Origin: Fluviispira vulneris
Lineage (GTDB): Bacteria; Bdellovibrionota_B; Oligoflexia; Silvanigrellales; Silvanigrellaceae
Assembly: GCF_014281055.1 (NCBI RefSeq)
Contig: NZ_JACRSE010000004.1
Location: 310,001-374,000 of the forward strand
Direction: 5' to 3'
DNA: 64,000 bases
Part shown: in pieces, positions 1 through 64,000 of the stretch
Layout of the letters: the number at the start of each line of letters is the position of its first letter
Numbering within the stretch: position 1 is the first letter of the stretch
Notes under the pieces: model-generated
Told to the model about the DNA's origin: nothing
Seen by the model: the letters and a program-made list of their open reading frames with translations, nothing else
Databases searched by the model: none
Translations under genes and position numbers: made by a program

Positions 1-858
1 TTACGAGTTGAACAAGAAAAATACCAAGCTATGGTTCAAAAAATTGCTTCTGGCTATGTGCTTTGTTATAACAATCATTTGTATCCAATATTAGATTTAA
101 AATCTTTACTTAATATATCTGATAATTCTCATATTGATAACTCAAAAGAAATTATTAAAGAAATACTTATTCTCCAAACGGAAAAATATTTATATGCAAT
201 GTTTGTTGATGGTATTCTCGATTCTGAGGAAATTGTTGTTAAAAGAATAAATTCGTGTTTCAACTTTAAAGGAATTTATACAGGTGCAACTTTTATGGGC
301 GATGGATCTGTTGCACTCATTTTAGATATTAAAAATCTTGCAGAATATGCTGGTTTAAAAGTAACTGAGACTAAAACCCAACAAAAAAACAATGAATTAA
401 AAATAGATAAAATAGAGACAAAAAAAGATTCTATGCAAGATTATTTATTGTTCAATTTAGATTCTAAAACTCTTTATGGTGTTCCATTAAACCAAATATT
501 TAGACTAGAAGAAATAAGAAAAAATAAAGTACAATATTGTGGACTTGAGAGAGCTGTATTATATCGGGAAAGTATTATGCCTATCCACTCTATGGAAAAG
601 CTTTTAAATATTCATCCTAAAAAAACAGAAAAAGAAAATTTTAGTGAACAAATATCCATAATTGTAACTCAATATTTGGATGGATTTTTGGGTCTCGAAG
701 TTCCGCAAGTTATAGACATAGCTTCTGGAGAGAAAAATTTAATCGATCAAATTCGCGATAGAATTGGTGTTATGGGAAATACCTTTATACAAGATAAAAC
801 AGTAACTATTTTAGATTTGCCAACAGTTATTCAGAATTCGGACAAATACAAGGCATAA
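1..858 (+). CDS. CheA-like protein, C-terminal tandem CheW domains (5' truncated by window)
   Basis: The reading frame is open from the first base, so the first ATG (31) is probably internal and the gene begins outside the window. The visible part holds the second half of one CheW-like domain, ending in a GATFMGDGSVALILD motif as in CheA regulatory domains, followed by a second CheW-like domain (about residues 140-270 of the visible part). The next gene ends with the same paired CheW arrangement before its receiver, so I infer this is the tail of another CheA-type kinase without a receiver. A free double-CheW adaptor is the alternative. It lies 37 bases upstream of the next chemotaxis gene, on the same strand, and would couple receptors to kinase activity at the membrane array. 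Confidence 0.7.
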   Translation, partial: LRVEQEKYQAMVQKIASGYVLCYNNHLYPILDLKSLLNISDNSHIDNSKEIIKEILILQTEKYLYAMFVDGILDSEEIVVKRINSCFNFKGIYTGATFMGDGSVALILDIKNLAEYAGLKVTETKTQQKNNELKIDKIETKKDSMQDYLLFNLDSKTLYGVPLNQIFRLEEIRKNKVQYCGLERAVLYRESIMPIHSMEKLLNIHPKKTEKENFSEQISIIVTQYLDGFLGLEVPQVIDIASGEKNLIDQIRDRIGVMGNTFIQDKTVTILDLPTVIQNSDKYKA

Positions 859-895
859 TTAAGGTTACATTTTCTGTTAAAAAGGAAACGGTTTG

Positions 896-3763
896 ATGGC
901 AATGTCAGCTGAAGCAAAACAATCCGCTCTTTCTGAATATTTCGATGAATGCCATGAAATGCTTGAACGTCTTGATAAAAATATATCTACAGTGGAAAAA
1001 AATGGTTCTGATAAAGAACTTTTAGCCGCTATTTACCGAGATATGCATACTTTAAAAGGCACTTCACAATTATTTGGTTTTGCTAAAATCGGTCGACTTG
1101 CTCATGTGATGGAGACGTGTCTTGATCCTATTCGCAAGGGCAAAGCAAAACTTTCGGATGAACTGCTTGACAGCTTGTTTATTGGTCTTGATTTCATCAC
1201 ACACTCTTTGGATTTTATAAAGGAAAAACAAAAGGAGCCTGAAAATCATGAAATACTGGAAAATATTCTTGCGAAATTTATTGCAGCAGTAGAATTAAGT
1301 ATCACGGGGTTAGATGCAATTTCTAAAGATAAAATTCTAATGGTCGATAATATCTTGCCACCTCTTAAAAATGACATAAAACAAGAGGAGATAAGACAGG
1401 TGCCCGTAGAAAATAAAAAAGAAGAAGAACATGTCGCCTATGAAATCTTTGACATACCCGAAAAAACTGTCCAAAATGTAACCTCAACTCCTAAATCACC
1501 TACTCAAAATAAGTCTGAAGAAATCCAAATAAATGATAAGAAAAATAAGTCTGAAGAAAACCAAACAAATGATAAGAAAAACACGGATGAACAGATATCA
1601 GAAACAATTCGTGTTCAAGTCAATCTATTAAATAATTTAATGAATTTAGTTGGTGAACTGGTACTTATCCGCAATCAATTGCTTCAACATGCAAAACTAA
1701 ATGATGAAGACACTGAGTTTTTAAAAATCAGTCAACGTTTAAATGTTCTCACTGCAGAATTACAAAATGAAGTTATGAAAACAAGAATGCAACCTATTGG
1801 CAATGTCTTAACTATATTTTCTAGAGTTGTTCGTGATTTATCTAAAGAACTTGGAAAAAAAATTGACCTTGTACTCTTAGGTGTTGATACAGAGCTCGAT
1901 AAAACTGTTATAGAAGCTGTGAAAGATCCTCTCATGCATATTGTTAGAAATGCTGTGGACCATGGCATAGAAACTTTAGAAGAAAGGAAAAAAGTCGGCA
2001 AAAAAGAAACTGCTGTCATAAGAATAAATGCTTATAATGAAAGCGGTCAAGTTATTATTGAAATCATTGATGATGGCCGTGGTATAGATAAAGATAAAAT
2101 AAGTGCCAAAGCTCTTGAAAAGGGTATCATTACTAAAGAAGCCCTTGCAAAGATGACTGAAAAAGAAATTCAACTCCTGATTTTTGCTCCAGGATTTTCT
2201 ACAGCCGATGTGGTTTCTAACATTTCTGGTCGAGGCGTGGGTATGGATGTGGTCAAGACCAATGTAGAGCGTATTGGTGGCTTTGTTGACCTTTTTAGTG
2301 TTCCTGGAGAAGGGACAACAATAATCATAAAAATTCCCCTCAGTCTTGCGATCGTGCCGGCTCTTGTTGTTCAGACGGAAGGACAACGTTTTGCGATTCC
2401 ACAAACAAAACTGGTGGAGCTGATCCGTATCGATCACAGCGATGAAAATTCAGAAAAAATTGAAAATTTACAAGGTCAATCTGTCTTAAGACTTAGAGGA
2501 AAACTACTGCCGATCATTTCTCTCTCACAAGTGCTATTTCAAAAAAGTCTGCCTTTAAATAGTGAAAAAGATAACACAGTCTCAAATATTGTTATATTAA
2601 ATGCTGATAATTTTCTCTTTGGTCTCATTGTTGATGAAATCAATGATTCAGCAGATATTGTAGTTAAATCTCTTTCGCAATTTTTAAAAGATTTAAAAGT
2701 TTTTTCTGGTGCAACGATTATGGGGGATGGCACGGTTGCACTCACAATCGATGTCTTAGGGATTGCTGAAACAGCAAAAATATCAATTGATCATACAAAT
2801 GAACGCCCCTCTAGCAATATTCAGAGCAAATCAGAAAGCAATTATCACTCTGATAACTGTGAATATCTTTTAATTGATACCGGAGCACCAAGCTCTTATG
2901 CCATTCCTCTTTCGATTGTGAATCGCCTCGAAGAATTTGAAAGTGATAAATTCGAACTTTCAGGTGAGCAAAAAGTAATCCGATATAGAAATTCTTTGTT
3001 ACCTATTTTTTCACTCCCTGATTTTCTTGAACTGCCATTTGAGGATCCTAAAAAATTAATTGCAAGAGAAAGAACTCCAATCGTTGTCATTAAAAGAGGA
3101 AATTTTTCTTATGGAATTGAAGTAAGAGAAATTCATGACATCGTAGAAGTTTCTTCCGAAATTGATCAATCAGTAAAAGATAGACCAGGAATTTTAGGAA
3201 CAATCGTCACAAATGAACAAATCATAGTTGTAGCAGATATTTTTGGCATGATTGACACAATTAAGTTAACACTCGAATCACAAAGCCATCTTCATACAGA
3301 AGTCGGTCAAGAAACAATTCACAACCATGAAACTTCTCACAAACATCTTCATGACCCCATTCAAAGACACAAACACAGAATTTTACTAGTCGAGGACAGC
3401 TCATTTTTTAGAAATTATATTCGTTCTGTACTTCTCGAAGCAGGATTCTTAGTGGATACAGCATACGATGGAGCAAACGCGCTTGAAATTCTTAACAACG
3501 CTCCTAAAAATCATTTCTCTTTGATTTTATCAGATATTGAAATGCCTGTTATGGATGGAATTACTTTTGCGAAGAAAGTTAAGTCATCAAAAAATTATGC
3601 CAACATTCCGATGATAGCTGTTACGACAAAATACAGTCAAGAAGACATTGAAGAAGGATTAAATGCAGGATTTTTGATTTATCTTGAAAAGCTTCGTGCT
3701 GAAAAACTCATTGCTGAATTAGACTCAACTCTTATTCACAATGGAAAAATAGGAGAAAACTAA
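896..3763 (+). CDS. cheA: CheA-type hybrid histidine kinase with C-terminal receiver
   Basis: Chemotaxis kinase that passes signals from receptors to response regulators. An HPt domain lies at the N-terminus with the phospho-acceptor at His51 (HTLKGTS). A charged, repetitive linker (about 160-240) leads to the dimer and ATPase domains, with N box (HIVRNAVDHGIE), G1 box (DDGRGID) and G2 box (GRGVGMDVV). Two CheW-like domains follow and then a receiver whose phospho-acceptor is Asp880 (SDIEMPVMDG). A His-rich stretch lies just before the receiver. ATG 896 is chosen because AAAGGAAA lies about eight bases upstream; a TTG three bases earlier is also possible. The layout matches CheA-CheY hybrids of the FrzE kind. 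The domain calls are firm; the target behaviour is unknown. Confidence 0.92.
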   Translation: MAMSAEAKQSALSEYFDECHEMLERLDKNISTVEKNGSDKELLAAIYRDMHTLKGTSQLFGFAKIGRLAHVMETCLDPIRKGKAKLSDELLDSLFIGLDFITHSLDFIKEKQKEPENHEILENILAKFIAAVELSITGLDAISKDKILMVDNILPPLKNDIKQEEIRQVPVENKKEEEHVAYEIFDIPEKTVQNVTSTPKSPTQNKSEEIQINDKKNKSEENQTNDKKNTDEQISETIRVQVNLLNNLMNLVGELVLIRNQLLQHAKLNDEDTEFLKISQRLNVLTAELQNEVMKTRMQPIGNVLTIFSRVVRDLSKELGKKIDLVLLGVDTELDKTVIEAVKDPLMHIVRNAVDHGIETLEERKKVGKKETAVIRINAYNESGQVIIEIIDDGRGIDKDKISAKALEKGIITKEALAKMTEKEIQLLIFAPGFSTADVVSNISGRGVGMDVVKTNVERIGGFVDLFSVPGEGTTIIIKIPLSLAIVPALVVQTEGQRFAIPQTKLVELIRIDHSDENSEKIENLQGQSVLRLRGKLLPIISLSQVLFQKSLPLNSEKDNTVSNIVILNADNFLFGLIVDEINDSADIVVKSLSQFLKDLKVFSGATIMGDGTVALTIDVLGIAETAKISIDHTNERPSSNIQSKSESNYHSDNCEYLLIDTGAPSSYAIPLSIVNRLEEFESDKFELSGEQKVIRYRNSLLPIFSLPDFLELPFEDPKKLIARERTPIVVIKRGNFSYGIEVREIHDIVEVSSEIDQSVKDRPGILGTIVTNEQIIVVADIFGMIDTIKLTLESQSHLHTEVGQETIHNHETSHKHLHDPIQRHKHRILLVEDSSFFRNYIRSVLLEAGFLVDTAYDGANALEILNNAPKNHFSLILSDIEMPVMDGITFAKKVKSSKNYANIPMIAVTTKYSQEDIEEGLNAGFLIYLEKLRAEKLIAELDSTLIHNGKIGEN

Positions 3764-3766
3764 GCA

Positions 3767-4249
3767 ATGCATGAAGATGAAAAAAAACAAATCAATTTAA
3801 ATAATGCGATGTCTAGTAAAACAAAACAATTTTCAGCTTTTTATTTAGACAATCGTTTATATGGTATTGAAGTGAGTCGTGTACAAGAAGTGGTACGCTC
3901 TATGAATATGACACCTATTCCTTTAGCTCCAGATTATGTAAGAGGTTTGATTAATTTACGCGGACAAGTCGCGACAGCCATTGGTTTACGCCAATTATTC
4001 GGTTTTCATACACAACTTCCAGAAGAATTTATCAATATCGTTTGCAAAATAGATGGCATGCTTATCTCATTTCAAGTTGATGAAATAGGCGATGTTATTG
4101 AAGTCTCAGAAGAGGACTTTGAACAAACTCCACAAACAATTTCAGATGATATTCGCAGATATATGCTTGGGGTATATAAGATTTCAAATTCTCTTTTGAG
4201 TGCAATTGATGTTGAAAATATAATTAAGTTTTTAAATCAAAAGACTTGA
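3767..4249 (+). CDS. cheW: Chemotaxis adaptor CheW
   Basis: Single CheW domain of 160 residues that links receptors to the CheA kinase in the membrane array. Recognisable blocks are FYLDNRLYGIEVSRVQEVV near residue 25, MTPIPLAPDYVRGLINLRGQV near 50-70 and the VDEIGDVIEVSEEDFEQTP block near 105-120, all typical of CheW. The ATG lies three bases after the cheA stop, so the two are translationally close and in one operon. Length and motif spacing are normal for the family. Confidence 0.92.
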   Translation: MHEDEKKQINLNNAMSSKTKQFSAFYLDNRLYGIEVSRVQEVVRSMNMTPIPLAPDYVRGLINLRGQVATAIGLRQLFGFHTQLPEEFINIVCKIDGMLISFQVDEIGDVIEVSEEDFEQTPQTISDDIRRYMLGVYKISNSLLSAIDVENIIKFLNQKT

Positions 4250-4291
4250 ATAGAGTTTTAGCAATATTGCTTTGCTAATAAAGGAACAGAA

Positions 4292-5410
4292 ATGAGAATC
4301 CTTATTGTAGATGATTCCGTTGTATTTCGCTCACAGATTAAATCTGCATTGGAAGGAATAAAAGACATTGTTGTTGTGGCAAGTGCAGCCAATGGAAAAA
4401 TTGCAATGGAGCGTTTAGAACAAAATTCCATCGATGTTGTTATTTTAGATCTTGAAATGCCTGTTATGGATGGCTTATCTATGCTGGAAGAAATGAAAAA
4501 AAAATCATATAACCAACGTGTCATTGTTTTTGCAGCCCCGACAGGCACAGGAATCGACTTAGCTTTAACAGCACTTCACGCTGGTGCCTCCGATTTTATC
4601 GCTAAACCAAATTCATCGGGTTCTCTCGAAGAAGCATTTGAAGGAATCCAGAAAGAATTAATTCCTAAGATTTTACAATTTAAATCAAAAATTGAGCATA
4701 ATTTAATATATATACCAAAGAGCGATCAAAATCCCGAATCTGCCTCATTGCCTGTCAGTTCTCCCAATCAAGAACCTAAACAAATAATTGTTTATGATAA
4801 GAGATTAAATATTAAGGATTTTTCACTAATTAAGCCTAAAGTCATCGGAATTGGAGCCTCAACTGGGGGACCATCTGCCCTTGAAAAAATATTCGAAAAA
4901 ATAAAAGAATTACCTTTAAGAATTCCTATCTTTATCACCCAACACATGCCGCCAAAATTCACTGAAGCCCTTGCAAATAGAATCCAAGTCATCAGTGGAC
5001 ATCCAACACATGAAGCAACGCATGGAGAAACAGCATTGCCTGGTCATGTTTATGTTGCCCCAGGTGATTTTCATATGAGTGTCGATCGATCAAGCGACGG
5101 ACAAAGAGTCATTATTTGTTTGGATCAAAATCCGAAAAGAAATTCTGTGCGCCCTGCAGTGGATACATTATTTGAATCTTTAGCAAGAGTTTATGGAAAT
5201 GGCTGCACAGCATTTGTTTTAACCGGCATGGGTGAAGACGGAATGGTCGGTGCAAAAGCTATTAAAGAAGTCTCTGGCAATATTATCATCCAAGATCCAG
5301 AGTCTGCCACTGTCTGGGGTATGCCTGGAGCAGTGCATGCCACAGGAGCTTATGACTCAATGGGAAATTTAGAAGAATGTTCTGATTATTTAAGACAAAT
5401 GATTGGGTGA
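4292..5410 (+). CDS. cheB: Protein-glutamate methylesterase/deamidase CheB
   Basis: Response-regulated enzyme that removes methyl groups from glutamates of chemoreceptors and deamidates glutamines, giving adaptation. The N-terminal receiver has acidic Asp7-Asp8 and phospho-acceptor Asp53 (ILDLEMPVMDG). The C-terminal domain shows the catalytic triad in family motifs: Ser190 in GASTGGP, His218 in TQHMPP and Asp316 in GMGEDG. In the receiver the usual Ser/Thr switch position after beta-4 reads FAAPTG, so the switch residue appears to be alanine, as in some CheB proteins. Length (372) is normal. It lies between cheW and a protein of unknown function, with cheR further downstream, so the methylation pair is in one operon. 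Confidence 0.95.
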   Translation: MRILIVDDSVVFRSQIKSALEGIKDIVVVASAANGKIAMERLEQNSIDVVILDLEMPVMDGLSMLEEMKKKSYNQRVIVFAAPTGTGIDLALTALHAGASDFIAKPNSSGSLEEAFEGIQKELIPKILQFKSKIEHNLIYIPKSDQNPESASLPVSSPNQEPKQIIVYDKRLNIKDFSLIKPKVIGIGASTGGPSALEKIFEKIKELPLRIPIFITQHMPPKFTEALANRIQVISGHPTHEATHGETALPGHVYVAPGDFHMSVDRSSDGQRVIICLDQNPKRNSVRPAVDTLFESLARVYGNGCTAFVLTGMGEDGMVGAKAIKEVSGNIIIQDPESATVWGMPGAVHATGAYDSMGNLEECSDYLRQMIG

Positions 5411-5418
5411 GGCGGAGT

Positions 5419-6231
5419 ATGCCAAAGTTATTTTGCGAATACCTTTTAGAAATTAAATTGATAAAATCTGAACAATTGTTAGATGCTTTTATGGAACAAA
5501 TCAATCACGTTCCATCTACGGCTGAGGTAATTTATAATTCAAATATTTTAAATAAAGAAGAAATTTTAAAAATACTCATTCACCAGCAGCAAGAAGGAAT
5601 GGATTTTAGAAGCAGCGCAAAAGATTTAGGTTTATGGACATTTAATTTATCCCAAGAAGTTAACAAAAAAATTCAAGCTACTCATAAACCACTTGGAGAA
5701 ATACTCATTCAAAAAGGTTTTTTTACTTTAGATTCATTATCTTCTGCATTTGCAAGCTATACTGAAAATATAAATTCTTTAAAAAACACACCTGAGAAAG
5801 ATATTAAAATACAAGAGTCTCACAATCCAACTTTATCGAACGAATATTTAACCTGTTTTAATAATGATATTCTGCCCAATATGCAGAGAACAATTTATAT
5901 ATTAAAAGAAAAAGATATTTCTGCTGAAAATATAAAAATTGAAACACGCAAAGCATTAGCAGAGTTTGTAGCAGTTAGAGCAGCTGCTAATTTTCTTGGG
6001 GCGCATATCAGTCAAAAAGTAGCTAATGAAGTGGTTAAATACTTCCAAAAATCATTAGATAGCAATGAAGCAATTGATTTAATGAAAGTAATTAATATAC
6101 TTGAAATATCTGTAGAAGTTCTAAATAATTTATGCACGTGCTTACAACAATCTAATAGCGAAAAAATGATTTCTGAAGAGCATTTAGCTTCGTATGAAAA
6201 GTTTAAAAATTTGTTTAATATTAAGGATTAG
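5419..6231 (+). CDS. Chemotaxis-operon protein of unknown function
   Basis: I do not recognise a named family. The N-terminal half has two similar alpha-rich units, around residues 3-55 (LLEIKLIKSEQLLDAFMEQ) and 80-110 (PLGEILIQKGFFTLDSLSSAF). These resemble the small MshEN/GspE N-terminal units that bind nucleotides or c-di-GMP in secretion ATPases. The C-terminal half is helical with no clear motif. ATG 5419 is chosen because GAGG lies seven bases upstream; a GTG at 5407 would overlap the cheB stop. Being between cheB and cheY, it is probably part of the signalling pathway. A link to a second messenger is only an inference. Confidence 0.7.
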   Translation: MPKLFCEYLLEIKLIKSEQLLDAFMEQINHVPSTAEVIYNSNILNKEEILKILIHQQQEGMDFRSSAKDLGLWTFNLSQEVNKKIQATHKPLGEILIQKGFFTLDSLSSAFASYTENINSLKNTPEKDIKIQESHNPTLSNEYLTCFNNDILPNMQRTIYILKEKDISAENIKIETRKALAEFVAVRAAANFLGAHISQKVANEVVKYFQKSLDSNEAIDLMKVINILEISVEVLNNLCTCLQQSNSEKMISEEHLASYEKFKNLFNIKD

Positions 6232-6234
6232 GCC

Positions 6235-6603
6235 ATGAAAATATTAGTGGTGGATGATTCAAAATCTGTTCATCGGCTGTTAGAGGAAATGGTAGATTTA
6301 CCAGATCTCACTTTTCAGCACGCTTACAATGGACAAGAAGCTGTAAATGCTGTTCAAGAAACTGACTTTTCTGCTGATCTTATATTACTTGATTGGGAAA
6401 TGCCTATATTAAGTGGTATTGAAACTCTTCCTTTATTAATTAAACACCGTCCCAAACAAACTATCATAATGATGACAACAAAAAACTCGATGGCAGAGAT
6501 AACGGAAGCTATGCAAAAAGGAGCTGCAGATTATATTATTAAGCCATTTACGAAAGATATTATCGTGGGCAAAATCAATACCATCCTTGAAGGAGGTATT
6601 TAA
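6235..6603 (+). CDS. cheY: CheY-type single-domain response regulator
   Basis: Stand-alone receiver of 122 residues that carries phosphate from CheA to the motility machinery. The acidic pair Asp7-Asp8, phospho-acceptor Asp53 (LLDWEMPILSG), the MMTTKNS switch block and the conserved Lys in IIKPF are all present, so it should be active. Its ATG follows the upstream stop by three bases and its stop overlaps the next gene's ATG, so translation is probably coupled. Whether the target is a flagellar switch or a gliding or pilus system cannot be read here. Confidence 0.92.
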   Translation: MKILVVDDSKSVHRLLEEMVDLPDLTFQHAYNGQEAVNAVQETDFSADLILLDWEMPILSGIETLPLLIKHRPKQTIIMMTTKNSMAEITEAMQKGAADYIIKPFTKDIIVGKINTILEGGI

Positions 6604-7460
6604 TGCAAGATGAATTCAGTGATAGCATCTTCAAATATTTTGCAACTCTTATCGAAAAAGAAACCGGAATTCAGTTCGATGAAGCAAATAAATATTTACT
6701 TTTAAGTCGTCTTGAAAATCTAGTTAAATTTTTAAATTTTCCTGATGTACTTTCCTTATGGAATGACATACAAAAAAATGGTCTCAATCAAGCTGCGAAG
6801 CTTTTACTTTTAGACTCTGCTACAAATAACGAAACATCTTTTTTTCGTGATCCAAAGGTTTTTGATTTTTTTAAAAATCATTTTGTAACCAATATAATGG
6901 CACAAAATCCTAAAATCCGGATTTGGTGCGCAGCAACAAGTACAGGTCAGGAACCTTATACAATAGCTATGATTATGGCTGAATTAAAAGCTCAAGGCAT
7001 AGCAAAATCATATGAAATTTTCGGAACAGATATCAGTGATCGAGTTTTGAAACAGGCTGCGAGCGGAACCTATTCACAACTCGAAATTCAACGCGGGCTC
7101 CCCGCAAATCTAATGATTAAATATTTTGAGCAAATCTCGGTTGAGTCATCAAATTTTCCATCTTTTAAAGCCAAGCCAGAGCTATCGGCATTTATGACAT
7201 TTAAACAAATGAATTTACTTCATGAATGGCCAGATTTCGGGACATTTGATATTATATTTTGTAGGAATGTATTAATCTATCAAAGTAAGGAAAACAAAAA
7301 AAATATTATCTCTCGCTTTACCAAAGTTTTGAATCCTGGAGGATATTTAGTTCTTGGAGGGGCAGAAAGTTTGCTTCAGTTATCCGATGATTTTGATTTT
7401 GAAACCTATGGTAATATTTGTGTACATAAACTGAAAGCTTCTGTGAAGCCTTACACCTGA
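6603..7460 (+). CDS. cheR: Chemoreceptor methyltransferase CheR
   Basis: S-adenosylmethionine-dependent enzyme that methylates receptor glutamates, opposing CheB. The N-terminal helical domain precedes the family signature NNETSFFRDP (about residue 76), the SAM-binding segment IRIWCAATSTGQEPYT (about 102-117), a second SAM contact at IFGTDISDRVL, and the DIIFCRNVLIYQSKE motif (about 215-230). All are intact and the length (285) is normal. The ATG overlaps the cheY stop by one base. Cytosolic, associated with receptor arrays. Confidence 0.95.
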   Translation: MQDEFSDSIFKYFATLIEKETGIQFDEANKYLLLSRLENLVKFLNFPDVLSLWNDIQKNGLNQAAKLLLLDSATNNETSFFRDPKVFDFFKNHFVTNIMAQNPKIRIWCAATSTGQEPYTIAMIMAELKAQGIAKSYEIFGTDISDRVLKQAASGTYSQLEIQRGLPANLMIKYFEQISVESSNFPSFKAKPELSAFMTFKQMNLLHEWPDFGTFDIIFCRNVLIYQSKENKKNIISRFTKVLNPGGYLVLGGAESLLQLSDDFDFETYGNICVHKLKASVKPYT

Positions 7461-7489
7461 ATTTTAACTCCATTTGAGAAAGTGGAATT

Positions 7490-8578
7490 ATGAATGAATC
7501 AACCTTTGAGTCAGAATTACGCTACACATTTTTAGCAGAAACAAGTGAAATGTTGGATGATGCAGAAAACATTTTTATGCATCTTGAAAGTTCACCAAAA
7601 GACTTGTCAAATATGCCAAAACTTTTACGTATTATGCACACAGTTAAGGGTTCAGGCACAACAGTCGGTTACACGGAAATAGGAAATTTTACTCATAAAT
7701 TTGAAACACTGCTTGTTGCTATACGTGATAAAAAGATAGACACATCAGAAGAAATCATCGATTTACTGCTTGCGAGTAACGATTGTTTGAAAAAATGTAT
7801 AACGATTTTACAAAAGAATTTAAAATCTAAACTCGTTCATTTAGATGAAATAGAAAAGAAGATAGATTCAGTATTATCAGAGAAATTAAATACAAAAGTA
7901 GAAAAAATAAACCAAGATAGTTTTGATGATATTAGAAAAAATGATAAAAAATCTGTAGTCAATCAAACCACAAATTCACAAAATAGCAAAGGAAATATTT
8001 TAATTTGTGATGACGATGAAGAGTTATTAGAAACTGTTTCTGAAATGTTGCAAATGGAAAATTATTATGTAACTGCCTGTAATAAAGCAGAAACGGCTTT
8101 AGAGATTTTAAAAACTCAAAATTTCGATATAATTTTTACAGATTTAAAAATGCCTGGAATGGATGGACTGGAATTTACAAAAAAAATAAGGAATATTAAT
8201 ATATACATTCCAATTATATTTATATCAGGCAATATTTCGCGCGAGCATGTTAAAAAGTTTTTGCGTCTTGGTGTGAGTGATTTTATCGACAAACCTTTTA
8301 CGTCTGATGCACTTTTACTTGTCGCTGAACGTGCTATGCGCACAGCTCATTTTTGGAAAGAACTTCTCACTATTTCTAAATCATGTTTCAAGATATTCGT
8401 ATTTATTCAAAAAGTAGATGCTTTATTAAGTGATAAGCATAAAAACATACTTCTATCAGGTGAAAGAGAAATCCTAAAAGAATGTTTAGCAGAAATACAA
8501 AAGACAACATCACGTCTATTAGCAGTTGAAAAAGACGCGCAGTCGAGCTTCTTGAAAGTTTCTGCAGATGATAGATAA
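7490..8578 (+). CDS. HPt-receiver two-domain signalling protein
   Basis: A phosphotransfer domain is fused to a receiver. The HPt motif is at His50 (IMHTVKGSG). After a Lys/Asn-rich linker the receiver starts near residue 170 (NILICDDDEELLE) with phospho-acceptor Asp218 (FTDLKMPGMDG) and the conserved Lys in FIDKPF near residue 265. The last 80 residues are helical with no known motif. There is no kinase domain, so it would take phosphate from one of the CheA proteins and act as a sink, relay or output of the pathway. Last gene of the plus-strand chemotaxis operon; the next gene converges on it 12 bases away. Confidence 0.85.
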   Translation: MNESTFESELRYTFLAETSEMLDDAENIFMHLESSPKDLSNMPKLLRIMHTVKGSGTTVGYTEIGNFTHKFETLLVAIRDKKIDTSEEIIDLLLASNDCLKKCITILQKNLKSKLVHLDEIEKKIDSVLSEKLNTKVEKINQDSFDDIRKNDKKSVVNQTTNSQNSKGNILICDDDEELLETVSEMLQMENYYVTACNKAETALEILKTQNFDIIFTDLKMPGMDGLEFTKKIRNINIYIPIIFISGNISREHVKKFLRLGVSDFIDKPFTSDALLLVAERAMRTAHFWKELLTISKSCFKIFVFIQKVDALLSDKHKNILLSGEREILKECLAEIQKTTSRLLAVEKDAQSSFLKVSADDR

Positions 8579-8590
8579 TAATTTTTATTT

Positions 8591-10612
8591 TTAATTTAGT
8601 TTACCAATTATTCTTAAAATCTCTTTATTCTTCATTTGCGCAATATTCATTTGACTATGTCCCTCACCTAAAATCAAACTTTGAATTTCAAAAGAAACAT
8701 TAAAAAGATCTTTACTTTGCTTTCTCATTTCATTTGCAATTTTTGATGTTTCTTCTGCTTCCTTACTATTTTTATGAACAGAATTACTCATAATATCCAT
8801 TGATAAAGCTGATGATTGCACTGTTACTTTTTGATCGTTTGTTCCATCAAATATTCCATTTGTTCGATCGCGAATTTCAGTAATTCCATGCGAAATTCTT
8901 TGAAATGACTCTACGGCTCGCTGACTCACTTGTAAACCTTCATTGACTCGCTCATGAGTTATTTTTATAATTTGGCTTACTTTTATATGACTATCATTTA
9001 ATAAAACTGAAATATCCTTTGCTGCATTCCCGCTGACCTTTGCAAGACTATCAACCTCTTCTGAAACAACATCAAAACCTTTGCCATACGCTCCCGCACG
9101 AGCTGATTCTATTGAAGCATTTAACGAGAGGAGCTCTGTTTTAGCTACGATATCATTGATTGTTGATGCTTTATTAATAATTATAGATATAACTTCTTCC
9201 ATTTTTTCAAGCTCAGAATTTGTTGACTTAATTGCAGATATTGCTTCTGCCATTTTATCCATTAAGACTGTTCCTTCAGCTGATTTTTCATTGGCTTTAT
9301 CAGATATAATTTTACTTTCATTTATAAGTTCACTTGTCCTTGTAATCATTGATGTGATTTCTGCCATAGCGGCTGCAGTTTGACTGACAGAATTTGACTG
9401 TTCAAGAGTCATTTTTTTCACTTCATTACAAGAATTATCCAATTCAAGACTTGTTTTTTCAGATTGAGCCGCCGATTCTCCCAATGTTTCTGAAACATAA
9501 ATAAACTTTTTTCCAATAGAATATGCAATTAAAAATAATGAAATAAATGACACTAAGAAGATAAAAGTTATAATTAATATAGTATTTAAAAATGATTCGT
9601 TTACTGATTTGTATGCTTCTTCTTCTTGAATCCTTGTAATTACACCCCAGCCCAATGTTGGTAATATTTGTTTAGACTTTAAAAGAGAGTAGACTGCAAT
9701 ATCTTTTTTTCTCTCATTTAATGGATTGCTGTAAACTCCCATACCCTCTTTTTTTTCAATCAATTTTTTAGCGGGTTCATATTCAAAATTAGCTAAATTA
9801 ACATTTAAAATTTCCTTAAAATCTCTAACAATTTCTTTTGAACCCCCTCTACTGTGTGGATCGTAGTTTACAACAATTTGCCCTTTATTATTTATGACTA
9901 ATATAGCCATTTCAGCAACACCTTCTTTGCGAATAGATACAAAGGCAGATTGTATTTCAGCTTCCATCCAAACTAAATTAGCTCTTACTGAAAGTACTCC
10001 AATAATTTCACCACGGGAATTTCTAACTGCTGTGCTAAAGCTATTGCCAAGTTTTCTAACGCCATAAGCGATAGATGATATAATATCAATTTGAATATCT
10101 TCAACATAAGTCCCAGAGAAATTCCGTTCAGAATCATCGGAAGTTTTCCCTTCCATGACATTCTTAAACCATTCCTCATTTTCATAAGTTTTTTCTTTTA
10201 AAACATCTTGATTTATTATTGCGCCTGACATTCCTAAATTATTTGTAGCAACGTAACGACCTCTTTTGTCTACGAATAAAATAAGATCATAAATATCTTG
10301 AAAGTTTCTATAATGATCAAGTACATGTGATATCAAATTTTCATTCATAGTTTCATAAATAGGATTTGTTGCAAATGATTTGACTTCATTGTAACGACTG
10401 GCAAATCGTCCAGCAATCAGCTGTGAAGTTGACGATTGAAGAACAATTTGTTTTTCTACTAGATCTTTTTTTGCTTGGTACCAACTGATAAAATTTAATG
10501 CGAGGGTAAACGCAGCAATTATTGATAATAATCCTAAGCAGACAAGAATTATCCGTGACTGAAGTTTAAGTGAGTTAAATTTTTTAAAAGAAAAAAATGA
10601 AAAAATAGACAT
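8591..10612 (-). CDS. Methyl-accepting chemotaxis protein with dCache-like sensor, divergent signalling tip
   Basis: Inner-membrane receptor. A membrane segment near residues 20-42 is followed by a large periplasmic domain resembling dCache (about 45-335, with paired DLILFVDKRGRYVATN and MAILVINNKGQIVVNYD strands). A second membrane segment lies near 340-365, then the cytoplasmic coiled coil. No clear HAMP domain lies between the second membrane segment and the coiled coil. The hairpin tip reads [29 protein letters not shown] when its two halves are joined, with changes at residues that are nearly fixed in the family (E-A-A-R-A-G-E and G-F-A-V-V-A). It directly abuts its upstream neighbour, so the two receptors probably form one transcript. 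The ligand is unknown. Confidence 0.88.
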   Translation of the reverse strand: MSIFSFFSFKKFNSLKLQSRIILVCLGLLSIIAAFTLALNFISWYQAKKDLVEKQIVLQSSTSQLIAGRFASRYNEVKSFATNPIYETMNENLISHVLDHYRNFQDIYDLILFVDKRGRYVATNNLGMSGAIINQDVLKEKTYENEEWFKNVMEGKTSDDSERNFSGTYVEDIQIDIISSIAYGVRKLGNSFSTAVRNSRGEIIGVLSVRANLVWMEAEIQSAFVSIRKEGVAEMAILVINNKGQIVVNYDPHSRGGSKEIVRDFKEILNVNLANFEYEPAKKLIEKKEGMGVYSNPLNERKKDIAVYSLLKSKQILPTLGWGVITRIQEEEAYKSVNESFLNTILIITFIFLVSFISLFLIAYSIGKKFIYVSETLGESAAQSEKTSLELDNSCNEVKKMTLEQSNSVSQTAAAMAEITSMITRTSELINESKIISDKANEKSAEGTVLMDKMAEAISAIKSTNSELEKMEEVISIIINKASTINDIVAKTELLSLNASIESARAGAYGKGFDVVSEEVDSLAKVSGNAAKDISVLLNDSHIKVSQIIKITHERVNEGLQVSQRAVESFQRISHGITEIRDRTNGIFDGTNDQKVTVQSSALSMDIMSNSVHKNSKEAEETSKIANEMRKQSKDLFNVSFEIQSLILGEGHSQMNIAQMKNKEILRIIGKLN

Positions 10613-12589
10613 TTATTTTCCTTTCACTTCAGCATTAAGAATTCTTAATTTTGCACCGTAAACAAGGACTCGGATAGCCGTCATAATTTGGAAGAGTTCA
10701 TCACTTTGCTGATGAACTTGCTCAGAAGCATGCACTGCTTTTTGCGTTTCAAATGTATTTTTTTCTGTTGATTTATCAATCTGAGACATTGCTGTTGCTA
10801 CTTGTGAAATTCCTATTTTCTGTTCTTTTGTAGCTTCTTTTATATTTTCCGTTCTGCTTTGCAGCTCATTTATTTCATGAGAAATCTCATGAAATATTTT
10901 CTGAGCGACATCACTCGCAGTCTGTCCGACTTCAAGGCGATTTTTAGTTGCTGAAATAATTTCGTTCACTTGTTTTTTTCCGGATTCAATGAGTGTTCGT
11001 ATTTCACTTGCCGTTTTTCCACTTGTTTTAGCCAATTGCCCAACTTCTTCTGCAACAACTGCAAATCCTTTTCCTTGTTCCCCAGCCCGTGCTGCTTCAA
11101 TTGATGCATTTAATGAAAGCAATTCTGTTTTGGAAACAATTTCATTGATCACATTTGTTTTTGTGCTGATTTGATCGATCATTTCAGATATTTGCATAAG
11201 CTCATTATTAGTCTCGCGAATTTCTGCAACGGCTTTGGCAAGTTTTTCCATAATCATATTGCCTTCCGAAATTTCACTTTTTACCACATTTGAAATATTG
11301 CTACATTCGTTCGCATTATCTGTTGTCTGAGAAATCATTCCTGTCAATGCTCTCATGATTTGATTGGTATCGTTTATCGATTTTGTTTGATTTTGCACAG
11401 TTTCTGCTACAAGAGTAAAAGATTTTTTTAGGTTTTGACTTGTTTCTTCACTTTGTACTGATGATTTTCTTAATTTATCTGTTAGATAATTAAAATTCTT
11501 TGTTAAGGAAGCAGTAAATTTTAAGACAATTATAATAGAGAACAGAAGTAATACACTAATAATAATATATGAAATCAAAGCAATATTATTGATTTTCATA
11601 AAAACATCGTCAGCGGGATCCATTGTTATTATTCCCCAGTTTAAACTTCTAAGAAAACGATTGGAGTTTAAAGGGGAATAAGAAACCAGCATTTTAGTTT
11701 TATTTCTTTCAAAATAATATTCACCATCTCCAGATTTTCCTTCTAATATATGCTTCACTGGTTCAAATTTTTCTGATAATAGATTTTGCTTTAAAATAAC
11801 ATCCATATTTCTGTTGTAATTATTATCTTTATCAAAAGTTTTAATATTATAATCTACAATTATGATTCCTTTTGAATTAACAAGAATAATTTCTGGAAAA
11901 TGCGCTCCACTTTTCTCAAGTGAACGAAATGTGCCTTTTAATTCATTTTCTAACCATTTTGCACTCGTTCTTGTAGTGACAATTCCTATTAAATTTCCAA
12001 ATCGATCTTTTACAGCCGCAGTAAATGCTAAGGTCACTTTGTCTTTGCCATATAATTCTGAGGCTAAAGGATCAATTTGAAAATCATTTGAATAAGTTCC
12101 TATTAACCCGTTCGTAATATCTTCTGTAAAATTTCCTTTCACTACATTTTTAAACCAATCTCTATTTGAAAAATTTATTCCCCGAATTAAATTTATATTT
12201 GCCTTCGTTCCATCACTTAATTCTGTACTCGATGCAATATATTTTCCATTTCTATCAACATAAAGAATCAATTCACTTTGTGTCGATTTTCTATATTTTT
12301 CAAGTAAATTTGATATTTGTGTAGGATTATTTATTTGTTGTAGAGTTGAATCGAGAGCAATTGCTTGAATTGTTGTATACCTTCCAATATATCTCCCACC
12401 AACAATATTATTAATTGAATCGACAGCTACGGAATAACTATCAAAAGCACGTTCTTTTTGAACTTCTTTATCTTTATAAATTAAAAAAAGAGAAAAAAGG
12501 GCAAGAGTAATATAAGCTACTATACTTGGAAATAATATCTTTGCCCTAAAAGATAACATTCTCCATATTTTTGTGAATAAATAAAACAT
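10613..12589 (-). CDS. Methyl-accepting chemotaxis protein with dCache-like sensor
   Basis: Receptor of 658 residues with the same plan as the downstream neighbour: membrane segment near 17-38, a periplasmic dCache-like region (about 40-330, with [16 protein letters not shown] and [17 protein letters not shown] strands), a second membrane segment near 340-365 and a signalling coiled coil. The tip is canonical ([20 protein letters not shown]), unlike the neighbour's. No HAMP is obvious and no C-terminal CheR/CheB docking pentapeptide is visible. The two receptors are paralogous in layout and probably arose by tandem duplication. They converge on the chemotaxis operon, which probably serves them. 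Confidence 0.92.
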
Positions 12590-12667
12590 CTTTAGAGTCC
12601 TACTTTCAGAAATAAAAAAATCTTCTATAATTAAAATGATATCGGATTATTTATTTAAAAATAAAAT

Positions 12668-13726
12668 CTAAGAAAGTTTTGGATCAAAAGCTTCGCGCAA
12701 AGATTGCCCAATCAAACTGATTGAAATAAGAAGAAGTAAAATAACGACTATAGGTGAAAGTAGAATCCAAGGTGCATTTTGAATATTATCACGCCCCTGT
12801 GCCATTAATTCCCCAATACTAGGGGTAGGTGGTGGCAAACCAAATCCCAAATAATCCAAGGCAGCTAACAATGAAATTCCGAGTTCAATGGCAAATGGAC
12901 TTAAGGTAACAATAATTGTTAAAATATTTGGAAATATGTGTTTTAATAAAATTCTTGAATGAGTTCCACCTAATGCAAGACTTGCTTCACAAAACTCTCG
13001 TCGTCTTAATGTTAAAACATTTGCACGGATTTGACTCGCAATCCCCATCCAACCAAAAACCAAAACTAAGGACAGTATCATCCAAAAAGATTGATTTTTG
13101 GTAATAGCTGAAACCAAGATAATCATAGTAAGCATAGGAATAATAGCCGCAAGTTCTTTCAAACGCTCGAGCAGAAAATCAAAATAGCCCAAAAAATATC
13201 CTTGCATTGCACCTAAAATCGTTCCAATCGAATAAGAACTAATCCAAAGAATAAGTGCAAAGCATAGAGAAATACGTGTGCCAAAAAGAAGGCGGGAAAA
13301 TATATCCCTACCAAGATTATCTGTGCCAAGCCAATGTTTTTTTGAGGGCGCTGACAAAACCTGTTCGGTTTGTTCTTCAGGATCCCATTGATTCACAGGA
13401 AAAATAGCAAAAGATTTAATATTTCTATTTTTATCACTTTCTAGCATGTTTTTATAATTAACAATAAAAGAATCTGCGATAGAAAATTCTTCTGGACTAT
13501 AATTATAAAAAATTGGAAAGTAAAATTTCTTAGACGAAATATTTAACTTTTTTCCTTCAATATCATGGCTTATTTCTCTATATAAAAAAAGAGGTTTACT
13601 GCTTGACCAAATATTTGCAGACATTGAAAAAATAAATAAAGTAAAAAAAATGAAGAGACCCCATTTTGCTCTCTTTTGCTTTAAAAAAACTTTCCATCTT
13701 CTTTTTGTCAGCGGTGACATATCCAT
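12668..13726 (-). CDS. yejE: Peptide ABC transporter permease, YejE/OppC type
   Basis: Inner-membrane permease subunit. After an N-terminal membrane segment (about 24-40) a long periplasmic loop precedes the GTDNLGRDIFSRLLFGTR motif near 132-150, typical of OppC/DppC/YejE. Further membrane segments follow, with the EAA-type coupling loop EASLALGGTHSRILLKHIFPN near 240-262. The long N-terminal loop with YFPIFYNYSPEEF fits YejE better than OppC. It lies eight bases downstream of the partner permease. It would import oligopeptides together with the two upstream genes; the ATPase is not in this cluster. Confidence 0.88.
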   Translation of the reverse strand: MDMSPLTKRRWKVFLKQKRAKWGLFIFFTLFIFSMSANIWSSSKPLFLYREISHDIEGKKLNISSKKFYFPIFYNYSPEEFSIADSFIVNYKNMLESDKNRNIKSFAIFPVNQWDPEEQTEQVLSAPSKKHWLGTDNLGRDIFSRLLFGTRISLCFALILWISSYSIGTILGAMQGYFLGYFDFLLERLKELAAIIPMLTMIILVSAITKNQSFWMILSLVLVFGWMGIASQIRANVLTLRRREFCEASLALGGTHSRILLKHIFPNILTIIVTLSPFAIELGISLLAALDYLGFGLPPPTPSIGELMAQGRDNIQNAPWILLSPIVVILLLLISISLIGQSLREAFDPKLS

Positions 13727-13734
13727 GCCTCTAT

Positions 13735-14763
13735 TTATTTATATTCAATCCTAGGATCCACAATAACATATACAACATCATTTAATATCTGACCCAGCAA
13801 TATGGCGAGTGACTGTAAAACGACGATAGCCATAATCACATTAAAATCACGTGCCGCTAATGATTGTAAGCTCAAAACTCCGATCCCAGGGAGACCAAAA
13901 ATGGGTTCAATTATAATTGAGCCACCTAAAAAAGTTCCTAATAGAGCACCAAATCCTACCATAAGTGGTAAAAGTGCATTGCGTAAAGCATGCTTAAAAA
14001 TCACGGCATTTTCTGATAATCCCTTTGCTCTTGCCGTTCTAATATAATCTGCTCTTATTACTTCAAGCATACTATTTTTTTGCAGAAGTGCGTACACTGT
14101 AAAATTACCAATGATCGATGCCAAAACAGGTAAAAATAAGTGTCGACCTAAATCAATTAATTTTCCAATACCACTTAAACTCTCATAATTATCAGAACGA
14201 AATCCACCCAATGGAAACCAAGCGCCACCTGGCAGAACTCTGTCTGTACAAAAAATTAATAAGAAAATAACAGCAAAGACAATAGATGGAATGCTATAAG
14301 TAACAAATAATAAAAATGAAGAAATAGCATCAAAACGAGAACCATCTCGCAAAGCCATCATGACACCGAGTGGAATAGCAATTAAATATGTTAAGAAAAA
14401 TCCAGGAATGCCAAAGGACAGTGAAATAGGTAATCTTTCAATAATCTGATCAATTGCTGGTGATCGTGTCGTAATGGAGTCACCAAAATTTAAAGTGAAA
14501 ATATTTTTTAGCCAAATAAAATAACGAGTGATTGCTGGTTTATCTAATCCATATTCAACTTCAAGTTCATGGGTTAATTTTTGTAGATCTTCAGCATTTA
14601 AAGTTCTTGAAGCTCCACCTTCCCCACCCATCCCTTTTAAGCGGGCAATTGCTTCCTGAACTGGACCTCCTGGGAGATAATTTTGAATACAAAAATACGT
14701 TGCTGTCATGAGAAAAAACATAGGAATTATCGCTAAAAATCGACGAATGAAGTAATTTCTCAT
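13735..14763 (-). CDS. yejB: Peptide ABC transporter permease, YejB/OppB type
   Basis: Inner-membrane permease of 342 residues. The N-terminus MRNYFIRRFLAIIP and the first membrane helix are typical of the OppB/DppB/YejB branch. The inserted segment with PGGPVQEAIARLKG near 30-45, followed by a Gly-rich and Leu-rich stretch, matches YejB, which has a longer first loop than OppB. The EAA loop (RTARAKGLSENAVIFKHALRN) lies near 240-262. It sits between the binding protein (upstream) and the second permease (downstream), in the order yejA-yejB-yejE. Confidence 0.88.
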   Translation of the reverse strand: MRNYFIRRFLAIIPMFFLMTATYFCIQNYLPGGPVQEAIARLKGMGGEGGASRTLNAEDLQKLTHELEVEYGLDKPAITRYFIWLKNIFTLNFGDSITTRSPAIDQIIERLPISLSFGIPGFFLTYLIAIPLGVMMALRDGSRFDAISSFLLFVTYSIPSIVFAVIFLLIFCTDRVLPGGAWFPLGGFRSDNYESLSGIGKLIDLGRHLFLPVLASIIGNFTVYALLQKNSMLEVIRADYIRTARAKGLSENAVIFKHALRNALLPLMVGFGALLGTFLGGSIIIEPIFGLPGIGVLSLQSLAARDFNVIMAIVVLQSLAILLGQILNDVVYVIVDPRIEYK

Positions 14764-14813
14764 TTTATTACCTTTTTCTTATAAGAAAAAATAATTATGT
14801 GAAAAAATATTTT

Positions 14814-16535
14814 TTATTTTACAAGATAAAATAAATCATTTGCTGCTGCGCTTTCATAGCTTGCTACCCATCTTTCAGAACTTATTTTTGAACTCAAACC
14901 TTCTAAAATATAATTCATTTCTGCAATAAAAGTATAAGGCTGATCATCATAAATTATTCTATTTATTTCTTGCATTATAGAGTTTCTCTTTTTAGGATCG
15001 AATTCTGAATTTGCACTGTGAATTAGATCATCAATTTTTGGATTATTATAGCTTATAAAATTTGATCCTTGATTTTTTTCTGAACTGGAGTGCCAAATTT
15101 GTTTTGGATTTGGAAAAATAGTTCCTGTCCAACCTAAAATAACTGCATCAAAACGTCTGCTATCTACATCATCAAGAAAAGAATTCCACTCAGCTGTTTT
15201 AATGTTAACTTTTATACCAGCAGATTTAAAATCTTCTTTTATAATTTCAGCAATTTTCATTCGTGCTGGATTACCAGTATTTGTTTCAAGAGTAAATTCA
15301 AATGGAACTTTTTTACCATTTATCTCTTTAACAAGTGTTTGTGAGCCATCATTTTTCCAACCACTTTCTTTGAGTAGTTTTATGGCTTTTGCACGATCAT
15401 AAGTTATCATTTTATTTTTCTGCCTTAACTCTGGTGCAGTATTGAGTGTAAATGTACCAAATGGAGAAACACATTGAGTAAATAAGTTATAATAAACTTT
15501 TTCAATTATTTTCTTATAATCAACTAAATATGAAAGAGCTTTTCTTGTTTTTACATCTTGAAAAAGAGGGTTTTTAAAATTCCACCCTATATAAGTATAG
15601 GGTTTAGCCGATTTATTTTGTGTTTTCAAAGCCCAAATATTTTTTTCTTTAGGCGAACTTCCATACTTTTCTTTATCAATTCCTATTACTTTTGTGTTCC
15701 ATTGCTCTGCTGTAAATGAAATATGATCGATATCACCTTTCACAAATTTTTCGTACGATAAATTTGGCTCAGGAATAATATCTAGAATAATTTCATCTAC
15801 ATTATATCTGTTTTTAAACTGTGAAAGTTCATACCCCCACCAGTTTTTATTTCTAATAAATGTAATACTTTGACCTCGCTTATATTTATCCATAATATAT
15901 GGGCCATTGCTGATTGGATTCATAATTCCTTTATCTTTATTAAAGTCTTTAGAACTTTCAAATTGTTTTTTTTGAATTGGCACATATCTTGATAGAAAAT
16001 CAAATGTATCGAATTTGGGTTCTGCAACTGTAAAAGTAATTTGAAATTTATTATCTATTTTTAAAGTAATTCCTTCATAATAACTTCTCAAAGCGGCTGC
16101 ATGTATTTTTGGATTCATCATTGTATCAAAAGTAAATTTATAATCCTCTGCGGTCACTGGACTACCATCTTGCCATTTTGCCTTTTCATATAAAATAAAT
16201 GTATAGTTTTTTTTATCTGCAGAAATTGTATAACTTTTTGCAAGAGCTGGGATATAATCAAGCGTTTCTGGATCTAAAAAAAAAGGGCTCATCCATAAAA
16301 ATTGCTCTATTGAACTCGACTCCGTGTCTGCGCTCAATAAAGGATTCATCACTTTCGGATCATTGCCTAAAGGAAAATGGAGAGAACCTCCTTTTTTAGT
16401 ATCAAGCATTTTATCATAAAAGCTTGTTTTACGAATATATTTAATATCCTGTGTTTTCTCATCCGCCGCAAAAGAATTTAGACTAAATCCATTAAATAAT
16501 AGCAAACTCACAAATACTAATTTTTTAATTTCCAT
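14814..16535 (-). CDS. yejA: Periplasmic oligopeptide-binding protein, SBP family 5 (YejA-like)
   Basis: Secreted solute-binding protein of 573 residues. A signal peptide is visible (hydrophobic LVFVSLLLFNGFSLNSFA, cut near residue 24). The family 5 fold shows in MNPLLSADTESSSIEQFLW near 60-78, the WQDGSPVTAEDYKFTFD signature near 120-138 and ARMKIAEIIKEDFKSAGIKVNIK near 430-455. It is followed after about 50 bases by the two permeases, so it is the capture protein of the importer. Binding of oligopeptides is inferred from the family. An AT-rich gap of about 120 bases upstream could hold the promoter. Confidence 0.88.
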   Translation of the reverse strand: MEIKKLVFVSLLLFNGFSLNSFAADEKTQDIKYIRKTSFYDKMLDTKKGGSLHFPLGNDPKVMNPLLSADTESSSIEQFLWMSPFFLDPETLDYIPALAKSYTISADKKNYTFILYEKAKWQDGSPVTAEDYKFTFDTMMNPKIHAAALRSYYEGITLKIDNKFQITFTVAEPKFDTFDFLSRYVPIQKKQFESSKDFNKDKGIMNPISNGPYIMDKYKRGQSITFIRNKNWWGYELSQFKNRYNVDEIILDIIPEPNLSYEKFVKGDIDHISFTAEQWNTKVIGIDKEKYGSSPKEKNIWALKTQNKSAKPYTYIGWNFKNPLFQDVKTRKALSYLVDYKKIIEKVYYNLFTQCVSPFGTFTLNTAPELRQKNKMITYDRAKAIKLLKESGWKNDGSQTLVKEINGKKVPFEFTLETNTGNPARMKIAEIIKEDFKSAGIKVNIKTAEWNSFLDDVDSRRFDAVILGWTGTIFPNPKQIWHSSSEKNQGSNFISYNNPKIDDLIHSANSEFDPKKRNSIMQEINRIIYDDQPYTFIAEMNYILEGLSSKISSERWVASYESAAANDLFYLVK

Positions 16536-16653
16536 TAAAATTCCCCTCTAAAATAGAAACGATAAAGAGTAAATTAGCAATTATAATGTGTTTATTGATC
16601 CGTTTTTTTATTCTATATGGTTTTATTAAAAAGAAAATAGTTAAGATGTGATT

Positions 16654-17514
16654 TTATTTTACTTTTCTTTTTTCGGCTTGATCTGAAATATAGGCGATTT
16701 GTGCTAATTTAGCATAATATGCAACTTGCTCGTTGTAACTCGGAGTACGCATACCAGCACGCATTTTGCCGCTTGGTGGAGTAGGTAAATAAAGAAGTGG
16801 ATTTTTAGCAACCCCTGCAATTCGCGTTTCAAAATGCAAATTGGCACCGGTTACCCGACCTGTTTTTCCAACATAGCCAATAATTTGATCACGTCTGACA
16901 AATTGCCCTGCCCGCACAGCAATTGTTTTCATATGTGCATAAAGGGTTTCGTGAGAAGAATCATGCCCAATAATTACTGAATAGCCATAACCCCTCTTTG
17001 CTCCAGAAAATAGCACTTGTCCATCTGCAGCAGCACGGATTTGTGTTCCTACTGGAGCTCCAATATCAATCCCATGATGCGGACGGGTGCGTTTCATAAG
17101 ACGGCGAATACCAAATGGACTTGTAAATGTTCCATTGACAGGCCATAAAAGTGGGAAGCCAAAGCCTCCAAATTTACCGTAATTTGGCTCGTTTCGTGCA
17201 AGTTGTTTTTGCATGTCTATAGAATCATTTTCTATAATTTCACCAGCACCTTCATCTTCGTCAATCGCCAATTCATCGTCCGTTGGATTTGTATTTACAC
17301 CTGGAAAACCAAAAAAACTTTTTTCTGCTGTTTTTTGTCGAGCTAAGAAATTAGGGTCTATAATAACCTTTTCTTGCATCTCTGCAGCGGAACCTTTTAA
17401 GACTAAATTTTGATTTGAATTATTACTATGATTAATACAACCAGTTAGACTCAGCGTAAAGGGAATGACGAGAGCAAAAGATAGCTTCTGTTTAAATTTA
17501 TTCAGTTTGAGCAT
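16654..17514 (-). CDS. M23-family metallopeptidase, lipoprotein
   Basis: Envelope peptidase of the LytM/NlpD type, expected to act on peptidoglycan cross-links or to regulate an amidase. The N-terminus has a lipoprotein signal with lipobox LTGC near residue 26. The M23 domain spans about 125-245, with zinc ligands in HHGIDIGAP, the YAHM motif and NLHFE, so the active site looks complete (His, Asp, His, His). ATG 17514 is preferred because GGAGAG lies five bases upstream; a TTG three bases earlier is possible. A short tail (about 40 residues) follows. It is transcribed in the same direction as the downstream ABC genes but about 120 bases away. Confidence 0.88.
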   Translation of the reverse strand: MLKLNKFKQKLSFALVIPFTLSLTGCINHSNNSNQNLVLKGSAAEMQEKVIIDPNFLARQKTAEKSFFGFPGVNTNPTDDELAIDEDEGAGEIIENDSIDMQKQLARNEPNYGKFGGFGFPLLWPVNGTFTSPFGIRRLMKRTRPHHGIDIGAPVGTQIRAAADGQVLFSGAKRGYGYSVIIGHDSSHETLYAHMKTIAVRAGQFVRRDQIIGYVGKTGRVTGANLHFETRIAGVAKNPLLYLPTPPSGKMRAGMRTPSYNEQVAYYAKLAQIAYISDQAEKRKVK

Positions 17515-17624
17515 CAATTCTCTCCGTTGGGGTCAAAAAAAATACATCTTTTAGAGTATATGAATTGAGCCCTCCTGACAAGTTAGTCGCCTCTATGTAT
17601 AATATCGTCCTTGTTTGAAATAAA

Positions 17625-18224
17625 TCAAAAATCCGTCAAAATCATGACCTTATTTATACTTTTCATCATTTCTTCTTTTGTAGGCATTTCTAAAAATTGT
17701 ATAATTTCTCCTTCAGATCCAACAAGCCAAAGCGTCGGCACGCGCGGATTTTTCATCGCATCTAAAAAATTTCGGGAAGCAAAATCATTCATAAATTGTG
17801 GCATTATTTTTTTTCGCCATTTTGCCACAGATTCTTCTGTATCTTGAGAAAAAAGACCTATAACCCCAACTTTTCTTGCGCTTAGCAGTCTAAAATTTTT
17901 ATTTATTATCGTAGAAATTTCTTCGGATCGCGGATTCCACGAAGCAATAACCACGACATACCAAAAACGCATCGTAGAAAAATCTAATGATTTCTCACCC
18001 TCAACAGAAGGCTCTTTTCCATAACTCACAGGAGGCATAAGTTTATGTCTCGGCAAAGGCTTTATGACTGGAACCCCTCCTTGAGCACCACCTGCCATCG
18101 GATCCTTTGCTTTATCCTCGGCAGAAAGAGCGGGAAGAGGAAGCAGCAGAATAAAAAGGAAGGCTACACAAATGAATATTCGATTTGATGCATTTGAGTC
18201 AAAAATATTTTTATGCATTCTCAA
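17625..18224 (-). CDS. Secreted thioredoxin-fold protein without the redox cysteines
   Basis: The N-terminus has a signal peptide (IFICVAFLFILLLPLPALSA), so the protein is exported. The fold resembles TlpA/ResA-type thioredoxins: a strand then ASWNPRS where the family has WCxxC, and a conserved cis-proline site at RVPTLWLVGSEGEI. Both redox cysteines are therefore replaced by Asn and Ser, and redox activity is not expected. Start is ambiguous: TTG 18224 has GGAGG about seven bases upstream and is kept here; ATG 18218 is the alternative. A Pro/Gly-rich linker follows the signal peptide. A scaffold or assembly role is a guess. Confidence 0.7.
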   Translation of the reverse strand: MRMHKNIFDSNASNRIFICVAFLFILLLPLPALSAEDKAKDPMAGGAQGGVPVIKPLPRHKLMPPVSYGKEPSVEGEKSLDFSTMRFWYVVVIASWNPRSEEISTIINKNFRLLSARKVGVIGLFSQDTEESVAKWRKKIMPQFMNDFASRNFLDAMKNPRVPTLWLVGSEGEIIQFLEMPTKEEMMKSINKVMILTDF

Positions 18225-18329
18225 TGCTGTCCTCCTTTCCTTTTCTGTAAATTACTGCCAAATATAGAATAGTCATTTCAGACGAAAAGTGAAAATTGTC
18301 TGAATTTTGTCGGTAATGGGGGAGTGTCC

Positions 18330-19601
18330 TTGAAAGAAAGCCATCATAAACATGTAAAAAGAGAGCTCGAAGGTAGCACACATAACTCAAATACGACTGC
18401 GTGGAATATTCCATGGCAAGAATTTGATGTGATTCTTGGCGTAAAAAACTCTTATTCGCAGAGAAACTTAAATATCTCGTGTGAAAAACAGGCTAGAATT
18501 TTTTTAAAAAATTGCGGTTTCGATCTTTCTAATCAAATACACATAAAACAATTTGAACAATTTTATGGTGAAGCACTTTATTTCATAAGACATATCTTAC
18601 TTACTGATGAAGAACGAACAAGTTTAACAGTTCCATCAAGTCTCCTCTATCTTAAAAATCCCTGTCATTTGCTTTTATTTGCAAGTGCCAATCATCCACG
18701 CAAACGATATTTAAGATTATGGAGTTGTTCAATATTAAAAGTAATGTATGCTATATCAAATTTGCAATTCAGCGGAAGGCTGCATATAATTGATGACGCA
18801 CGCGAACAGATATTTAAACGCATTCGCAATCATATTCACCTCAATAAAATCGATGAAATAGAATTTAATCATAACAATTTTTCTATTAATCTTAATAAAG
18901 TTGAATGGAAAGAAGCAAAAACTAGGACCAGTATTGTATTAAAACTTTTACACAAGCCTGATAGTATAGTTGATGATGTTTTTGATTATTTAGGAGTCCG
19001 CTTTGTCGTAGAGAAATCAAGTGAAATACCTTTACTTCTAAAACATCTTATCGAAACTGATATTATTATCCCTCATCAGGTTGTTGCATTGCGAACAAGA
19101 AATTCACTGTTAAATGTCAAACATCCAAAAAAAATATTTTCATTTTTAAAGGAACTAAAATCTTGTGGTACTTTAACTGATGAAGAATTTAATCAAATGT
19201 GCGAAAATATAATTTGGTCAAATCAAACAAATGAAGAAGTCTTAAAAAGAACCAACACTTTTACCAGCCAACATTATCGCTCATTGCAGTTTACCGTCAG
19301 ACATCTTGTGCGCACTCCAAACCCCGCTTTTCTTGTACTTGAATCCATGACAAATCAATTGCGCAGATACACAGGTGTTCAACGCCAAGAACCTTGGATG
19401 GAATCCGTTATTCCACAATATTTTGCTCACTACTTTCCCATCGAAATACAAATGATGGATCAAGAAAGCTATGAAATGGCCAAATTTGGCCCAGCATCCC
19501 ATGAGCAATATAAATCACAACAACACAAATCCGTCAGAGAAAGAGTTTTAGGAAATCTTTTAACATTTAAAAAAGAAAAGCTCGCTTCACAAGATTTTTA
19601 A
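18330..19601 (+). CDS. TIGR04552-like protein with RelA/SpoT-like core
   Basis: Protein of about 423 residues that I match, from memory, to the TIGR04552 family described in myxobacteria and relatives. The middle holds VWKEAKTRTS-like basic segments and DDVFDYLGVRFVVE (about 225-238), which resembles the DIYGLRII strand of RelA/SpoT synthetases. A later HYRSLQFTVRH segment (about 325) resembles the substrate-binding block GYRSLH. This suggests a nucleotidyltransferase-like fold, but no activity is established. TTG 18330 is chosen because GGGGGAG lies five bases upstream; a GTG at 18324 overlaps that site. It precedes the giant oxidoreductase by ten bases, so the two are probably one operon. 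Confidence 0.7.
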   Translation: MKESHHKHVKRELEGSTHNSNTTAWNIPWQEFDVILGVKNSYSQRNLNISCEKQARIFLKNCGFDLSNQIHIKQFEQFYGEALYFIRHILLTDEERTSLTVPSSLLYLKNPCHLLLFASANHPRKRYLRLWSCSILKVMYAISNLQFSGRLHIIDDAREQIFKRIRNHIHLNKIDEIEFNHNNFSINLNKVEWKEAKTRTSIVLKLLHKPDSIVDDVFDYLGVRFVVEKSSEIPLLLKHLIETDIIIPHQVVALRTRNSLLNVKHPKKIFSFLKELKSCGTLTDEEFNQMCENIIWSNQTNEEVLKRTNTFTSQHYRSLQFTVRHLVRTPNPAFLVLESMTNQLRRYTGVQRQEPWMESVIPQYFAHYFPIEIQMMDQESYEMAKFGPASHEQYKSQQHKSVRERVLGNLLTFKKEKLASQDF

Positions 19602-19611
19602 AGGAGATAAA

Positions 19612-22600
19612 ATGAATAATCAGGAACTTGATAACTGGCTTGATTTAGCTGGTCTCATGCCTCCTATGCCTAGCGATGCCGCGCAAAAACTTTATGCAAA
19701 ACTTGGAGTAGACACTTCAGGCAAACATACTTTTTTACCGAGCCTCATCACTCGGAATGAATATTCACATTCAATATTACCGCTCATGAAGCAAGAGTTA
19801 AATTCAGATTTAGTCGATTTTATTCATAAAAGAGTTGAAAAAACTTTTGAATTAAGAAATAAATTAAAAACCTTACAAAATAGAATTATCGACATTGTCG
19901 GAACAGGGAATTTCTCTGCTCTTTGGCTTGATCGTGAAGCCTTTTCTGCGGACAGTATGGAACACCGTGCTCTCATGACTGAAGCCGTTATTCATATTTA
20001 TTCAGTTGAAGCATTACAAAAAATTGTTACGTTATTTTATAAGCACGAGATACCCATGATCCCCTACGGCGAAGGCGGCGGATATAATATGGGTGTGACT
20101 CCAATGGCACCAGCCGTTACTATAAGTCTACGTGGAATCGATCACATTTCTGAAATTAGAACAAGTCGCAGAAGTGAAGGTAAATATGAAATTTCTGTAG
20201 GAGCAGGTGTTCCATTTAAAGATCTCGTTGCCTACCTTGCAAAACGTGGCTTTGTTTTGCGTTGCGATCCCAACACACCAAGGGCAGCAACCGGAGGAAT
20301 AGCAGCAACAGGGAGCAACGGCGGACGCAAAGCTTTTGAAGTCATATTACACGGCAGAGCTGTTACAGCTGACGGAACAGCTCTTTGTTTTGAAGCAGAT
20401 AAATACGAAACAGATTGCATAAATAGCGAACCATTTTTACTTGCACGGAAATTCTTTAGCATTGAAAATACAAAAGAATTCGAAGAAAAATACAATGAAA
20501 TAAAAAAGAAAAGATTAAAAGCTTGCAGGACTGTAAATTCTACAGGAGTGATTATTCCACTGCAAGGAATGAAAGCCAATGCCAATATGCTTGCCCAACA
20601 AGCAGAACTAAGAGAAAAAGGCCACGAAAACACGGACAGCATGCACGATGCACCTACTTTACCCATTTCAGCATTTGTGGGTGCAGAAGGAAGCACAGGT
20701 TTTATCTATGAAGTGACTTTTGAAGTCGAAAAACCACTCGAATGGTTACAAGCTTCACGCTGGCACTTTAACAATGTTGATGCTGCAATGTGCGCTACCC
20801 GCGCCATAAAAAAATTACCGAAACACGAACAACCAGAATATTTTGAATTTATTTCTGGACAAAGTATCCGTCGTTTTCTTATTCAAGATTTCCCCACTGT
20901 TTTTTCACAAAATGATGAAGCCGTTATTATTTTAGCTGTTGAAGGAAAATCAAAAGAAGACTGCGCATTACGTCATATGCTTAATGAAAAAGTTGCGCAT
21001 GAAGCTATGTTAAATTCACAATATAAAGTAACAGATGTTTTAATTAAAATGGAAAAAACAAACGTTCTCTTACAAAGTGAAGGCATTGAACAATTTGAAA
21101 TACTTCGTAAACCACGTGAAGAACTCCCAAAAAAATTGCGCACAAAATGCAAAACAGATATGGAAATTCGCACAGAATATTTGGGTGAAGTTTTAAAAAT
21201 TGTCGCGGGAACCAATCCACGTGAACGAGCAGAGCAAAAACAAGATGTCTTATTTGGTCACCTCACACCTAACCATACGGCTATTATACACTGGAATATT
21301 GGTGGGTTTGATCTCTATGATGAAGAACAAGCTGACATTGCGTGGGACTATTTAGAAAACGTCATCGGCAAAGCACAGAGTTTAGCTCCCTCTGAAGATA
21401 AAAATGGCAGTGCTCGTTTCACAGGTGAACACGGGGTTGCTGGCAAAGCTCCATTTCTATGGCTCAATTATATCCCAGAAAATGATTTCAAAAGAATGTG
21501 TTCTGTAAAAGACATTCTTGACAAAAAAGATCTCTTTAATCCAGATACACTCTTTCTACGCACAAGCCATGCAAGAGCACTTCGCGCACGTTTGTTAAAT
21601 ACAAGCGCAAAATTTATTCAAGAATCTTTAGTAAAAACAAAAAAAGCGGAAACAAAAAATTTAGCTCTCTTAAATGATCCTGATTTTTTACTACTCGCTT
21701 CTGAAAATTATGCTGTTGCAGAAGGCCAACGCTGCACGCGTTGCAATAGTTGTAAAGTTTGTCCTGTAGTTGATGCAGAACATGAACTTGAACGAGAAAA
21801 AAAGCGTAAAAGTAAAACTTCTGTTTTACCAAGTAAACGAAATATTCTCATGTTTATGGAAAAGATTGCCCACATGCGAAGAGCATCAGAACAAACTCAA
21901 GATAAAAATGCAGTGGACAAAATATTTAAAGTAACGGCGCAGATGATGAAAGAAAGCGCTGCCCTGCTCTCAAAATGTTTTTATTGCAGAAAATGTGATA
22001 AAGCCTGCCCTGTCGATATTGAAATACATCCTCTCATGCGCGCTTATCATAAAATGGGCAAACTTCCGTCAATGGGTTCCAAACTTTGGGGCTTTATATA
22101 TGAAAGACTTATGGGTGAAGATTTCTTTAAATCTGTTACCTATCGTCTGGTTGCATTCTTTATACTTCTTGGCGCTCCCTTTCTTTATTTTATGCGGAAA
22201 CTTTCTTTTGTTCCCGACTGGTTAAAATCTTATACAGTGCCTCCTACCCTTGCTTTTGCCCATTATGAAGCCGCAAATGAAGGTAGCAAAATTGAATCGA
22301 GAGATAATTTTGTCATTATTGCCAATGACATAGGCACAGATAACTTTATTGGCCATGAAAAATTTGCGAACGAAACAGTTTATATCCGTTACCGTGGTTG
22401 CATGGATACGTTTGGCAAACCAGAAGCAACAACGAGTGTCGATGAGTATTTTAAAAATGTTTTGCATGCACGTATTGTAGATCTTGAAAAGAAAATGTGC
22501 TGCGGTTTTCCATTTGAAGCAGATGGTTTGCATGAAAGAGCAAAACAAAGTCAAATTTTAAGTCTTATAGAGATAGCTAAATGCATTCATCGACTCATGC

Positions 22601-23229
22601 AAGAATGCAAAGACGCATTAAAAGAAATTCCCCAATTCATTGTGTTTTCCAATTGCCCCACCTGTTGTGAAGCCATTAAAGAAATGCGCGCTCTGTTGAA
22701 AAATGAAGATATTCGTGAACAAGTGCGCATACGGGCAAAATTACCCGAAGATTTCGACATGCTTTCACTTGATTTTACAATTCAAGACACAGCTGAAATT
22801 GCTATGAATTTAATTAAAAAAACAAAGGCTGAAAATATCCCTGCAGAAGAAAACACTTTAGCCCTCAATAAAGTAACAAAAACAGTTGGTTTAAAAGTTC
22901 CTTGCCACAACACAAAGTCAGCAACCGAAGCACAAATTGAATTGTTAAAAATGTATTACACGGGTGTAGCAGCCTATGATCGCTGTTGTGGTTTATCAGG
23001 TACTGGACGCTTAAAGCATCCCAAAATAGGGACAAAAATATCAGAAAAACTCTTCGAACAGATTCGCGAAGAGCCCCCCAGCGCCGTAGTCACAGGTTGC
23101 CCCAGCTGCCGTGATGGAGTAAAAATGCAACGAGATATCCTTGCTGCTAAAAAGGATTCCATTGCAGAATTCGAAGTCTCTGGCATATTTGAACAGATTT
23201 TAAAAGACTGCAAAAAAGTTGCTTCATAA
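19612..23229 (+). CDS. Giant FAD-binding and Fe-S oxidoreductase with CCG domains
   Basis: Single 1205-residue protein combining functions usually split into GlcD/Dld and GlcF/LldE parts. A PCMH-type FAD-binding domain lies about residues 125-290, with PYGEGGGYNMG at 151-161. The FAD-oxidase C-terminal domain follows to about 680. Two [4Fe-4S] motifs sit near 708 (CTRCNSCKVCP) and 790 (CRKCDKACP). A hydrophobic segment near 850 could touch the membrane. Two CCG cysteine-rich domains lie near 962 (CCGFPFEADG) and 1124 (CCGLSGTGRL), each with a partner CP-x-C motif (NCPTCC, GCPSC). It should oxidise a 2-hydroxy acid such as lactate or glycolate and pass electrons to quinone or a carrier; the substrate is not determined. 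AAAGGAG precedes the ATG. Confidence 0.85.
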   Translation: MNNQELDNWLDLAGLMPPMPSDAAQKLYAKLGVDTSGKHTFLPSLITRNEYSHSILPLMKQELNSDLVDFIHKRVEKTFELRNKLKTLQNRIIDIVGTGNFSALWLDREAFSADSMEHRALMTEAVIHIYSVEALQKIVTLFYKHEIPMIPYGEGGGYNMGVTPMAPAVTISLRGIDHISEIRTSRRSEGKYEISVGAGVPFKDLVAYLAKRGFVLRCDPNTPRAATGGIAATGSNGGRKAFEVILHGRAVTADGTALCFEADKYETDCINSEPFLLARKFFSIENTKEFEEKYNEIKKKRLKACRTVNSTGVIIPLQGMKANANMLAQQAELREKGHENTDSMHDAPTLPISAFVGAEGSTGFIYEVTFEVEKPLEWLQASRWHFNNVDAAMCATRAIKKLPKHEQPEYFEFISGQSIRRFLIQDFPTVFSQNDEAVIILAVEGKSKEDCALRHMLNEKVAHEAMLNSQYKVTDVLIKMEKTNVLLQSEGIEQFEILRKPREELPKKLRTKCKTDMEIRTEYLGEVLKIVAGTNPRERAEQKQDVLFGHLTPNHTAIIHWNIGGFDLYDEEQADIAWDYLENVIGKAQSLAPSEDKNGSARFTGEHGVAGKAPFLWLNYIPENDFKRMCSVKDILDKKDLFNPDTLFLRTSHARALRARLLNTSAKFIQESLVKTKKAETKNLALLNDPDFLLLASENYAVAEGQRCTRCNSCKVCPVVDAEHELEREKKRKSKTSVLPSKRNILMFMEKIAHMRRASEQTQDKNAVDKIFKVTAQMMKESAALLSKCFYCRKCDKACPVDIEIHPLMRAYHKMGKLPSMGSKLWGFIYERLMGEDFFKSVTYRLVAFFILLGAPFLYFMRKLSFVPDWLKSYTVPPTLAFAHYEAANEGSKIESRDNFVIIANDIGTDNFIGHEKFANETVYIRYRGCMDTFGKPEATTSVDEYFKNVLHARIVDLEKKMCCGFPFEADGLHERAKQSQILSLIEIAKCIHRLMQECKDALKEIPQFIVFSNCPTCCEAIKEMRALLKNEDIREQVRIRAKLPEDFDMLSLDFTIQDTAEIAMNLIKKTKAENIPAEENTLALNKVTKTVGLKVPCHNTKSATEAQIELLKMYYTGVAAYDRCCGLSGTGRLKHPKIGTKISEKLFEQIREEPPSAVVTGCPSCRDGVKMQRDILAAKKDSIAEFEVSGIFEQILKDCKKVAS

Positions 23230-23322
23230 TTTTTTGCAGAATTTGGATCTTTAATGAAATGAATTGAAAGTTTTCATTTTTGATCTTTCAATGATAAATA
23301 AGAAATTCACATTATTCGAACA

Positions 23323-23505
23323 TCAAATATCACCGAAATCTTCAAACTCTAAATTTTCATTATCTTTCTCAGTGTCCGATTCTCCATTCAACAGTTCCAT
23401 AAAAAGCGATGCTTTTGCTCCAAGTTCACAATATAAATTAAGATCATTCATTCTTAAATCTGAACTATTTAAGCACTTGATCATATCTAAGACTTCTCTT
23501 TTCAT
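23323..23505 (-). CDS. Possible small acidic protein (60 aa)
   Basis: Short minus-strand frame of 60 residues with an amphipathic N-terminal half (MKREVLDMIKCLNSSDL) and a strongly acidic tail (DTEKDNENLEFEDFGDI). Its composition is more protein-like than the Ser/Phe-rich frame on the opposite strand. A purine-rich tract lies upstream but no good ribosome binding site is seen, so this is weakly supported. No homologue is recognised. It converges with the preceding oxidoreductase gene. Confidence 0.3.
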   Translation of the reverse strand: MKREVLDMIKCLNSSDLRMNDLNLYCELGAKASLFMELLNGESDTEKDNENLEFEDFGDI

Positions 23506-23800
23506 AATTGCAAATTTTTCTTTTTTCTTTTAAAACTCCAAAAAACAAATTTTTTAATCACCTAACATTTATACATTGCTCAAGCTTGATAAAACTCAAT
23601 TTTAATAATAGCTTCAACGAACTATGACTAAATTTAGTAAGACCTCTTTCAAAAGGAATATTGAAATCAAATTTTTATCACTTTAGATTATCTTGCACCG
23701 TCATGCGCTTTTTTTAAAAACACATAGAAGATTCCAGGCCATTCAATTGGCAAACAACGTTGAAAGTATTTTAAGTCCTAAAATAGACATTATTATGATT
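23506..23800. other. AT-rich intergenic stretch without a recognisable gene
   Basis: About 300 bases between the possible small protein and the operator region. Many stops occur in all frames. I see no tRNA, no clear terminator and no convincing gene remnant. A short non-AT-rich patch near 23700-23770 breaks the composition, but I cannot name it. Confidence 0.5.
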
Positions 23801-23830
23801 ATTTGGTATTGTCAATTTTTAATACCAAAT
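23801..23830. promoter_or_regulatory. Inverted repeat 1, candidate operator
   Basis: Perfect 10-base arms (ATTTGGTATT at 23801-23810 and AATACCAAAT at 23821-23830) separated by exactly 10 bases. An extra half-site-like copy (ATTTAGGTATTG) follows at 23831-23842. It lies about 120 bases upstream of an HTH/S24-type repressor, so autoregulation is a reasonable inference. The repeats are directly visible; binding is not shown. Confidence 0.6.
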
Positions 23831-23860
23831 ATTTAGGTATTGCTCACAATATGAATATGA

Positions 23861-23892
23861 TTAGTATATTTACAATATATTAAATATACTAA
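23861..23892. promoter_or_regulatory. Inverted repeat 2, candidate operator
   Basis: Perfect 11-base arms (TTAGTATATTT at 23861-23871 and AAATATACTAA at 23882-23892) with a 10-base spacer, the same spacer length as repeat 1. The two centres are 61 bases apart, close to six helical turns, so dimers could sit on the same face of the DNA. The repeat overlaps a plausible -10 region, about 55 bases before the repressor start. Role inferred from position and geometry. Confidence 0.6.
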
Positions 23893-23946
23893 ATCTCTTT
23901 TTTATGTTATAAAAAAATCGTTTTTATTATAAGATTGAGAAAAAAT

Positions 23947-24579
23947 ATGGCGAATAAAATAAATGATCGAATTACATTATTACGTAATCTTCTCAAACTA
24001 TCTAGAGCAGATGTAGAAAGGAAATATCAACTCTCACAGGAGACTTTGAAAGCTTGGGAATATGGAAAAAATAACATTAACAATACAAATATTGATTTTC
24101 TTTTAAATATATATCGAAATGAGGGAGTCCTTGTTACCAAAGAATGGTTAGTTAAGGGTACTGGAATATCTCCCACTTCAAGTGTAACTGCAAATAAAAT
24201 AAATAGTGAAGAATTCAATTTTTTAATGGATGAGCCCTTTCAAATGGAAAGAGAAATAAAATTTTTGCTCAATCTAAATCCTGATTATATTTCTTTTAGA
24301 GTAAATAACGATTCAATGACACCTAAATTCCAAAATGATAGTATCGTAATAGGGAAAAAGCGATTTGCATCTGACATAACTAAAACAGTTGGAAAAGATT
24401 GTATAATTAAAATTAAAGGCAAAAAAGATATTCTCCTCCGTAGAATTGGTTTAACAGAAAAAAATAAATATATTCTATCTGTTCTCAATCCAATAGATCT
24501 TGTTGAAGACCCAATAATTATAGCGAGTGAATTAGATTTTTCTGCTCCAGTAATTTTTGTTAGATACTGCGATTATTAA
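23947..24579 (+). CDS. CI/LexA-like repressor (HTH plus S24-type domain)
   Basis: Regulator of 210 residues. The N-terminal helix-turn-helix (about 5-45) reads RITLLRNLLKLSRADVERKYQ then SQETLKAWEYGKNNI, as in XRE-type repressors. The C-terminal half resembles the S24 peptidase fold, with Ser123 in NNDSMTPKFQNDSIVIG at the nucleophile position. The position of the partner lysine reads LLRRI, that is Arg, so self-cleavage may be lost. ATG 23947 follows an AG-rich tract; a TTG at 23935 is less likely. Two inverted repeats lie upstream. It precedes a short-chain dehydrogenase by 11 bases and probably controls that operon. Confidence 0.8.
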   Translation: MANKINDRITLLRNLLKLSRADVERKYQLSQETLKAWEYGKNNINNTNIDFLLNIYRNEGVLVTKEWLVKGTGISPTSSVTANKINSEEFNFLMDEPFQMEREIKFLLNLNPDYISFRVNNDSMTPKFQNDSIVIGKKRFASDITKTVGKDCIIKIKGKKDILLRRIGLTEKNKYILSVLNPIDLVEDPIIIASELDFSAPVIFVRYCDY

Positions 24580-24590
24580 GGGATTAAAAT

Positions 24591-25340
24591 ATGAATTTTA
24601 ATGATAAAGTTGTAATGATTACAGGTGGAACTTCAGGAATAGGAAAAAAAGCTGCATTGGATTTTGCTGAACAGGGAGCAATCGTAAATATAATTGGTAG
24701 GAGATCACAAGAAGGTATGTCAGTTGAAGGACAATTAAAATCTTTTAACAATAAAAATAAATTTTATGAAGGCGATATTAAAAATGAAGAAAGTATAAGT
24801 CATATAATAAATTTAATAATATCTAACCATAAAAAACTTGATATCGCTATAAATAATGCTGGTATTGAGGGGATATGGACTGATATTGAAACTATGAGTC
24901 TTAAAAACTTTGAAGAAGTCGTATCAACAAATATTGTTGGAACATTTAATTGTTTAAAGCATGAAATTATCCAAATGAAAAAACAACACTCTGGTAATAT
25001 TATAAACATATCATCTATAAGTGGACTCGTTGGTTTCCCAAACGGCTGCCATTATGTCGCAAGTAAGCATGCCGTTTTAGGACTAACAAAAAGTTTAGCT
25101 CTAGAGGTAGCTCCGCATGGAATTAGGATAAATGCTGTTTGCCCAGGAGCAACTGGAACCGATATGCTTGATAGAATAGCGGATTCAGAGCAGCAGTCAA
25201 AATTTGCAAAACGACATCCTTTAGGTAGAATCGCTTCCACAACTGAGATTTCAAAAGTGATTATGTTTCTAGCGGGAGAGGACTCGTCATTTATCACAGG
25301 TCAAAGTATTGCTGTGGATGGAGGATATACAATAAATTAA
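24591..25340 (+). CDS. SDR-family oxidoreductase
   Basis: Classical short-chain dehydrogenase of 249 residues, NAD(P)-dependent. The cofactor motif TGGTSGIG is at about 10-17, NNAG near 87, catalytic Ser in NISSISG near 140, and Tyr/Lys in YVASK near 154-158. The C-terminus has the family VDGGYT end. The substrate is unknown. The gene follows the repressor closely and is followed 10 bases later by a small unknown protein, so it is part of a plus-strand operon. Confidence 0.9.
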   Translation: MNFNDKVVMITGGTSGIGKKAALDFAEQGAIVNIIGRRSQEGMSVEGQLKSFNNKNKFYEGDIKNEESISHIINLIISNHKKLDIAINNAGIEGIWTDIETMSLKNFEEVVSTNIVGTFNCLKHEIIQMKKQHSGNIINISSISGLVGFPNGCHYVASKHAVLGLTKSLALEVAPHGIRINAVCPGATGTDMLDRIADSEQQSKFAKRHPLGRIASTTEISKVIMFLAGEDSSFITGQSIAVDGGYTIN

Positions 25341-25350
25341 AGGACTTATT

Positions 25351-25869
25351 ATGTTCAAATATGGAATTTTAGAAGAAAAAAATGCTCAAGCTGAACTTTC
25401 CAATTTTCTTCATGATAATAAATTTAAGTCAAAAAATTTATCATATTGTTCTATCGGTTTTACATATTATAAAGACAAAAAGTCAAAAATAATTATGCAA
25501 AATAATGAGTGGATTAACAGTATCAGGAAGAATGAAATCAATAAATATTGTCCAATATTTAAAGCTTTTGATAGTACAAGAAATAATTACATTTTCCTCT
25601 CAAAATACAATTATATTACGCAGATTGAAAGGAAAATTCTAAATGAAAGAAAAAATTTTGAAGATACAAAAGGCATTTTGAAAATCTTTCGAAATAAAGA
25701 TTTTAAATTCTCTATCAGTGCATGCACTGGATATAAAAACTTTGATGAGGAAGATTTTTTAATTAAAGAACATGAATTTTTTCATAATCTTTGCATTTTT
25801 TCTGAAAATTTAGTAAAAAAATATCTTCTCATTGAACATTCTGAATCGAAGGATACTAAAAATGAATGA
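25351..25869 (+). CDS. Unknown protein, possibly a lone LuxR-type ligand-binding domain
   Basis: 172 residues, no signal peptide and no membrane segment. The middle and C-terminal parts (NERKNFEDTKGILKIFRN, then KFSISACTGYKNFDEED and a helix EHEFFHNLCIFSENLVKKY) resemble the sensory half of LuxR-type regulators of Legionella and relatives. No DNA-binding HTH follows: the next gene, which overlaps by eight bases, is a lipocalin-like protein. The resemblance is a memory-based impression, not an alignment. If right, it would be a ligand-binding partner or decoy rather than a regulator by itself. Confidence 0.5.
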   Translation: MFKYGILEEKNAQAELSNFLHDNKFKSKNLSYCSIGFTYYKDKKSKIIMQNNEWINSIRKNEINKYCPIFKAFDSTRNNYIFLSKYNYITQIERKILNERKNFEDTKGILKIFRNKDFKFSISACTGYKNFDEEDFLIKEHEFFHNLCIFSENLVKKYLLIEHSESKDTKNE

Positions 25870-26215
25870 AAATATAATCGGTACATGGATACTCAAAAAG
25901 TTTACTTTTGAAAATGAAACGGGAAGCGTAAATAATTGGGATGAAAACGCGAAAGGTTTGTTAATTTACACAAGAAATGGCTTTATGAGTGCGAGCCTAT
26001 GTGGCAAAAATGATTCGGAATTTTATTCTGGAAGGTATGAAATAAACGAAAACACCGTTATTCATAAAGTTGAAAACGCAACTGATAGGAAAAAGCTAAA
26101 TAATAATTTACACAGAAATATAAAATTAAGTGATGATAAAAAAACACTCTTCATTACTGCTGAAGAGTTTTGCCCTGGGAAAGTTTCAAACTTAATTTGG
26201 GAAAAGTCGGAATAA
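25862..26215 (+). CDS. Lipocalin-like domain protein
   Basis: 117 residues when started at ATG 25862, which has GAAGGA eight bases upstream and overlaps the previous gene by eight bases. The pattern IIGTWILKKFTFENETG, then AKGLLIYTRNGFMSA near 30-45 and YSGRYEINENTVIHKVE near 57-73, matches the lipocalin-like (Lipocalin_5) family of small beta-barrel proteins often found beside oxidoreductases in metabolite clusters. No signal peptide, so probably cytosolic. Ligand unknown. Confidence 0.75.
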   Translation: MNENIIGTWILKKFTFENETGSVNNWDENAKGLLIYTRNGFMSASLCGKNDSEFYSGRYEINENTVIHKVENATDRKKLNNNLHRNIKLSDDKKTLFITAEEFCPGKVSNLIWEKSE

Positions 26216-26284
26216 AATTTAATTGTAGAATAGCAACCTCTATTTTCTATTAAATATATATTATCACACTAGCAAGGTTTAAAT

Positions 26285-27007
26285 ATGTTTAATATCAGTG
26301 GTAAAAAAATAGTTTTGTCGGGAGCAACTTCGGGTATCGGCAAACGCTTCGCCCTTTTTCTTGCGGAAAATAAGTGCGAACTTATTCTTATTGCCAAAGA
26401 TGAAATGAAAGCATGTTCTTTAGAAAAAGAATTAATTAAGTTTAATACTAAATTTCGCTTTGAAATAATGGATATTAAAAATCCAAAACTATTTCACACC
26501 GACAAAGTTGATGTGCTTATAAACTGCGCAGGCATTGTGCCCAAATCCCCTTTGCAGGAAATTACAGACAGCTCTTTTAACGAAACAATGCAGACCAATG
26601 TCAATAGCATTCTTAAATTGTCCAACATGCTAGTTAATAAAATGCAAAACGGTTCTTGTATTGTAAATATCATTTCAGGAATGGCATATTTAACAAAAGA
26701 GAACTACGGAATGTATTCCATCTCGAAAGCGGCTGCGGAACACTTAACTCGCTTTCAAGCGCTCGAGTTTGGTAAACTTGGTATTCGTGTCAATGGCATA
26801 TCGCCAGGCTATATCGCTGTGGAACGCAACGCTGAGAATTATGAAAAAGCAAATAAAGAAATCATGTTTCATAATAGCATTATTAAACGACCTGGCACTC
26901 CGAATGAAATTTTAGGCGCACTGCAGTTTCTTATATCCAATGCCTCCTCCTATATGACTGGATCCATTCTGAATGTGGATGGTGGATTTGCTGCGAAAGT
27001 TATTTAG
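26285..27007 (+). CDS. SDR-family oxidoreductase (second)
   Basis: 240-residue short-chain dehydrogenase. It shows SGATSGIG near 13-20, NCAG near 80, the Ser site in NIISGMAY near 128 and the YSISK Tyr/Lys pair near 144-148. The C-terminus has NVDGGFAAK. It differs clearly from the first SDR, so it is not a recent duplicate. It lies about 70 bases after the lipocalin gene and ends at a strong hairpin, so it closes the accessory operon. Substrate unknown. Confidence 0.88.
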   Translation: MFNISGKKIVLSGATSGIGKRFALFLAENKCELILIAKDEMKACSLEKELIKFNTKFRFEIMDIKNPKLFHTDKVDVLINCAGIVPKSPLQEITDSSFNETMQTNVNSILKLSNMLVNKMQNGSCIVNIISGMAYLTKENYGMYSISKAAAEHLTRFQALEFGKLGIRVNGISPGYIAVERNAENYEKANKEIMFHNSIIKRPGTPNEILGALQFLISNASSYMTGSILNVDGGFAAKVI

Positions 27008-27054
27008 ATTGTCTTTAATTTTCCCAACCCCCGGTCCGCCTGAAAAGACAATCT
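27006..27054. terminator. Bidirectional terminator-like hairpin
   Basis: Perfect 11-base stem (AGATTGTCTTT at 27006-27016 and its complement at 27044-27054) between two converging genes. The loop is unusually GC-rich for this region (contains CCCAACCCCCGG). T-rich bases follow on the plus strand and A/T on the other side, so it could stop transcription from both. Confidence 0.65.
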
Positions 27055-27059
27055 TTATC

Positions 27060-28307
27060 TCACTCTTTTTCAACCGTATTTTTCCTTTGACCCATTAATT
27101 TCTGCCATAATTCTTCACTTGGTAATAGCTGTATTAAGTTATTTAAATGCAATCTAAATTTTGAAAGTTCTGAATAAACATACTTACGTACAAGATTAAC
27201 TTCCCCCAAGGGTTTCAAATCTTCTGTGCCATGCCATGGAGTAAATGACATATCTTCACAGTATTGCATACTCAAATCACTATTCGACACTTGACCTTTA
27301 GGTAACAACAATGTTGCTAGTTTAAAAATATTTTTTTGTCCATTCCATTGTGTTGGCCATTCTATAGTTGAATCCTCGATTGGCATGGTTTTTTTATCCC
27401 GCTGTGGAATGACAAAAAATTCATAACAAGCGTTTTCTTTTGCTAAATACTGAGCCAAGCCCTCTTTTAAATAATTATCATTAACCGCATTTTTAACAGG
27501 TAAGTCCGAAAAGTTTTGCTTTGCACAAGGCTTTGCGGTAAACTTCATCGCATTATTTGCACCGAGTTTATAAGGGGTCTGACTCCAAAACTGGGAACCC
27601 AAAGGACTGATTTTCATTTCTTTTAATGACTGGGTCAGTATAACCGCTTCATAGGGGTGAGACTTCATCCACTCTTTTAACCCATCAGGCCCCTTTGCAG
27701 ATGCTGTCATCACAGAAATATAATCCTCTGCTTTGCGTAAAAAGAAAATAGGGGTGTCGATCATAATAAAATCTTGTGTATTTTTTTCACCATTTGCTTC
27801 ATAATCATCTAAAAGTTGAGCATTTATTCCAAGCAGTTTTATTGCCATTCCATGTGAGTCGGGAATAAGATCGGATTTTATCTCAGATGTTCCATTCGAA
27901 AAACGTACAAAGGCTTTGTATTCTATCTCACGAGCAAAAACTCCCTTTCTAAAAACTTTTGGCAAGCCTTTTTCGATAATAAATTTACCCACAGCACAGC
28001 CATGATGTTTTGCATGCGCACCTCGTTTAGCTGCTCTTGCCTCACCTGGGCGCGAGACCTGTCCTTTTTTTACGATGGATTGAAACATCTGCGCGACGAT
28101 CTTTTCTAAATTCTCATCACTCTGTAAATATTCTAAGTCTTCAATATTTGGCAAAGAAAGATTTCTATCTAATGGAGATTCAGAGGCTGATATCAGTTCA
28201 TCCTGCTTTTTTATAGGATTTTCACTTGCAATTGCAAAATTGATGTGTGCAAAAGAAAAAGAGCCTAAGACTATACTTATCGCATAATTAAAAATGTTTA
28301 TTTTCAT
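27060..28307 (-). CDS. Exported catalase-family heme protein
   Basis: 415 residues with an N-terminal signal-like segment (about 1-27, ending near FAIASE). The catalase fold shows in AKHHGCAVGKFIIEKGLP near 98-115 (position of the distal His), YKAFVRFSNGTSE near 130 and DSHGMAIKLLG near 150, then DFIMIDTPIFFLR. It matches the small catalase-like branch (SrpA-like) rather than monofunctional catalases, because it is shorter and the usual RLFSYxDT proximal motif is not seen; a Tyr in RKYVYSEL near 388 is a possible heme ligand. It probably acts on peroxides in the periplasm. Confidence 0.75.
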   Translation of the reverse strand: MKINIFNYAISIVLGSFSFAHINFAIASENPIKKQDELISASESPLDRNLSLPNIEDLEYLQSDENLEKIVAQMFQSIVKKGQVSRPGEARAAKRGAHAKHHGCAVGKFIIEKGLPKVFRKGVFAREIEYKAFVRFSNGTSEIKSDLIPDSHGMAIKLLGINAQLLDDYEANGEKNTQDFIMIDTPIFFLRKAEDYISVMTASAKGPDGLKEWMKSHPYEAVILTQSLKEMKISPLGSQFWSQTPYKLGANNAMKFTAKPCAKQNFSDLPVKNAVNDNYLKEGLAQYLAKENACYEFFVIPQRDKKTMPIEDSTIEWPTQWNGQKNIFKLATLLLPKGQVSNSDLSMQYCEDMSFTPWHGTEDLKPLGEVNLVRKYVYSELSKFRLHLNNLIQLLPSEELWQKLMGQRKNTVEKE

Positions 28308-28525
28308 AAATTTTTACTTCTATCGTTTTAAAAGTTAGAAACTATGATTTATCTATACGTTAAAATTGAATATTTTTCAAGTTTTTATATTTAATAATTC
28401 ATAAATTATATTTCAAAATATTTTAAACAGAATAAATCTTTTTGTAATTACACAAATTTTTAATCTAATATATTATTGTGCTAAAATTAGCTAAAATTTT
28501 CATATTACAAAGTGAAAGGATTTTT

Positions 28526-29293
28526 ATGGACAAATTTTTCATTAAATGTATTTTTTTACTATTAATTTTAATCAGTATAAGTTCATACGCACACAGTAAC
28601 AATTTATATGTACGAGGAGACTATTGGTGCCCATACAATTGCAATCCCAAAGATACAAAGCCAGGTTATCTTATAGAGATTTTACAAAATACTTTTGGTA
28701 AAGATAAGATCAATTACGAAATTATGAATTGGGCTAGAGCTATTATTGAAACCCGCAAAGGTGACAACGATGTTATTGTTGGAGCTGCAAAAGAAGATGC
28801 TCCAGATCTACTTTTTAGCACCTCACTTGGTCTCAGCGACAATTGCTTTTATGCACTGAAAAAATCGAAATTTAAATTTACTGGTTTAGATGCTCTTAAC
28901 AATGTAACATTAGGAGTGATTAAAGATTATTCCTATTATAAAGAATTAAATGATTATATTAAGAAAAATATTAACAATAAAAATAAAATTGCAGAACACT
29001 TTGGTGATAATATTCAAGAAAGAATGCTTGCAAAACTGATGCTAAAGCGCCTTGATATCATAGTGGAAGACTCAAACGTCATCGACTTTATTTTAAAAAA
29101 GCATCCAGAGATGAATGAAATAGTCAAATTAAAATGTATCGAAGTTGGTAAAATATTTATTGCATTTTCACCTACTAAACCAGATTCAGTTGAACGAGTA
29201 AAAGTTTTAAATTCGCGAGTGAATGAAATGATTAAAAACGGAGAAATGAAGAATATTTTGAAAAAATATTCTATTAAACCTTGGTTTAAATAA
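28526..29293 (+). CDS. Periplasmic solute-binding protein, family 3 type
   Basis: 255 residues from ATG 28526, chosen because GAAAGGA lies five bases upstream and a clean signal peptide follows (FFIKCIFLLLILISISSYAHS). The rest resembles family 3 binding proteins: LYVRGDYWCPYNC near 25, GYLIEILQNTFG near 45, a segment of the WARAIIETRKGDNDVIVGAAKE kind near 70-92, and repeated alpha/beta units. It has two cysteines near the N-terminus. No permease or ATPase is adjacent, so it may act as a sensor or an orphan. Ligand unknown. Confidence 0.72.
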   Translation: MDKFFIKCIFLLLILISISSYAHSNNLYVRGDYWCPYNCNPKDTKPGYLIEILQNTFGKDKINYEIMNWARAIIETRKGDNDVIVGAAKEDAPDLLFSTSLGLSDNCFYALKKSKFKFTGLDALNNVTLGVIKDYSYYKELNDYIKKNINNKNKIAEHFGDNIQERMLAKLMLKRLDIIVEDSNVIDFILKKHPEMNEIVKLKCIEVGKIFIAFSPTKPDSVERVKVLNSRVNEMIKNGEMKNILKKYSIKPWFK

Positions 29294-29375
29294 TTTATTA
29301 TGAATAAAAAATTATTGACTTTATTTTACTTAAAATGCTAAAAAGAATGAACTCATTTTTAGCATAGGATTGCTT

Positions 29376-29918
29376 ATGAATTTTTCTCTTCGAAAAGTTT
29401 TGCTAGAAGATATTAATGAACTCAGTTCAATGCATATCCAAGCGTGGAAAGATGCTTATCAGAATATTATTGATCAAGAGTATTTAAATAATTTAAAATT
29501 ACAAGATAAAATCTCTACGTGGCAAAAGGTTTTAAGCAATGAAAAAAGCGGATATAACCTTCTAGCCTGCAATGATAAAAACAAAATTCTCGGCTTTGCC
29601 AGCGCAGGAGCTCACCGAGACGATCCCAGTTTTGGAGAAATTTTTGCAATATATGTGCGAGCCAACTCATACGGACACGGTATTGGTCAATCCTTATGGA
29701 AAAATATGAATATATATTTAAAGGAAAATAATTTCACCCACGCTAAGTTATGGGTGCTTGAAAACAACAAAAAAGCCATTGATTTCTATACAAAAAATAA
29801 ATGCACTTTTACCAACGAGAAAAAGAAAATCATGCTCGGTAACAAAGAATATGCAGAACTCTCTTTTGTTTGGAAGGTTGAGATTGAGAACATTCATTGC
29901 GCAGATAATAAATTATAA
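29376..29918 (+). CDS. GNAT-family N-acetyltransferase
   Basis: 180 residues from ATG 29376 (AGGA six bases upstream). The GNAT fold shows in FSLRKVLLEDINELSSMHIQAW at the start, GEIFAIYVRANSYGHGIGQSLW near 90-110 (acetyl-CoA loop, R/Q-x-x-G-x-G/A variant), and AKLWVLENNKKAIDFYTK near 126-142. Substrate unknown. It faces another GNAT gene across an 18-base gap. Confidence 0.85.
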   Translation: MNFSLRKVLLEDINELSSMHIQAWKDAYQNIIDQEYLNNLKLQDKISTWQKVLSNEKSGYNLLACNDKNKILGFASAGAHRDDPSFGEIFAIYVRANSYGHGIGQSLWKNMNIYLKENNFTHAKLWVLENNKKAIDFYTKNKCTFTNEKKKIMLGNKEYAELSFVWKVEIENIHCADNKL

Positions 29919-29935
29919 AAATACATTTCATAAAG

Positions 29936-30415
29936 TTAAAATATTTTCTTGAAGTTCTTCCGCAAAAAATAGGCTTCTAGTTCTTTTTCATAACCTAATT
30001 TTGCATAAAATTGATGAGCATCTGCACGTTTGGTCTGAGTTGCTAAGAGCACAGATTGACAGCCCTTGGATCTTGCCCATTGTTCTGCTGTAAGCATAAG
30101 TCCTTTGCCCACACCCTGCTTTCTCCAATTGCTTTCCACAACCAGAGCTCCTATTTCTAAGGTTTTACAACTCAAAAGTGAAGGCGCTTCGAAAAAATGG
30201 ATAAAACCAATTATATGTCCATCACAATTGCTCTGAGCAACGCGCACTTGATGATGCGAAAATAAAATTAAATCCTGAAATCTTTTTTCTAATTCAATTG
30301 CAGACCCTGCAAAACCCAGTGCTTCGCAAAGGAAAGCCACTGCTGGTAAATCTTTTTTTTCTAAAGGTCTAATTAAATATTCAAGCTTTTCGCTCTTTTT
30401 ATTATTCTCTTGCAT
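29936..30415 (-). CDS. GNAT-family N-acetyltransferase
   Basis: 159 residues. It shows the N-terminal IRPLEKKDLPAVAFLCEALGF, the acetyl-CoA binding segment IGALVVESNWRKQGVGKGLM near 87-107 (Q-x-x-G-x-G/K form) and the DAHQFYAKLGYEKE end near 138-150. Probably cytosolic; substrate unknown. It starts four bases beyond the end of the defence operon, on the same strand, so it may be the last cistron of that transcript by read-through, although its function looks unrelated. Confidence 0.85.
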   Translation of the reverse strand: MQENNKKSEKLEYLIRPLEKKDLPAVAFLCEALGFAGSAIELEKRFQDLILFSHHQVRVAQSNCDGHIIGFIHFFEAPSLLSCKTLEIGALVVESNWRKQGVGKGLMLTAEQWARSKGCQSVLLATQTKRADAHQFYAKLGYEKELEAYFLRKNFKKIF

Positions 30416-30419
30416 AAAA

Positions 30420-33400
30420 TTATGCCTCCATATTTTTTAGTGTACCTCTTCCAAAAATATCAGGCATTTCCAAAACTATACTTTCCCATGGTGCTGCATG
30501 ATGAAAGCGCAAAGAAGTCACCCCAATATCCATACACGCTTCGTCTATTAATTTATCTTTTTTCTGTTCCATTAAGGAATCATGATGTGGACCATCCACA
30601 AAAACAAATACATTATTTTGCCCATTGTATGTATAGATAAAATCAGGTCTGGCATTTATTTCTGGAATAAATTTTTGCGCTTTATTTGGTAAATTAAAGC
30701 TATTATCATAAAGCCATTGTACAAATTTCTTTTCAAGTTCACTTTCACAGGCTTTTAATAGTTTATCGAGCTGAGTTTTTGAATCTTCTCCTGCGACAGT
30801 CAATGTTTCTTTATGTGACTTTGTTAGATCAAATAAATAACTGCGAATTAATTTTCGATTGAGTATCGCGTGATCTTGTTGATTGGAGTAGCCCATAAGA
30901 CATTTATAGCAAGCAGAAATACAATATCTACTGTCCGTAGGATCCAATATATCTTCACCTGTATCAGGATCATAATGACACAGTTTTAATGCCTCTTTAG
31001 CAACCTGCTGCATGCGTCTTTCATCTAAAGAAATTTTACGTAACGCTCCTGCACCACCTTCTGCAGCTTCATAGAAGAGAATTCCATGGGGCGCAATTTG
31101 ATTCGGTAAAGTCTCCGCAGATAATTCACTTTCAGCTAATTGAGCGACAATTTGGATAGAGGATTTGAGTGCTGCTTGAAATGATGCTATAAATTCTTTC
31201 GAATTATCTGGGAAATTATCGAGATAAAGTGCATTTTTTCTATCTTCGACATAAGGAACGATGAGTTCTTTAGTTTCAAAATCACTTTCACTGCCTTCTC
31301 CAGGCGCTCTTTCCCAGCGCCCAGTATTTTTATCTAATAAAAATCCTCTGAGTGAGTCTTCATCACTCCGCTTTTTCAACCAACCCTCATTCATGCGCCA
31401 AAGCGTTGCGCCTGGCCCATAATGACACGAAAAAAGGATTTCTTTTTCTTCACTTAAAATATTCATTTTTTCTACAATTTTTTCATGCCCTCTCTCAGCA
31501 AATCGGAATAGAGAACGTACTTTATAACCATAGCGTGTGCGCTCTTCCTCATCGGCTGAAATCCGATCCACTTTGTGGGTAGAAACATTTTGCATTTGAA
31601 AACAATGATCGATGGATTCCAAAGAGTTTGAATAACAATTTTCACAGATATCATAAGTTTTTTCATGTGAAATTATATGCAAATAACCACAATTGTTACA
31701 GCATAAGGATTTCTGCGTTAAAATATTGCCATCTACATTACGTTGTGGAAGGATCACTTTGCTTATTTTATAACGAGAACCGTTGTGATAAATCAACGAC
31801 TGCGGACCAAACTCAGACAGCGCAATAAACCTTGGCCTAGCAAGATATTCTGGCTTTTCTTGATTGTATCTACTTTTAAAATAAGCAAAACCTTTTAAAC
31901 CAGGAATAAATGCAGATAAAGGCAAGCGCGGAAAATTATAACCAGGGAGAAAACCTTCACTCGCTAAGTAACGATAAGGATAAAAATCGGCTGATGTTTT
32001 TTCTCGGTCATCGCCTCTTAAATATTCAATTTGTGCTTTTGCCTCTTCTATTTCTCGATCTGCCCGTATTCTATCTTCTTTACTAGCAGCATTTGAGTTG
32101 CTTATTTTTTGCGCTTTATCTCTTTGATTTAAAGCAGACTTAAATAATAAACGCCAGCGATCAAAGGCTAAGTCAAATTGCATATAAGCATTTTTAATTG
32201 TCTCATCAAGCCATTTAGGATTTTTCCTGTACCACTCAGCTTCTTGCAATTCAGGAATAGCATCTAAAACTTTACGTGCTGCTAGCAAGGCAATATTATT
32301 TGTATTGATATCTTTTAATTTAGTTACTTTATCTTCCTTGATAAATGTATTATCTGGTTTTTCATCATTGAGATCGATCACATCAGTCATTTTCGAACCT
32401 AAACGGACACCAGCGGAAGCAAGCCAGATAGCATGTACGTGAGAACGAATAAGATCTTCGTTGCTTAAATCAAGGGGGGGAGGCTTTACACTGCCGGCAA
32501 CCATGTCTTGTGCATTTCTAAAAAAATATTGATCATGACTGTTACCTGAAGAACAATAGGTATACACAAAAGCGGCTTGTCCTCCTCTTCCAGCGCGCCC
32601 ACTTCTCTGTGCATAATTCGCAGGAGTGGGTGGTACATTACGCATATTAACCACATTTAATGAGCTAATATCTACGCCTAATTCCATTGTAGGAGAACAA
32701 CAAAGCAGTTGTAAATCACCATTTCTAAATAGAGCTTCGCGTTCTTCACGATCTGAATCGGGAACCTGCGCCGTGTGCTCTGCAGCTCTTAAATATTTTG
32801 TCAGCACAATAGGCTCTTGATATAAGTTAACAAAAAAAGCAAGGGATATTTCATTTTCTTTTTTAGGTGTGATTTCTCCTTTTTTCCAACATATATCGGA
32901 TAATTTAAGGCGAACTCCCAATGGAACTCCCGGCTTTCTATGCGGTGGTAGCGCAATTCCACAAGCTATCAAGCAGCCAAATAAATAAGGAATAAAAGCT
33001 TGAACTTTATTTCTTGTAACCTTTTCATCTGGATATATTTTTATCAATTCAGTCCGAATTTTTCTGCCAAAAACTGAATAGGCAGAAAGGGAAATACGTG
33101 ACGAAGACTCTTCACTCAAGGGGCCAGGCCAAGCGTATTTACAATGATCAACATTCTTTTTACGTTCTATTTGCCAAAGTTCTGATAATTCTTCTTCTAT
33201 CCTACGCTCAATATGAATTAATGACTCATCTTCCAAAAATTTACTTTCAATACATAAATTTTTCCTGAGTCTTGTCGCGAGATCTTCTAAAAATTCATAC
33301 AATACTTTCTCATTCAATGAGATAAATATATTTTGTCCCCAAATTCGATCTTCTTCTTTTTTTACTAACAGTAAAACTTCTTCAAAATAATTCCGTGTCA

Positions 33401-35771
33401 CTTCCAGAGTTGAATTTTTTACACTCTCAAGCTCAGCTTTTTCTCTAAAGCACGCTTCTAATAGAGGGAATGTGATTCTCAACATGTCTGTGCGGTCTAG
33501 ACTTGGCAAAGTGATTCGCCAATCTTCTGCACTTAAGTCTAGCAAAGCTCTATAGACAAGTAATTCTTTCAAAGCATCTTTTGCTTTTCTTCTCTGAGCA
33601 AAACTTGGATTCTGCGAGTTTTCTCGCATGTAGTCCTGCGGTTCTAGTGAAGACATTTCAAATGCATTGAAGAGTGCTTCTGCTAAATGATCGAATTGAA
33701 TTCCCGAAGGAGGAGCCACTTTCAGCGCTTGCCACAAAGCGCGGCGGATCTGCACAGTATCAATAAAGTCGTTGAAATGGCCCGATTGCAAAGAAGCATC
33801 TTGGCGATTGTCTGTGAAACTCATAAGTTTTTTTGCTTTGTCATCAATTCCTTCACTCGCACGCAAAGAATTGATCACAGATAAAGCAAGGACAGTGGTC
33901 GAGGTGCTACGCCCTTCTGTTCCTAAAGTAGCAAGACGCCAAAAGTCCTTCCCACGCGCATTGTCCGTGAAAAAATCGCATTCTAAACAATAGCGGAAAG
34001 GTCGAGAAAAATAAGCTGCTATATGAGAATTGTCTTGCTTATTTTCATAAATATCACCTTCATCACTTAAATAAATTATCTTGGGCACATGCTCTTTGTG
34101 CGATGTTCCTAATTTTATTTCGCCTTTGCTATTTTCTTCCCACCAGGCATCGGGTAAGTTTTCATAGATAAAATTCTTAAAATCATTCGTTGAAATATTT
34201 TTGTCTGTATGCATATAAACAAAACCTGATTCGCCATTTTTATCACTTTCGTCGGAGAGATCGTGACGGGGCTCTAAGTGAGGTGTAGTTTTATGCAATG
34301 AATTTGCAAAGCGTTTGACCGAAAAATAGTCTGCACCGCATTGCCGACAAAATGCAACAGGAAATAATATTTTATTTTTTTTATTTCCATTTTCATTTGG
34401 ATCAAGCGGAGCATATCTAGTTATTTCTAAACTAAAATAAGATCTATCTAAACTGGTGTAAAGATTGCCACCACGCGTGATAAATTGATGCAATTTAAAT
34501 GGAAATAAAGCACGATTGTTTTCCCCCGTTAAAGAAACAGCTCTTAAAATATTTTTTAAAGCTTTTACACATGTCTCTTCTGTTAAAGAACAAAGTTCTT
34601 TTAATTCCAAAGAAATACCATTTTTTCCATCTAAAGGTCTCGGTTTAGAACGAATTAATTGCTTAGATTTTTCGTCATATTGAACTCCCAGTTTCGACTC
34701 AAGCCAAGAACATAAGGGGTCTGATTTAAGGGATTCTAAGGTATGACTGTCTAAATTTTTTGACCATTTTTTTGTACTTTTTTGTAAGCTTAATTTTTCT
34801 GAATCACTGCTAAACTGCAATTCTTCTGTATGTCTCTCTAATGTTTCTCCGATCACATTCTTCGGTAATATATTGACTCCAAAAATTTTGGATGCACATT
34901 CTGCCACTTCTTTTTTAGGATCGCTACTGTCTTCAGCTGCGATAGTAGCAGAAGTTCCTACACAAATAATATTTTTAGATCCACTCCGTTCTTTGAGTCG
35001 GCGGATGAGCAAAGCAACATCACTGCCTTGCCGTCCTCGGTATGTGTGCAATTCATCAAAAACCAAATAATGAAGATCATGAGTTAGATCAAATATTTTT
35101 TGATCTTCTAGCCTTGTTAACATAAGTTCAAGCATCATATAATTTGTAATTAATATATGCGGTGGCTCCCTTCTTAATTTCTCTCTTTCTTCTTCTTTAT
35201 CCTGTCCAGTGTAACGAGCGATTTGAATGGGCACATCTTCTTTTGCAAAACCGTAGTTAATATATTTTAATAATTCTTCTTGTTGACTGTTGGCGAGCGC
35301 ATTCATCGGGTAAACAATAATAGCTTGTATACCCATATTTGTTTTTTTTCTTTTTAAAATATCATTTACGATTGGAATAATAAAAGTTAAACTTTTTCCC
35401 GACCCCGTACCTGTTGTAACAACATAATTTTCATTTTTTAATGCACACTCTAAAGCCTCTACTTGATGCGTATATAAATCCAAAGGTTTACAGTTTACTA
35501 AATTTAAATTATCTTTTTGTTTATTGGCTAAAAATATTTTTTCACAGATTGGGTGCAATTTATTTTGCTGAACAAGCTCAGTGATATTGGCTTTTCTTTT
35601 AAAGCCTGGATTCAATTGCACCAAAGGAGATGGCCAAAATGCACCTTTTTGCAGTTCTTCTTGTACAAATAAATCCATCTGTTTATTTTTAATGCCGAAA
35701 AAACTTGTAACTAATTTTTTATAATCACTGATAACTTTATCACGTAATGAAAAAACATCAAAAAATGACAT
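30420..35771 (-). CDS. DEAD-box helicase with DUF1998-like zinc motifs and C-terminal nuclease-like domain
   Basis: 1783-residue protein. The first RecA-like domain has the Q-type motif LYTHQVEALE (about 100), Walker A GTGSGKS at 121-127, DELH at 239-242 and SAT at 274-276. The second RecA domain has SPTMELGVDISSLN and QRSGRAGRGGQ near residues 1030-1075. The C-terminal part holds a four-Cys cluster (CCNNCG, CENC) and CISACYKCLMGYSNQQDH, as in DUF1998/MrfA-type proteins. The last 130 residues read ARPDFIYTY then FVFVDGPHHD, as in Vsr/DUF559-type PD-(D/E)XK nucleases. The size and order resemble Druantia DruE; it could also be a DrmA-DrmB fusion. It is the last of four co-directional defence genes, five bases after the helicase before it. 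Confidence 0.8.
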   Translation of the reverse strand: MSFFDVFSLRDKVISDYKKLVTSFFGIKNKQMDLFVQEELQKGAFWPSPLVQLNPGFKRKANITELVQQNKLHPICEKIFLANKQKDNLNLVNCKPLDLYTHQVEALECALKNENYVVTTGTGSGKSLTFIIPIVNDILKRKKTNMGIQAIIVYPMNALANSQQEELLKYINYGFAKEDVPIQIARYTGQDKEEEREKLRREPPHILITNYMMLELMLTRLEDQKIFDLTHDLHYLVFDELHTYRGRQGSDVALLIRRLKERSGSKNIICVGTSATIAAEDSSDPKKEVAECASKIFGVNILPKNVIGETLERHTEELQFSSDSEKLSLQKSTKKWSKNLDSHTLESLKSDPLCSWLESKLGVQYDEKSKQLIRSKPRPLDGKNGISLELKELCSLTEETCVKALKNILRAVSLTGENNRALFPFKLHQFITRGGNLYTSLDRSYFSLEITRYAPLDPNENGNKKNKILFPVAFCRQCGADYFSVKRFANSLHKTTPHLEPRHDLSDESDKNGESGFVYMHTDKNISTNDFKNFIYENLPDAWWEENSKGEIKLGTSHKEHVPKIIYLSDEGDIYENKQDNSHIAAYFSRPFRYCLECDFFTDNARGKDFWRLATLGTEGRSTSTTVLALSVINSLRASEGIDDKAKKLMSFTDNRQDASLQSGHFNDFIDTVQIRRALWQALKVAPPSGIQFDHLAEALFNAFEMSSLEPQDYMRENSQNPSFAQRRKAKDALKELLVYRALLDLSAEDWRITLPSLDRTDMLRITFPLLEACFREKAELESVKNSTLEVTRNYFEEVLLLVKKEEDRIWGQNIFISLNEKVLYEFLEDLATRLRKNLCIESKFLEDESLIHIERRIEEELSELWQIERKKNVDHCKYAWPGPLSEESSSRISLSAYSVFGRKIRTELIKIYPDEKVTRNKVQAFIPYLFGCLIACGIALPPHRKPGVPLGVRLKLSDICWKKGEITPKKENEISLAFFVNLYQEPIVLTKYLRAAEHTAQVPDSDREEREALFRNGDLQLLCCSPTMELGVDISSLNVVNMRNVPPTPANYAQRSGRAGRGGQAAFVYTYCSSGNSHDQYFFRNAQDMVAGSVKPPPLDLSNEDLIRSHVHAIWLASAGVRLGSKMTDVIDLNDEKPDNTFIKEDKVTKLKDINTNNIALLAARKVLDAIPELQEAEWYRKNPKWLDETIKNAYMQFDLAFDRWRLLFKSALNQRDKAQKISNSNAASKEDRIRADREIEEAKAQIEYLRGDDREKTSADFYPYRYLASEGFLPGYNFPRLPLSAFIPGLKGFAYFKSRYNQEKPEYLARPRFIALSEFGPQSLIYHNGSRYKISKVILPQRNVDGNILTQKSLCCNNCGYLHIISHEKTYDICENCYSNSLESIDHCFQMQNVSTHKVDRISADEEERTRYGYKVRSLFRFAERGHEKIVEKMNILSEEKEILFSCHYGPGATLWRMNEGWLKKRSDEDSLRGFLLDKNTGRWERAPGEGSESDFETKELIVPYVEDRKNALYLDNFPDNSKEFIASFQAALKSSIQIVAQLAESELSAETLPNQIAPHGILFYEAAEGGAGALRKISLDERRMQQVAKEALKLCHYDPDTGEDILDPTDSRYCISACYKCLMGYSNQQDHAILNRKLIRSYLFDLTKSHKETLTVAGEDSKTQLDKLLKACESELEKKFVQWLYDNSFNLPNKAQKFIPEINARPDFIYTYNGQNNVFVFVDGPHHDSLMEQKKDKLIDEACMDIGVTSLRFHHAAPWESIVLEMPDIFGRGTLKNMEA

Positions 35772-35776
35772 AATAT

Positions 35777-37981
35777 TTAGAACTCCAAATCAAAAACAGT
35801 CAGAGCTTCATCAAGCTCCTCAGCAATTATTTCAACAGGCTTAAATTCTTTTTGGGTAAAAAAACGTTCCACAGGTTTCCAAAATTCTTTTTCATTCAAT
35901 ACATCTAATAATGGAGTCGGCTGTCCTTCATAGAGAGCTAAAAATTTTTCTTGTGCTCGGGTGATAGCTACATACATAAGACGACGGTTGTCGATATCAT
36001 CAGGCCAATATTTATTATTTGCATCGGCTATAATAATAGAATCAAATTCAAGACCTTTTATCTGATGAATATTTGTGACAGTAACACCTTTGCGAAACTC
36101 AAAAGACTCACGTTCACTTTGTCGCACTTCAATTTTTTTAAATTTTAAGAGCGACTGAAGATCATTTTTTAAAGCTTCAATCATTTGCTTATCGTGTAAA
36201 ACAACACAAATATGCGCATGGGGTGCTTCTTCTATCCGCTTTAAAATAAAATGTGTAATTTGTTCCTTCAATTTAAAATAGGATTGAACAGAAATTATTT
36301 GTGGATAAGCTCCTTGTCTTCCTTGTAGAATTTTTTCGGAACCTATCACAGAATCGGCAAGCCACATGATTGGGAGAGTCGAACGGTGTCCGACTTCCAA
36401 TCTTGTTACTTTTGCATTCCCGAAATTTAATTGTTTTGCAATTTCATCCCAACCAATAAATTCTTTTTCTGGAAATATTTTTTGATTGGTATCGCCAACT
36501 ATAGTAACACCGGTGCGAGAGTTAACAGACTCCAGGAGAACCAATAATTGCATCGCTCCAAAATCTTGCGCTTCATCGATGACCAAGTGATCGAATTTAA
36601 AAATAGTTTCACCTAACAAACCATAGGGCAAACCACCACGTTTGAGTTGAACAAGTCGCAATAAAAGTGCATAGTCATCGTACTCTACATATTTACCGAC
36701 TTTTGCACTGCTAGCCTTACCTTCGCTTTGTATTATTTTTTGTCTTTGTCCTATTTTTTTAGCTTTTTCTTCTGTCAAACCAGGAATGCATTTCATCAAC
36801 CATTCCCAATGGCTTAATAAACTCAACAGTTCTTCTTTATACAAAATAGATTTTTCATAAACATTTTGCAGGAGTATTTCGATTTGCTCCAAACGTTTTT
36901 TTTCATACTCATCTTCTTCTTTTAATATGAGTCTTTTTATTTCTTGTCTGAATTCGATTATATCTTGCACATAGGCTGTTTCACTGCGCTTATATTTAAA
37001 TCGAATATTATCTGTATCGTACGTAGGAATTTTACTTTCGATAAAATCCCAAGTTTTTTTAGCTTGCGCCTTTACATAAACTTCCATCAATTGAGAAATA
37101 CCTGCATGGGATTTTATCATCACCAATTTTTCATTGTCTTTAAAAGAATATTTATCAAATAATTTTTTTAAATTTTTCCCGGAAATGGTTTCTAATTGGC
37201 CTTTATAAACGCTTTCCAAAGCTGAGATTGCCCAGGAATGAAAGGTATTGATTTCAATTTTATCTTCTAAGTTCAAAGATCTTATACTTTGTTTCACAAA
37301 ACTCTGCAGAGATTTATTGAACATCACAACTAAAACTTTAGTTTTTTTATTGATCCCGTGTTCTTCATTTTCATCCCATAACAACCAAGACACTCTATGC
37401 AGAGCTACTGAAGTTTTTCCCGAACCCGCACGCCCTTGAATGATCAGGGGTTCAGATGTTTTTTGCGTAATCAGTTCGTATTGTTCAGGTGTAAGTAAGG
37501 AAATGAGATCGGGTAAGCCTTCTTGTTGTGACTGTTTAACAACTTGAGTTATTTTTTCATTCTCATCTTTGCTTTGGGTATTGTTTAGGTCAACAAAGGA
37601 GCCATCATCAAGACGAACAATTTTTGCGGTGCCATTTAAATCACTCCATTCGAGGGATTTTAAATAACCCGAATATCCCTCGGCCGCGGCAAAAGCTGTT
37701 ACGGCACCTTGTATACTGCGAAAAGGAGGTTCGAGCTCAATTTCTTCACCAATATTCAATTTTTGATAATAAAACTTCGCAACAGGATGCCGCCAATCGA
37801 CTATTTTTTCTTCTTTGTTTGCCACTGCCCCAATGCGAAATTCAAAATCTTCTTTTTTATTTTTAAAAGAAACATAAGCATGCCAAGGCGTGTCCAACTC
37901 TAATTTCGGGGCTAAAACTTGAAACTCTTCGTTCACACGTTCTGCAATTTTAATTGGTTCTTTTTCATTCGCTAAGCTCAT
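35777..37981 (-). CDS. HelD-like UvrD-family (SF1) helicase
   Basis: 734 residues. The N-terminal part has FRIGAVANKEEKIVDWRHPVAKFYYQ near 48-73, matching the GRI...VVDWRAPV segment typical of HelD and helicase IV. The SF1 core has Walker A GRAGSGKT at 183-190, DEAQD near 475, the GDTNQKIFP block and the ITRAQEK end motif near 680. It overlaps the methylase stop by 17 bases and the next gene starts five bases after it, so translation is coupled. In the operon it could move along DNA or displace RNA polymerase; which it does is not shown. HelD-like members in defence operons are uncommon as far as I recall. Confidence 0.8.
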   Translation of the reverse strand: MSLANEKEPIKIAERVNEEFQVLAPKLELDTPWHAYVSFKNKKEDFEFRIGAVANKEEKIVDWRHPVAKFYYQKLNIGEEIELEPPFRSIQGAVTAFAAAEGYSGYLKSLEWSDLNGTAKIVRLDDGSFVDLNNTQSKDENEKITQVVKQSQQEGLPDLISLLTPEQYELITQKTSEPLIIQGRAGSGKTSVALHRVSWLLWDENEEHGINKKTKVLVVMFNKSLQSFVKQSIRSLNLEDKIEINTFHSWAISALESVYKGQLETISGKNLKKLFDKYSFKDNEKLVMIKSHAGISQLMEVYVKAQAKKTWDFIESKIPTYDTDNIRFKYKRSETAYVQDIIEFRQEIKRLILKEEDEYEKKRLEQIEILLQNVYEKSILYKEELLSLLSHWEWLMKCIPGLTEEKAKKIGQRQKIIQSEGKASSAKVGKYVEYDDYALLLRLVQLKRGGLPYGLLGETIFKFDHLVIDEAQDFGAMQLLVLLESVNSRTGVTIVGDTNQKIFPEKEFIGWDEIAKQLNFGNAKVTRLEVGHRSTLPIMWLADSVIGSEKILQGRQGAYPQIISVQSYFKLKEQITHFILKRIEEAPHAHICVVLHDKQMIEALKNDLQSLLKFKKIEVRQSERESFEFRKGVTVTNIHQIKGLEFDSIIIADANNKYWPDDIDNRRLMYVAITRAQEKFLALYEGQPTPLLDVLNEKEFWKPVERFFTQKEFKPVEIIAEELDEALTVFDLEF

Positions 37982-40900
37982 ATTCTTTTTCCTTTACATG
38001 TTTATCCTTTTTTCTCTCTGTTCCCTTAATCTCTTCATCTAAGTCAAAATAGGCAAATGATTTTTTAATTTCTTTTCCTAATAACAGCTGCTGTTCTTCT
38101 TCTTTTTTTCGTTCATTGTTTAGCAGTGAAAGGCGTTCGAGAATCTGTTCCCGCGCTGCAGGAGATGGGGTATAGCGAAATTCACCCTTTTCTAAATATT
38201 TACCTGCATCCTGTCCTTCATAAAAATCCATGCAGAGCTCAATGTCTTGCCATTGATAAGCAGCAAGCACCGCTTCATTTATCTGTTTGTGCAGATTGCG
38301 TAAGGCATAAATATCATCAAAAGGTGGATTTTGTTTGTCTATTTCTTCGCTATTCGATAATTTCTGGTTGTGAAATAAATTATAAACTTTGGTCAAACCA
38401 ATATTACGCTCAAGACAAATACTTTTTCGCTGGGCAAGGTATTTTTCTCCCAGAGAATTTAGCATCTGCAATTGCTCCCGACTTGGGCGCGGAAAGGGAA
38501 AGGTTTCGAAGCAGGATGAAGGTGAATAAGTTCTTGTTTTACCTAAAGTGCTACAATTTTTATCCATCCATAATTCATGAAAGTGACTTTGTAAAATAAT
38601 ATAAATTGATCTAATATTTGTTCCTAATACTACAATTTTATCAGAAAATACTTGCTTAGAATTAATTATAGTTGGACAACAATGCGCTGATACCCTGGCA
38701 ATGGCAAAAGTTTCACTTTGAATATTTAAATAATTATATAATCCCTTTGCGGAACTTGCATATTTCCACCAATATTTTCCTCTATTATCCGCTATTGTAT
38801 TTTTTCCAATATTTTCTTCTCTTTCAGGTTTTACTAACTTCTCAACTCTGTTTATTGCGGATGGGTAATCTGCAGCAACAGAGCCAGTATAGTTTGGGGC
38901 AGCAATTCCAAAGAAAATTGAATTATTTTCACCATTAATATGTTTTCTTTCATTTACTAATGATTTTGATATTTGATCCCACTCTTTATTCCCTGCTCTT
39001 CTTAAAGGCCAATCAAAAAAATTTATCACATATCTACTAGCTTCTTGCGCTGGACTGGTATTTAAGTCATCACCTGTAATATAAGGAAATAAAATATCAT
39101 TAGGATTTTTGTTTTCATTGACTAAGTTTTCTTGCATTATTTTTAATTCAGTCTTTGGCTCTAAAGTAAAACCTCTGCCAAGAATAAAACTGCCTTGAAA
39201 TGACTCTTCAGCATTTTCAACTAAAACAAAAATATTTCCACTTTTTCTTTCTGACAGTTCCTCATTTATAATATGAGTTTTTATCCCATTAATTGTCTTT
39301 TGCGCATGATCTTTTTCCTTCGCAATATGCACCACACTCACCTGTAAAGAAGCCATCCCTTCCCAGGGAGTCGAAGTGATTGCGTTAGTTATAATACCTC
39401 TCCACTTACAGACAATCGGTGTTAAACTTGCATCTTTAGTATAACCTTGAGCAATTGTACTCGTTGCAATAAAACCTAAATTGCCATTTAATTTTAAACT
39501 CATAAAGTAACGGGTAAAAAAATACGCGCAAAGATCTGTAGTGACGTTCGAATTTCTATTTTGCACCTTTAGAAAATTTAAATATTTATTGCCTAAGTTT
39601 GAACTAATTCTAGATCCCCCCAAAAAAGGGGGATTGCCAAGCACGCAGTGGAAACCACCGTCTTTAAAAACTTCGGGCCACTCGAGTTCCAGGTGAAAAA
39701 AGTTGTAAATATCGGCTAGTCTTTTGGTCTCGGCGAGTTTTTCAGGGTGTAAATTTTCGTTGTTGTGCAAATCTGCAAGGGTGGGCGCGACGCTGTTCCC
39801 TGCCTGATACTGCCAAAAAAAGGCTGCGCACCAAAGATCAGCCCGTAGTTTTTCGAGCAAGTATTGCTTTTCTTGCTTGAGTTTTAAGAATTCTTTTTCG
39901 CGGGAAATACGACTTTTGGCATCTTCCACGTCTGTTTCCGACAATTGATTAAAGGCCTCAGCTAAGTCTTCACTTGCTATGCCCATAAAGGGTTCAACCC
40001 CACTTTTGAGCTGCTTTTTATTTAAATCCCGTGCATTATTGGCAATGGTTTTGTTGTCCGCCAAGTAAGAAAGTCCACGCTGCGCAGGGTCTTTGAATTC
40101 AGGCTGCGCGGTATAAGCTGCGTTTGGAATATGGCTTGGCCACAGTTCGTAGGCAAGCCCGCGGATTTCTTTTTCCAGTTGTTTCTTTATTTTTAATTTT
40201 GCTTCCCGCTCTTTTTCAGGCAAATGGAATGAGTTGCCTAAGGCCGCTATCAACTTCTCCCGCTCTTTTTCGCGCTTGGCGATTTCTTCGCTCAATTCTT
40301 TTTGTATGGCAGCGCACATACTCTTGGTTGGCACACCGAGCAGGGCATCGCCCACGCGAATGTGGTGTTCTAAGAAAGTCAGCGGTTTGCCTGCTTCCAT
40401 GGACTCCATCCAGAGCGCCACGCGGCACAGGTCGATCGCCATGGGGTTCACGTCCAAGCCATAAATGCATTTGCGAATGACTTCTCTTACGGCCATGCGT
40501 AAATCAAGCGGTGGCGGGGAATCATCGCCGGTGCGGAGTTTCGCAATTTCAAGGCCAAGCCGATGGGCGGCAGCCACTAAAAAATGCCCACTGCCGCAGG
40601 CGGGATCCAAAATCCTGAGTTTAAACAATTCTTTTTCTTTGTCTTTCGCCGTTTTTCCTTTTTCGAGGGCATCTTCAATCGAAGCTTTTAAAGCAAAATC
40701 GAGGACGGAATTTAATATGCGTGTAGGCGTATAGTGCGCTCCTGTTACTTTACGTTCGTCGGTAAACTCTTCATTGTTTTGTGCGCCGATAGAAACCCGC
40801 TTCAATTCAAAATTAATATTGGGGATTAAAGGTAACAAACTCTCATACACACCACCAAGTTCTTCGGCACCTAAATGTCCCCAATTGACTCTCTGCTTTG

Positions 40901-42188
40901 TTCCTTTATCATCTTCGGTGAAACAGAGTGAGCGGAGTGAATTTAAAAAATATTCATTACTGACATTCGCATCGTTTAAAAAACTGGTTGCTTCATTTGA
41001 AAATAAAAATCCTCCGAGTGCCGGTAAAGCAAGACTCGTCAAACCCTCTTCGCTACCTAAGGCTTGGGTAATGAGCTTAAAAGAAAGCCACAGGTCAAAG
41101 TGCGCGCTGCCCGTTTGCCCATTGGTGGCAAAAATGCGCAAGCGTTCGGTTGAATAATATTTTTTATACAGTTCTCTCGCTTTATTTGCTGCTTTTGGCC
41201 CATGCAATAAATTGCGATCTTCTGCAACAAATAAAAAAACCAAGCGATAAATCCAGCGTAACGATTGCCGATAGAATTCTTGTTTTGTGCATTCACCTGA
41301 TTCTAATTGTGCACGAAGTCTTTCTCCAGCTTCAGAATAGTCAGAGATAAAACCAGACGCCAAGTACTCAATAGCTTTGCTCACCCCAATTTTAAGTTTA
41401 TCGAGGGCGCGAATGCCGCTTTCCATTGCTTTTTTATGCCAGAGCTCAATTATAATTTCTTTTGATTTCTCTTTTTTTAATAAAAAAACGCTCTTGTGAC
41501 ATAGTAAATATAATTTTTCAAAACTGGCAATGTCGTTCTCAGAGAAAATAAAATCACAGTCGAATTCTATATAGGATTGTCTTGTTAAGCTCGCAGTATC
41601 TCTTAAGAGGCGAATGGATTTCCCATTGGAGATAACCCCCCAAAGATGTTCCGAAGCCGCATTTAAATACTCTTGCATAAGCGAATGCGCTGTTACTTTA
41701 CGTTCCACAAGCGAGTTTTCATTTGCACTTTCGCGCAATATAGAAAAATTACGCTGGGAGTCGAAATCTTCCCACACACTGGTAAACAACAATGGAATTT
41801 GATTGTCTTCAATATAATCTAATTTATATGAGTTGGAGTTCAGTTTTTTTTCTATCCCTAAGGAATTTGGAATGGAATAACCTAATTCAGAAAATAATTC
41901 ACTTAAAAATTCGATTTTGGTTTTTAAGCGCTCATGATCCAATTCATCTTTATTCCAATCTTTATGACTCAATTGCTTTTCTTCTTGTCTTAGTTTCGAC
42001 CAAGCATTCCATTTGAGTAAAAGTTCGTTCCAAGATCTGTGAATTTTTTCTTTTAAGCTCTCTGCCCCAGTTAATGAATAAAGTTCACGTTTTATTTTCT
42101 GCTCTATATTTCTTTCAGTTAGACTTTCAATAAAATCACGATGAAATAAAGCACCCTCTAAATGAATTGCTGAATTTTTATTTATCAT
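37965..42188 (-). CDS. Large Eco57I-type N6-adenine DNA methylase (DISARM/BREX-like)
   Basis: 1407 residues. After a helical N-terminal region with EHLWGVISNGKSIRLLRD near 180-197, the methylase core has TGAHYTPTRILNSVLD (about 475-490), motif I LDPACGSGHFLVAA near 525-540 and catalytic motif IV GNPPF near 850 with the context LGNPPFLGGS. The C-terminal part is of the TaqI/Eco57I target-recognition kind. Size and layout fit DrmMI of DISARM type I, or PglX-like proteins. I see no convincing nuclease motif, so it should mark self DNA. The catalytic core (about 39600-40720) is clearly richer in G+C than its flanks. It starts four bases after the DrmD-like gene. Confidence 0.8.
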   Translation of the reverse strand: MINKNSAIHLEGALFHRDFIESLTERNIEQKIKRELYSLTGAESLKEKIHRSWNELLLKWNAWSKLRQEEKQLSHKDWNKDELDHERLKTKIEFLSELFSELGYSIPNSLGIEKKLNSNSYKLDYIEDNQIPLLFTSVWEDFDSQRNFSILRESANENSLVERKVTAHSLMQEYLNAASEHLWGVISNGKSIRLLRDTASLTRQSYIEFDCDFIFSENDIASFEKLYLLCHKSVFLLKKEKSKEIIIELWHKKAMESGIRALDKLKIGVSKAIEYLASGFISDYSEAGERLRAQLESGECTKQEFYRQSLRWIYRLVFLFVAEDRNLLHGPKAANKARELYKKYYSTERLRIFATNGQTGSAHFDLWLSFKLITQALGSEEGLTSLALPALGGFLFSNEATSFLNDANVSNEYFLNSLRSLCFTEDDKGTKQRVNWGHLGAEELGGVYESLLPLIPNINFELKRVSIGAQNNEEFTDERKVTGAHYTPTRILNSVLDFALKASIEDALEKGKTAKDKEKELFKLRILDPACGSGHFLVAAAHRLGLEIAKLRTGDDSPPPLDLRMAVREVIRKCIYGLDVNPMAIDLCRVALWMESMEAGKPLTFLEHHIRVGDALLGVPTKSMCAAIQKELSEEIAKREKEREKLIAALGNSFHLPEKEREAKLKIKKQLEKEIRGLAYELWPSHIPNAAYTAQPEFKDPAQRGLSYLADNKTIANNARDLNKKQLKSGVEPFMGIASEDLAEAFNQLSETDVEDAKSRISREKEFLKLKQEKQYLLEKLRADLWCAAFFWQYQAGNSVAPTLADLHNNENLHPEKLAETKRLADIYNFFHLELEWPEVFKDGGFHCVLGNPPFLGGSRISSNLGNKYLNFLKVQNRNSNVTTDLCAYFFTRYFMSLKLNGNLGFIATSTIAQGYTKDASLTPIVCKWRGIITNAITSTPWEGMASLQVSVVHIAKEKDHAQKTINGIKTHIINEELSERKSGNIFVLVENAEESFQGSFILGRGFTLEPKTELKIMQENLVNENKNPNDILFPYITGDDLNTSPAQEASRYVINFFDWPLRRAGNKEWDQISKSLVNERKHINGENNSIFFGIAAPNYTGSVAADYPSAINRVEKLVKPEREENIGKNTIADNRGKYWWKYASSAKGLYNYLNIQSETFAIARVSAHCCPTIINSKQVFSDKIVVLGTNIRSIYIILQSHFHELWMDKNCSTLGKTRTYSPSSCFETFPFPRPSREQLQMLNSLGEKYLAQRKSICLERNIGLTKVYNLFHNQKLSNSEEIDKQNPPFDDIYALRNLHKQINEAVLAAYQWQDIELCMDFYEGQDAGKYLEKGEFRYTPSPAAREQILERLSLLNNERKKEEEQQLLLGKEIKKSFAYFDLDEEIKGTERKKDKHVKEKEYELSE

Positions 42189-42191
42189 ATT

Positions 42192-45100
42192 TTAATTCCA
42201 ATTTACAACAGGAAGAAAGACATAGACTCCTAAGACATCGGGTACACCCACACACTCAACCCGCACACGTCGGATAGTTCCCTGTGTGCGCACACGTCTA
42301 TGTGTTTCTAAAATATCGATCATTCTTTTTTCTTTTTGCCACAAGGATAATTCATTGCATAAATGAGAAGCTGCTTCTAGAATTGGTTTTAAAAAACGAT
42401 CCCTTTCTGCCACGGTTACGTTGGCATCGGGTTGAGCTTTACTTAAAATAAGTTCAGCACTTTCACCCATAGTTATTTGATCCTGGGAAAAATCAGTAGG
42501 AGAACCTTCAAACAGAATGGGCAATATTTCTTCGACAAGCGAGGACTCTTCCTCTTTTTCTTCTCTTAATAAGTAACGAAACCGGCCTAAAAGAACCGAT
42601 GTTCTTTTACTCACAACTTTAGTGCGCATAACCCCAGCTCTTGCCGCAACTTTTAAAGGGTGATTTTTAATTAAGCCATCAAGCGAGGTTTCAAGCACTG
42701 TTCTAGCAATGTCTTCCACTTCCGGTGAGGTGCGTAAAACAAGTTTATCGATTTCTGCAAGACAGTTTGGATCGAAACTCAGTTTGAAGGAATAGTCTTT
42801 TTTATTCAGAGAACCCAGTCTATTTTTTAACTGCAAATCTGGGATTTGTGCTTCTATATAATTATCTTTTTTAACATAATGACCGCGCGTGCGCTCTATT
42901 AAAGTTAAGATAAATCTTTCAACATCTTCTTGACTGCCTAAGGATTGCTTCATGGCATCAAGTTCTTTTTTTACATCATCGACAGTGACTTTACTGTGAC
43001 TATAAAATGTTCTTGAAGTTTTTTGATATTCTTCTTTTACTTTATCTATTTTTGTTTCCAGTTTTTTCAAACGAAAGGCTTTTTCATTTGCCTCGAAACT
43101 TGCTGAGGTGTCATCGAATAATAATATTTGCTGAGATTCTTCTTTTTTTGTTTCTTTAACTTTTAAAGCCAATTGTAATATTTCTTCGCCGATATCTGTA
43201 ATAGGTAAATGCACTCCGAGTGCGTTGCGAATTTGTCTTTGCTTTTCATGCAAAATTCTTAAAAATATTTCTTCAATTGGATGGTCTTTACCGATTAAAG
43301 TAAATATATGCACTTCTGGAGATTTCTGCAGCAATCTATCCACACGCCCTTCTCGTTGTTCATGCCGATTGGGATTCCAAGCAAAGTCATAATGAATAAC
43401 TGTGTCAAAGAGCTCCTGTAAATTGACCCCCTCACTTAAACAGTCCGTACAAATAAGTATCCTTTGTCCGATATGCTCTTGAAAATCTTTCAGCACCATC
43501 TGTCGCTCTTCAGGTGAATTTTTTCCTGTTAAGGTGCGAATTTCGAGTTTGCTTTTTTGAGTGAAGGGTTGAATATTCTCATCTATTACCAATTCGTCGT
43601 ATATGTATCTTGCTGTATCAATAAATCGACAGAATATAACAATATTTCTTTTTTTCCCTAAGCATTTCTTAATGAGGATTTCATGGATTAAATTCTGTAA
43701 TTTTGGATCTTTCTTCCCAGTCAACGATTTTAAGGTTAAAGCAAGCTCTCTTTGCTTTGGACTGAGCTGCGAAAAGACAAATTCTTCCTCTTCTTCAATT
43801 GTTCTTTCAAGCGAATCTATCTTTTTTTCTTCAAGCTCAACAGTTTCTTTTTTCTTGCGCCCTCTTTTTTTCGCCTCTGGTTCTTTCGTTGCTGTTAGTT
43901 CAATTTGCGCTTTTTTCTTTGTTTTATTTTCTTCAAAATCAAGTTGAATGTTATTTATGAAATCTATTTCTTCATTTTCAAAAGAAACTCCAGGAACTTC
44001 TTCATCTGATAAAAAATAACTTTCATCTTCGCTGTCATCATTTTCATTCTGCTCGTAACTTATACTGCCGAATATATCTCTGTGGGCTTGCTTTTTTAAT
44101 TCCTCTGCATTTTTTGCATTTTTCAATGCCGATCTTCTACAGAGTGATAGGTATGCTGCTTTCGGACTCGAGGTGAGAGCTAAGACAAGTGTAAATGCAG
44201 ACCACCACTGCGCCTGCCTCCACTTGTTAGAATTTTCACCCACGTTTTCTTCTTGCAGTTGGGTGGCTTCAGCTAAAATAGAAGTACAAAGATCGATATT
44301 TAATTTAGGTAAATTATATGTAACATTATTGCGTATTCTCTCGGGAAATAAATTATCACCTAAAAATTTCTTAATATCTGGCCGTCTTCTCTGGACAAAA
44401 TAATTGGCTAATTCTTCGCGCAGTTTTTCATTTTCACTTCCCGACATATTTTCAGGTAATTTTTCTGCTAATTTTGGATTTAATATTGAAATAAGCGATC
44501 GAAAAGCTTGATTTTTTCCACTGTGAGGAGTTGCAGTAAGTAATAAAATATTTTTCTTCGGATTTTTTGCAACATCAGACAGCAATTTATGCCTCAATTG
44601 TTGGGTTTTACCCACCGCAGAGTCAGCGCATTCGTGAGCTTCATCCACCACCAAAAGATCGGGGCATTTAGCATAAAACTCATTTCTGTTCCGTTCGCTT
44701 TTAATAAAATCTATGCTCACAACTGTAAAAGGATATTCATCAAATATTCCTTTTCCTGGAGAACAATTTTTCTCTAGCGTTACAGCTTTTTTTGCTGTGA
44801 CTTCAACTGCCTCAATATGAAATTTATCATTAAGTTCCTTTGTCCACTGACTCACTAAATGAGCTGGACATAAAACTGCAAAACGTTTTACTTCATGCCT
44901 GTCGATCAATTCTCGGACAATAAGCATGGCTTCAATGGTTTTACCAACTCCAACATCATCTGCAATTAAGAGTCTTATTGCTTCGCTTTCTTGTCTCAGG
45001 GCAAGGATAAGTGGCACCAATTGATAAGCTCTTGGTTCGACAGAAATGCGCCCGAAGGAGCGAAAGGGACCGACGCCCGTGCGGATTGAAAGTCTTGCAG

Positions 45101-45329
45101 CATCTCTTAGCAAACGTGCAGAAGAAGCATCGCCTGCTTCTGCTAACGATGGAAATGGAAATTCAGCGGGCTCTATCTTTTCAATTTTTGTTAATATTCC
45201 GGTTTCTTCATTTCCTTCTCTACCTGCTAAAGGTCTAAGTAAACAGAGTTCGGAAGAACTGCCAGGGAGGACTGTCCACTCCCTCCCTCTTGCACGCACC
45301 AAAGAGCCAGGTGAAAAATGATGATCCAT
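42192..45329 (-). CDS. drmD: SNF2-family helicase, DrmD-like
   Basis: 1045 residues from ATG 45329, chosen because AAAGGG lies five bases upstream; an upstream extension of 20 residues lacks a good site. The N-terminus FSPGSLVRARGREWTVLPG matches, from memory, DISARM SNF2 helicases. The core has Walker A DDVGVGKT near 124-131, DEAH at 229-232, LLLTATPHSGK near 265, CTDCLSEGVNLQ near 630 and the NRHEQREGRVDRL motif near 655. A charged Lys/Glu-rich insert lies about 410-520. It is the first gene of the four-gene operon, so the promoter probably lies in the 500-base AT-rich gap upstream. It would move or remodel DNA in phage restriction. Confidence 0.78.
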   Translation of the reverse strand: MDHHFSPGSLVRARGREWTVLPGSSSELCLLRPLAGREGNEETGILTKIEKIEPAEFPFPSLAEAGDASSARLLRDAARLSIRTGVGPFRSFGRISVEPRAYQLVPLILALRQESEAIRLLIADDVGVGKTIEAMLIVRELIDRHEVKRFAVLCPAHLVSQWTKELNDKFHIEAVEVTAKKAVTLEKNCSPGKGIFDEYPFTVVSIDFIKSERNRNEFYAKCPDLLVVDEAHECADSAVGKTQQLRHKLLSDVAKNPKKNILLLTATPHSGKNQAFRSLISILNPKLAEKLPENMSGSENEKLREELANYFVQRRRPDIKKFLGDNLFPERIRNNVTYNLPKLNIDLCTSILAEATQLQEENVGENSNKWRQAQWWSAFTLVLALTSSPKAAYLSLCRRSALKNAKNAEELKKQAHRDIFGSISYEQNENDDSEDESYFLSDEEVPGVSFENEEIDFINNIQLDFEENKTKKKAQIELTATKEPEAKKRGRKKKETVELEEKKIDSLERTIEEEEEFVFSQLSPKQRELALTLKSLTGKKDPKLQNLIHEILIKKCLGKKRNIVIFCRFIDTARYIYDELVIDENIQPFTQKSKLEIRTLTGKNSPEERQMVLKDFQEHIGQRILICTDCLSEGVNLQELFDTVIHYDFAWNPNRHEQREGRVDRLLQKSPEVHIFTLIGKDHPIEEIFLRILHEKQRQIRNALGVHLPITDIGEEILQLALKVKETKKEESQQILLFDDTSASFEANEKAFRLKKLETKIDKVKEEYQKTSRTFYSHSKVTVDDVKKELDAMKQSLGSQEDVERFILTLIERTRGHYVKKDNYIEAQIPDLQLKNRLGSLNKKDYSFKLSFDPNCLAEIDKLVLRTSPEVEDIARTVLETSLDGLIKNHPLKVAARAGVMRTKVVSKRTSVLLGRFRYLLREEKEEESSLVEEILPILFEGSPTDFSQDQITMGESAELILSKAQPDANVTVAERDRFLKPILEAASHLCNELSLWQKEKRMIDILETHRRVRTQGTIRRVRVECVGVPDVLGVYVFLPVVNWN

Positions 45330-45829
45330 GAAATGCCCTTTACAAAAGTATAAAATAAAATTCTCAATGAAAAAAAATGTGACAGGCATGAACTTAACAA
45401 ATATTTTTTTTATTGTGAAACAATTATTATACTTATTTTATTGGAATAAAACCATATTTTTACATGATTATTAATTAGGCTACCATTTACAAAATAGATT
45501 ATAATAAATAGCTTCTTCTTATTTTTATAACTTACTATAATTATATTTATTTTTATATATATTACAATTTTTTACAAATACATTGTCTTCAAAACTAGAT
45601 ATTAAAATTTTTTACGATTCAAGTGCCACATGAGAAAGTCAATCCTGCTAAATATGCAGGTTCTATTCTTTTAAATATTTTATGCATTAAATTTATGCAA
45701 AATAAATACACACAAATCCATTTTGCATTATTTATTTTTTTTTAGTAAATTATTATATTTTAAGTTTTGTTTTTAAAAAAAAATAAAACTTAAAATTAAA
45801 TGCTAAATCTTAATATATAAGGAATATTT
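45330..45829. other. AT-rich intergenic region between divergent genes
   Basis: Five hundred bases between the defence operon (minus) and a small secreted protein (plus), so promoters for both probably lie here. It is almost pure A/T, apart from a short less AT-rich patch near 45625-45665. It holds a perfect 12-base inverted repeat (45757-45796). No gene is seen. Confidence 0.6.
45757..45796. repeat. 12-base inverted repeat upstream of the secreted protein gene
   Basis: Arms ATTTTAAGTTTT (45757-45768) and AAAACTTAAAAT (45785-45796), perfect complements, separated by 16 A/T-rich bases that can also pair. It lies 34 bases before the ATG of the small secreted protein. It could be an operator or a transcript hairpin; A/T composition makes chance pairing more likely than usual. 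Confidence 0.45.
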
Positions 45830-46297
45830 ATGATACTTTTAAAAGCAATTCAGAAAAATTTTTGTCATTTAATTAAGCTCTCATTAGTTTATATTGCAAC
45901 CATCTCAACCCAAGCGCATAGCTCATTGACTTATTGCTCCACATTATGTGGTTTGCTTGATACCACTGTACGAAGCACAAGTCCTGATGAAGCAAGAGTT
46001 TATTGCTCTTCAGCAAATAAAGAATGGGCATATTTAGGAAACGGGAACGTTAAAGTTACTGGTACTTGGAAACAGCAAAAAGTTAGAAATTTTTACAAAA
46101 TATATTTCATTATAGACGGGGGAGAAAGTACTATCTTCCAGTTACAAAGAGCTTGTAAAAATGAATTTGGTGAAGATTTTATTTTTGCACAACCTGACAA
46201 TCCACGAACGAATTCTTGGCATACCTTTGCAATTAATGATAATATAATGGCTCTAGGTCATTATTTATTACAATTAAGCTCTCCAGGACGATTATAA
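45830..46297 (+). CDS. Small secreted protein of unknown function (intact paralogue)
   Basis: 155 residues; AAGGA lies about six bases before the ATG. The N-terminal hydrophobic region (about 10-30, LIKLSLVYIATISTQAHS) is a likely signal peptide, so the mature protein is about 125 residues with four cysteines. A diagnostic C-terminus reads EFGEDFIFAQPDNPRTNSWH then FAINDNIMALGHY and GRL. No family is recognised. A decayed copy lies at 51516-51974, beyond the glycan cluster, in the same direction. Confidence 0.75.
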   Translation: MILLKAIQKNFCHLIKLSLVYIATISTQAHSSLTYCSTLCGLLDTTVRSTSPDEARVYCSSANKEWAYLGNGNVKVTGTWKQQKVRNFYKIYFIIDGGESTIFQLQRACKNEFGEDFIFAQPDNPRTNSWHTFAINDNIMALGHYLLQLSSPGRL

Positions 46298-46361
46298 TTA
46301 TTATTAAAAATTAATTTACTGAGCTAAACAATAATTACATAAATTTTATATCAAAAAAACT

Positions 46362-47267
46362 TTAATTTATTAACCGATTTATTGAGTGAAAAATAGAATC
46401 GGAATCAATATTAGATTCCTTTTGATGAAAAGATTGAGAACCATATTTGCCAGAAGGGTAGCCTTTAGCACATAAGTGAATAAATTTTTCCAAATGTATA
46501 TTTCTTTTACAAAGTTCATATGCAATCATCGTCGCTGCTGAACCGTGTTCTAAATGCTCTTCTACTATAAGTAATTTGCGAGTTCTCAGTACATCATGAA
46601 TAAAATTTTCATCTAATATATTTTCACCATTTGATAATTTTGATAATAGCCAAACTGAGCAAGAAAAATTGTTATTTTCTAATTTTAAATACTCACTCAC
46701 AATTGGCCCAATAAAAAGAAGTGTTGCATTCTCGCCCTGAAACAAATTACGCCAAGATGAAAATGGTTTTACTTTAAAAGACTTCGGTTTTTTATCAACA
46801 CCCAAACGCAAATAAGCAGGCTTTTTAGTCTCAAATAATAAATTTATTATGCTGCTTAAATCCTCATCAAAGGCTGGAATATATACATTCATTGCATTCA
46901 GACCAAGCAATGCTCCATAATCGTCAATAGCATGATGGGTTGGCCCCATAATTCCATAACCATACCCACCACCATTTCCGACTAAAACGACTGGTAATTC
47001 ATGCAAGCATATGTCATTGCGAATTTGTTCAAAAGGGCGTGCATAGACAAACGGAGCAATGCTATAGACCCATGGTTTCAATCCAGATTGTGCGAGTCCA
47101 GCCGCAACCGAAATCATATTTTGTTCCGCCACTCCTGCATTGATAAATCTTTCACCTAAAGATTCTTTAAGTGGCTCTAAAGCCATAAATCCTAAATCAC
47201 CTGTTAAAAAAATAAAATTTTTATCACTACTTTTCAATAATAGATTTTGAGTGAGCTCATTTCTCAT
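46362..47267 (-). CDS. Transketolase-like subunit, C-terminal half
   Basis: 301 residues of the pyrimidine-binding and C-terminal domains of transketolase. The pattern is FLTGDLGFMALEPLKESLG near 19-37, then RFINAGVAEQNMISVAAGLA near 40-60 (Glu48 would contact the TPP pyrimidine), and PVVLVGNGGGYGYGIMGPTH near 90-110. The matching N-terminal half lies upstream at 50181-51032, separated by two glycan genes. Together they would form a split TPP enzyme moving two-carbon units. Placement in a glycan cluster suggests sugar precursor synthesis, inferred only. Confidence 0.85.
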   Translation of the reverse strand: MRNELTQNLLLKSSDKNFIFLTGDLGFMALEPLKESLGERFINAGVAEQNMISVAAGLAQSGLKPWVYSIAPFVYARPFEQIRNDICLHELPVVLVGNGGGYGYGIMGPTHHAIDDYGALLGLNAMNVYIPAFDEDLSSIINLLFETKKPAYLRLGVDKKPKSFKVKPFSSWRNLFQGENATLLFIGPIVSEYLKLENNNFSCSVWLLSKLSNGENILDENFIHDVLRTRKLLIVEEHLEHGSAATMIAYELCKRNIHLEKFIHLCAKGYPSGKYGSQSFHQKESNIDSDSIFHSINRLIN

Positions 47268-47284
47268 ATTATTCCACTCATCCT

Positions 47285-48190
47285 TTACTTTTTCTTATAT
47301 GCAAGAGCATAAAAATTTCCTGCAGGGATTTTGATAATTATTTTCTTTAATAGAGGAGAAAAAATCTTATTCAGTAACATTTTCTTAAATGCAAGCGGCA
47401 TAGGAAAAAGTTTAATCCAATAATAAAGAGGATATGAATTAAAAATTGGCTGGATACTTATATTTTCATATCCACATTTAGTTAATAAAACATGCATTCC
47501 TTTTGGAGAAAAAAGCTGCATATGTTCTATATCAAAAATTGGTGATTTTAGACCTAATATTTTGGTGCTAAATGCTTTATAATTATGACAAACCGTATAA
47601 AAACATCCTCCTGGTCTTAAAATCTCATGAATCGATTCTACAAATTCTGTGGGCTTTTCTAAATGCTCTAATGTTTGAAAGCATGTTATTAAATCAAATG
47701 TATCTTTTGCAAAGGATTCCTTCTTAAAAAAAGAGTGAATAATATTTTGCTTCACTCTGGGACGTGCCGCATTAATGGCTGCCGTAGAGGGTTCTATCCC
47801 TTTTACTTCTTTGAATCCAAAATCTAATAAACGCTCAAGAAACGAGCCTTCCCCTGTCCCAATATCGAGTGCAGAGTTAATTTGTTTTATTTCATTCGAT
47901 ATTGTGGGTAAGAGTTTAGCATATGTGAGACTTGCCCGATCTGCTTCTTCTTTACTATCAAAAGCAGCTTCATGATAAGTATGTGCAATATAATTACTTT
48001 CAGGAATAGGACTCGAATACAAGACATGGCAGCAATGACAATGGTGAATTCGATAGTGCATGTATTCAGGTGTTTTTCTGGAGGCAAATGCATACTCCCC
48101 AAGCTTACTAAAATCAAAATTTTCAGGTGCCCAAACTCTTGATTCCGAATCTACAAAACAGATTGGACAAGCACGATCTAAAAATTTCAT
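47285..48190 (-). CDS. SAM-dependent methyltransferase with N-terminal zinc-ribbon motif
   Basis: 301 residues. The N-terminus has cysteine pairs (ACPICF at 7-12 and HHCHCCHV near 48-55) that could bind zinc. The class I methyltransferase core has ALDIGTGEGSFLERLLDFGF near 105-124 (SAM motif I), then LITCFQTLEHLEKP near 170 and LRPGGCFYTV near 188. It resembles the zinc-ribbon C-methyltransferases of deoxysugar and glycan clusters. The acceptor is unknown. It is between two glycan genes on the same strand. Confidence 0.82.
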   Translation of the reverse strand: MKFLDRACPICFVDSESRVWAPENFDFSKLGEYAFASRKTPEYMHYRIHHCHCCHVLYSSPIPESNYIAHTYHEAAFDSKEEADRASLTYAKLLPTISNEIKQINSALDIGTGEGSFLERLLDFGFKEVKGIEPSTAAINAARPRVKQNIIHSFFKKESFAKDTFDLITCFQTLEHLEKPTEFVESIHEILRPGGCFYTVCHNYKAFSTKILGLKSPIFDIEHMQLFSPKGMHVLLTKCGYENISIQPIFNSYPLYYWIKLFPMPLAFKKMLLNKIFSPLLKKIIIKIPAGNFYALAYKKK

Positions 48191-48211
48191 AAATAATCCT
48201 TCGATATATAT

Positions 48212-50155
48212 TTATTCACTAATATTTTTAATACTTCCATTTTGAATAATTGATTTTCGTATATATTTAGGTCTTGCTTTAACTTCTTCAAATATTTTTG
48301 CAATATATTCGCCAATGAAAGCAACAGAAATTAAAATAGAAGAACCAAAAAATATTACCAATAACATAACTGTTGTTATTCCCTGAGGAGCAATTTCTGG
48401 AAATATTAATTTTAAAAATATGTGCACAAGAGATAATAATAATGATATAGAAAAAATAATGATTGAACAAAAAGTTAGGAAGCTGAGTGGGACATAGCTA
48501 AATGATAAAATCCCTTTTTTAGCCCAATTTAAATTTTTAATTAAATTATTTGTTGACTTTCCAAATGCTCTTTCCGGTCTTAAATAACAAATACCAGTTT
48601 GTTTGAAACCTACAAATGCTCTTATCCCTCGTAAAAAAACATCGCGTTCGGAAAATTTCAAAATCCAACTCACAACTTTTTTATCTATGAGGCTAAAATC
48701 TCCTGCATCTTTAGGAATATATACATATGAAAAATAACTAAAAATTCTATAAAATAATTTGTAGGCAATTTGCATGAAAAAAGAGGCTTCTCTCTTCACA
48801 CGAATACCGAAAACCACATCGAAACCTTCCTTCCATTTTTCAATAAATTGAGGAATTATTTCAGGAGGATCTTGTAAATCACCATCCATCAAAATACATG
48901 AATTCATACGCGCTATTTTCATCCCACTCTGAAAAGCTGCTTGAGAACCAAAATTACGCGAATGTGTAATACCTATAACATTTGGATCTCTTGCTGATAT
49001 ATTTTTAATTACTTCTTCAGTATTATCAGGACTACCATCATTAACAAATATGATTTCATATTCAATATTCAATTGACTGAGAGTCTCCGTTAATCTTGCA
49101 TACATCAATGGAATTGCTAAATTATCCTTATAACAAGCAATAATTATAGAAGTACTATATGCTTTATTTAGCACATATTTTTTAGATTTTTTTTCTAAGC
49201 TTTCCCAATTCTCTGAAGCTTTCAGCCAGTCAGCAGTTTTTAATAAACCTTGTTGTAAAGAAGTTTTGGGCTGCCAATTGAGTTTAAGTTTTGTTTTTTC
49301 TATATTTGCGAACCAATTCACGTTGTCCCAATGCCTACTTTCCGTATTTCCAAAAATAGGATCCGCTGGAATTGCAAATGCTGCTTTTGCTTCATATGCA
49401 ATTTTTTCAATTGTCACTTCCTTGCCAAAGCCAATATTAAAGGATTCTCCATAAGAATCTTCTTCTAAATTCAATGCTGCAGATATAAAGGCATTACAGA
49501 CATCATCGATATAAATAAAATCTCTTGAAATATTTTTATTTACAAATGGGGGGTATGAATTCTCAAGTGCCTTATGAACAATATTTGGAATCAAACGAGA
49601 AGGATCTTCCAAAGGACCATAAACGGAATACAATCTTAAATTTGCAATGGGGAGTTTTTTCTTTTTCCCATAAAATAATATGAGATTTGCACACGCTACT
49701 TTAGAAACAGCGTAATGACTATTTGGTAAAGGAAAATCATTTTCACAAGGCCCTGCTGAATTATCTCCATATTCAGACGAACTACCTGAATGAATATATG
49801 CAGAAAATTTGTTTTTCTCTAAATAATTTAGAATTCGAAGAGTTATTAAGAAATTTGTTTCATAAATAAGTTCAGGGTTATCTTCAAAATGATATGCTCC
49901 ATAAGCAATACAATTAAAAATTGTCTGAGGCTGAATTTTTTCGAATAATTCATGTAAATTTTCATTTATTCGCAAATTAAAAATTAAAATATTTTCTTTA
50001 TTTTCAACATCAGAGAGTCTCCATGGATTTTCCTTGCTAGAAGTGCCATATACATCATTTCTTAAAGCATTTATTTTTTTAAAAAGATTAGCGCCAATGA
50101 ATCCACTTGCTCCTAAAATTAATATAGGTCCCCTCAATTTCATTAGATCTAACAA
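48212..50155 (-). CDS. Fused NAD-dependent epimerase and family 2 glycosyltransferase
   Basis: 647 residues. The N-terminal 310 form an extended SDR: nucleotide loop GASGFIG near 14-20, Ser-rich HSGSSSEYGD near 128 and Tyr/Lys in YAVSK near 150. About residue 333 a glycosyltransferase 2 domain begins: STSIIIACYKDN, FVNDGSPDN, ILMDGDLQDPP. Two C-terminal membrane helices (about 555-625) match the ArnC/GtrB/DPM1 group, which load sugars on a lipid carrier. TTG 50155 is the likely start, since GGGG lies seven bases upstream; ATG 50143 is the alternative. One chain would thus convert a nucleotide sugar and transfer it at the membrane. Confidence 0.85.
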   Translation of the reverse strand: MLDLMKLRGPILILGASGFIGANLFKKINALRNDVYGTSSKENPWRLSDVENKENILIFNLRINENLHELFEKIQPQTIFNCIAYGAYHFEDNPELIYETNFLITLRILNYLEKNKFSAYIHSGSSSEYGDNSAGPCENDFPLPNSHYAVSKVACANLILFYGKKKKLPIANLRLYSVYGPLEDPSRLIPNIVHKALENSYPPFVNKNISRDFIYIDDVCNAFISAALNLEEDSYGESFNIGFGKEVTIEKIAYEAKAAFAIPADPIFGNTESRHWDNVNWFANIEKTKLKLNWQPKTSLQQGLLKTADWLKASENWESLEKKSKKYVLNKAYSTSIIIACYKDNLAIPLMYARLTETLSQLNIEYEIIFVNDGSPDNTEEVIKNISARDPNVIGITHSRNFGSQAAFQSGMKIARMNSCILMDGDLQDPPEIIPQFIEKWKEGFDVVFGIRVKREASFFMQIAYKLFYRIFSYFSYVYIPKDAGDFSLIDKKVVSWILKFSERDVFLRGIRAFVGFKQTGICYLRPERAFGKSTNNLIKNLNWAKKGILSFSYVPLSFLTFCSIIIFSISLLLSLVHIFLKLIFPEIAPQGITTVMLLVIFFGSSILISVAFIGEYIAKIFEEVKARPKYIRKSIIQNGSIKNISE

Positions 50156-50180
50156 AATTTTTCCCCTTATTCGATTTCAT

Positions 50181-51032
50181 TTATTCTAAAATATTCTCTA
50201 ATGTTTTAGAATAGCAAGTTTGATTCATAGGAAGATAATGACAGGCAATTTGATCTTGCAATTGATACATATCTTTACCTTTAATAGTGTTACATATAAT
50301 TGCATTTGGTTTATCAAAAGTTAATTGACTTACAGTTTTCATCGCATTGTCTAAATCAGAGAAGCAATGCCCATCTGTCTCAACAACATTCCAGCCAAAA
50401 CATTCAATTTTTAACTTCAGAGGTTCTAATTCGAGGGTATCTGAAGTCCTTCCAAATCCTTGGATTTTATTACTATCAATAAGCCAAAATAAATTTGTTA
50501 ATTTATGATGCGCTGCAAATAATGACGCTTCCCAAGTGCTTCCTTCATTTAATTCACCATCTGAAGTGATACAAAAAATTTTTCTTTTTATACCGGTGAA
50601 TTTATCACTCAACGCTAAACCCGTAGCTAAAGAAAGACCATGTCCAAGACTTCCAGTTGCAAAGGGAATTTTTGTCAACTTATTTGCTGGGGGATGTGCT
50701 GCTAAATAAGTTCCATCCTTATAAAAAGTATTAATTTGTTCTTCGGAAAGATCACCAGATTCTGCAAGAGTTGCATATAGCGCTGCAGCAGCATGCCCTT
50801 TTGACAAAATAATTTCGTCATTTATGCTACTACACCAATGAAATTTGCAAATTGTCAAAATATCAGCACACGATAACGAAGAGCCGACATGTCCTGCATT
50901 TGCATTAAAGTACATTTTTAAAAATCGTTCTTTTATAGATATTGATATTTTTTTTAAATTAATAAAACTGTCTTCGCAATCAATTGGTACTACTTTTCGT
51001 GGGTGATCCAAACTCATATCTTTATTAAGCAT
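50181..51032 (-). CDS. Transketolase-like subunit, N-terminal half
   Basis: TPP-binding half of a split transketolase. It shows NAGHVGSSLSCADILT near 45-60, SKGHAAAALYATLAE near 75-90, the ATGSLGHGLSLATGLAL segment near 123-139, and the TPP/Mg motif SDGELNEGSTWEA near 155-167 followed by WLIDSNKIQGFG. The start is uncertain: ATG 51032 is given; ATG 51017 is possible and a TTG at 51104 would add 24 residues. It pairs with the C-terminal half at 46362-47267. First gene of the glycan operon. Confidence 0.82.
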   Translation of the reverse strand: MLNKDMSLDHPRKVVPIDCEDSFINLKKISISIKERFLKMYFNANAGHVGSSLSCADILTICKFHWCSSINDEIILSKGHAAAALYATLAESGDLSEEQINTFYKDGTYLAAHPPANKLTKIPFATGSLGHGLSLATGLALSDKFTGIKRKIFCITSDGELNEGSTWEASLFAAHHKLTNLFWLIDSNKIQGFGRTSDTLELEPLKLKIECFGWNVVETDGHCFSDLDNAMKTVSQLTFDKPNAIICNTIKGKDMYQLQDQIACHYLPMNQTCYSKTLENILE

Positions 51033-51515
51033 AATATTATCCAGCTTCGGCTTAAAATTCCACACAAACTTTTTGGAGTCTTTTACGTAAAGGTAAGGTA
51101 GCAAGAATTATATTAAATATCAAATCATAATTCTTACAATCTTGCTATTTTTTTATGCATAATCATATATATCTCATTCTATTACGACATTTGCATTTTT
51201 AAATCTTGTATATATTTCTATCCATTTCAATACAAGAATATAGAACAATTTTATTTAAGAATAAACGTTTGTATAACATTGTATTATTTTTTTATATAAT
51301 CAATATATTACACTATAAAAATATTGAAAAATTATAGGATATGATATACCTTTCTTAGGTGTAAATAACTTGTAAAATAAATTTAAACTGCTTCTGAAAT
51401 TTGAATTTTATATAAATCAGATCAACTCATTTTTTTTTAAATACTGATTAATAATTTTAAATATTAATCAAAAATTACCCTTTAACTCACTTTTATAATC
51501 GCGGGAACCATAACT
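51033..51515. other. AT-rich intergenic region without a recognised gene
   Basis: About 480 bases upstream of the glycan operon (minus) and of the decayed secreted-protein copy (plus). Stops in all frames, very AT-rich. A promoter for the glycan operon is expected here, but I cannot single one out. Confidence 0.5.
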
Positions 51516-51974
51516 TTGCAATTGAATCATAAAAGTATTTCAAGAATAATTCATCTTGGAAGTATATTTGCATTGGATAATTCTCAAGCAGTTCATGGTT
51601 CTTATTTGCATTGTTCTTCTATGCGCGGAATTCCAAGATTAAGAACACAATTCAATAAGCCTGATGAAGTTAGAGTCTATTGCAGTAGAATAAATAAACA
51701 ATGGAACTTTTTATCAGATGGTAATTTCAAAGTTCATGGAATCTGGAAAAGTCCAATAATAGGAACTTTCACCTATTTTTATTTTATCAATAATGGTGGA
51801 GAAAAAGAAATAAAAGATTAACAACGAACATATGTTAAAGAATTTGGACCAGATTTTATTTATGCCCAACCACACAATCCAGACACTATTTCTTGGCATC
51901 CTTTTGCTATTAATGATGAACTTATGGCATCTGGGAATATCATGTTTAGTGTAAGAGTTCTAGGTCGCTTATAA
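51516..51974 (+). pseudogene. Decayed copy of the small secreted protein, one in-frame stop
   Basis: The frame runs from 51516 to TAA at 51819-51821, then stays open in the same frame to TAA 51972-51974. The part after the stop reads EFGPDFIYAQPHNPDTISWH then FAINDELMASG and GRL, matching the intact copy at 45830-46297. At the stop the intact gene has TTA CAA AGA and this copy TAA CAA CGA, so one base change (TTA to TAA) ended the protein. The first part keeps PDEVRVYCSRINKQWNFLSDG. The start is weak (TTG), with an eroded signal peptide, so the gene looks non-functional. Confidence 0.75.
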
Positions 51975-52589
51975 AATTCTCTTCACATGAGCTCCCTTTC
52001 CAGTTATTCAAAGTGACAGGGGAGCACTGGTGTCATACTAATGAGTGCTGTTAAACTCTACACTATTGTGAAACATTTTTTAATATTTCACATTTTTTTA
52101 TGTTATTATAGCCACCTACGTGTCCCAGTTGCCTTGTCTATTGAATTCCTTTTTCTTCGAAAAAGTACCAACTAGAAATGAGAGTTATAAACAAGAAATT
52201 TATGAAATTTTTGTAATTAAATTTTAAAAATTTTATAAAATAAGAAAAGTAACAAATATTATTATCGCAGACCCGCATTTAAATGGAATTCTCAAATCTA
52301 ATAAAGTTATTCTTTAATAAGAGCAAATGATAGAAATTCTCTTTTTAAAAATTATCATTAATTTAATAAAATATTTATAATAAAAAAATAATAACTCCAC
52401 ATTAATTTATATCATTATAAAATTAAATTAGTTATTTATTTGGTATAGTTATTGCTGAATAATAATTTGACTGGAACGGCTCAAGTAGACGATCTAAATT
52501 AAATTTATTTATTTCTAATTAATGTTACTTTTTCATTATTATTCATAAGATAAATTTAATAATTTAATAATTTTATCGAGGAGTTAAAC
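51975..52589. other. AT-rich intergenic region, no gene seen
   Basis: About 615 bases between the decayed copy and the next gene. A short hairpin-capable pair (GCTCCC near 51991 and GGGAGC near 52020) follows the decayed copy but has no T-run. No tRNA, no gene fragment and no repeat copy is recognised. The last 100 bases probably carry the promoter of the next gene. Confidence 0.5.
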
Positions 52590-53915
52590 TTGACATTTGG
52601 GGAATTTTTAGAAGAATTTGATATAAATAAAATCTATAATAAAAAAAGTGGAATAAATAAAATAAAATTACAACATTTTGTTTTATTATGCTTTATGTAC
52701 TTTAAAACATATCCTAAAGAATTTAAAATAAGTAATTTTAATGATTTATCGAATAATTTTTTTTTTCCAAATTACATTGAAAATAAGATATTTGAAATAT
52801 TTCTAGATGGTTATTCAAAGCAATCATACAATTCCATTTTAAGCAGAGTTTTAAATTTCATAAATATAAGTAACACAAATAATAAAACTATTATGAAATT
52901 TATATCAAAAAAAAATGAATTACAAAAAAATATTGAATATCATAATGATAAATTTGATTATAATTATACATTTGAAAACTCAATATTTAACCGATCATTT
53001 GACTCACTTTTAGCTGTTAATATAGTTCAAGACTATAACGATAAACTCCTTTTTATTTTAAATAAAATTATCAAAGAAGTGATTACTGAAAGCTTTACAA
53101 AAGCATCTCAAAAAACTGGATCAACTTTATATGGTGCATATGACTCTTTTTCTAAAAATCCGATTTTACAGACAACTACCCAAAAAATGACATTTATATT
53201 TAACTATATTTATTCACTTTCAAAAATTGATGAAAAATATAAAATAAGTTCCTCAAAAGAAATAGAAAAGCGTAGAGCAAGAGATAAAAAACCAGAAAAT
53301 AAGATTTTAAAGAATATACCAGGGACTTTTAAAACTATTGGCCATGAAGATAAAAGAAGAAGTGCAATTCCTAAAAAAGTTTTGAATTTTAAAAATATTA
53401 GATACATTAACAATCAAAATTGGACTTCTGGAAAAAATGATTGGATATTAAAAGAAAATGAATACTATAAAAATCAAGAAAAATCAGGTAAATACTATAT
53501 AGCTGGTTCGTCAGGCACAACTATAAATTTTGTATTATTTATATCAGATAAATGTGGTTTTTTATCTGAAGAAGAGAAAATTACTTTTTTACTAGGTATT
53601 ATCTCTTATTTAGTTTTAGGTGGACATCACTCTTTAGATGAAGTTGCTCAAGCATTTTACTATGATATTGGACAAATTAAGCATTATGATTCTACATATA
53701 AGTTAATTCAAGAAAATAAAACAACTTTAGAATCGTTTGGCTCTATGATAAATCAAAATATAAATAAGACATATGAAATAACAAGCTTATTGAAAGTATT
53801 AATGGCTAAGAATAAATATTTTAAAAATACTCTTCAAACAACCCTAGATGACTTACTTGAGCATTTTTGCGACTATTATTCATCAGAAGAAAAAAAATCA
53901 AAGCAACTAAACTAA
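52590..53915 (+). CDS. Orphan 441-residue protein of unknown function
   Basis: The TTG start is well supported by GAGGAG six bases upstream. The protein is Lys/Asn/Ile-rich, with no signal peptide and no membrane segment. The C-terminal half is the most structured: YYIAGSSGTTINFVLFISD near 302-320, then a long helix FLLGIISYLVLGGHHSLDEVAQAFYYDIG near 340-368. The Ser-Gly-Thr-Thr and Gly-Gly-His-His-Ser patches look like conserved functional sites, but I cannot name the family. Flanking decayed genes suggest a region of turnover. A secreted effector is one idea with no direct support. Confidence 0.7.
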   Translation: MTFGEFLEEFDINKIYNKKSGINKIKLQHFVLLCFMYFKTYPKEFKISNFNDLSNNFFFPNYIENKIFEIFLDGYSKQSYNSILSRVLNFINISNTNNKTIMKFISKKNELQKNIEYHNDKFDYNYTFENSIFNRSFDSLLAVNIVQDYNDKLLFILNKIIKEVITESFTKASQKTGSTLYGAYDSFSKNPILQTTTQKMTFIFNYIYSLSKIDEKYKISSSKEIEKRRARDKKPENKILKNIPGTFKTIGHEDKRRSAIPKKVLNFKNIRYINNQNWTSGKNDWILKENEYYKNQEKSGKYYIAGSSGTTINFVLFISDKCGFLSEEEKITFLLGIISYLVLGGHHSLDEVAQAFYYDIGQIKHYDSTYKLIQENKTTLESFGSMINQNINKTYEITSLLKVLMAKNKYFKNTLQTTLDDLLEHFCDYYSSEEKKSKQLN

Positions 53916-54059
53916 ATTATCGAGAACTGTTTAAACCTAGGGAGTAAATTTTTTATAAAAATGAAAGTTCTCCCCTAGGATTTCCTATCCGTAGCTTCTA
54001 AGAAACGGTCCATTTGCCCCCTTGTTCAAATTGAAAAATGAACTTTTAATCCTCAAAAA
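53916..54059. other. Short intergenic stretch with an imperfect hairpin
   Basis: Directly after the orphan gene, CCTAGGGAG (about 53936) can pair with CTCCCCTAGG (about 53976) with one bulge and a long loop. No T-run follows, so it is only a weak terminator candidate. No gene is seen. Confidence 0.35.
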
Positions 54060-54475
54060 AATCAGACTCTGTGCGACACTATTGAATCTGTGACAGCATA
54101 TTCTGGAATTGGAATATTGCAATCAAGATAGTAGCTCTCAGAAATATTTAATACATCACAGATCACTAATTTTTTTGATTAAAATGCACCAGAAGTACCA
54201 ATATTAATTAAAATATCTAGCTTAATTTTTCTATCCCATGAACTGTATTCATAAACTTTGCTTCTGAATCAACATAATCGACAATCTCTTTTTTACCATT
54301 TATAACCAGATATATATTATAATTATTTATAACTCCAGTATAATAATAATTACTTCTTGATAAATGACTCAATCTAGCAATTTCGCTCAATTTTAATTTA
54401 GATATAATCGATTCAGCTTCGCTTTGCAGAGAAACAATAATAAGAATATTTTTATTTGAGATTTTCTTAACAAAA
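54060..54475 (-). pseudogene. Decayed nucleoside phosphorylase/MTA-SAH nucleosidase-like gene
   Basis: Minus-strand remnant. The first part reads KNILIIVSLQSEAESIISKLKL then YYYTGVINNYNIYLVINGK, as at the start of MTA/SAH nucleosidases and related phosphorylases. A frameshift follows near 54220; the second frame reads KLDILINIGTSGAF, then TAA, then KKLVICDVLNISESYYLD and IPIPEYAVTDSIVSHRV. The 5' end also lacks a start in frame. At least one frameshift and one nonsense change are visible, so it cannot encode an enzyme. The family call rests on the LQSEAE and NIGTSGA segments. Confidence 0.65.
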
Positions 54476-54527
54476 TATCATCATTTTTCAAAAAAATTTC
54501 AGTTAGTATAAAACAAATCTTTATATA

Positions 54528-54566
54528 AAAAAACCGAGAAGAATAATTTATTCTTCTCGGTTTTTT
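54528..54566. terminator. Strong terminator after rplQ
   Basis: Stem of up to 19 bases: the left arm begins with six A then CCGAGAAGAATAA, one T, and the right arm is its exact complement ending in six T. On the minus strand it follows the rplQ stop by about 50 bases, and the A-run reads as a T-run for both directions. It ends the ribosomal operon and could also stop transcription from the plus strand. Confidence 0.88.
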
Positions 54567-54613
54567 AAGTTCCACCAAATAAAATTCAATCAAAAGATAT
54601 CTATTTAGTAAGA

Positions 54614-55006
54614 TTAAGCGTTAACAGCTTCTACTTCAGCCTTTATTGCCTTAGGTTCTACGAACTCAATAAGAGCTCTTCTGGCATTGTCACCAGGGCG
54701 GAATCCAAGTTTTAAAATGCGTGTGTAGCCGCCTTTTCTTTCAGCATTTGCAGGAGCAACTTTAGTAAAAAGGTCACCTACAGATTTTTTGCTGTAAAGA
54801 GTCGCTGCAGCGCTTCTTCTGTTTGTAACATTATCAACACGCGCGAGAGCTACGAGAGGTTCTACAACCTTTCTTAATTCTTTTGCACGCTCAACAGTGG
54901 TCACCAATGTGCCATGTTCAACGAGTTGTGTTGCCAAACCACGAAGGAGAGCTTTACGCCCTGCGGAATCTCTGTTTAACTTTCTATGTGCCAAACGATG
55001 TCTCAT
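54614..55006 (-). CDS. rplQ: 50S ribosomal protein L17
   Basis: 130 residues; N-terminus MRHRLAHRKLNRDSAGRKAL and the ALLRGLATQLVEHGTLVTTVERAKELRK region are characteristic when read in order. It closes the alpha operon. The C-terminus is slightly extended with an acidic/Ala-rich tail. It assembles into the large subunit near the exit tunnel. Confidence 0.97.
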   Translation of the reverse strand: MRHRLAHRKLNRDSAGRKALLRGLATQLVEHGTLVTTVERAKELRKVVEPLVALARVDNVTNRRSAAATLYSKKSVGDLFTKVAPANAERKGGYTRILKLGFRPGDNARRALIEFVEPKAIKAEVEAVNA

Positions 55007-55031
55007 GTTCTTCCATCCTTAAATATCAGAC

Positions 55032-56021
55032 TTAAAGTCTTTCTCTTAATTTAGCGGGATCAAACCCTTCAATCTTCATGCCGAGGTGGAGTCCCATTTC
55101 AGCAAGAAGGTCTTTGATTTCATTCAAAGTTTTACGACCGAAATTCTTAGTTTTAAGCATTTCAGCTTCAGTTCTAATAACAAGTTCTCCGATATAACGG
55201 ATACCCGCATTTTCTAGACAGTTAGCTGCTCTCACAGAAAGTTCGAGTTCGTCAACTGATTTATAGAGATTCTCATTCAAACGAGCATCCACTTGAACTG
55301 AATCGATCACTTGAACTTCATCATCAGCTTCTTGAAAATTGATAAAAATGGATAGCTGATCTTTAAGGATTTTAGCCGCATAAGCCAAAGCATCTTCAGA
55401 GGTCACAGCACCATTTGTGCTAATTTCTAAAATAAGCTTGTTAAAGTCAGAACGTTGACCAACACGTGTGTCGGCAACACTGAAGCTAACTCTTTTAACA
55501 GGTGAGAAAACAGCGTCTATTGGGATAACACCTAATGGCAAGCCATCCTTCACAGCGTCGCTTGTTAAATAACCTTTACCAGTTCTCACAGTAATTTCGG
55601 CACGAAACTTACCACCAGCTCCCACAGTACAAATAATGTGGTCAGGGTTTAAAATTCGTAATGAACCGTCTGAAATGATATCAGATCCTTTGACAACCTT
55701 TGGACCAACAACATCGATTACAGCGGTTTTTTCACCTTCTGTGTCGAGCCATACATCCAAAGCCTTCAAATTTAAAACAATCTCTGTTACATCTTCAGAA
55801 ACGTCAGGGACTGTCGAAAACTCATGCTCTACTCCTTCAATGCGCAAACCTACAACAGCAGCACCCTGAAGAGAAGAAAGCAAAACACGACGCAATGCGT
55901 TACCTAACGTAGTCCCAAAACCACGCTCTAGAGGCTTAGCTATAAATCTCCCAAAAGCAGAAGAGATATCTTCTTTTTCAATAAACTGCGGCTTTAATAG
56001 CGCCTTCCAGTTGCTCTGCAT
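55032..56021 (-). CDS. rpoA: DNA-directed RNA polymerase alpha subunit
   Basis: 329 residues from ATG 56021 (GGAG seven bases upstream; a TTG 15 bases earlier is less likely). The N-terminal domain has the dimerisation and assembly motif [21 protein letters not shown] near 39-59. The C-terminal domain has the helix-hairpin-helix [19 protein letters not shown] and [20 protein letters not shown] near 290-312, which binds UP elements and regulators. Normal length. It is followed by rplQ after about 25 bases. Confidence 0.97.
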
Positions 56022-56077
56022 TATTGACTCCGTCAACTTTTCCGTTTCGTATTTTGCCCCAAAGCACTCTTTGAGCT

Positions 56078-56195
56078 CTTACTAATAAAATAAAGCTCCA
56101 CTACCACATTGCTCACGCACCGGAATTTGAACATCTTCTCGAGCTGGTCTTTGATGATGCTGCGCAAGTTGCCTTGAAGCACTTCTAGTACTTCC
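56078..56195 (-). pseudogene. rpsD: Candidate remnant of rpsD (S4) C-terminus inside a 430-base gap
   Basis: The usual rpsD place between rpsK and rpoA holds about 440 bases without a gene (56022-56465). Minus-strand reading of 56109-56195 gives a fragment with PAREDVQIPVREQ, which matches the conserved end of S4 (P-x-R-E-D-I-x-x-P-V-x-E-x-L-I-V-E-L-Y-S-K); one frame over, the following bases give VVELYFISKS. This implies a frameshift just before the last residues. The rest of S4, including its RNA-binding core, is not recognisable. Seen: the gap and the fragment. Inferred: decay after another rpsD copy took over. Confidence 0.5.
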
Positions 56196-56465
56196 CACTT
56201 AAAACACTAAAGTTGGAAACCTAGCATAAGCCCATTGAACTAAACTAGAATTCCAAACAATTAGACATTAGAATGTGAAGCTCTATTAAAAATCATTCTG
56301 ATTCGTTTTTCTAGAGCAGAGTCCGCTTTTTTGGCATTTCCTTCTTCCAAAGTACAATCAGAGTCAAAACGCTTTTAAATCGCATTTTAAGACCAATCTA
56401 AGCCTCTGAACGAAGAAAAAAGCACTCACGTACACTTTTCCTTAGTCAACGAAGAGTAGCAGTCA

Positions 56466-56852
56466 TTAAACTCTACGACGTTTTGGAGGCCTGCAGCCAT
56501 TGTGTGGCACAGGTGTCGCATCTTTAATGAGAGTTACTTTAATTCCTGTTGCAGAAATTGCACGGACAGCAGATTCTCTTCCAGAACCTGGGCCAGTAAC
56601 AATCACTGAACAGCTTTTCATACCACAATCGATCGCTTTACGAGCAGCGTCTTCAGCAGCAACCTGAGCAGCAAAAGGGGTACTACGACGAGAACCCTTA
56701 AAGCCTTTGCTACCAGCACTTGACCAAGTAACAACGTCGCCATTTGCGTCTGCAAATGTAACGATTGTGTTGTTGAAACTTGCAGATACTGTAGCAATAC
56801 CGGTTGGAACGTTACGTTTAACACGTTTCTTCTTTGATACTACCTTGTTCAT
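56466..56852 (-). CDS. rpsK: 30S ribosomal protein S11
   Basis: 128 residues; the motif [21 protein letters not shown] near 25-45 and the C-terminal [13 protein letters not shown] are diagnostic. It lies on the small-subunit platform near the E site. GAGGT lies before the ATG. It follows rpsM closely; the usual next gene (rpsD) is missing. Confidence 0.97.
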
Positions 56853-56873
56853 TATCCATTACCTCACTCGGTC

Positions 56874-57242
56874 TTACTTCTTCTTGTTAGCCACAGTCTT
56901 TTTAGGACCCTTACGTGTACGCGCATTTGTTTTGGTTCTTTGCCCGCGAACAGGCAAGCCCTTACGATGACGTAGACCACGATAGCAACCTAAGTCCATT
57001 AGACGCTTAATATTGGACTGAACAAGACGACGCAAATCGCCTTCCACAGTGTGGTTTGTGTCAATAAGCTTTCTTATGGCGTTAATCTGATCGTCGCTGA
57101 GTTCTTGGGTACGAGTATCTCTATTTATAGATAACTGATCCAAAATCTTTTGAGAGGATTTACGACCAAGACCATGTATATACGTAAGCGAAATTTCGAT
57201 ACGCTTGTTACGCGGAATGTCAACGCCCGCAATTCGTGCCAC
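56874..57242 (-). CDS. rpsM: 30S ribosomal protein S13
   Basis: 122 residues; [21 protein letters not shown] and the basic tail [19 protein letters not shown] are diagnostic when read in parts. The tail contacts the tRNA in the P site and helps the subunit bridge. Normal length. It follows rpmJ by 23 bases. Confidence 0.97.
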
Positions 57243-57265
57243 AACTAACCTCCGATATTATTCTA

Positions 57266-57379
57266 TTAACCTTGACGCTGCTTGTGCTTTTTATTTTCAC
57301 AAATAACTCTTACTACACCAACACGACGAATTACTTTACACTTGTCACATATTGGTTTAACACTAGCTCTAACTTTCAT
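57266..57379 (-). CDS. rpmJ: 50S ribosomal protein L36
   Basis: 37 residues (ATG 57379, TAA at 57266-57268). It reads [19 protein letters not shown], then [17 protein letters not shown]. The zinc ligands Cys11, Cys14 and Cys27 plus His32 are present, so this is the zinc (C+) form. It lies between infA and rpsM, its standard place. Confidence 0.93.
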
Positions 57380-57414
57380 TAGCATACTCCTAGTAAAAAC
57401 TCACGAAAACGTAA

Positions 57415-57660
57415 TTATTTAGCTCTATAAGTGATTCTAGCCCTAAATCTTCCATCTTTTGTTTTATCATTGGGATCTAGCAGGACTGTAACTCTATCAC
57501 TGGGCAATATATTGATGCAATTCATTTTCATCTTTCCAGAGACATAGGCTAAAACCTTGAGACTATTTTCGAGTTCTACTATAAACAAATTGTTGGGTAG
57601 CTTTTCAGCGATTATCCCTTCCAACTCTACCTTCTTAGGCTTTTCATCACGTTCAGACAT
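57415..57660 (-). CDS. infA: Translation initiation factor IF-1
   Basis: 81 residues with the S1/OB fold: VELEGIIAEKLPNNLFIVELEN, then LAYVSGKMKMNCINILPSDRVTVLLDP, ending in a GRFRARITYRAK tail. The N-terminus is about eight residues longer than in E. coli and Lys/Glu-rich. It binds the A site of the small subunit during initiation. It sits between adk and rpmJ, as in many bacteria. Confidence 0.93.
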   Translation of the reverse strand: MSERDEKPKKVELEGIIAEKLPNNLFIVELENSLKVLAYVSGKMKMNCINILPSDRVTVLLDPNDKTKDGRFRARITYRAK

Positions 57661-57734
57661 TTACAATCATACTCCAATGAGAACAAAGAGCGTTATTGGG
57701 TATCTCAAATTGCTGCTTAAATCAAGACCAATCT

Positions 57735-58397
57735 TCATTTTCTCATTAAAATTGATACAATTTCAGCATAAACAATTTCGGGAGACTTTAACCCATCAAC
57801 AATACTTAATAATTTCCTATCCGCATAGTACGAGACTAAAGGAAAGGTTTCCTGCTGGTAAACAGTAAAGCGACGCCGTACTGTCTCAGGTTCATCATCC
57901 TTGCGACGGAACATTGAACCTAACTTGCCGCAACTCACACAAGAATACTTTGAGATATCTGTATGAGTCACAATAGAATCGACCTTGCCGCATGCAGAAC
58001 AAGTCCATCTTCTTTCGAAACGCTCCACTAATTTTTCGAGATCAGCTGTCAGTGATAAAACTAGATCAACCTTGCTTGAAAATTTACTCAAAAGACTATC
58101 AAATTCTTTTGCTTGTGAAAGATTTCTTGGAATGCCATCCATCAAAACTATGTCGTTTTGAGTGAGTGTCATTGAGGACAGAGCATTTTCAAGACACAAA
58201 AACATCGACTTATCATCTATGAGATGGCCTGACTCAACAATACCTTTGACTTTCAACCCGAGTGCGGATTCGGATGCTATTTCTTGGCGTATGATTGCGC
58301 CTGTAGAAATATGCTTCACTCCCAAACGTGAACTGAGAAGAGAACACTGAGTCCCCTTACCAACGCCTGGAGGACCTAGAAAAATGATTACCTTCAT
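57735..58397 (-). CDS. adk: Adenylate kinase with zinc-type LID
   Basis: 220 residues. P-loop GPPGVGKGTQ near 7-16, DGIPRNLSQA near 85 and a LID with CSACGK near 134 and CVSCGK near 152 that can bind zinc. It converts AMP and ATP to two ADP in the cytosol. The zinc LID is common in Gram-positives and many other bacteria. It follows secY by 13 bases, in the usual spc order. Confidence 0.93.
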   Translation of the reverse strand: MKVIIFLGPPGVGKGTQCSLLSSRLGVKHISTGAIIRQEIASESALGLKVKGIVESGHLIDDKSMFLCLENALSSMTLTQNDIVLMDGIPRNLSQAKEFDSLLSKFSSKVDLVLSLTADLEKLVERFERRWTCSACGKVDSIVTHTDISKYSCVSCGKLGSMFRRKDDEPETVRRRFTVYQQETFPLVSYYADRKLLSIVDGLKSPEIVYAEIVSILMRK

Positions 58398-58410
58398 TTA
58401 CAATCCTGTT

Positions 58411-59724
58411 TCATAGCCTTGTATCATTTGCGGTATCTCGCGAATGAGAAGGGAAAATCAGAAAATCATATTTTTGAGTCGCAAGTTGTGCTCTCACTTG
58501 GCGAATAGCCTCAAGTGCAACACCCACAACAATCAAAAGAGAAGTTCCTCCAAAGGTCATTTGCTGAGAGAAGGTCCCACCAACGAGAGAAGGAACGACC
58601 ACAATAAGATTCATGTAAACCGCTCCAGCAAACGTCAAACGAGAAACAACAGTATCAAGAGCCTCAGCAGTCTCACTCCCAGGACGAACTCCTGGAATAT
58701 ATGCGTTTTGTTTTTTTAGGTTTTCGGCTACATCATCGGATTTAAAGACGATAGATGCATAGAAAAATGAGAAAAAGAGACCTAAAATTACAAAGGCGGC
58801 ATTATATAGCCAATGGCCTGGTAAAAAATCAGCGAGCCAAATATTCCCAGACGAATTTCCAAAACTTAAAAATGTTGCTGGTACAGCTAATAATGTGGAT
58901 GCAAAAATTGCAGCCATAATACCAGCCATATTAACTTTCAACGGTAAGTGTGTTGACTGTGCAGACATCACTCTCTTGCCAACAAGACGCTTTGCATAGT
59001 GGATTGGAACTTTTCTATAGCTTTGCTCAAAAAATGTAACAGCAAAAACAAGAACAAGGGCAAATCCGATGATGCCAAGGGCACCCACAAACGCACCACT
59101 ATTCTGCTTGACCATTTCAACAATTGTGCTTGCTGAAGACGGTAAATAAGCAACGATACCAGCAAAAATAAGAAGGCTTATGCCATTCCCAATGCCTTTA
59201 TCAGTGATTTGCTCACCTAACCACATTACAAAACAGCTACCAGCTGCCATAAGTACACAAGACAAGAGCCTAAACGACAGACCAGGATCAAGAACTATCA
59301 TTCCACCACCAGGACCACGGGAAGCTTCTAAACCTGCTGCTAAGAGATAACCTTGTACAAGCGCTAAAAGCACCGCAAGTGCCCGCGTTATACGAGTCAT
59401 CTTCTGCCGACCAACACCACCATCTTTTTGCATTTGCTCCAATGCAGGAACAACCACTGTCATCAATTGAATGATAATGCTCGCAGATATGTAAGGCATA
59501 ACTGCAAGGCTAAAAATGGAAAAGTGACTCAGAGCACCACCTGAAAACATATTGAATATCTTCAGCAGACCTGCGCCTTGCTGGCTTGCAAAGAGAGCAA
59601 GTTCTTTGGCATCGATACCTGGAATTGGAATGTGCACTCCAAATCGGAACACGAGAAGTGCTAACAATGTAAACAACAAACGCTTTACAAGGACATTATC
59701 TGTCCAGCCACTTCCCTGAGGCAT
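58411..59724 (-). CDS. secY: Protein translocase subunit SecY
   Basis: 437 residues with ten membrane segments. Signs include RFGVHIPIPGID near 23-34, the plug and SGGALSHFSIFSLAVMPYISASIIIQ near 61-86, the QYVSYRK-like site IPIHYAKR near 233 and PGVRPG near 350. It forms the channel with SecE and SecG in the inner membrane. Length and motifs are normal. It follows rplO by seven bases. Confidence 0.97.
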   Translation of the reverse strand: MPQGSGWTDNVLVKRLLFTLLALLVFRFGVHIPIPGIDAKELALFASQQGAGLLKIFNMFSGGALSHFSIFSLAVMPYISASIIIQLMTVVVPALEQMQKDGGVGRQKMTRITRALAVLLALVQGYLLAAGLEASRGPGGGMIVLDPGLSFRLLSCVLMAAGSCFVMWLGEQITDKGIGNGISLLIFAGIVAYLPSSASTIVEMVKQNSGAFVGALGIIGFALVLVFAVTFFEQSYRKVPIHYAKRLVGKRVMSAQSTHLPLKVNMAGIMAAIFASTLLAVPATFLSFGNSSGNIWLADFLPGHWLYNAAFVILGLFFSFFYASIVFKSDDVAENLKKQNAYIPGVRPGSETAEALDTVVSRLTFAGAVYMNLIVVVPSLVGGTFSQQMTFGGTSLLIVVGVALEAIRQVRAQLATQKYDFLIFPSHSRDTANDTRL

Positions 59725-59731
59725 CCCCTGC

Positions 59732-60151
59732 TTACTCCTCGATAGTTACACCTTTTGCCACTAGTTTTTCACGAGCTCCAGCGGACATAGCAAAATTTCT
59801 TACAGAACGAAGCTCTGCAGGAACATCTCCCATGGAGAGTAATTTTGCAATACCAGAGGCGTTAAAACCTTTGCCATCTAAAATGCCATTTTCAATATAT
59901 TGGCTAGAATCTTTTAAATTTAAGGACTCTACCTCGATAGCGCACACGTTCTTGAACCCACGTTTTGGAATTCTACGGTAAAGAGGAGTTTGACCCCCTT
60001 CAAAACCAGGACGAATGCTTGAACCAGAACGAGCTGTTTGGCCTTTACCACCGCGTCCACCTGTTTTACCGAGTCCACTACCTGGGCCTCTGCCTAAACG
60101 GCGTCTATCTTTTCTTGCACCCGGATTTGGGCGAAGTTCTTCTATTCTCAC
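59732..60151 (-). CDS. rplO: 50S ribosomal protein L15
   Basis: 139 residues; the Gly/Arg-rich N-terminus [20 protein letters not shown] near 17-36 and [18 protein letters not shown] near 49-66 are diagnostic. Large-subunit protein that organises rRNA early in assembly. Adjacent to rpmD and secY, the standard order. Confidence 0.97.
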
Positions 60152-60161
60152 GTTTTACTCC

Positions 60162-60359
60162 TTACTCAGCTGGCTCAACTCTGATAAACTGAATTACCTT
60201 GTTGACCTGGCCAAGGATTGGATTCACGTTTGGTAATACGCGTGAAGAACCAATCTTAGAAAGACCAAGTGAAACTAGGGTTTTGCGCTGTGATTCATTA
60301 CGACCCGCAAAACTACGGAGCAATGTCACTTTAATATTTTTGGTTTCTATAGTTTTCAT
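60162..60359 (-). CDS. rpmD: 50S ribosomal protein L30
   Basis: 65 residues; KVTLLRSFAGRNESQRKTL then LGLSKIGSSRVLPN and a VIQFIRVE end fit the L30 pattern. It lies between rpsE and rplO, its standard place. Small, but position and motifs agree. Confidence 0.93.
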   Translation of the reverse strand: MKTIETKNIKVTLLRSFAGRNESQRKTLVSLGLSKIGSSRVLPNVNPILGQVNKVIQFIRVEPAE

Positions 60360-60375
60360 TTTTGAGAGACCCTTT

Positions 60376-60858
60376 TTACTTACGAGCTCTTAAGTATTCT
60401 TCGGTAGTCGAAAGCTGTTTGAGGCCCTTGAAGGCAGCCTTAACAACATTATGAGGATTACGACTTCCTTGAATTTTAGCCATGATATTAGGAATACCAG
60501 CAAGCTCTGCTACCGCACGCACTGAACTTCCGGCAACAATACCAGAACCTTCTGTTGCTGGACTCAAAAGAAGGTGGCTAGCACCAAATTTTGCGTTCAC
60601 AACAAATGGAATAGTTTGCTTTTCCATTGGAACAGTAATAAGTGATTTTTTTGCTTGAGCTACTGCTTTTCTAACTGCTTCAGGAACTTCAGCAGCTTTT
60701 CCAAGACCATAACCAACTGTACCTTGGCGGTCACCAACAACAACAAGAGCTGAGAAGCTCATGCGTCTACCACCTTTAACAGTTTTTGATACGCGAGAAA
60801 CGCTTACAACTCGATCTTCAAAGCGATCTTTCTTCTGCTCTTCTTTATTCATTTGCAT
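60376..60858 (-). CDS. rpsE: 30S ribosomal protein S5
   Basis: 160 residues; the DRVVSVSRVSKTVKGGRRMSF region near 14-35, the VGYGLGKAAEVPEAVRKA segment near 52-69 and GSGIVAGSSVRAVAELAGI near 105-125 are diagnostic. It has a short Lys/Glu-rich N-terminus. It helps decoding accuracy and mRNA unwinding at the entry of the small subunit. ATG is preceded by AAGGATG. Confidence 0.97.
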   Translation of the reverse strand: MQMNKEEQKKDRFEDRVVSVSRVSKTVKGGRRMSFSALVVVGDRQGTVGYGLGKAAEVPEAVRKAVAQAKKSLITVPMEKQTIPFVVNAKFGASHLLLSPATEGSGIVAGSSVRAVAELAGIPNIMAKIQGSRNPHNVVKAAFKGLKQLSTTEEYLRARK

Positions 60859-60887
60859 TTTATGATCATCCTTACAAAGTCAAGTTC

Positions 60888-61250
60888 TTAGAATTGAAGA
60901 CCAGCTTCACGAGCGGAGTCAGCAAGAACTTGAACACGCCCATGATACGTGAAACCGTTTCTATCAAACACAACAGAAGTTACGCCTGCGCTTTTTGCTC
61001 TCTCAGCAACAAGAGCACCAACTTTAACGGCCATTGTTTTGCCGCGAAGGCCAGTCGATTTAACATCTGCTTCAATAGAACTAGCACATGCAAGAACAAC
61101 GCCTTTTGCATCATCTATAACTTGAGCCTGAATATGACGACTGCTTCTGAAAATACAAAGACGTGGCTTTGTTAAATCAGTTGAGCGACGGCGCCAGAAA
61201 CGCATCTTACGCAATTGTCTAACTCGTCTACGATTAATAATACGATACAT
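60888..61250 (-). CDS. rplR: 50S ribosomal protein L18
   Basis: 120 residues from ATG 61250, chosen because AGGAG lies five bases upstream and the length fits L18; a GTG 24 bases earlier is not needed. Motifs RPRLCIFRS-like ([19 protein letters not shown]) near 29-45 and the [20 protein letters not shown] end are diagnostic. It binds 5S rRNA. Confidence 0.95.
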
Positions 61251-61305
61251 AAAATCTCCTGGTTTTCTGCTCACATACAGAAAACACTAAAAATAAGCAA
61301 GTTAA

Positions 61306-61845
61306 TTATTTCTTACCTGCAGATTTACCAACCTTAGTTGCAATCACTTCGCCAGAATAACGAATACCCTTGCCTTGGTATGGTTCTGCTGGACGTACGG
61401 AACGTACTTTAGCAGCCATTTGACCAACAAGTTCTTTATCCACACCAGAAATGCTTACCTTACCAGCCTTGTCCACTTCGAAAGTGATTCCAGCAGGGGG
61501 ATCGATATTCACAGGGTGAGAAAAACCAACAGTGAGATTCAATACTTTGCCAGCCATGTTTGCACGGTAGCCAGTTCCTTGAATTTCAAGGGATTTGCTG
61601 AAACCAGCAGATACACCTTGAACCATGTTGGAAAGAAGGGTTCTGTAAAGACCCCAGTATGCAGCACTGTTTTCACCAGTACTTGCAGAAACAACAACTT
61701 CGCTACCTTGCTGAGCGACAGAAACACGACCAAGGGTATCACGCTTCATGATCCCTTTTGGTCCATTCACTTCGAGAATAGTGCCGTTTAGTTTTACGGT
61801 TACTCCCGAAGGAATTTTAATTGGCTGCTTACCAACTCTTGACAT
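61306..61845 (-). CDS. rplF: 50S ribosomal protein L6
   Basis: 179 residues; MSRVGKQPIKIPSGV at the start, VQGVSAGFSKSLEIQGTGYRA near 75-97 and the EPYQGKGIRYSGEVI end near 155-170 are diagnostic. Large-subunit protein near the factor-binding site. Normal length and place between rpsH and rplR. Confidence 0.97.
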   Translation of the reverse strand: MSRVGKQPIKIPSGVTVKLNGTILEVNGPKGIMKRDTLGRVSVAQQGSEVVVSASTGENSAAYWGLYRTLLSNMVQGVSAGFSKSLEIQGTGYRANMAGKVLNLTVGFSHPVNIDPPAGITFEVDKAGKVSISGVDKELVGQMAAKVRSVRPAEPYQGKGIRYSGEVIATKVGKSAGKK

Positions 61846-61871
61846 AGAAGCCTCCTAAAAGTCCTCGAAAG

Positions 61872-62270
61872 TTACCAAATATACGCTAAAACTTCGCCGC
61901 CTACGCGTTCTTGACGAGCAGTTTTGCTTGTAAGAACACCTTTAGGAGTCGTAAGAATTGCGAAACCAAGACCACCACGAATTCTAGGAAGATCAGATAC
62001 ACCTTTGTACACACGGCAACCAGGCTTAGAAACGCGAGTCATTCCACGGATTGCTGGTAAACCAGCTTCTGTGTACTTCATTGCGATCTTAATTTTGCCT
62101 TGACCGTTATCCTTGATGAGACGGTACCCACGAATGAGTCCTTCTGCTTCCAAGATTTTTGTAATTTCAATTTTTATTGTGCTTGCAGGAACAGTTGTAT
62201 ACTTAAGTCCTGCATTTGTAGCATTACGGATACGTGTTAACATATCAGCAATTGGATCAGTAACGTACAT
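61872..62270 (-). CDS. rpsH: 30S ribosomal protein S8
   Basis: 132 residues; DPIADMLTRIRNATNAGL near 5-22 and the C-terminal GLGFAILTTPKGVLTSKTAR near 100-119 are diagnostic. Small-subunit protein that nucleates the central domain and, in E. coli, represses the spc operon. Normal length and place. Confidence 0.97.
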   Translation of the reverse strand: MYVTDPIADMLTRIRNATNAGLKYTTVPASTIKIEITKILEAEGLIRGYRLIKDNGQGKIKIAMKYTEAGLPAIRGMTRVSKPGCRVYKGVSDLPRIRGGLGFAILTTPKGVLTSKTARQERVGGEVLAYIW

Positions 62271-62281
62271 TTTTATTCACC

Positions 62282-62467
62282 TCACCAACTAGCCTTGACC
62301 ATTCCAGGAATTTGACCGGAAAGGGCGTTTTTACGTAAGCAAATACGACATAAACCAAAATCTCTGTAATATGCGCGAGGACGACCGCATTGATTGCAGC
62401 GGTTGTGCTGACGCGTAGAAAATTTGGCTTTTTTATTTGCCTTATTAATCATAGCTAAACGAGCCAC
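62282..62467 (-). CDS. rpsN: 30S ribosomal protein S14, zinc (short) type
   Basis: 61 residues with four cysteines (Cys24, 27, 40, 43) in [20 protein letters not shown], so this is the short, zinc-binding S14 (type Z) and not the 101-residue E. coli form. It ends in [11 protein letters not shown], which is typical. It follows rplE and precedes rpsH. Confidence 0.96.
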
Positions 62468-62478
62468 AGCTTCCCCTT

Positions 62479-63117
62479 TTACTTTCTAAACGGCATATCA
62501 AGGAGAGTAAGAAGTTCACGCGCTTCTTCATCTGTTTTCGCAGATGTCACAATTGTGATACTCAAACCACGAGTTTTATCTACTTTATCCGCTTCGATTT
62601 CTGGAAAGATAATCTGTTCGCGGATGCCAAGAGAATAATTACCACGACCATCAAAACTATTTGACGAAACACCACGGAAGTCACGTACGCGAGGTAGCGC
62701 CACCGAAACGAGCTTGTCATAGAATTCAAACATGCGCTCTTTGCGAAGAGTAACAGAAGCGCCAATTGGCATTCCTGCGCGAAGTTTAAATGTCGCAATA
62801 GATTTTTTAGCACGAGTAATTACAGACTTTTGGCCAGTAATTAATTCAAGCTCAGCAGCAGCTGCTTCGAGAGCTTTAATATTCTGAGTAGCTTCGCCTT
62901 GGCAGGTATTGACAACGATTTTTACGATCTTAGGAAGCTCCATAACATTCTTTTCGGAATGACGCTTTTTAAGTTCTGGTAAAACTTTGTCGTTGAACTT
63001 TGCCATGAATCTTGGTTTTACACCTTTTGAGTGCTCACCGCGAACCACTACTGCGCCGTAATCAGCGCCTTTTTTTCCAGTAGGTTTTTTACCTGCCTGA
63101 TTTTTTTCGCTTGCCAT
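62479..63117 (-). CDS. rplE: 50S ribosomal protein L5 with N-terminal extension
   Basis: 212 residues. The core from about 37 has [16 protein letters not shown] near 61-76, [20 protein letters not shown] near 93-112, [17 protein letters not shown] near 158-174 and the LDMPFRK end. An extra 35 or so residues precede it (Lys/Gly-rich, [14 protein letters not shown]...), absent from typical L5 of about 179. It contacts 5S rRNA and the P-site tRNA. It starts three bases after the rplN stop: the usual rplX between them is missing. Confidence 0.96.
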
Positions 63118-63120
63118 GGA

Positions 63121-63498
63121 TTATAGAACCTCCGGAGCCAAGCTGATAATCTTGCCACAATTACGTTGTCTTAATTCACGAGCGATTGGTCCGAAAATAC
63201 GGGTACCAACTGGCTCCTTTTCATTTTTGACAATTTTTACAAGAACAGCAGCATTTTCATCAAAACGAATTCGAGACCCATCAGCTCTCGAAACTTCTTT
63301 CTTACAACGAACCACAATTGCCTTGTGTACTTCGCCTTTCTTAACACGCCCACCAGGCACAGCATCCCGTACGGAGACTACAATCAAATCACCAACACGT
63401 GCATAACGGCGGAAAGAACCACCCATAACACGAATGACATTGAGAGTACGCGCCCCGCTATTATCGGCTGCTACCAGGATAGATTCTGGCTGAATCAC
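63121..63498 (-). CDS. rplN: 50S ribosomal protein L14
   Basis: Standard L14: [20 protein letters not shown], then [21 protein letters not shown]-type segments and the [13 protein letters not shown] end. GTG 63498 gives the family start (M-I-Q) and a length of 125, with GGGGTG just upstream; ATG 63510 would add four residues without a good site. It forms a bridge between the subunits. Confidence 0.93.
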
Positions 63499-63553
63499 GA
63501 TACACCCCATTAAATGAGAAAGAAAATAGAAACTATCTTACAATGTTGCTATC

Positions 63554-63814
63554 TTAGCGACTAACAACAGAAACAATTTTCCAAGATTTACTCTTAGAAA
63601 CACGACTGCATGGCAAAATATCAACATCTTTGCCAACAACTACATCTGCAATTCCGGATGTATCTGCAAAAACAGATGTGTGTAAGTGAAGGCGTTTGCC
63701 GTATGTTCCGTTAGGAACAACACGTGGAACTTCCACTTTTACTGTCTTTGTGTCTTTTGAAACCGCAACAACACGACCTCTGATAGGATTTTTTGTGATT
63801 TTTGCATTTTCCAT
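63554..63814 (-). CDS. rpsQ: 30S ribosomal protein S17
   Basis: 86 residues with the OB-type pattern GRVVAVSKDTKTVKVEVPR near 13-31, HLHTSVFADTSGIADVVVGKDVDI near 43-66 with SRVSKSKSWKIV at the end. It has a few residues more at the N-terminus than E. coli S17. It stabilises the 5' domain of 16S rRNA. Standard place between rpmC and rplN. Confidence 0.95.
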   Translation of the reverse strand: MENAKITKNPIRGRVVAVSKDTKTVKVEVPRVVPNGTYGKRLHLHTSVFADTSGIADVVVGKDVDILPCSRVSKSKSWKIVSVVSR

Positions 63815-63827
63815 GATATTACCCCAA

Positions 63828-64000
63828 TTATTTAGCGGATTGTGCTTTTTTACGAGAAACGATTTTAAGATCTCTTCTCAGCCCTGCAATACCACCCGCA
63901 TTCGAAATGAGAGCAGGATCCATGGAAACTCTAAACTTCACGAGCTCTTTAACAAGCTCTGTGTGCTTAGTGGATGCATCACTTGAATTCAAATCAGCAA
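63828..64000 (-). CDS. rpmC: 50S ribosomal protein L29 (5' part beyond the window)
   Basis: Partial frame, at least 57 codons, running off the window's right edge on the minus strand; stop TAA at 63828-63830. It reads ELVKELVKFRVSMDPALIS then GIAGLRRDLKIVSRKK, matching the helical hairpin of L29. Its place before rpsQ agrees. The upstream start cannot be seen. Confidence 0.88.
   Translation of the reverse strand, partial: ADLNSSDASTKHTELVKELVKFRVSMDPALISNAGGIAGLRRDLKIVSRKKAQSAK

Follow-up and report, generated by a model that had tools for sequence, protein, structure and literature searches.

A probable ARMADA operon of the Type I lineage with a short-arm HelD-family helicase as fourth gene in Fluviispira vulneris

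We found four co-directional genes on the minus strand of a 64,000-nucleotide stretch of the Fluviispira vulneris genome (hereafter the window) that, with a probability of roughly 0.8 in our estimate, form an ARMADA system for defense against phages that belongs to the Type I lineage and in which the fourth gene encodes a short-arm HelD-family helicase. ARMADA is the name given in a September 2025 preprint (PMC12458937) to the combination of a DISARM-like helicase and methylase with a DruE-like effector. According to that preprint, Type II ARMADA in E. coli protects against phages by direct, non-abortive action, and protection needs all four genes as well as the ATPase and methylase motifs. 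The HelD-type gene between ArmB and ArmC is what differs from published ARMADA: the main text of the preprint has 0 occurrences of "HelD" and no HelD-type fourth subunit, and its supplementary tables may list such a variant.

Gene content and assignment of the operon

The operon occupies 30420-45329 in the ORF listing (Table 1), with a 3-bp gap, a 17-bp overlap, and a 5-bp gap in gene order. The first-pass annotation had described four tightly packed minus-strand genes, and its coordinates, gaps and overlap were all reproduced from the ORF list. Its domain identities also held in Pfam and NCBIfam: SNF2-rel and Helicase_C in the ArmA-like protein; Eco57I, MmeI_Mtase, and N6_Mtase in the ArmB-like protein; UvrD-helicase and HelD_BACSU in the fourth protein; and DEAD, Helicase_C, and MZB (the MrfA Zn-binding or DUF1998 domain) in the ArmC-like protein. 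The helicase and methylase motifs that we sought are present in all four proteins, including DPACGSGHF at 528 and NPPF at 852 in ArmB. The longest ArmA-like ORF extends to 45389 (42192-45389, 1065 aa when its first ATG is used). The likelier start is the ATG at 45329, where the first-pass annotation had placed the end of the gene, because it is preceded by AAAGGG and agrees with the start of the homologue in another species of the genus (G002).

Table 1 Operon genes and ArmC domains, in window coordinates
Feature	Position	Strand	Basis
ArmA-like SNF2/RapA helicase (BrxHII/DrmD/DpdE-like)	42192..45329	-	domain and PADLOC profile searches
ArmB-like PglX/DrmMI-type N6-adenine methyltransferase	37965..42188	-	1407 aa; PADLOC, Pfam
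HelD-family SF1 helicase, short N-terminus	35777..37981	-	734 aa; NCBIfam, tree, DWRHP at residue 62
ArmC-like YprA-family (DUF1998/MZB) SF2 helicase	30420..35771	-	1783 aa; Pfam, PADLOC, tree
MZB/DUF1998 zinc-binding domain of ArmC, residues 1531-1625	30897..31181	-	Pfam PF09369
ArmC C-terminal nuclease-like domain, ~residue 1672 to end	30420..30758	-	Vsr/PD-(D/E)xK type by motif

Promoter-like sites (58 vs 52.4 expected) were uninformative, and most of the 25 terminator-like sites (12.6 expected) lie within genes. A GNAT gene 4 bp downstream (29936-30415) was rejected as a fifth member: its relatives in G002 are on contigs C1 and C5, and the operon there is on C4.

Profile searches (PADLOC, Pfam, NCBIfam), of the kind proposed in the first-pass annotation, returned DpdE/DrmD, DrmMI, DruE, and HelD_BACSU as best names; the match of the ArmB-like protein to DrmMI (PDLC02643) reached 628.6 bits. 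The first three names are what one would expect of a new DISARM/Druantia hybrid unrelated by descent to ARMADA, which was the original proposal. However, the ARMADA proteins of a Type I locus (L009) receive the same best PADLOC models as three of the four operon proteins (PDLC02853 for the ArmA-like genes, PDLC02643, and PDLC00037), because the PADLOC copy searched dates from 2023. ArmC also falls in the Type I lineage (see below), and ARMADA is defined by this very combination (PMC12458937). An independent hybrid is thus very improbable. The likeness to a DISARM front half and a DruE-like back half was correctly seen, and so was the risk, raised by the same author, of overlooking a named variant; the combination is not new, having already been named ARMADA.

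The operon differs from both parent-like systems. It shares a DrmD-like helicase and a DrmMI-like methylase with class 1 DISARM, in which DrmA and DrmB (DUF1998) are two genes and DrmC is a PLD nuclease, whereas the window has one 1783-aa protein and no separate DrmB. The reported lack of DrmC is borne out by Pfam: a scan of 16 window proteins, both operon neighbors included, brought up no PLD domain at E 0.001. With Druantia III it shares a DruE-like giant YprA helicase, but neither the DruH partner nor the PLD domains on DruE: DruH is not among the PADLOC matches listed for the four operon proteins and two neighbors, and Pfam places no PLD domain on ArmC. Type I ARMADA, for which our examples L009 and L045 were assigned by gene order, has the same ArmC lineage, BrxHII-like helicase, PglX-like methylase, and nuclease-like C-terminus. 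Its genes generally run YprA, BrxHII, methylase and include no SF1 helicase (PMC12458937), whereas the window has BrxHII, methylase, HelD-type, YprA, an order unlike both published ARMADA orders.

ArmC lineage and nuclease-like end

ArmC is 31-37% identical to 41 rows over 1568-1918 aligned columns. In a tree of 46 rows, it joins the G002 copy and 38 Type I-lineage rows, apart from DruE3 and Type II ArmC; this tree came from a fast search, contains four long branches, and draws on a reference set of our own choosing without the preprint's own representatives, and it leaves out five rows (L073, the ends-cut L016, L020, and L021, and the cut-off E. coli ArmC fragment of L074). Type II ArmC, on its separate branch, is 26-30% identical to the window ArmC over parts only. 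Viral contigs scanned with ArmC yielded no relatives. The MZB match (PF09369) scores 33.3 bits against a cut-off of 24.2, the zinc residues are conserved in the alignment of homologues, and in fold comparison MrfA (Z 12.1) and DrmB (Z 9.4) are among the matches to the model of the C-terminus. YprA proteins of ARMADA are described as having a BrxA-like helical insert after RecA1 and a zinc beta-barrel in RecA2 (PMC12458937); CxxC pairs occur at 475 and 595 of the window ArmC.

The terminal nuclease-like domain noted in the first reading is recognizable by its motif. The motif (E1680, D1710, D1726-G1727, H1730-D1731) has its E/D/D/H residues intact, and its columns are kept in 33-36 of the 42 aligned homologues. 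The fold match to PD-(D/E)xK nucleases is weak: BstEII reaches Z 5.7, less than a mitoribosomal protein (Z 7.9) and less than unrelated LuxS rows, which align elsewhere on the model (Z 7.0-8.4). Since no Vsr entry is among the fold-comparison matches listed for the C-terminus, the label "Vsr-type" is taken from the motif and the preprint (PMC12458937). A profile search of the same region against PDB sequences likewise gave no Vsr entry, returning the giant helicases 9tu7_Y (2108 aa, 3.6e-11) and 9wae_A (1970 aa, 1.2e-10), together with four rows without relation to them at E 0.3-1.

This bears on whether ArmC cuts. If the operon worked by BREX-like exclusion, methylation would mark self and the helicases would only block phage replication, with no cut by ArmC. 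The PglX-type methylase and the weak fold match are compatible with such exclusion, and PMC12904381 places ARMADA with BREX among systems restricting by unknown mechanisms. Conservation of the nuclease-type motif argues against it, as does the report of DNA cutting in vitro by DruE, a relative whose nuclease is of another type (PMC13192584). We regard exclusion as unlikely, and favor an ARMADA system in which ArmC would cut.

A short-arm HelD-family helicase

The extra SF1 motor had been called HelD-like, and we agree. HelD_BACSU is the best NCBIfam model for all three genus copies, and the window protein groups with canonical HelD (support 100/99) in an SF1 tree. Its score of 147.3 bits is far below the curated cut-off of 419, which does not discriminate here because L064, a canonical relative, likewise reaches just 165.1. 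The protein retains the DWR signature and the clamp-arm region, and its structure model aligns with 6wvk_H over residues 9-702 (Z 19.9, rmsd 12.0, 532 aligned). The N-terminus, however, is ~60 residues shorter than in six canonical relatives (in three of these the locus edge truncates the N-terminus, and their motif may therefore lie later than counted), and its model has one short helix (9-26). Because of this later start, the secondary-channel arm, which in HelD enters RNA polymerase, is predicted to be missing or vestigial. Class III HelD of Deltaproteobacteria, as described in PMC8655204, shares the DWRH motif and a helicase core with a long helical insert (the clamp-arm region), but the window protein is shorter by those ~60 residues, leaving no room for the two-helix secondary-channel arm, and differs further in a C-terminal tail of 35-40 residues and in operon context.

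The fourth protein was rejected as ArmD/GajB: it has no RelE/ParE match in Pfam, belongs to the HelD branch, and precedes YprA. Tree and position carry this exclusion, because Pfam also misses the N-terminal RelE-like domain of L066 from E. coli, and L014 is the one locus in which it detects ParE. Type II ARMADA (E. coli; L066, L073, and L074, the first two with near-identical scores in every row compared) resembles the operon in having four genes with three helicases and one methylase, ArmA-ArmB first, and an SF1 helicase, but its SF1 gene (ArmD) is a RelE-GajB/UvrD fusion after ArmC, whereas that of the window is HelD-type and before ArmC. In cyanobacterial ARMADA (L014, L015, L022), an SF1 helicase also lies directly upstream of ArmC, with the methylase gene further upstream; it is of the ParE/RelE-UvrD (ArmD) kind, on another branch of the SF1 tree.

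The same four genes occur in the same order in G002, each 53-57% identical and with 1-4 bp overlaps, so that the unit is not due to chance; the first-pass annotation had suggested looking for such co-occurrence. One TAG was flagged in the G002 ArmA match, but the aligned stretch starts 30 bases ahead of the ORF (L059, 1554-4718); since this ORF is open, the TAG lies upstream of the start. Full-length ArmA, ArmB, and ArmC are found in the same two of the eight genus genomes, and the two copies that we found of the operon with HelD both belong to this genus. Neither of the two flanking genes examined for an empty-site comparison has a close relative within it.

A third genus member, G005, has a stand-alone HelD (61% identical) and no full-length ArmA, ArmB, or ArmC match. 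In an SF1 tree of 21 rows from which a Geobacillus row (L067) was dropped, the window HelD groups with this orphan (92/92), apart from the G002 operon copy. Stand-alone relatives also occur in 4 of 282 genomes of the phylum of L009, with no ARMADA gene on the stretches examined. "Short arm" is not valid for every stand-alone member, since L099 has a longer N-terminus and, instead of DWR, GWRH at 95; in L102 the motif reads DWQH at 60, and in L101 it is DWRH, at 181 of the longest frame or at 57 with Met125 as the start. Viral contigs scanned with the HelD alignment contained no relatives; tblastn against plasmids gave 70 records, all <60% identical, three of them covering 80% of the query.

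A HelD-type gene is present in none of the 47 further loci that have an ArmC-like gene, the other Type I-lineage loci examined among them; these loci are a nonrandom set (34 from an ArmC pattern search, 13 picked from plasmid hits), six contigs are <8 kb with neighbors hardly visible, and some have no ArmA or ArmB in view. In 21 of the 34 genome loci, ArmC is followed on its own strand by an ArmA homologue, and 4 others have an ArmB homologue upstream; the remaining 9 have neither, 7 of them being under 10 kb.

The stand-alone relatives in a genus-mate and in four genomes of another phylum make the HelD-type gene look recruited to the operon. The two may be only loosely linked, because the gene stands alone in G005 and that orphan is nearest to the window copy. 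The same observations, with the 47 loci, are in keeping with a passenger, i.e., three ARMADA genes that defend and a co-transcribed HelD-type gene with its own job (e.g., RNA polymerase rescue) that is dispensable for defense. This would concern the HelD part only, and is compatible with the ARMADA reading. Against it, in two diverged species the gene sits mid-operon and reading frames overlap there; Type II ARMADA of E. coli cannot do without its SF1 helicase (PMC12458937); and no HelD other than the window, G002, and G005 copies was found at E 1e-20 in the eight genus genomes, which argues against a universal housekeeping copy. That candidate was rejected, with no match at this threshold in five of the eight genomes, one of which is only 72% complete. 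A passenger is a possibility to which we give less weight than to a HelD-type protein that takes part in defense.

Proposed mechanism and significance

In the ARMADA system we propose, ArmB would methylate adenine in a short motif of host DNA. ArmA, a RapA/BrxHII-type translocase, and ArmC would engage unmarked incoming DNA, with stretches that are single-stranded or replicating as the probable sites; ArmC, with its YprA-type helicase, zinc canopy, and putative Vsr-type nuclease end, would unwind and cut it, the cell surviving. HelD is a motor that normally rescues or recycles RNA polymerase, and the HelD-type protein probably, in our view with moderate confidence, acts on the same DNA by stripping RNA polymerase or other proteins, or by supplying a second motor. 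A bolder and rather improbable version is that the clamp arm of the short-arm HelD seizes or strips RNA polymerase on unmethylated phage DNA and passes the exposed strand to ArmC; transcription of the invader would then mark the cut site, and the fourth module of one and the same system could be a helicase of either the HelD type or the RelE-UvrD type.

The HelD-type fourth helicase belongs to a different SF1 family, whose known members bind RNA polymerase, and so offers a natural swap experiment on what the SF1 helicase contributes. The variant lets one ask whether the target includes the transcribing polymerase. It points to a HelD clade without most of the secondary-channel arm, and suggests that SF1 helicases joined the ARMADA core at least twice, once as the HelD type and once as the RelE-UvrD type.

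The four-gene operon and its assignment to ARMADA

The four packed minus-strand genes described by the first-pass annotation were confirmed as ORFs in the window, with spacings of +3, -17, and +5 bp (table). For the SNF2 gene, the ATG at 45329 is the likelier start, because it is preceded by AAAGGG and agrees with where the relative begins in G002, a second species carrying the operon. A motif search found GVGKT/DEAH (SNF2 protein), DPACGSGHF/NPPF (methylase), and GSGKT/DEAQD (SF1 protein) intact, and GSGKS/DELH with five CxxC pairs in the DEAD helicase. Pfam returned SNF2-rel/Helicase_C for the SNF2 protein; Eco57I, MmeI_Mtase, and N6_Mtase for the methylase; UvrD-helicase for the SF1 protein; and DEAD, Helicase_C, and MZB for the 1783-aa protein. 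The corresponding PADLOC matches were DpdE (513.5 bits) and DrmD (267.8 bits); DrmMI (628.6 bits); RTasHel, C3a187, and GajB (82.7, 72.5, and 67.2 bits); and DruE3 (380.2 bits). In NCBIfam, all four proteins scored below the cut-offs of all families listed (DrmD: 294.9 bits, cut-off 610; HelD_BACSU for the SF1 protein: 147.3 bits, cut-off 419).

Coordinates of the features discussed (positions in the window unless a locus is named)
Feature	Coordinates	Strand	Basis or remark
SNF2 helicase gene (ArmA-like), transcribed first	42192-45329 (ORF to 45389)	-	ORF listing
Methylase gene (ArmB-like), 1407 aa	37965-42188	-	ORF listing
SF1 helicase gene (HelD-type), 734 aa	35777-37981	-	ORF listing
DEAD helicase gene (ArmC-like), 1783 aa	30420-35771	-	ORF listing
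Small protein beside operon	45830-46297
Its relatives	L061:7967-8380, L061:10756-11247
Catalase-like protein	27060-28307
Its relative	L061:11353-12510
Stand-alone HelD clade, several with short N-terminus	L102:8730-10817, L099:7674-9908, L100:10847-12934, L101:6201-8636, L062:6277-8481		Tree
ArmD-like RelE/ParE-UvrD gene directly upstream of ArmC, cyanobacteria	L014:7530-9668, L015:7565-9673, L022:7572-9689		L017 partial
Zorya II, Druantia III, and ARMADA, E. coli	L074:6699-31345
Type I operon, D. radiodurans plasmid MP1	L045:13998-25494
ARMADA-like operon, Thermus thermophilus plasmid	L075:3235-21252

The first-pass reading of a DISARM/Druantia hybrid was partly right, but not as a new combination, which is already named ARMADA (PMC12458937). 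The available preprint text defines ARMADA by ArmC, a YprA-like helicase with a C-terminal Vsr nuclease, together with ArmA (a BrxHII/RapA-like helicase) and ArmB (a PglX-like methylase). It reports that an E. coli Type II cluster protects against 13 of 80 phages, that each of its four genes is required, and that defence is non-abortive, the cell not being killed. PADLOC matches at L009, a Type I locus by gene order, were the window's three best models (DpdE, DrmMI, and DruE3), and those of the E. coli Type II genes (L074 and L066) were DrmD, REase_MTase_IIG, DruE3, and GajB. The PADLOC set was a 2023 copy, older than the preprint (15 Sep 2025), and no ARMADA-named model was among its matches to the operon and reference-locus proteins. 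Judged by sequence, the operon is an ARMADA system of the Type I lineage, in the order A-B-HelD-C, with a short-arm HelD as fourth gene. Whereas the additional Type II gene, ArmD, is GajB-like with a RelE-like N-terminus, the SF1 gene here is HelD-like, a variant not mentioned in the available preprint text.

E. coli L074 carries Zorya II, Druantia III, and ARMADA next to one another, an array that the preprint text reports from islands at tRNA genes. The D. radiodurans locus has the Type I order YprA-helicase-methylase, its methylase annotated as two adjacent genes. The Thermus operon, which adjoins a type III-A CRISPR locus, combines ArmA, methylase, YprA, and UvrD-type genes with BrxL and an NYN-domain gene. 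ArmA (as the ORF to 45389) and ArmB match PHROG families of unknown function (23807, 440.8 bits; 25988, 506.5 bits), and such genes are therefore present on some phage or prophage records.

ArmC lineage and C-terminal domain

Window ArmC was 31-37% identical to 41 relatives over 1568-1918 aligned columns, 26-31% identical to Type II ArmC and DruE over 600-956 columns, and 40% identical to a cut-off E. coli ArmC fragment over 311 columns. In the ArmC tree (46 rows, quick search, SH-aLRT support), the window and G002 proteins clustered with 38 Type I-lineage rows (support 100) and, at a support of only 86, with an 11-row set drawn from Myxococcota, Actinomycetota, Deinococcus, and others; the rows for DruE3 and Type II fell outside, their exact placement being unsure because of long branches. 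Searching contigs with ArmC gave 34 loci: 21 had an ArmA homologue downstream on the same strand, four more, all cyanobacterial, had an ArmB homologue upstream, and neither was seen in nine.

Across 42 aligned proteins, six C-terminal residues (E1680, D1710, D1726, G1727, H1730, and D1731) lie in columns conserved in 33-36, and they are near-invariant in a 28-row alignment. In the predicted structure of residues 1120-1783 (mean pLDDT 84.9), the canopy matches MrfA (6znp_A, Z = 12.1, rmsd 4.3, 232 aligned) and DrmB (7s9v_B, Z = 9.4, rmsd 4.9, 262 aligned). The last domain gave weak matches (e.g., BstEII 9ibq_A, Z = 5.7, rmsd 3.1, 95 aligned), with unrelated rows at higher Z; the domain is therefore called a putative nuclease from its motif and from the family assignment in the preprint text.

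The HelD-type gene and its probable origin

The SF1 protein is HelD-like on sequence grounds, as first labelled: among NCBIfam models, HelD_BACSU scores highest on the window copy and two genus relatives (PcrA on E. coli ArmD and on a cyanobacterial relative), B. subtilis HelD (6wvk_H, 1.2e-31) is the top PDB sequence match, and in the SF1 tree (18 rows) the protein falls with canonical HelD (100/99). By structure, UvrD had the top Z (2is4_A, Z = 24.7, rmsd 3.2, 414 aligned, residues 152-698), and 6wvk_H followed a longer span (9-702, Z = 19.9, rmsd 12.0, 532 aligned); fold match alone does not separate UvrD from HelD, and the tree decides for HelD.

DWR is absolutely conserved among the HelD studied in PMC8655204, the available text of which gives DWRH/DWRN forms for class III, Deltaproteobacteria. 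The window protein has DWRHP at residue 62, and DWR lies at 62-64 in the window, G002, and G005 copies, G005 being a genus-mate with the HelD gene alone. In six canonical HelD of the same bacterial class, three of them cut N-terminally by the locus edge, DWR/DWK lies at 117-126. The part that the shorter copies lack is equivalent to the two-helix arm inserted into the secondary channel of RNA polymerase (PMC7749165, PMC8655204, available text). The model (mean pLDDT 73.9) has one short N-terminal helix and retains a long helical insert, which we read as the probable clamp-arm region.

Co-occurrence of all four genes was borne out in 2 of the 8 genus genomes searched (G000 and again G002); in G003 the only match was to 219 residues of ArmB (30% identical). 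The HelD-type gene occurs in three, the third being G005, in which full-length ArmA, ArmB, and ArmC were not found and its neighbours are a fragment of a DUF262-type gene and a putative transposase of the IS21 type (names read from ORFs). No further copy was found at E 1e-60 among 58 genomes of the window's phylum. Relatives occurred in 4 of 282 genomes of L009's phylum (E 1.6e-111 to 6.3e-144), with no ARMADA gene on the surrounding contig stretches that were read. Together with the three genus copies, these four make up a clade (99/97) whose sister is canonical HelD; within it, the window sequence lies nearer the G005 orphan (92/92) than the G002 operon copy. Among the stand-alone members (L099-L102, L062), the motif lies at 57-60 in L100 and L102 (DWR, DWQ); since L099 has GWRH at 95 and the start of L101 is unclear, a short N-terminus is not universal in the clade.

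Outside the genus, 0 of 47 ArmC-like loci had a HelD-type gene, and 8 had a RelE-UvrD (ArmD-type) gene. Because stand-alone relatives exist and none of those loci carries it, the operon gene appears to have been recruited from the stand-alone family; the G005 copy may be an operon remnant or the donor type. In the tree, the cyanobacterial ArmD-like genes group with ArmD of E. coli (Pfam finds ParE in L014 and not in L022). They belong to Type I-lineage loci; the preprint text reports ArmD for Type II.

Genomic surroundings and proposed mechanism

The flanks (12 other window proteins scanned) are unlike a defence island, with GNAT, catalase-like, sugar epimerase/glycosyltransferase, and methyltransferase genes. 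Two flanking genes tested had no close genus relative, which places the operon in variable DNA. No tRNA was found in the 64-kb window. The adjacent small protein, secreted-looking and with no Pfam match, has relatives (32-36% identical) ~11-14 kb from the G002 operon, and the catalase-like protein, which lies 2 kb away from the window operon, has one (52% identical) ~15 kb from the G002 operon; the two surroundings thus differ only partly.

Unmethylated DNA carrying a 5' single-stranded tail activates DISARM DrmAB (PMC9142583, available text), and DruE, which loads on 3' single-stranded DNA, cleaves long DNA (PMC13192584, available text). By analogy, ArmB would mark self DNA by methylation, ArmA and ArmC would engage unmarked, partly single-stranded DNA, and ArmC would cut it. 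We put at roughly 0.6 the probability that the HelD-type protein works on this DNA too, by stripping polymerase or supplying a second motor; that it is a passenger seems rather unlikely. As its secondary-channel arm is missing, the B. subtilis HelD mode of action on polymerase is not expected of it. The M. smegmatis HelD arm is rudimentary and merely aids anchoring (PMC7749165, available text), so the window protein may still bind polymerase.

Follow-up and report, generated by a model that had tools for sequence, protein, structure and literature searches.

The window, meaning the whole 64,000-nucleotide stretch of Fluviispira vulneris DNA that was analysed, contains a minus-strand operon of four genes in the order A-B-SF1-C, whose neighbours are separated by gaps of 3–5 nt or joined by a 17-nt overlap (Table 1). 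The nearest PADLOC models are DpdE/DrmD for ArmA, DrmMI for ArmB, an SF1 model for the third gene and DruE for ArmC. The first ∼150 residues of the SF1 helicase (FRIGAVANKEEKIVDWRHPVAKFYY) match no family and contain no RelE; a HelD-like reading of this region, based on an IVDWRHP motif, was dropped because no family model supports it. Among the fetched loci this type of SF1 helicase occurs only in the window and in one congener, and a comparison with plasmids gave no match at E 1e-25. The GNAT acetyltransferase gene that follows armC is co-transcribed by its spacing, and is probably outside the system, as it is absent after the operon of the congener. A sugar cluster lies beside the defence operon (window positions 46362-51104) and comprises transketolase halves, a methyltransferase and an epimerase-glycosyltransferase fusion.

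The armC reading frame is uninterrupted and its product shares 32–57% identity with full-length relatives. Both the TGTGSGKS and DELH motifs of the DEAD domain are intact in the translated sequence. The zinc motif CYKCLMGYSNQQDH occupies residues 1621-1634 and is followed by 149 residues, so that the extension described in the original prediction is real but slightly longer than the "about 130" residues given there. The accompanying premise, that this motif normally ends such proteins, does not hold, as the C-terminal extension is present in most fetched relatives and is normal for this branch of helicases. The two motifs that had been read beyond the zinc motif are found in the tail, RPDFIY from residue 1708 (RPDF, 1708-1711) and FVFVDG from residue 1722.

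Table 1. Features of the window operon, of ArmC and of genes in related loci. Coordinates are window positions unless a locus is named.
Feature	Coordinates	Strand	Evidence
ArmA, BrxHII/DrmD/DpdE-like SNF2 helicase, 1065 aa, first gene	42192..45389	-	Pfam, PADLOC
ArmB, PglX/DrmMI/type IIG-like adenine DNA methyltransferase, 1407 aa, NPPF motif	37965..42188	-	PADLOC DrmMI E 6e-189; Pfam Eco57I
SF1 helicase (UvrD/HelD-like), 734 aa, ArmD role, overlaps ArmB by 17 nt	35777..37981	-	Pfam, PADLOC
ArmC, YprA/MrfA-type SF2 helicase with C-terminal nuclease-like domain, 1783 aa	30420..35771	-	ORF, Pfam, PADLOC
GNAT acetyltransferase, 4 nt past ArmC	29936..30415	-	ORF, Pfam
ArmC DEAD/DEAH helicase domain, residues 101-278	34938..35471	-	Pfam PF00270 E 1.1e-29
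ArmC Helicase_C, residues 991-1064	32580..32801	-	Pfam PF00271 E 1.1e-13
ArmC MZB (MrfA zinc-binding, DUF1998), residues 1531-1625, end CYKCLMGY	30897..31181	-	Pfam PF09369
ArmC Vsr/DUF559-type PD-(D/E)XK core, residues 1674-1776	30444..30752	-	AlphaFold2, hhalign
Glu1680, first-helix acid, pairs with Vsr Glu25	30732..30734	-	alignment
Asp1710 of RPDF, pairs with Vsr Asp51	30642..30644	-	alignment
Asp1726 of FVDG, at the place of Vsr His64	30594..30596	-	alignment
His1730, proposed counterpart of Vsr His69 or the DUF559 His (inferred correspondence)	30582..30584	-	at least 90% of intact tails
Asp1739, pairs with Vsr Asp97 (ERD)	30555..30557	-	alignment
HNH_2 genes downstream of ArmB	L010:29464-30246, L055:21986-22765, L070:22034-22810
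HNH_2 genes downstream of ArmB	L046:12966-13784, L061:13949-14695, L066:23342-24130, and others
McrB and McrC genes directly after ArmB, actinobacterial ARMADA type I	L087:22063-25076 (degenerate tail); L021:12792-16024 (intact tail)
∼670-aa P-loop protein	L036:23174-25183, L039:22637-24628, L042:22588-24606, L063:23274-24923, L056:22616-24637; also L072, L076

The ArmC tail is a Vsr/DUF559-type PD-(D/E)XK domain

A profile built from 48 homologous tails matched the Vsr profile with 91% probability (E 1e-6, hhalign) and the DUF559 profile, its best profile match, with 96% probability (E 9e-9), whereas fifteen 140-residue blocks of ArmC used as decoys reached at most 6.4% against either. The tail motif is thus not a chance resemblance, and the Vsr/DUF559 pattern originally proposed for it is confirmed. 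Searches with single tails against Pfam found DUF559 in 42 of the 48 (best 1.2e-6) and MTES_1575 in 32, and the tail of one relative exceeded the DUF559 cut-off. The tail of the window ArmC alone reached the cut-off of no Pfam family, with a weak match to DUF2726 (E 0.025), and as a single-sequence query found no match in the PDB; consequently, it is the family profile that is needed to bring out the nuclease signal. The best sequence matches in the PDB were the DUF559-like endonuclease 3hrl, Vsr (1cw0) and 3r3p, all weak (E 0.05–0.4).

Structure prediction of residues 1640-1783 with AlphaFold2, using an input from which four rows from plasmid records were left out, gave a mean pLDDT of 89.8, with a pLDDT of 93.4 and a pTM of 0.85 for the core. 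The predicted order of elements, helix-strands-helix-strand, is PD-(D/E)XK-like and not that of an unrelated fold, with E1680 lying in the first helix, and both D1710 and D1726 at the ends of strands. Foldseek searches with two models of the tail returned mostly PD-(D/E)XK nucleases, including FAN1, NucS/EndoMS, Holliday resolvases, TnsA and R2; these matches are individually weak (E at least 0.05, none reaching 0.001) and Vsr is absent among those listed.

Alignment with Vsr, the roles of whose active-site residues are established, pairs the four acids of the tail with the residues given in Table 1 and Phe1724 with Phe62. The hallmarks of Vsr and of the PD-(D/E)XK fold are present, namely the helix Glu, the Asp of the PD motif and the order of the core elements, and a Phe, as in Vsr, stands where the canonical (D/E)xK has its second acid. 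To our knowledge, the putative metal site, with Phe at the second acid and Asp at the place of His64, matches no solved site exactly. Across the 48 intact tails the columns E, Q, D, D, G, and D are invariant and the H is kept in at least 90%. The ArmC tail is, in fold class and as a domain, of the Vsr/DUF559 type.

Related loci and the decay of the tail

The relatives fetched came from 80 named genome loci and 5 plasmid loci, and almost all show the C-A-B order of type I. Within the genus, two of eight genomes carry the operon. A congener (G002) has all four genes arranged as in the window, at 53–57% identity and in different surroundings. In the ArmC tree (FastTree, support 99), the window and congener sequences fall among the C-A-B relatives, and the type II ArmC of Escherichia coli ATCC 8739, a single sequence on a long branch whose locus was found via its published tRNA-Phe site, lies outside. 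The window operon is, judged by its genes and this tree, an ARMADA anti-phage system of type I-like character, with phage defence as its predicted function. A Pseudanabaena locus (L038) has the order A-B-[RelE-UvrD]-C; the placement of an SF1 helicase between armB and armC is therefore recurrent. Genes for RelE-UvrD (ArmD-like) proteins were also observed beside type I ArmC at L038:7597-9669 and L051:7731-9902; the RelE-fused SF1 helicase is therefore not confined to the type II operon.

A very improbable reading is that the system is a DISARM in which a nuclease fused to the helicase takes over from DrmC, which was not seen here. ArmB does score as DrmMI and ArmA partly as DrmD, with the latter reaching only 295 bits against a cut-off of 610. 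In DISARM, drmA and drmB are separate genes accompanied by drmC, whereas in the window the helicase and MZB form one DruE-like chain and no PLD gene is present. The gene set fits ARMADA, to which the helicase belongs. The original prediction of a helicase with its own fused nuclease is supported, with catalysis as its predicted element.

Vsr and MrfA are DNA repair proteins, and an equally improbable reading is that the fused nuclease serves host repair, as Vsr and MrfA/MrfB do, in an operon unrelated to defence. Against this, the operon includes a PglX-like methyltransferase and an SNF2 helicase, its presence in the genus is limited to two of eight genomes, in different surroundings, and relatives are found on plasmids and viral contigs. 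Moreover, the E. coli homologue has been shown by experiment to defend against phage (PMC12458937).

All four of the residues E1680, D1710, D1726, and D1739 are retained in 53 of the 73 homologous tails, where 27.6 would be expected from shuffles with independent columns; the acidic residues are thus retained in most homologues, as the original prediction required of a nuclease. At most one of the four is kept in 17 of the 73, almost all from one clade, and the degenerate class comprises 19 tails when two partly eroded rows (L057 and L087) are included. On the tree, 17 of the degenerate tails group in a single clade and the other two, L045 and L087, stand alone, which amounts to three changes, and they consequently count as three events rather than 19. 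The eroded tails still match the intact-tail profile at 95–99%, indicating that the domain persists while its active site goes. In a streptomycete subgroup the acids are kept and the Gly and His are lost (FVDL). Together with the 19 degenerate tails, this subgroup shows that not every ARMADA requires a complete site. The genome of L057 carries a second, full-length ArmC beside the degenerate one (G299:C1:2491531-2496813; 39% identity over residues 2-1776).

Acid-less tails usually have a separate HNH or McrBC nuclease downstream. In the 17-row clade, armB is followed on the same strand by an HNH_2 (PF13391) endonuclease gene of ∼260 codons. In whole genomes it is adjacent (0–6 kb) in all 14 clade rows whose contig continues (L010, L042, L046, L054–L058, L060, L061, L063, L066, L070, and L096, the last with a disrupted operon), and in L052, L062, and L090 it is found in the genome on another contig. 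The operons of Acidithiobacillus caldus and Methylobacterium exemplify the pairing of a degenerate tail with HNH. Within the fetched stretches, HNH_2 was seen at 10 of 15 loci with a degenerate tail and at 2 of 40 with an intact one (Fisher p 5e-6), a test that ignores kinship in what is essentially one lineage and in which most intact loci are covered for only a few kilobases. The gene is also found in the sister group with intact tails, downstream in L036, L077, and L039 and elsewhere in the assembly in L034, and none occurs in L028 and L032, which branch more deeply, or in L020 and L030, which are more distant. As the sister group combines HNH_2 with an intact tail, the HNH_2 gene probably came first, and the data suggest an order of nuclease gain followed by decay of the tail. 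The tail of L087 degenerated independently of this clade and has McrBC genes immediately past armB. McrBC as a general replacement for the tail was rejected, since L021, a relative of L087, combines McrBC with a tail that is intact. A ∼670-residue P-loop protein (AGHGVGKTSLCLLLRY) is encoded directly after armB in several loci, in five of them between armB and the HNH gene; the copies in L036 and L042 have no Pfam match.

The loss of the acids in a coordinated manner, in a lineage already provided with an HNH gene, argues that the tail is probably the nuclease of ARMADA, and thus its putative cutter. An unlikely alternative is that the tail has kept a PD-(D/E)XK fold but lost the ability to cut, and instead binds DNA or docks a protein partner, recruiting for instance ArmA, ArmB, or the SF1 helicase. 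The persistence of the eroded domain across a whole clade points to some use besides catalysis, the Phe at the second acid is a departure from the canonical site, and the Vsr tails of Druantia I and II are predicted to be inactive (Bell et al., PMC12458937). However, all five putative catalytic residues are present in the window ArmC, the invariance of E, D, D, and D in the intact tails is not what a docking role predicts, and the acids were lost as a set.

We consider it likely that this helicase gene is the armC of a type I-like ARMADA and encodes a YprA-type SF2 helicase fused to a Vsr/DUF559-type domain with a complete putative metal-binding set (E1680, D1710, D1726, H1730, and D1739), the tail being the part that would cut the invader; catalysis, the DNA substrate and coupling to translocation are its predicted elements. 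In the proposed mechanism, ArmA and ArmB would help to tell self from invading DNA, and ArmC would load onto the invader and translocate under a zinc canopy while its tail nicks or cuts the DNA. A tail acting in this way would need no separate nuclease gene, and none was seen adjoining the window operon, as originally noted.

We also lean, by a smaller measure, toward a type I ARMADA in which the cutter is exchangeable. The fused Vsr-type tail would be ancestral, with HNH_2 recruited downstream of armB in one mainly proteobacterial lineage while the tail was intact; the tail would later have lost its whole active site and kept its fold. The window operon would be a further variant, with a non-RelE SF1 gene between armB and armC. 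Of the new points, this proposed replacement of the nuclease in related loci is the most useful, and the relatives amount to a natural experiment on whether the ArmC tail is the ARMADA nuclease, pointing to both the residues and the partner gene.

Comparison with known systems

Bell et al. 2025 (PMC12458937) describe a Vsr-type nuclease, predicted to be active, at the C-terminal end of the YprA homologues of ARMADA I and II, so that the idea of a fused nuclease is already in print as a prediction. In that study, defence by the E. coli ARMADA II was not abortive and required all four genes, and the ArmC helicase (Walker-motif) mutants K110A and D234N failed in defence; its main text describes no mutation of the nuclease domain and mentions neither an HNH partner of ARMADA nor an SF1 partner of the window type. 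What goes beyond the published account is the order A-B-SF1-C with a non-RelE SF1 helicase, and HNH_2 downstream of degenerate tails.

At the level of the domain, ArmC differs from Vsr (1cw0) in having Asp1726 at the place of His64 and GPHH where Vsr has GCFWH. It shares with DUF559 (PF04480, 3hrl) the DGxxH motif and the following Asp, and differs in having Phe1724 where DUF559 has a Glu.

The DruE protein of Druantia III, a YprA-type helicase-nuclease effector with a PLD tail, provides a precedent for one chain performing both functions (PMC13192584). DruE ends in two C-terminal PLD domains, which ArmC of the window lacks, and its tail does not match the ArmC tail profile (0.24%). Membership of Druantia was rejected, there being no DruH among the genes of the window operon and no PLD domain.

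ArmC of the window shares with ARMADA of any type the single-chain YprA-like helicase with MZB and a C-terminal Vsr-type domain retaining its active-site residues. The window operon resembles type II (E. coli NCTC 12900 and ATCC 8739) in having armA and armB first, an SF1 helicase as fourth gene and the Vsr-type domain in ArmC, and the tail of the E. coli type II ArmC matches the ArmC tail profile at 90%. The E. coli protein is, however, longer (2113 versus 1783 residues), with further tail domains, and type II has the order A-B-C-D with a RelE N terminus on ArmD, whereas the window has A-B-SF1-C and no RelE. With type I, the window shares the helicase clade, and its order is the reverse of the usual C-A-B with an extra SF1 helicase; a reversed order, A-B-C, has been published for cyanobacteria and archaea (PMC12458937). 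Judging by the variant SF1 partner, the fourth ARMADA helicase may be something other than a RelE-fused ArmD. The window locus thus joins a family already described, from which it departs modestly in its gene order and SF1 partner.
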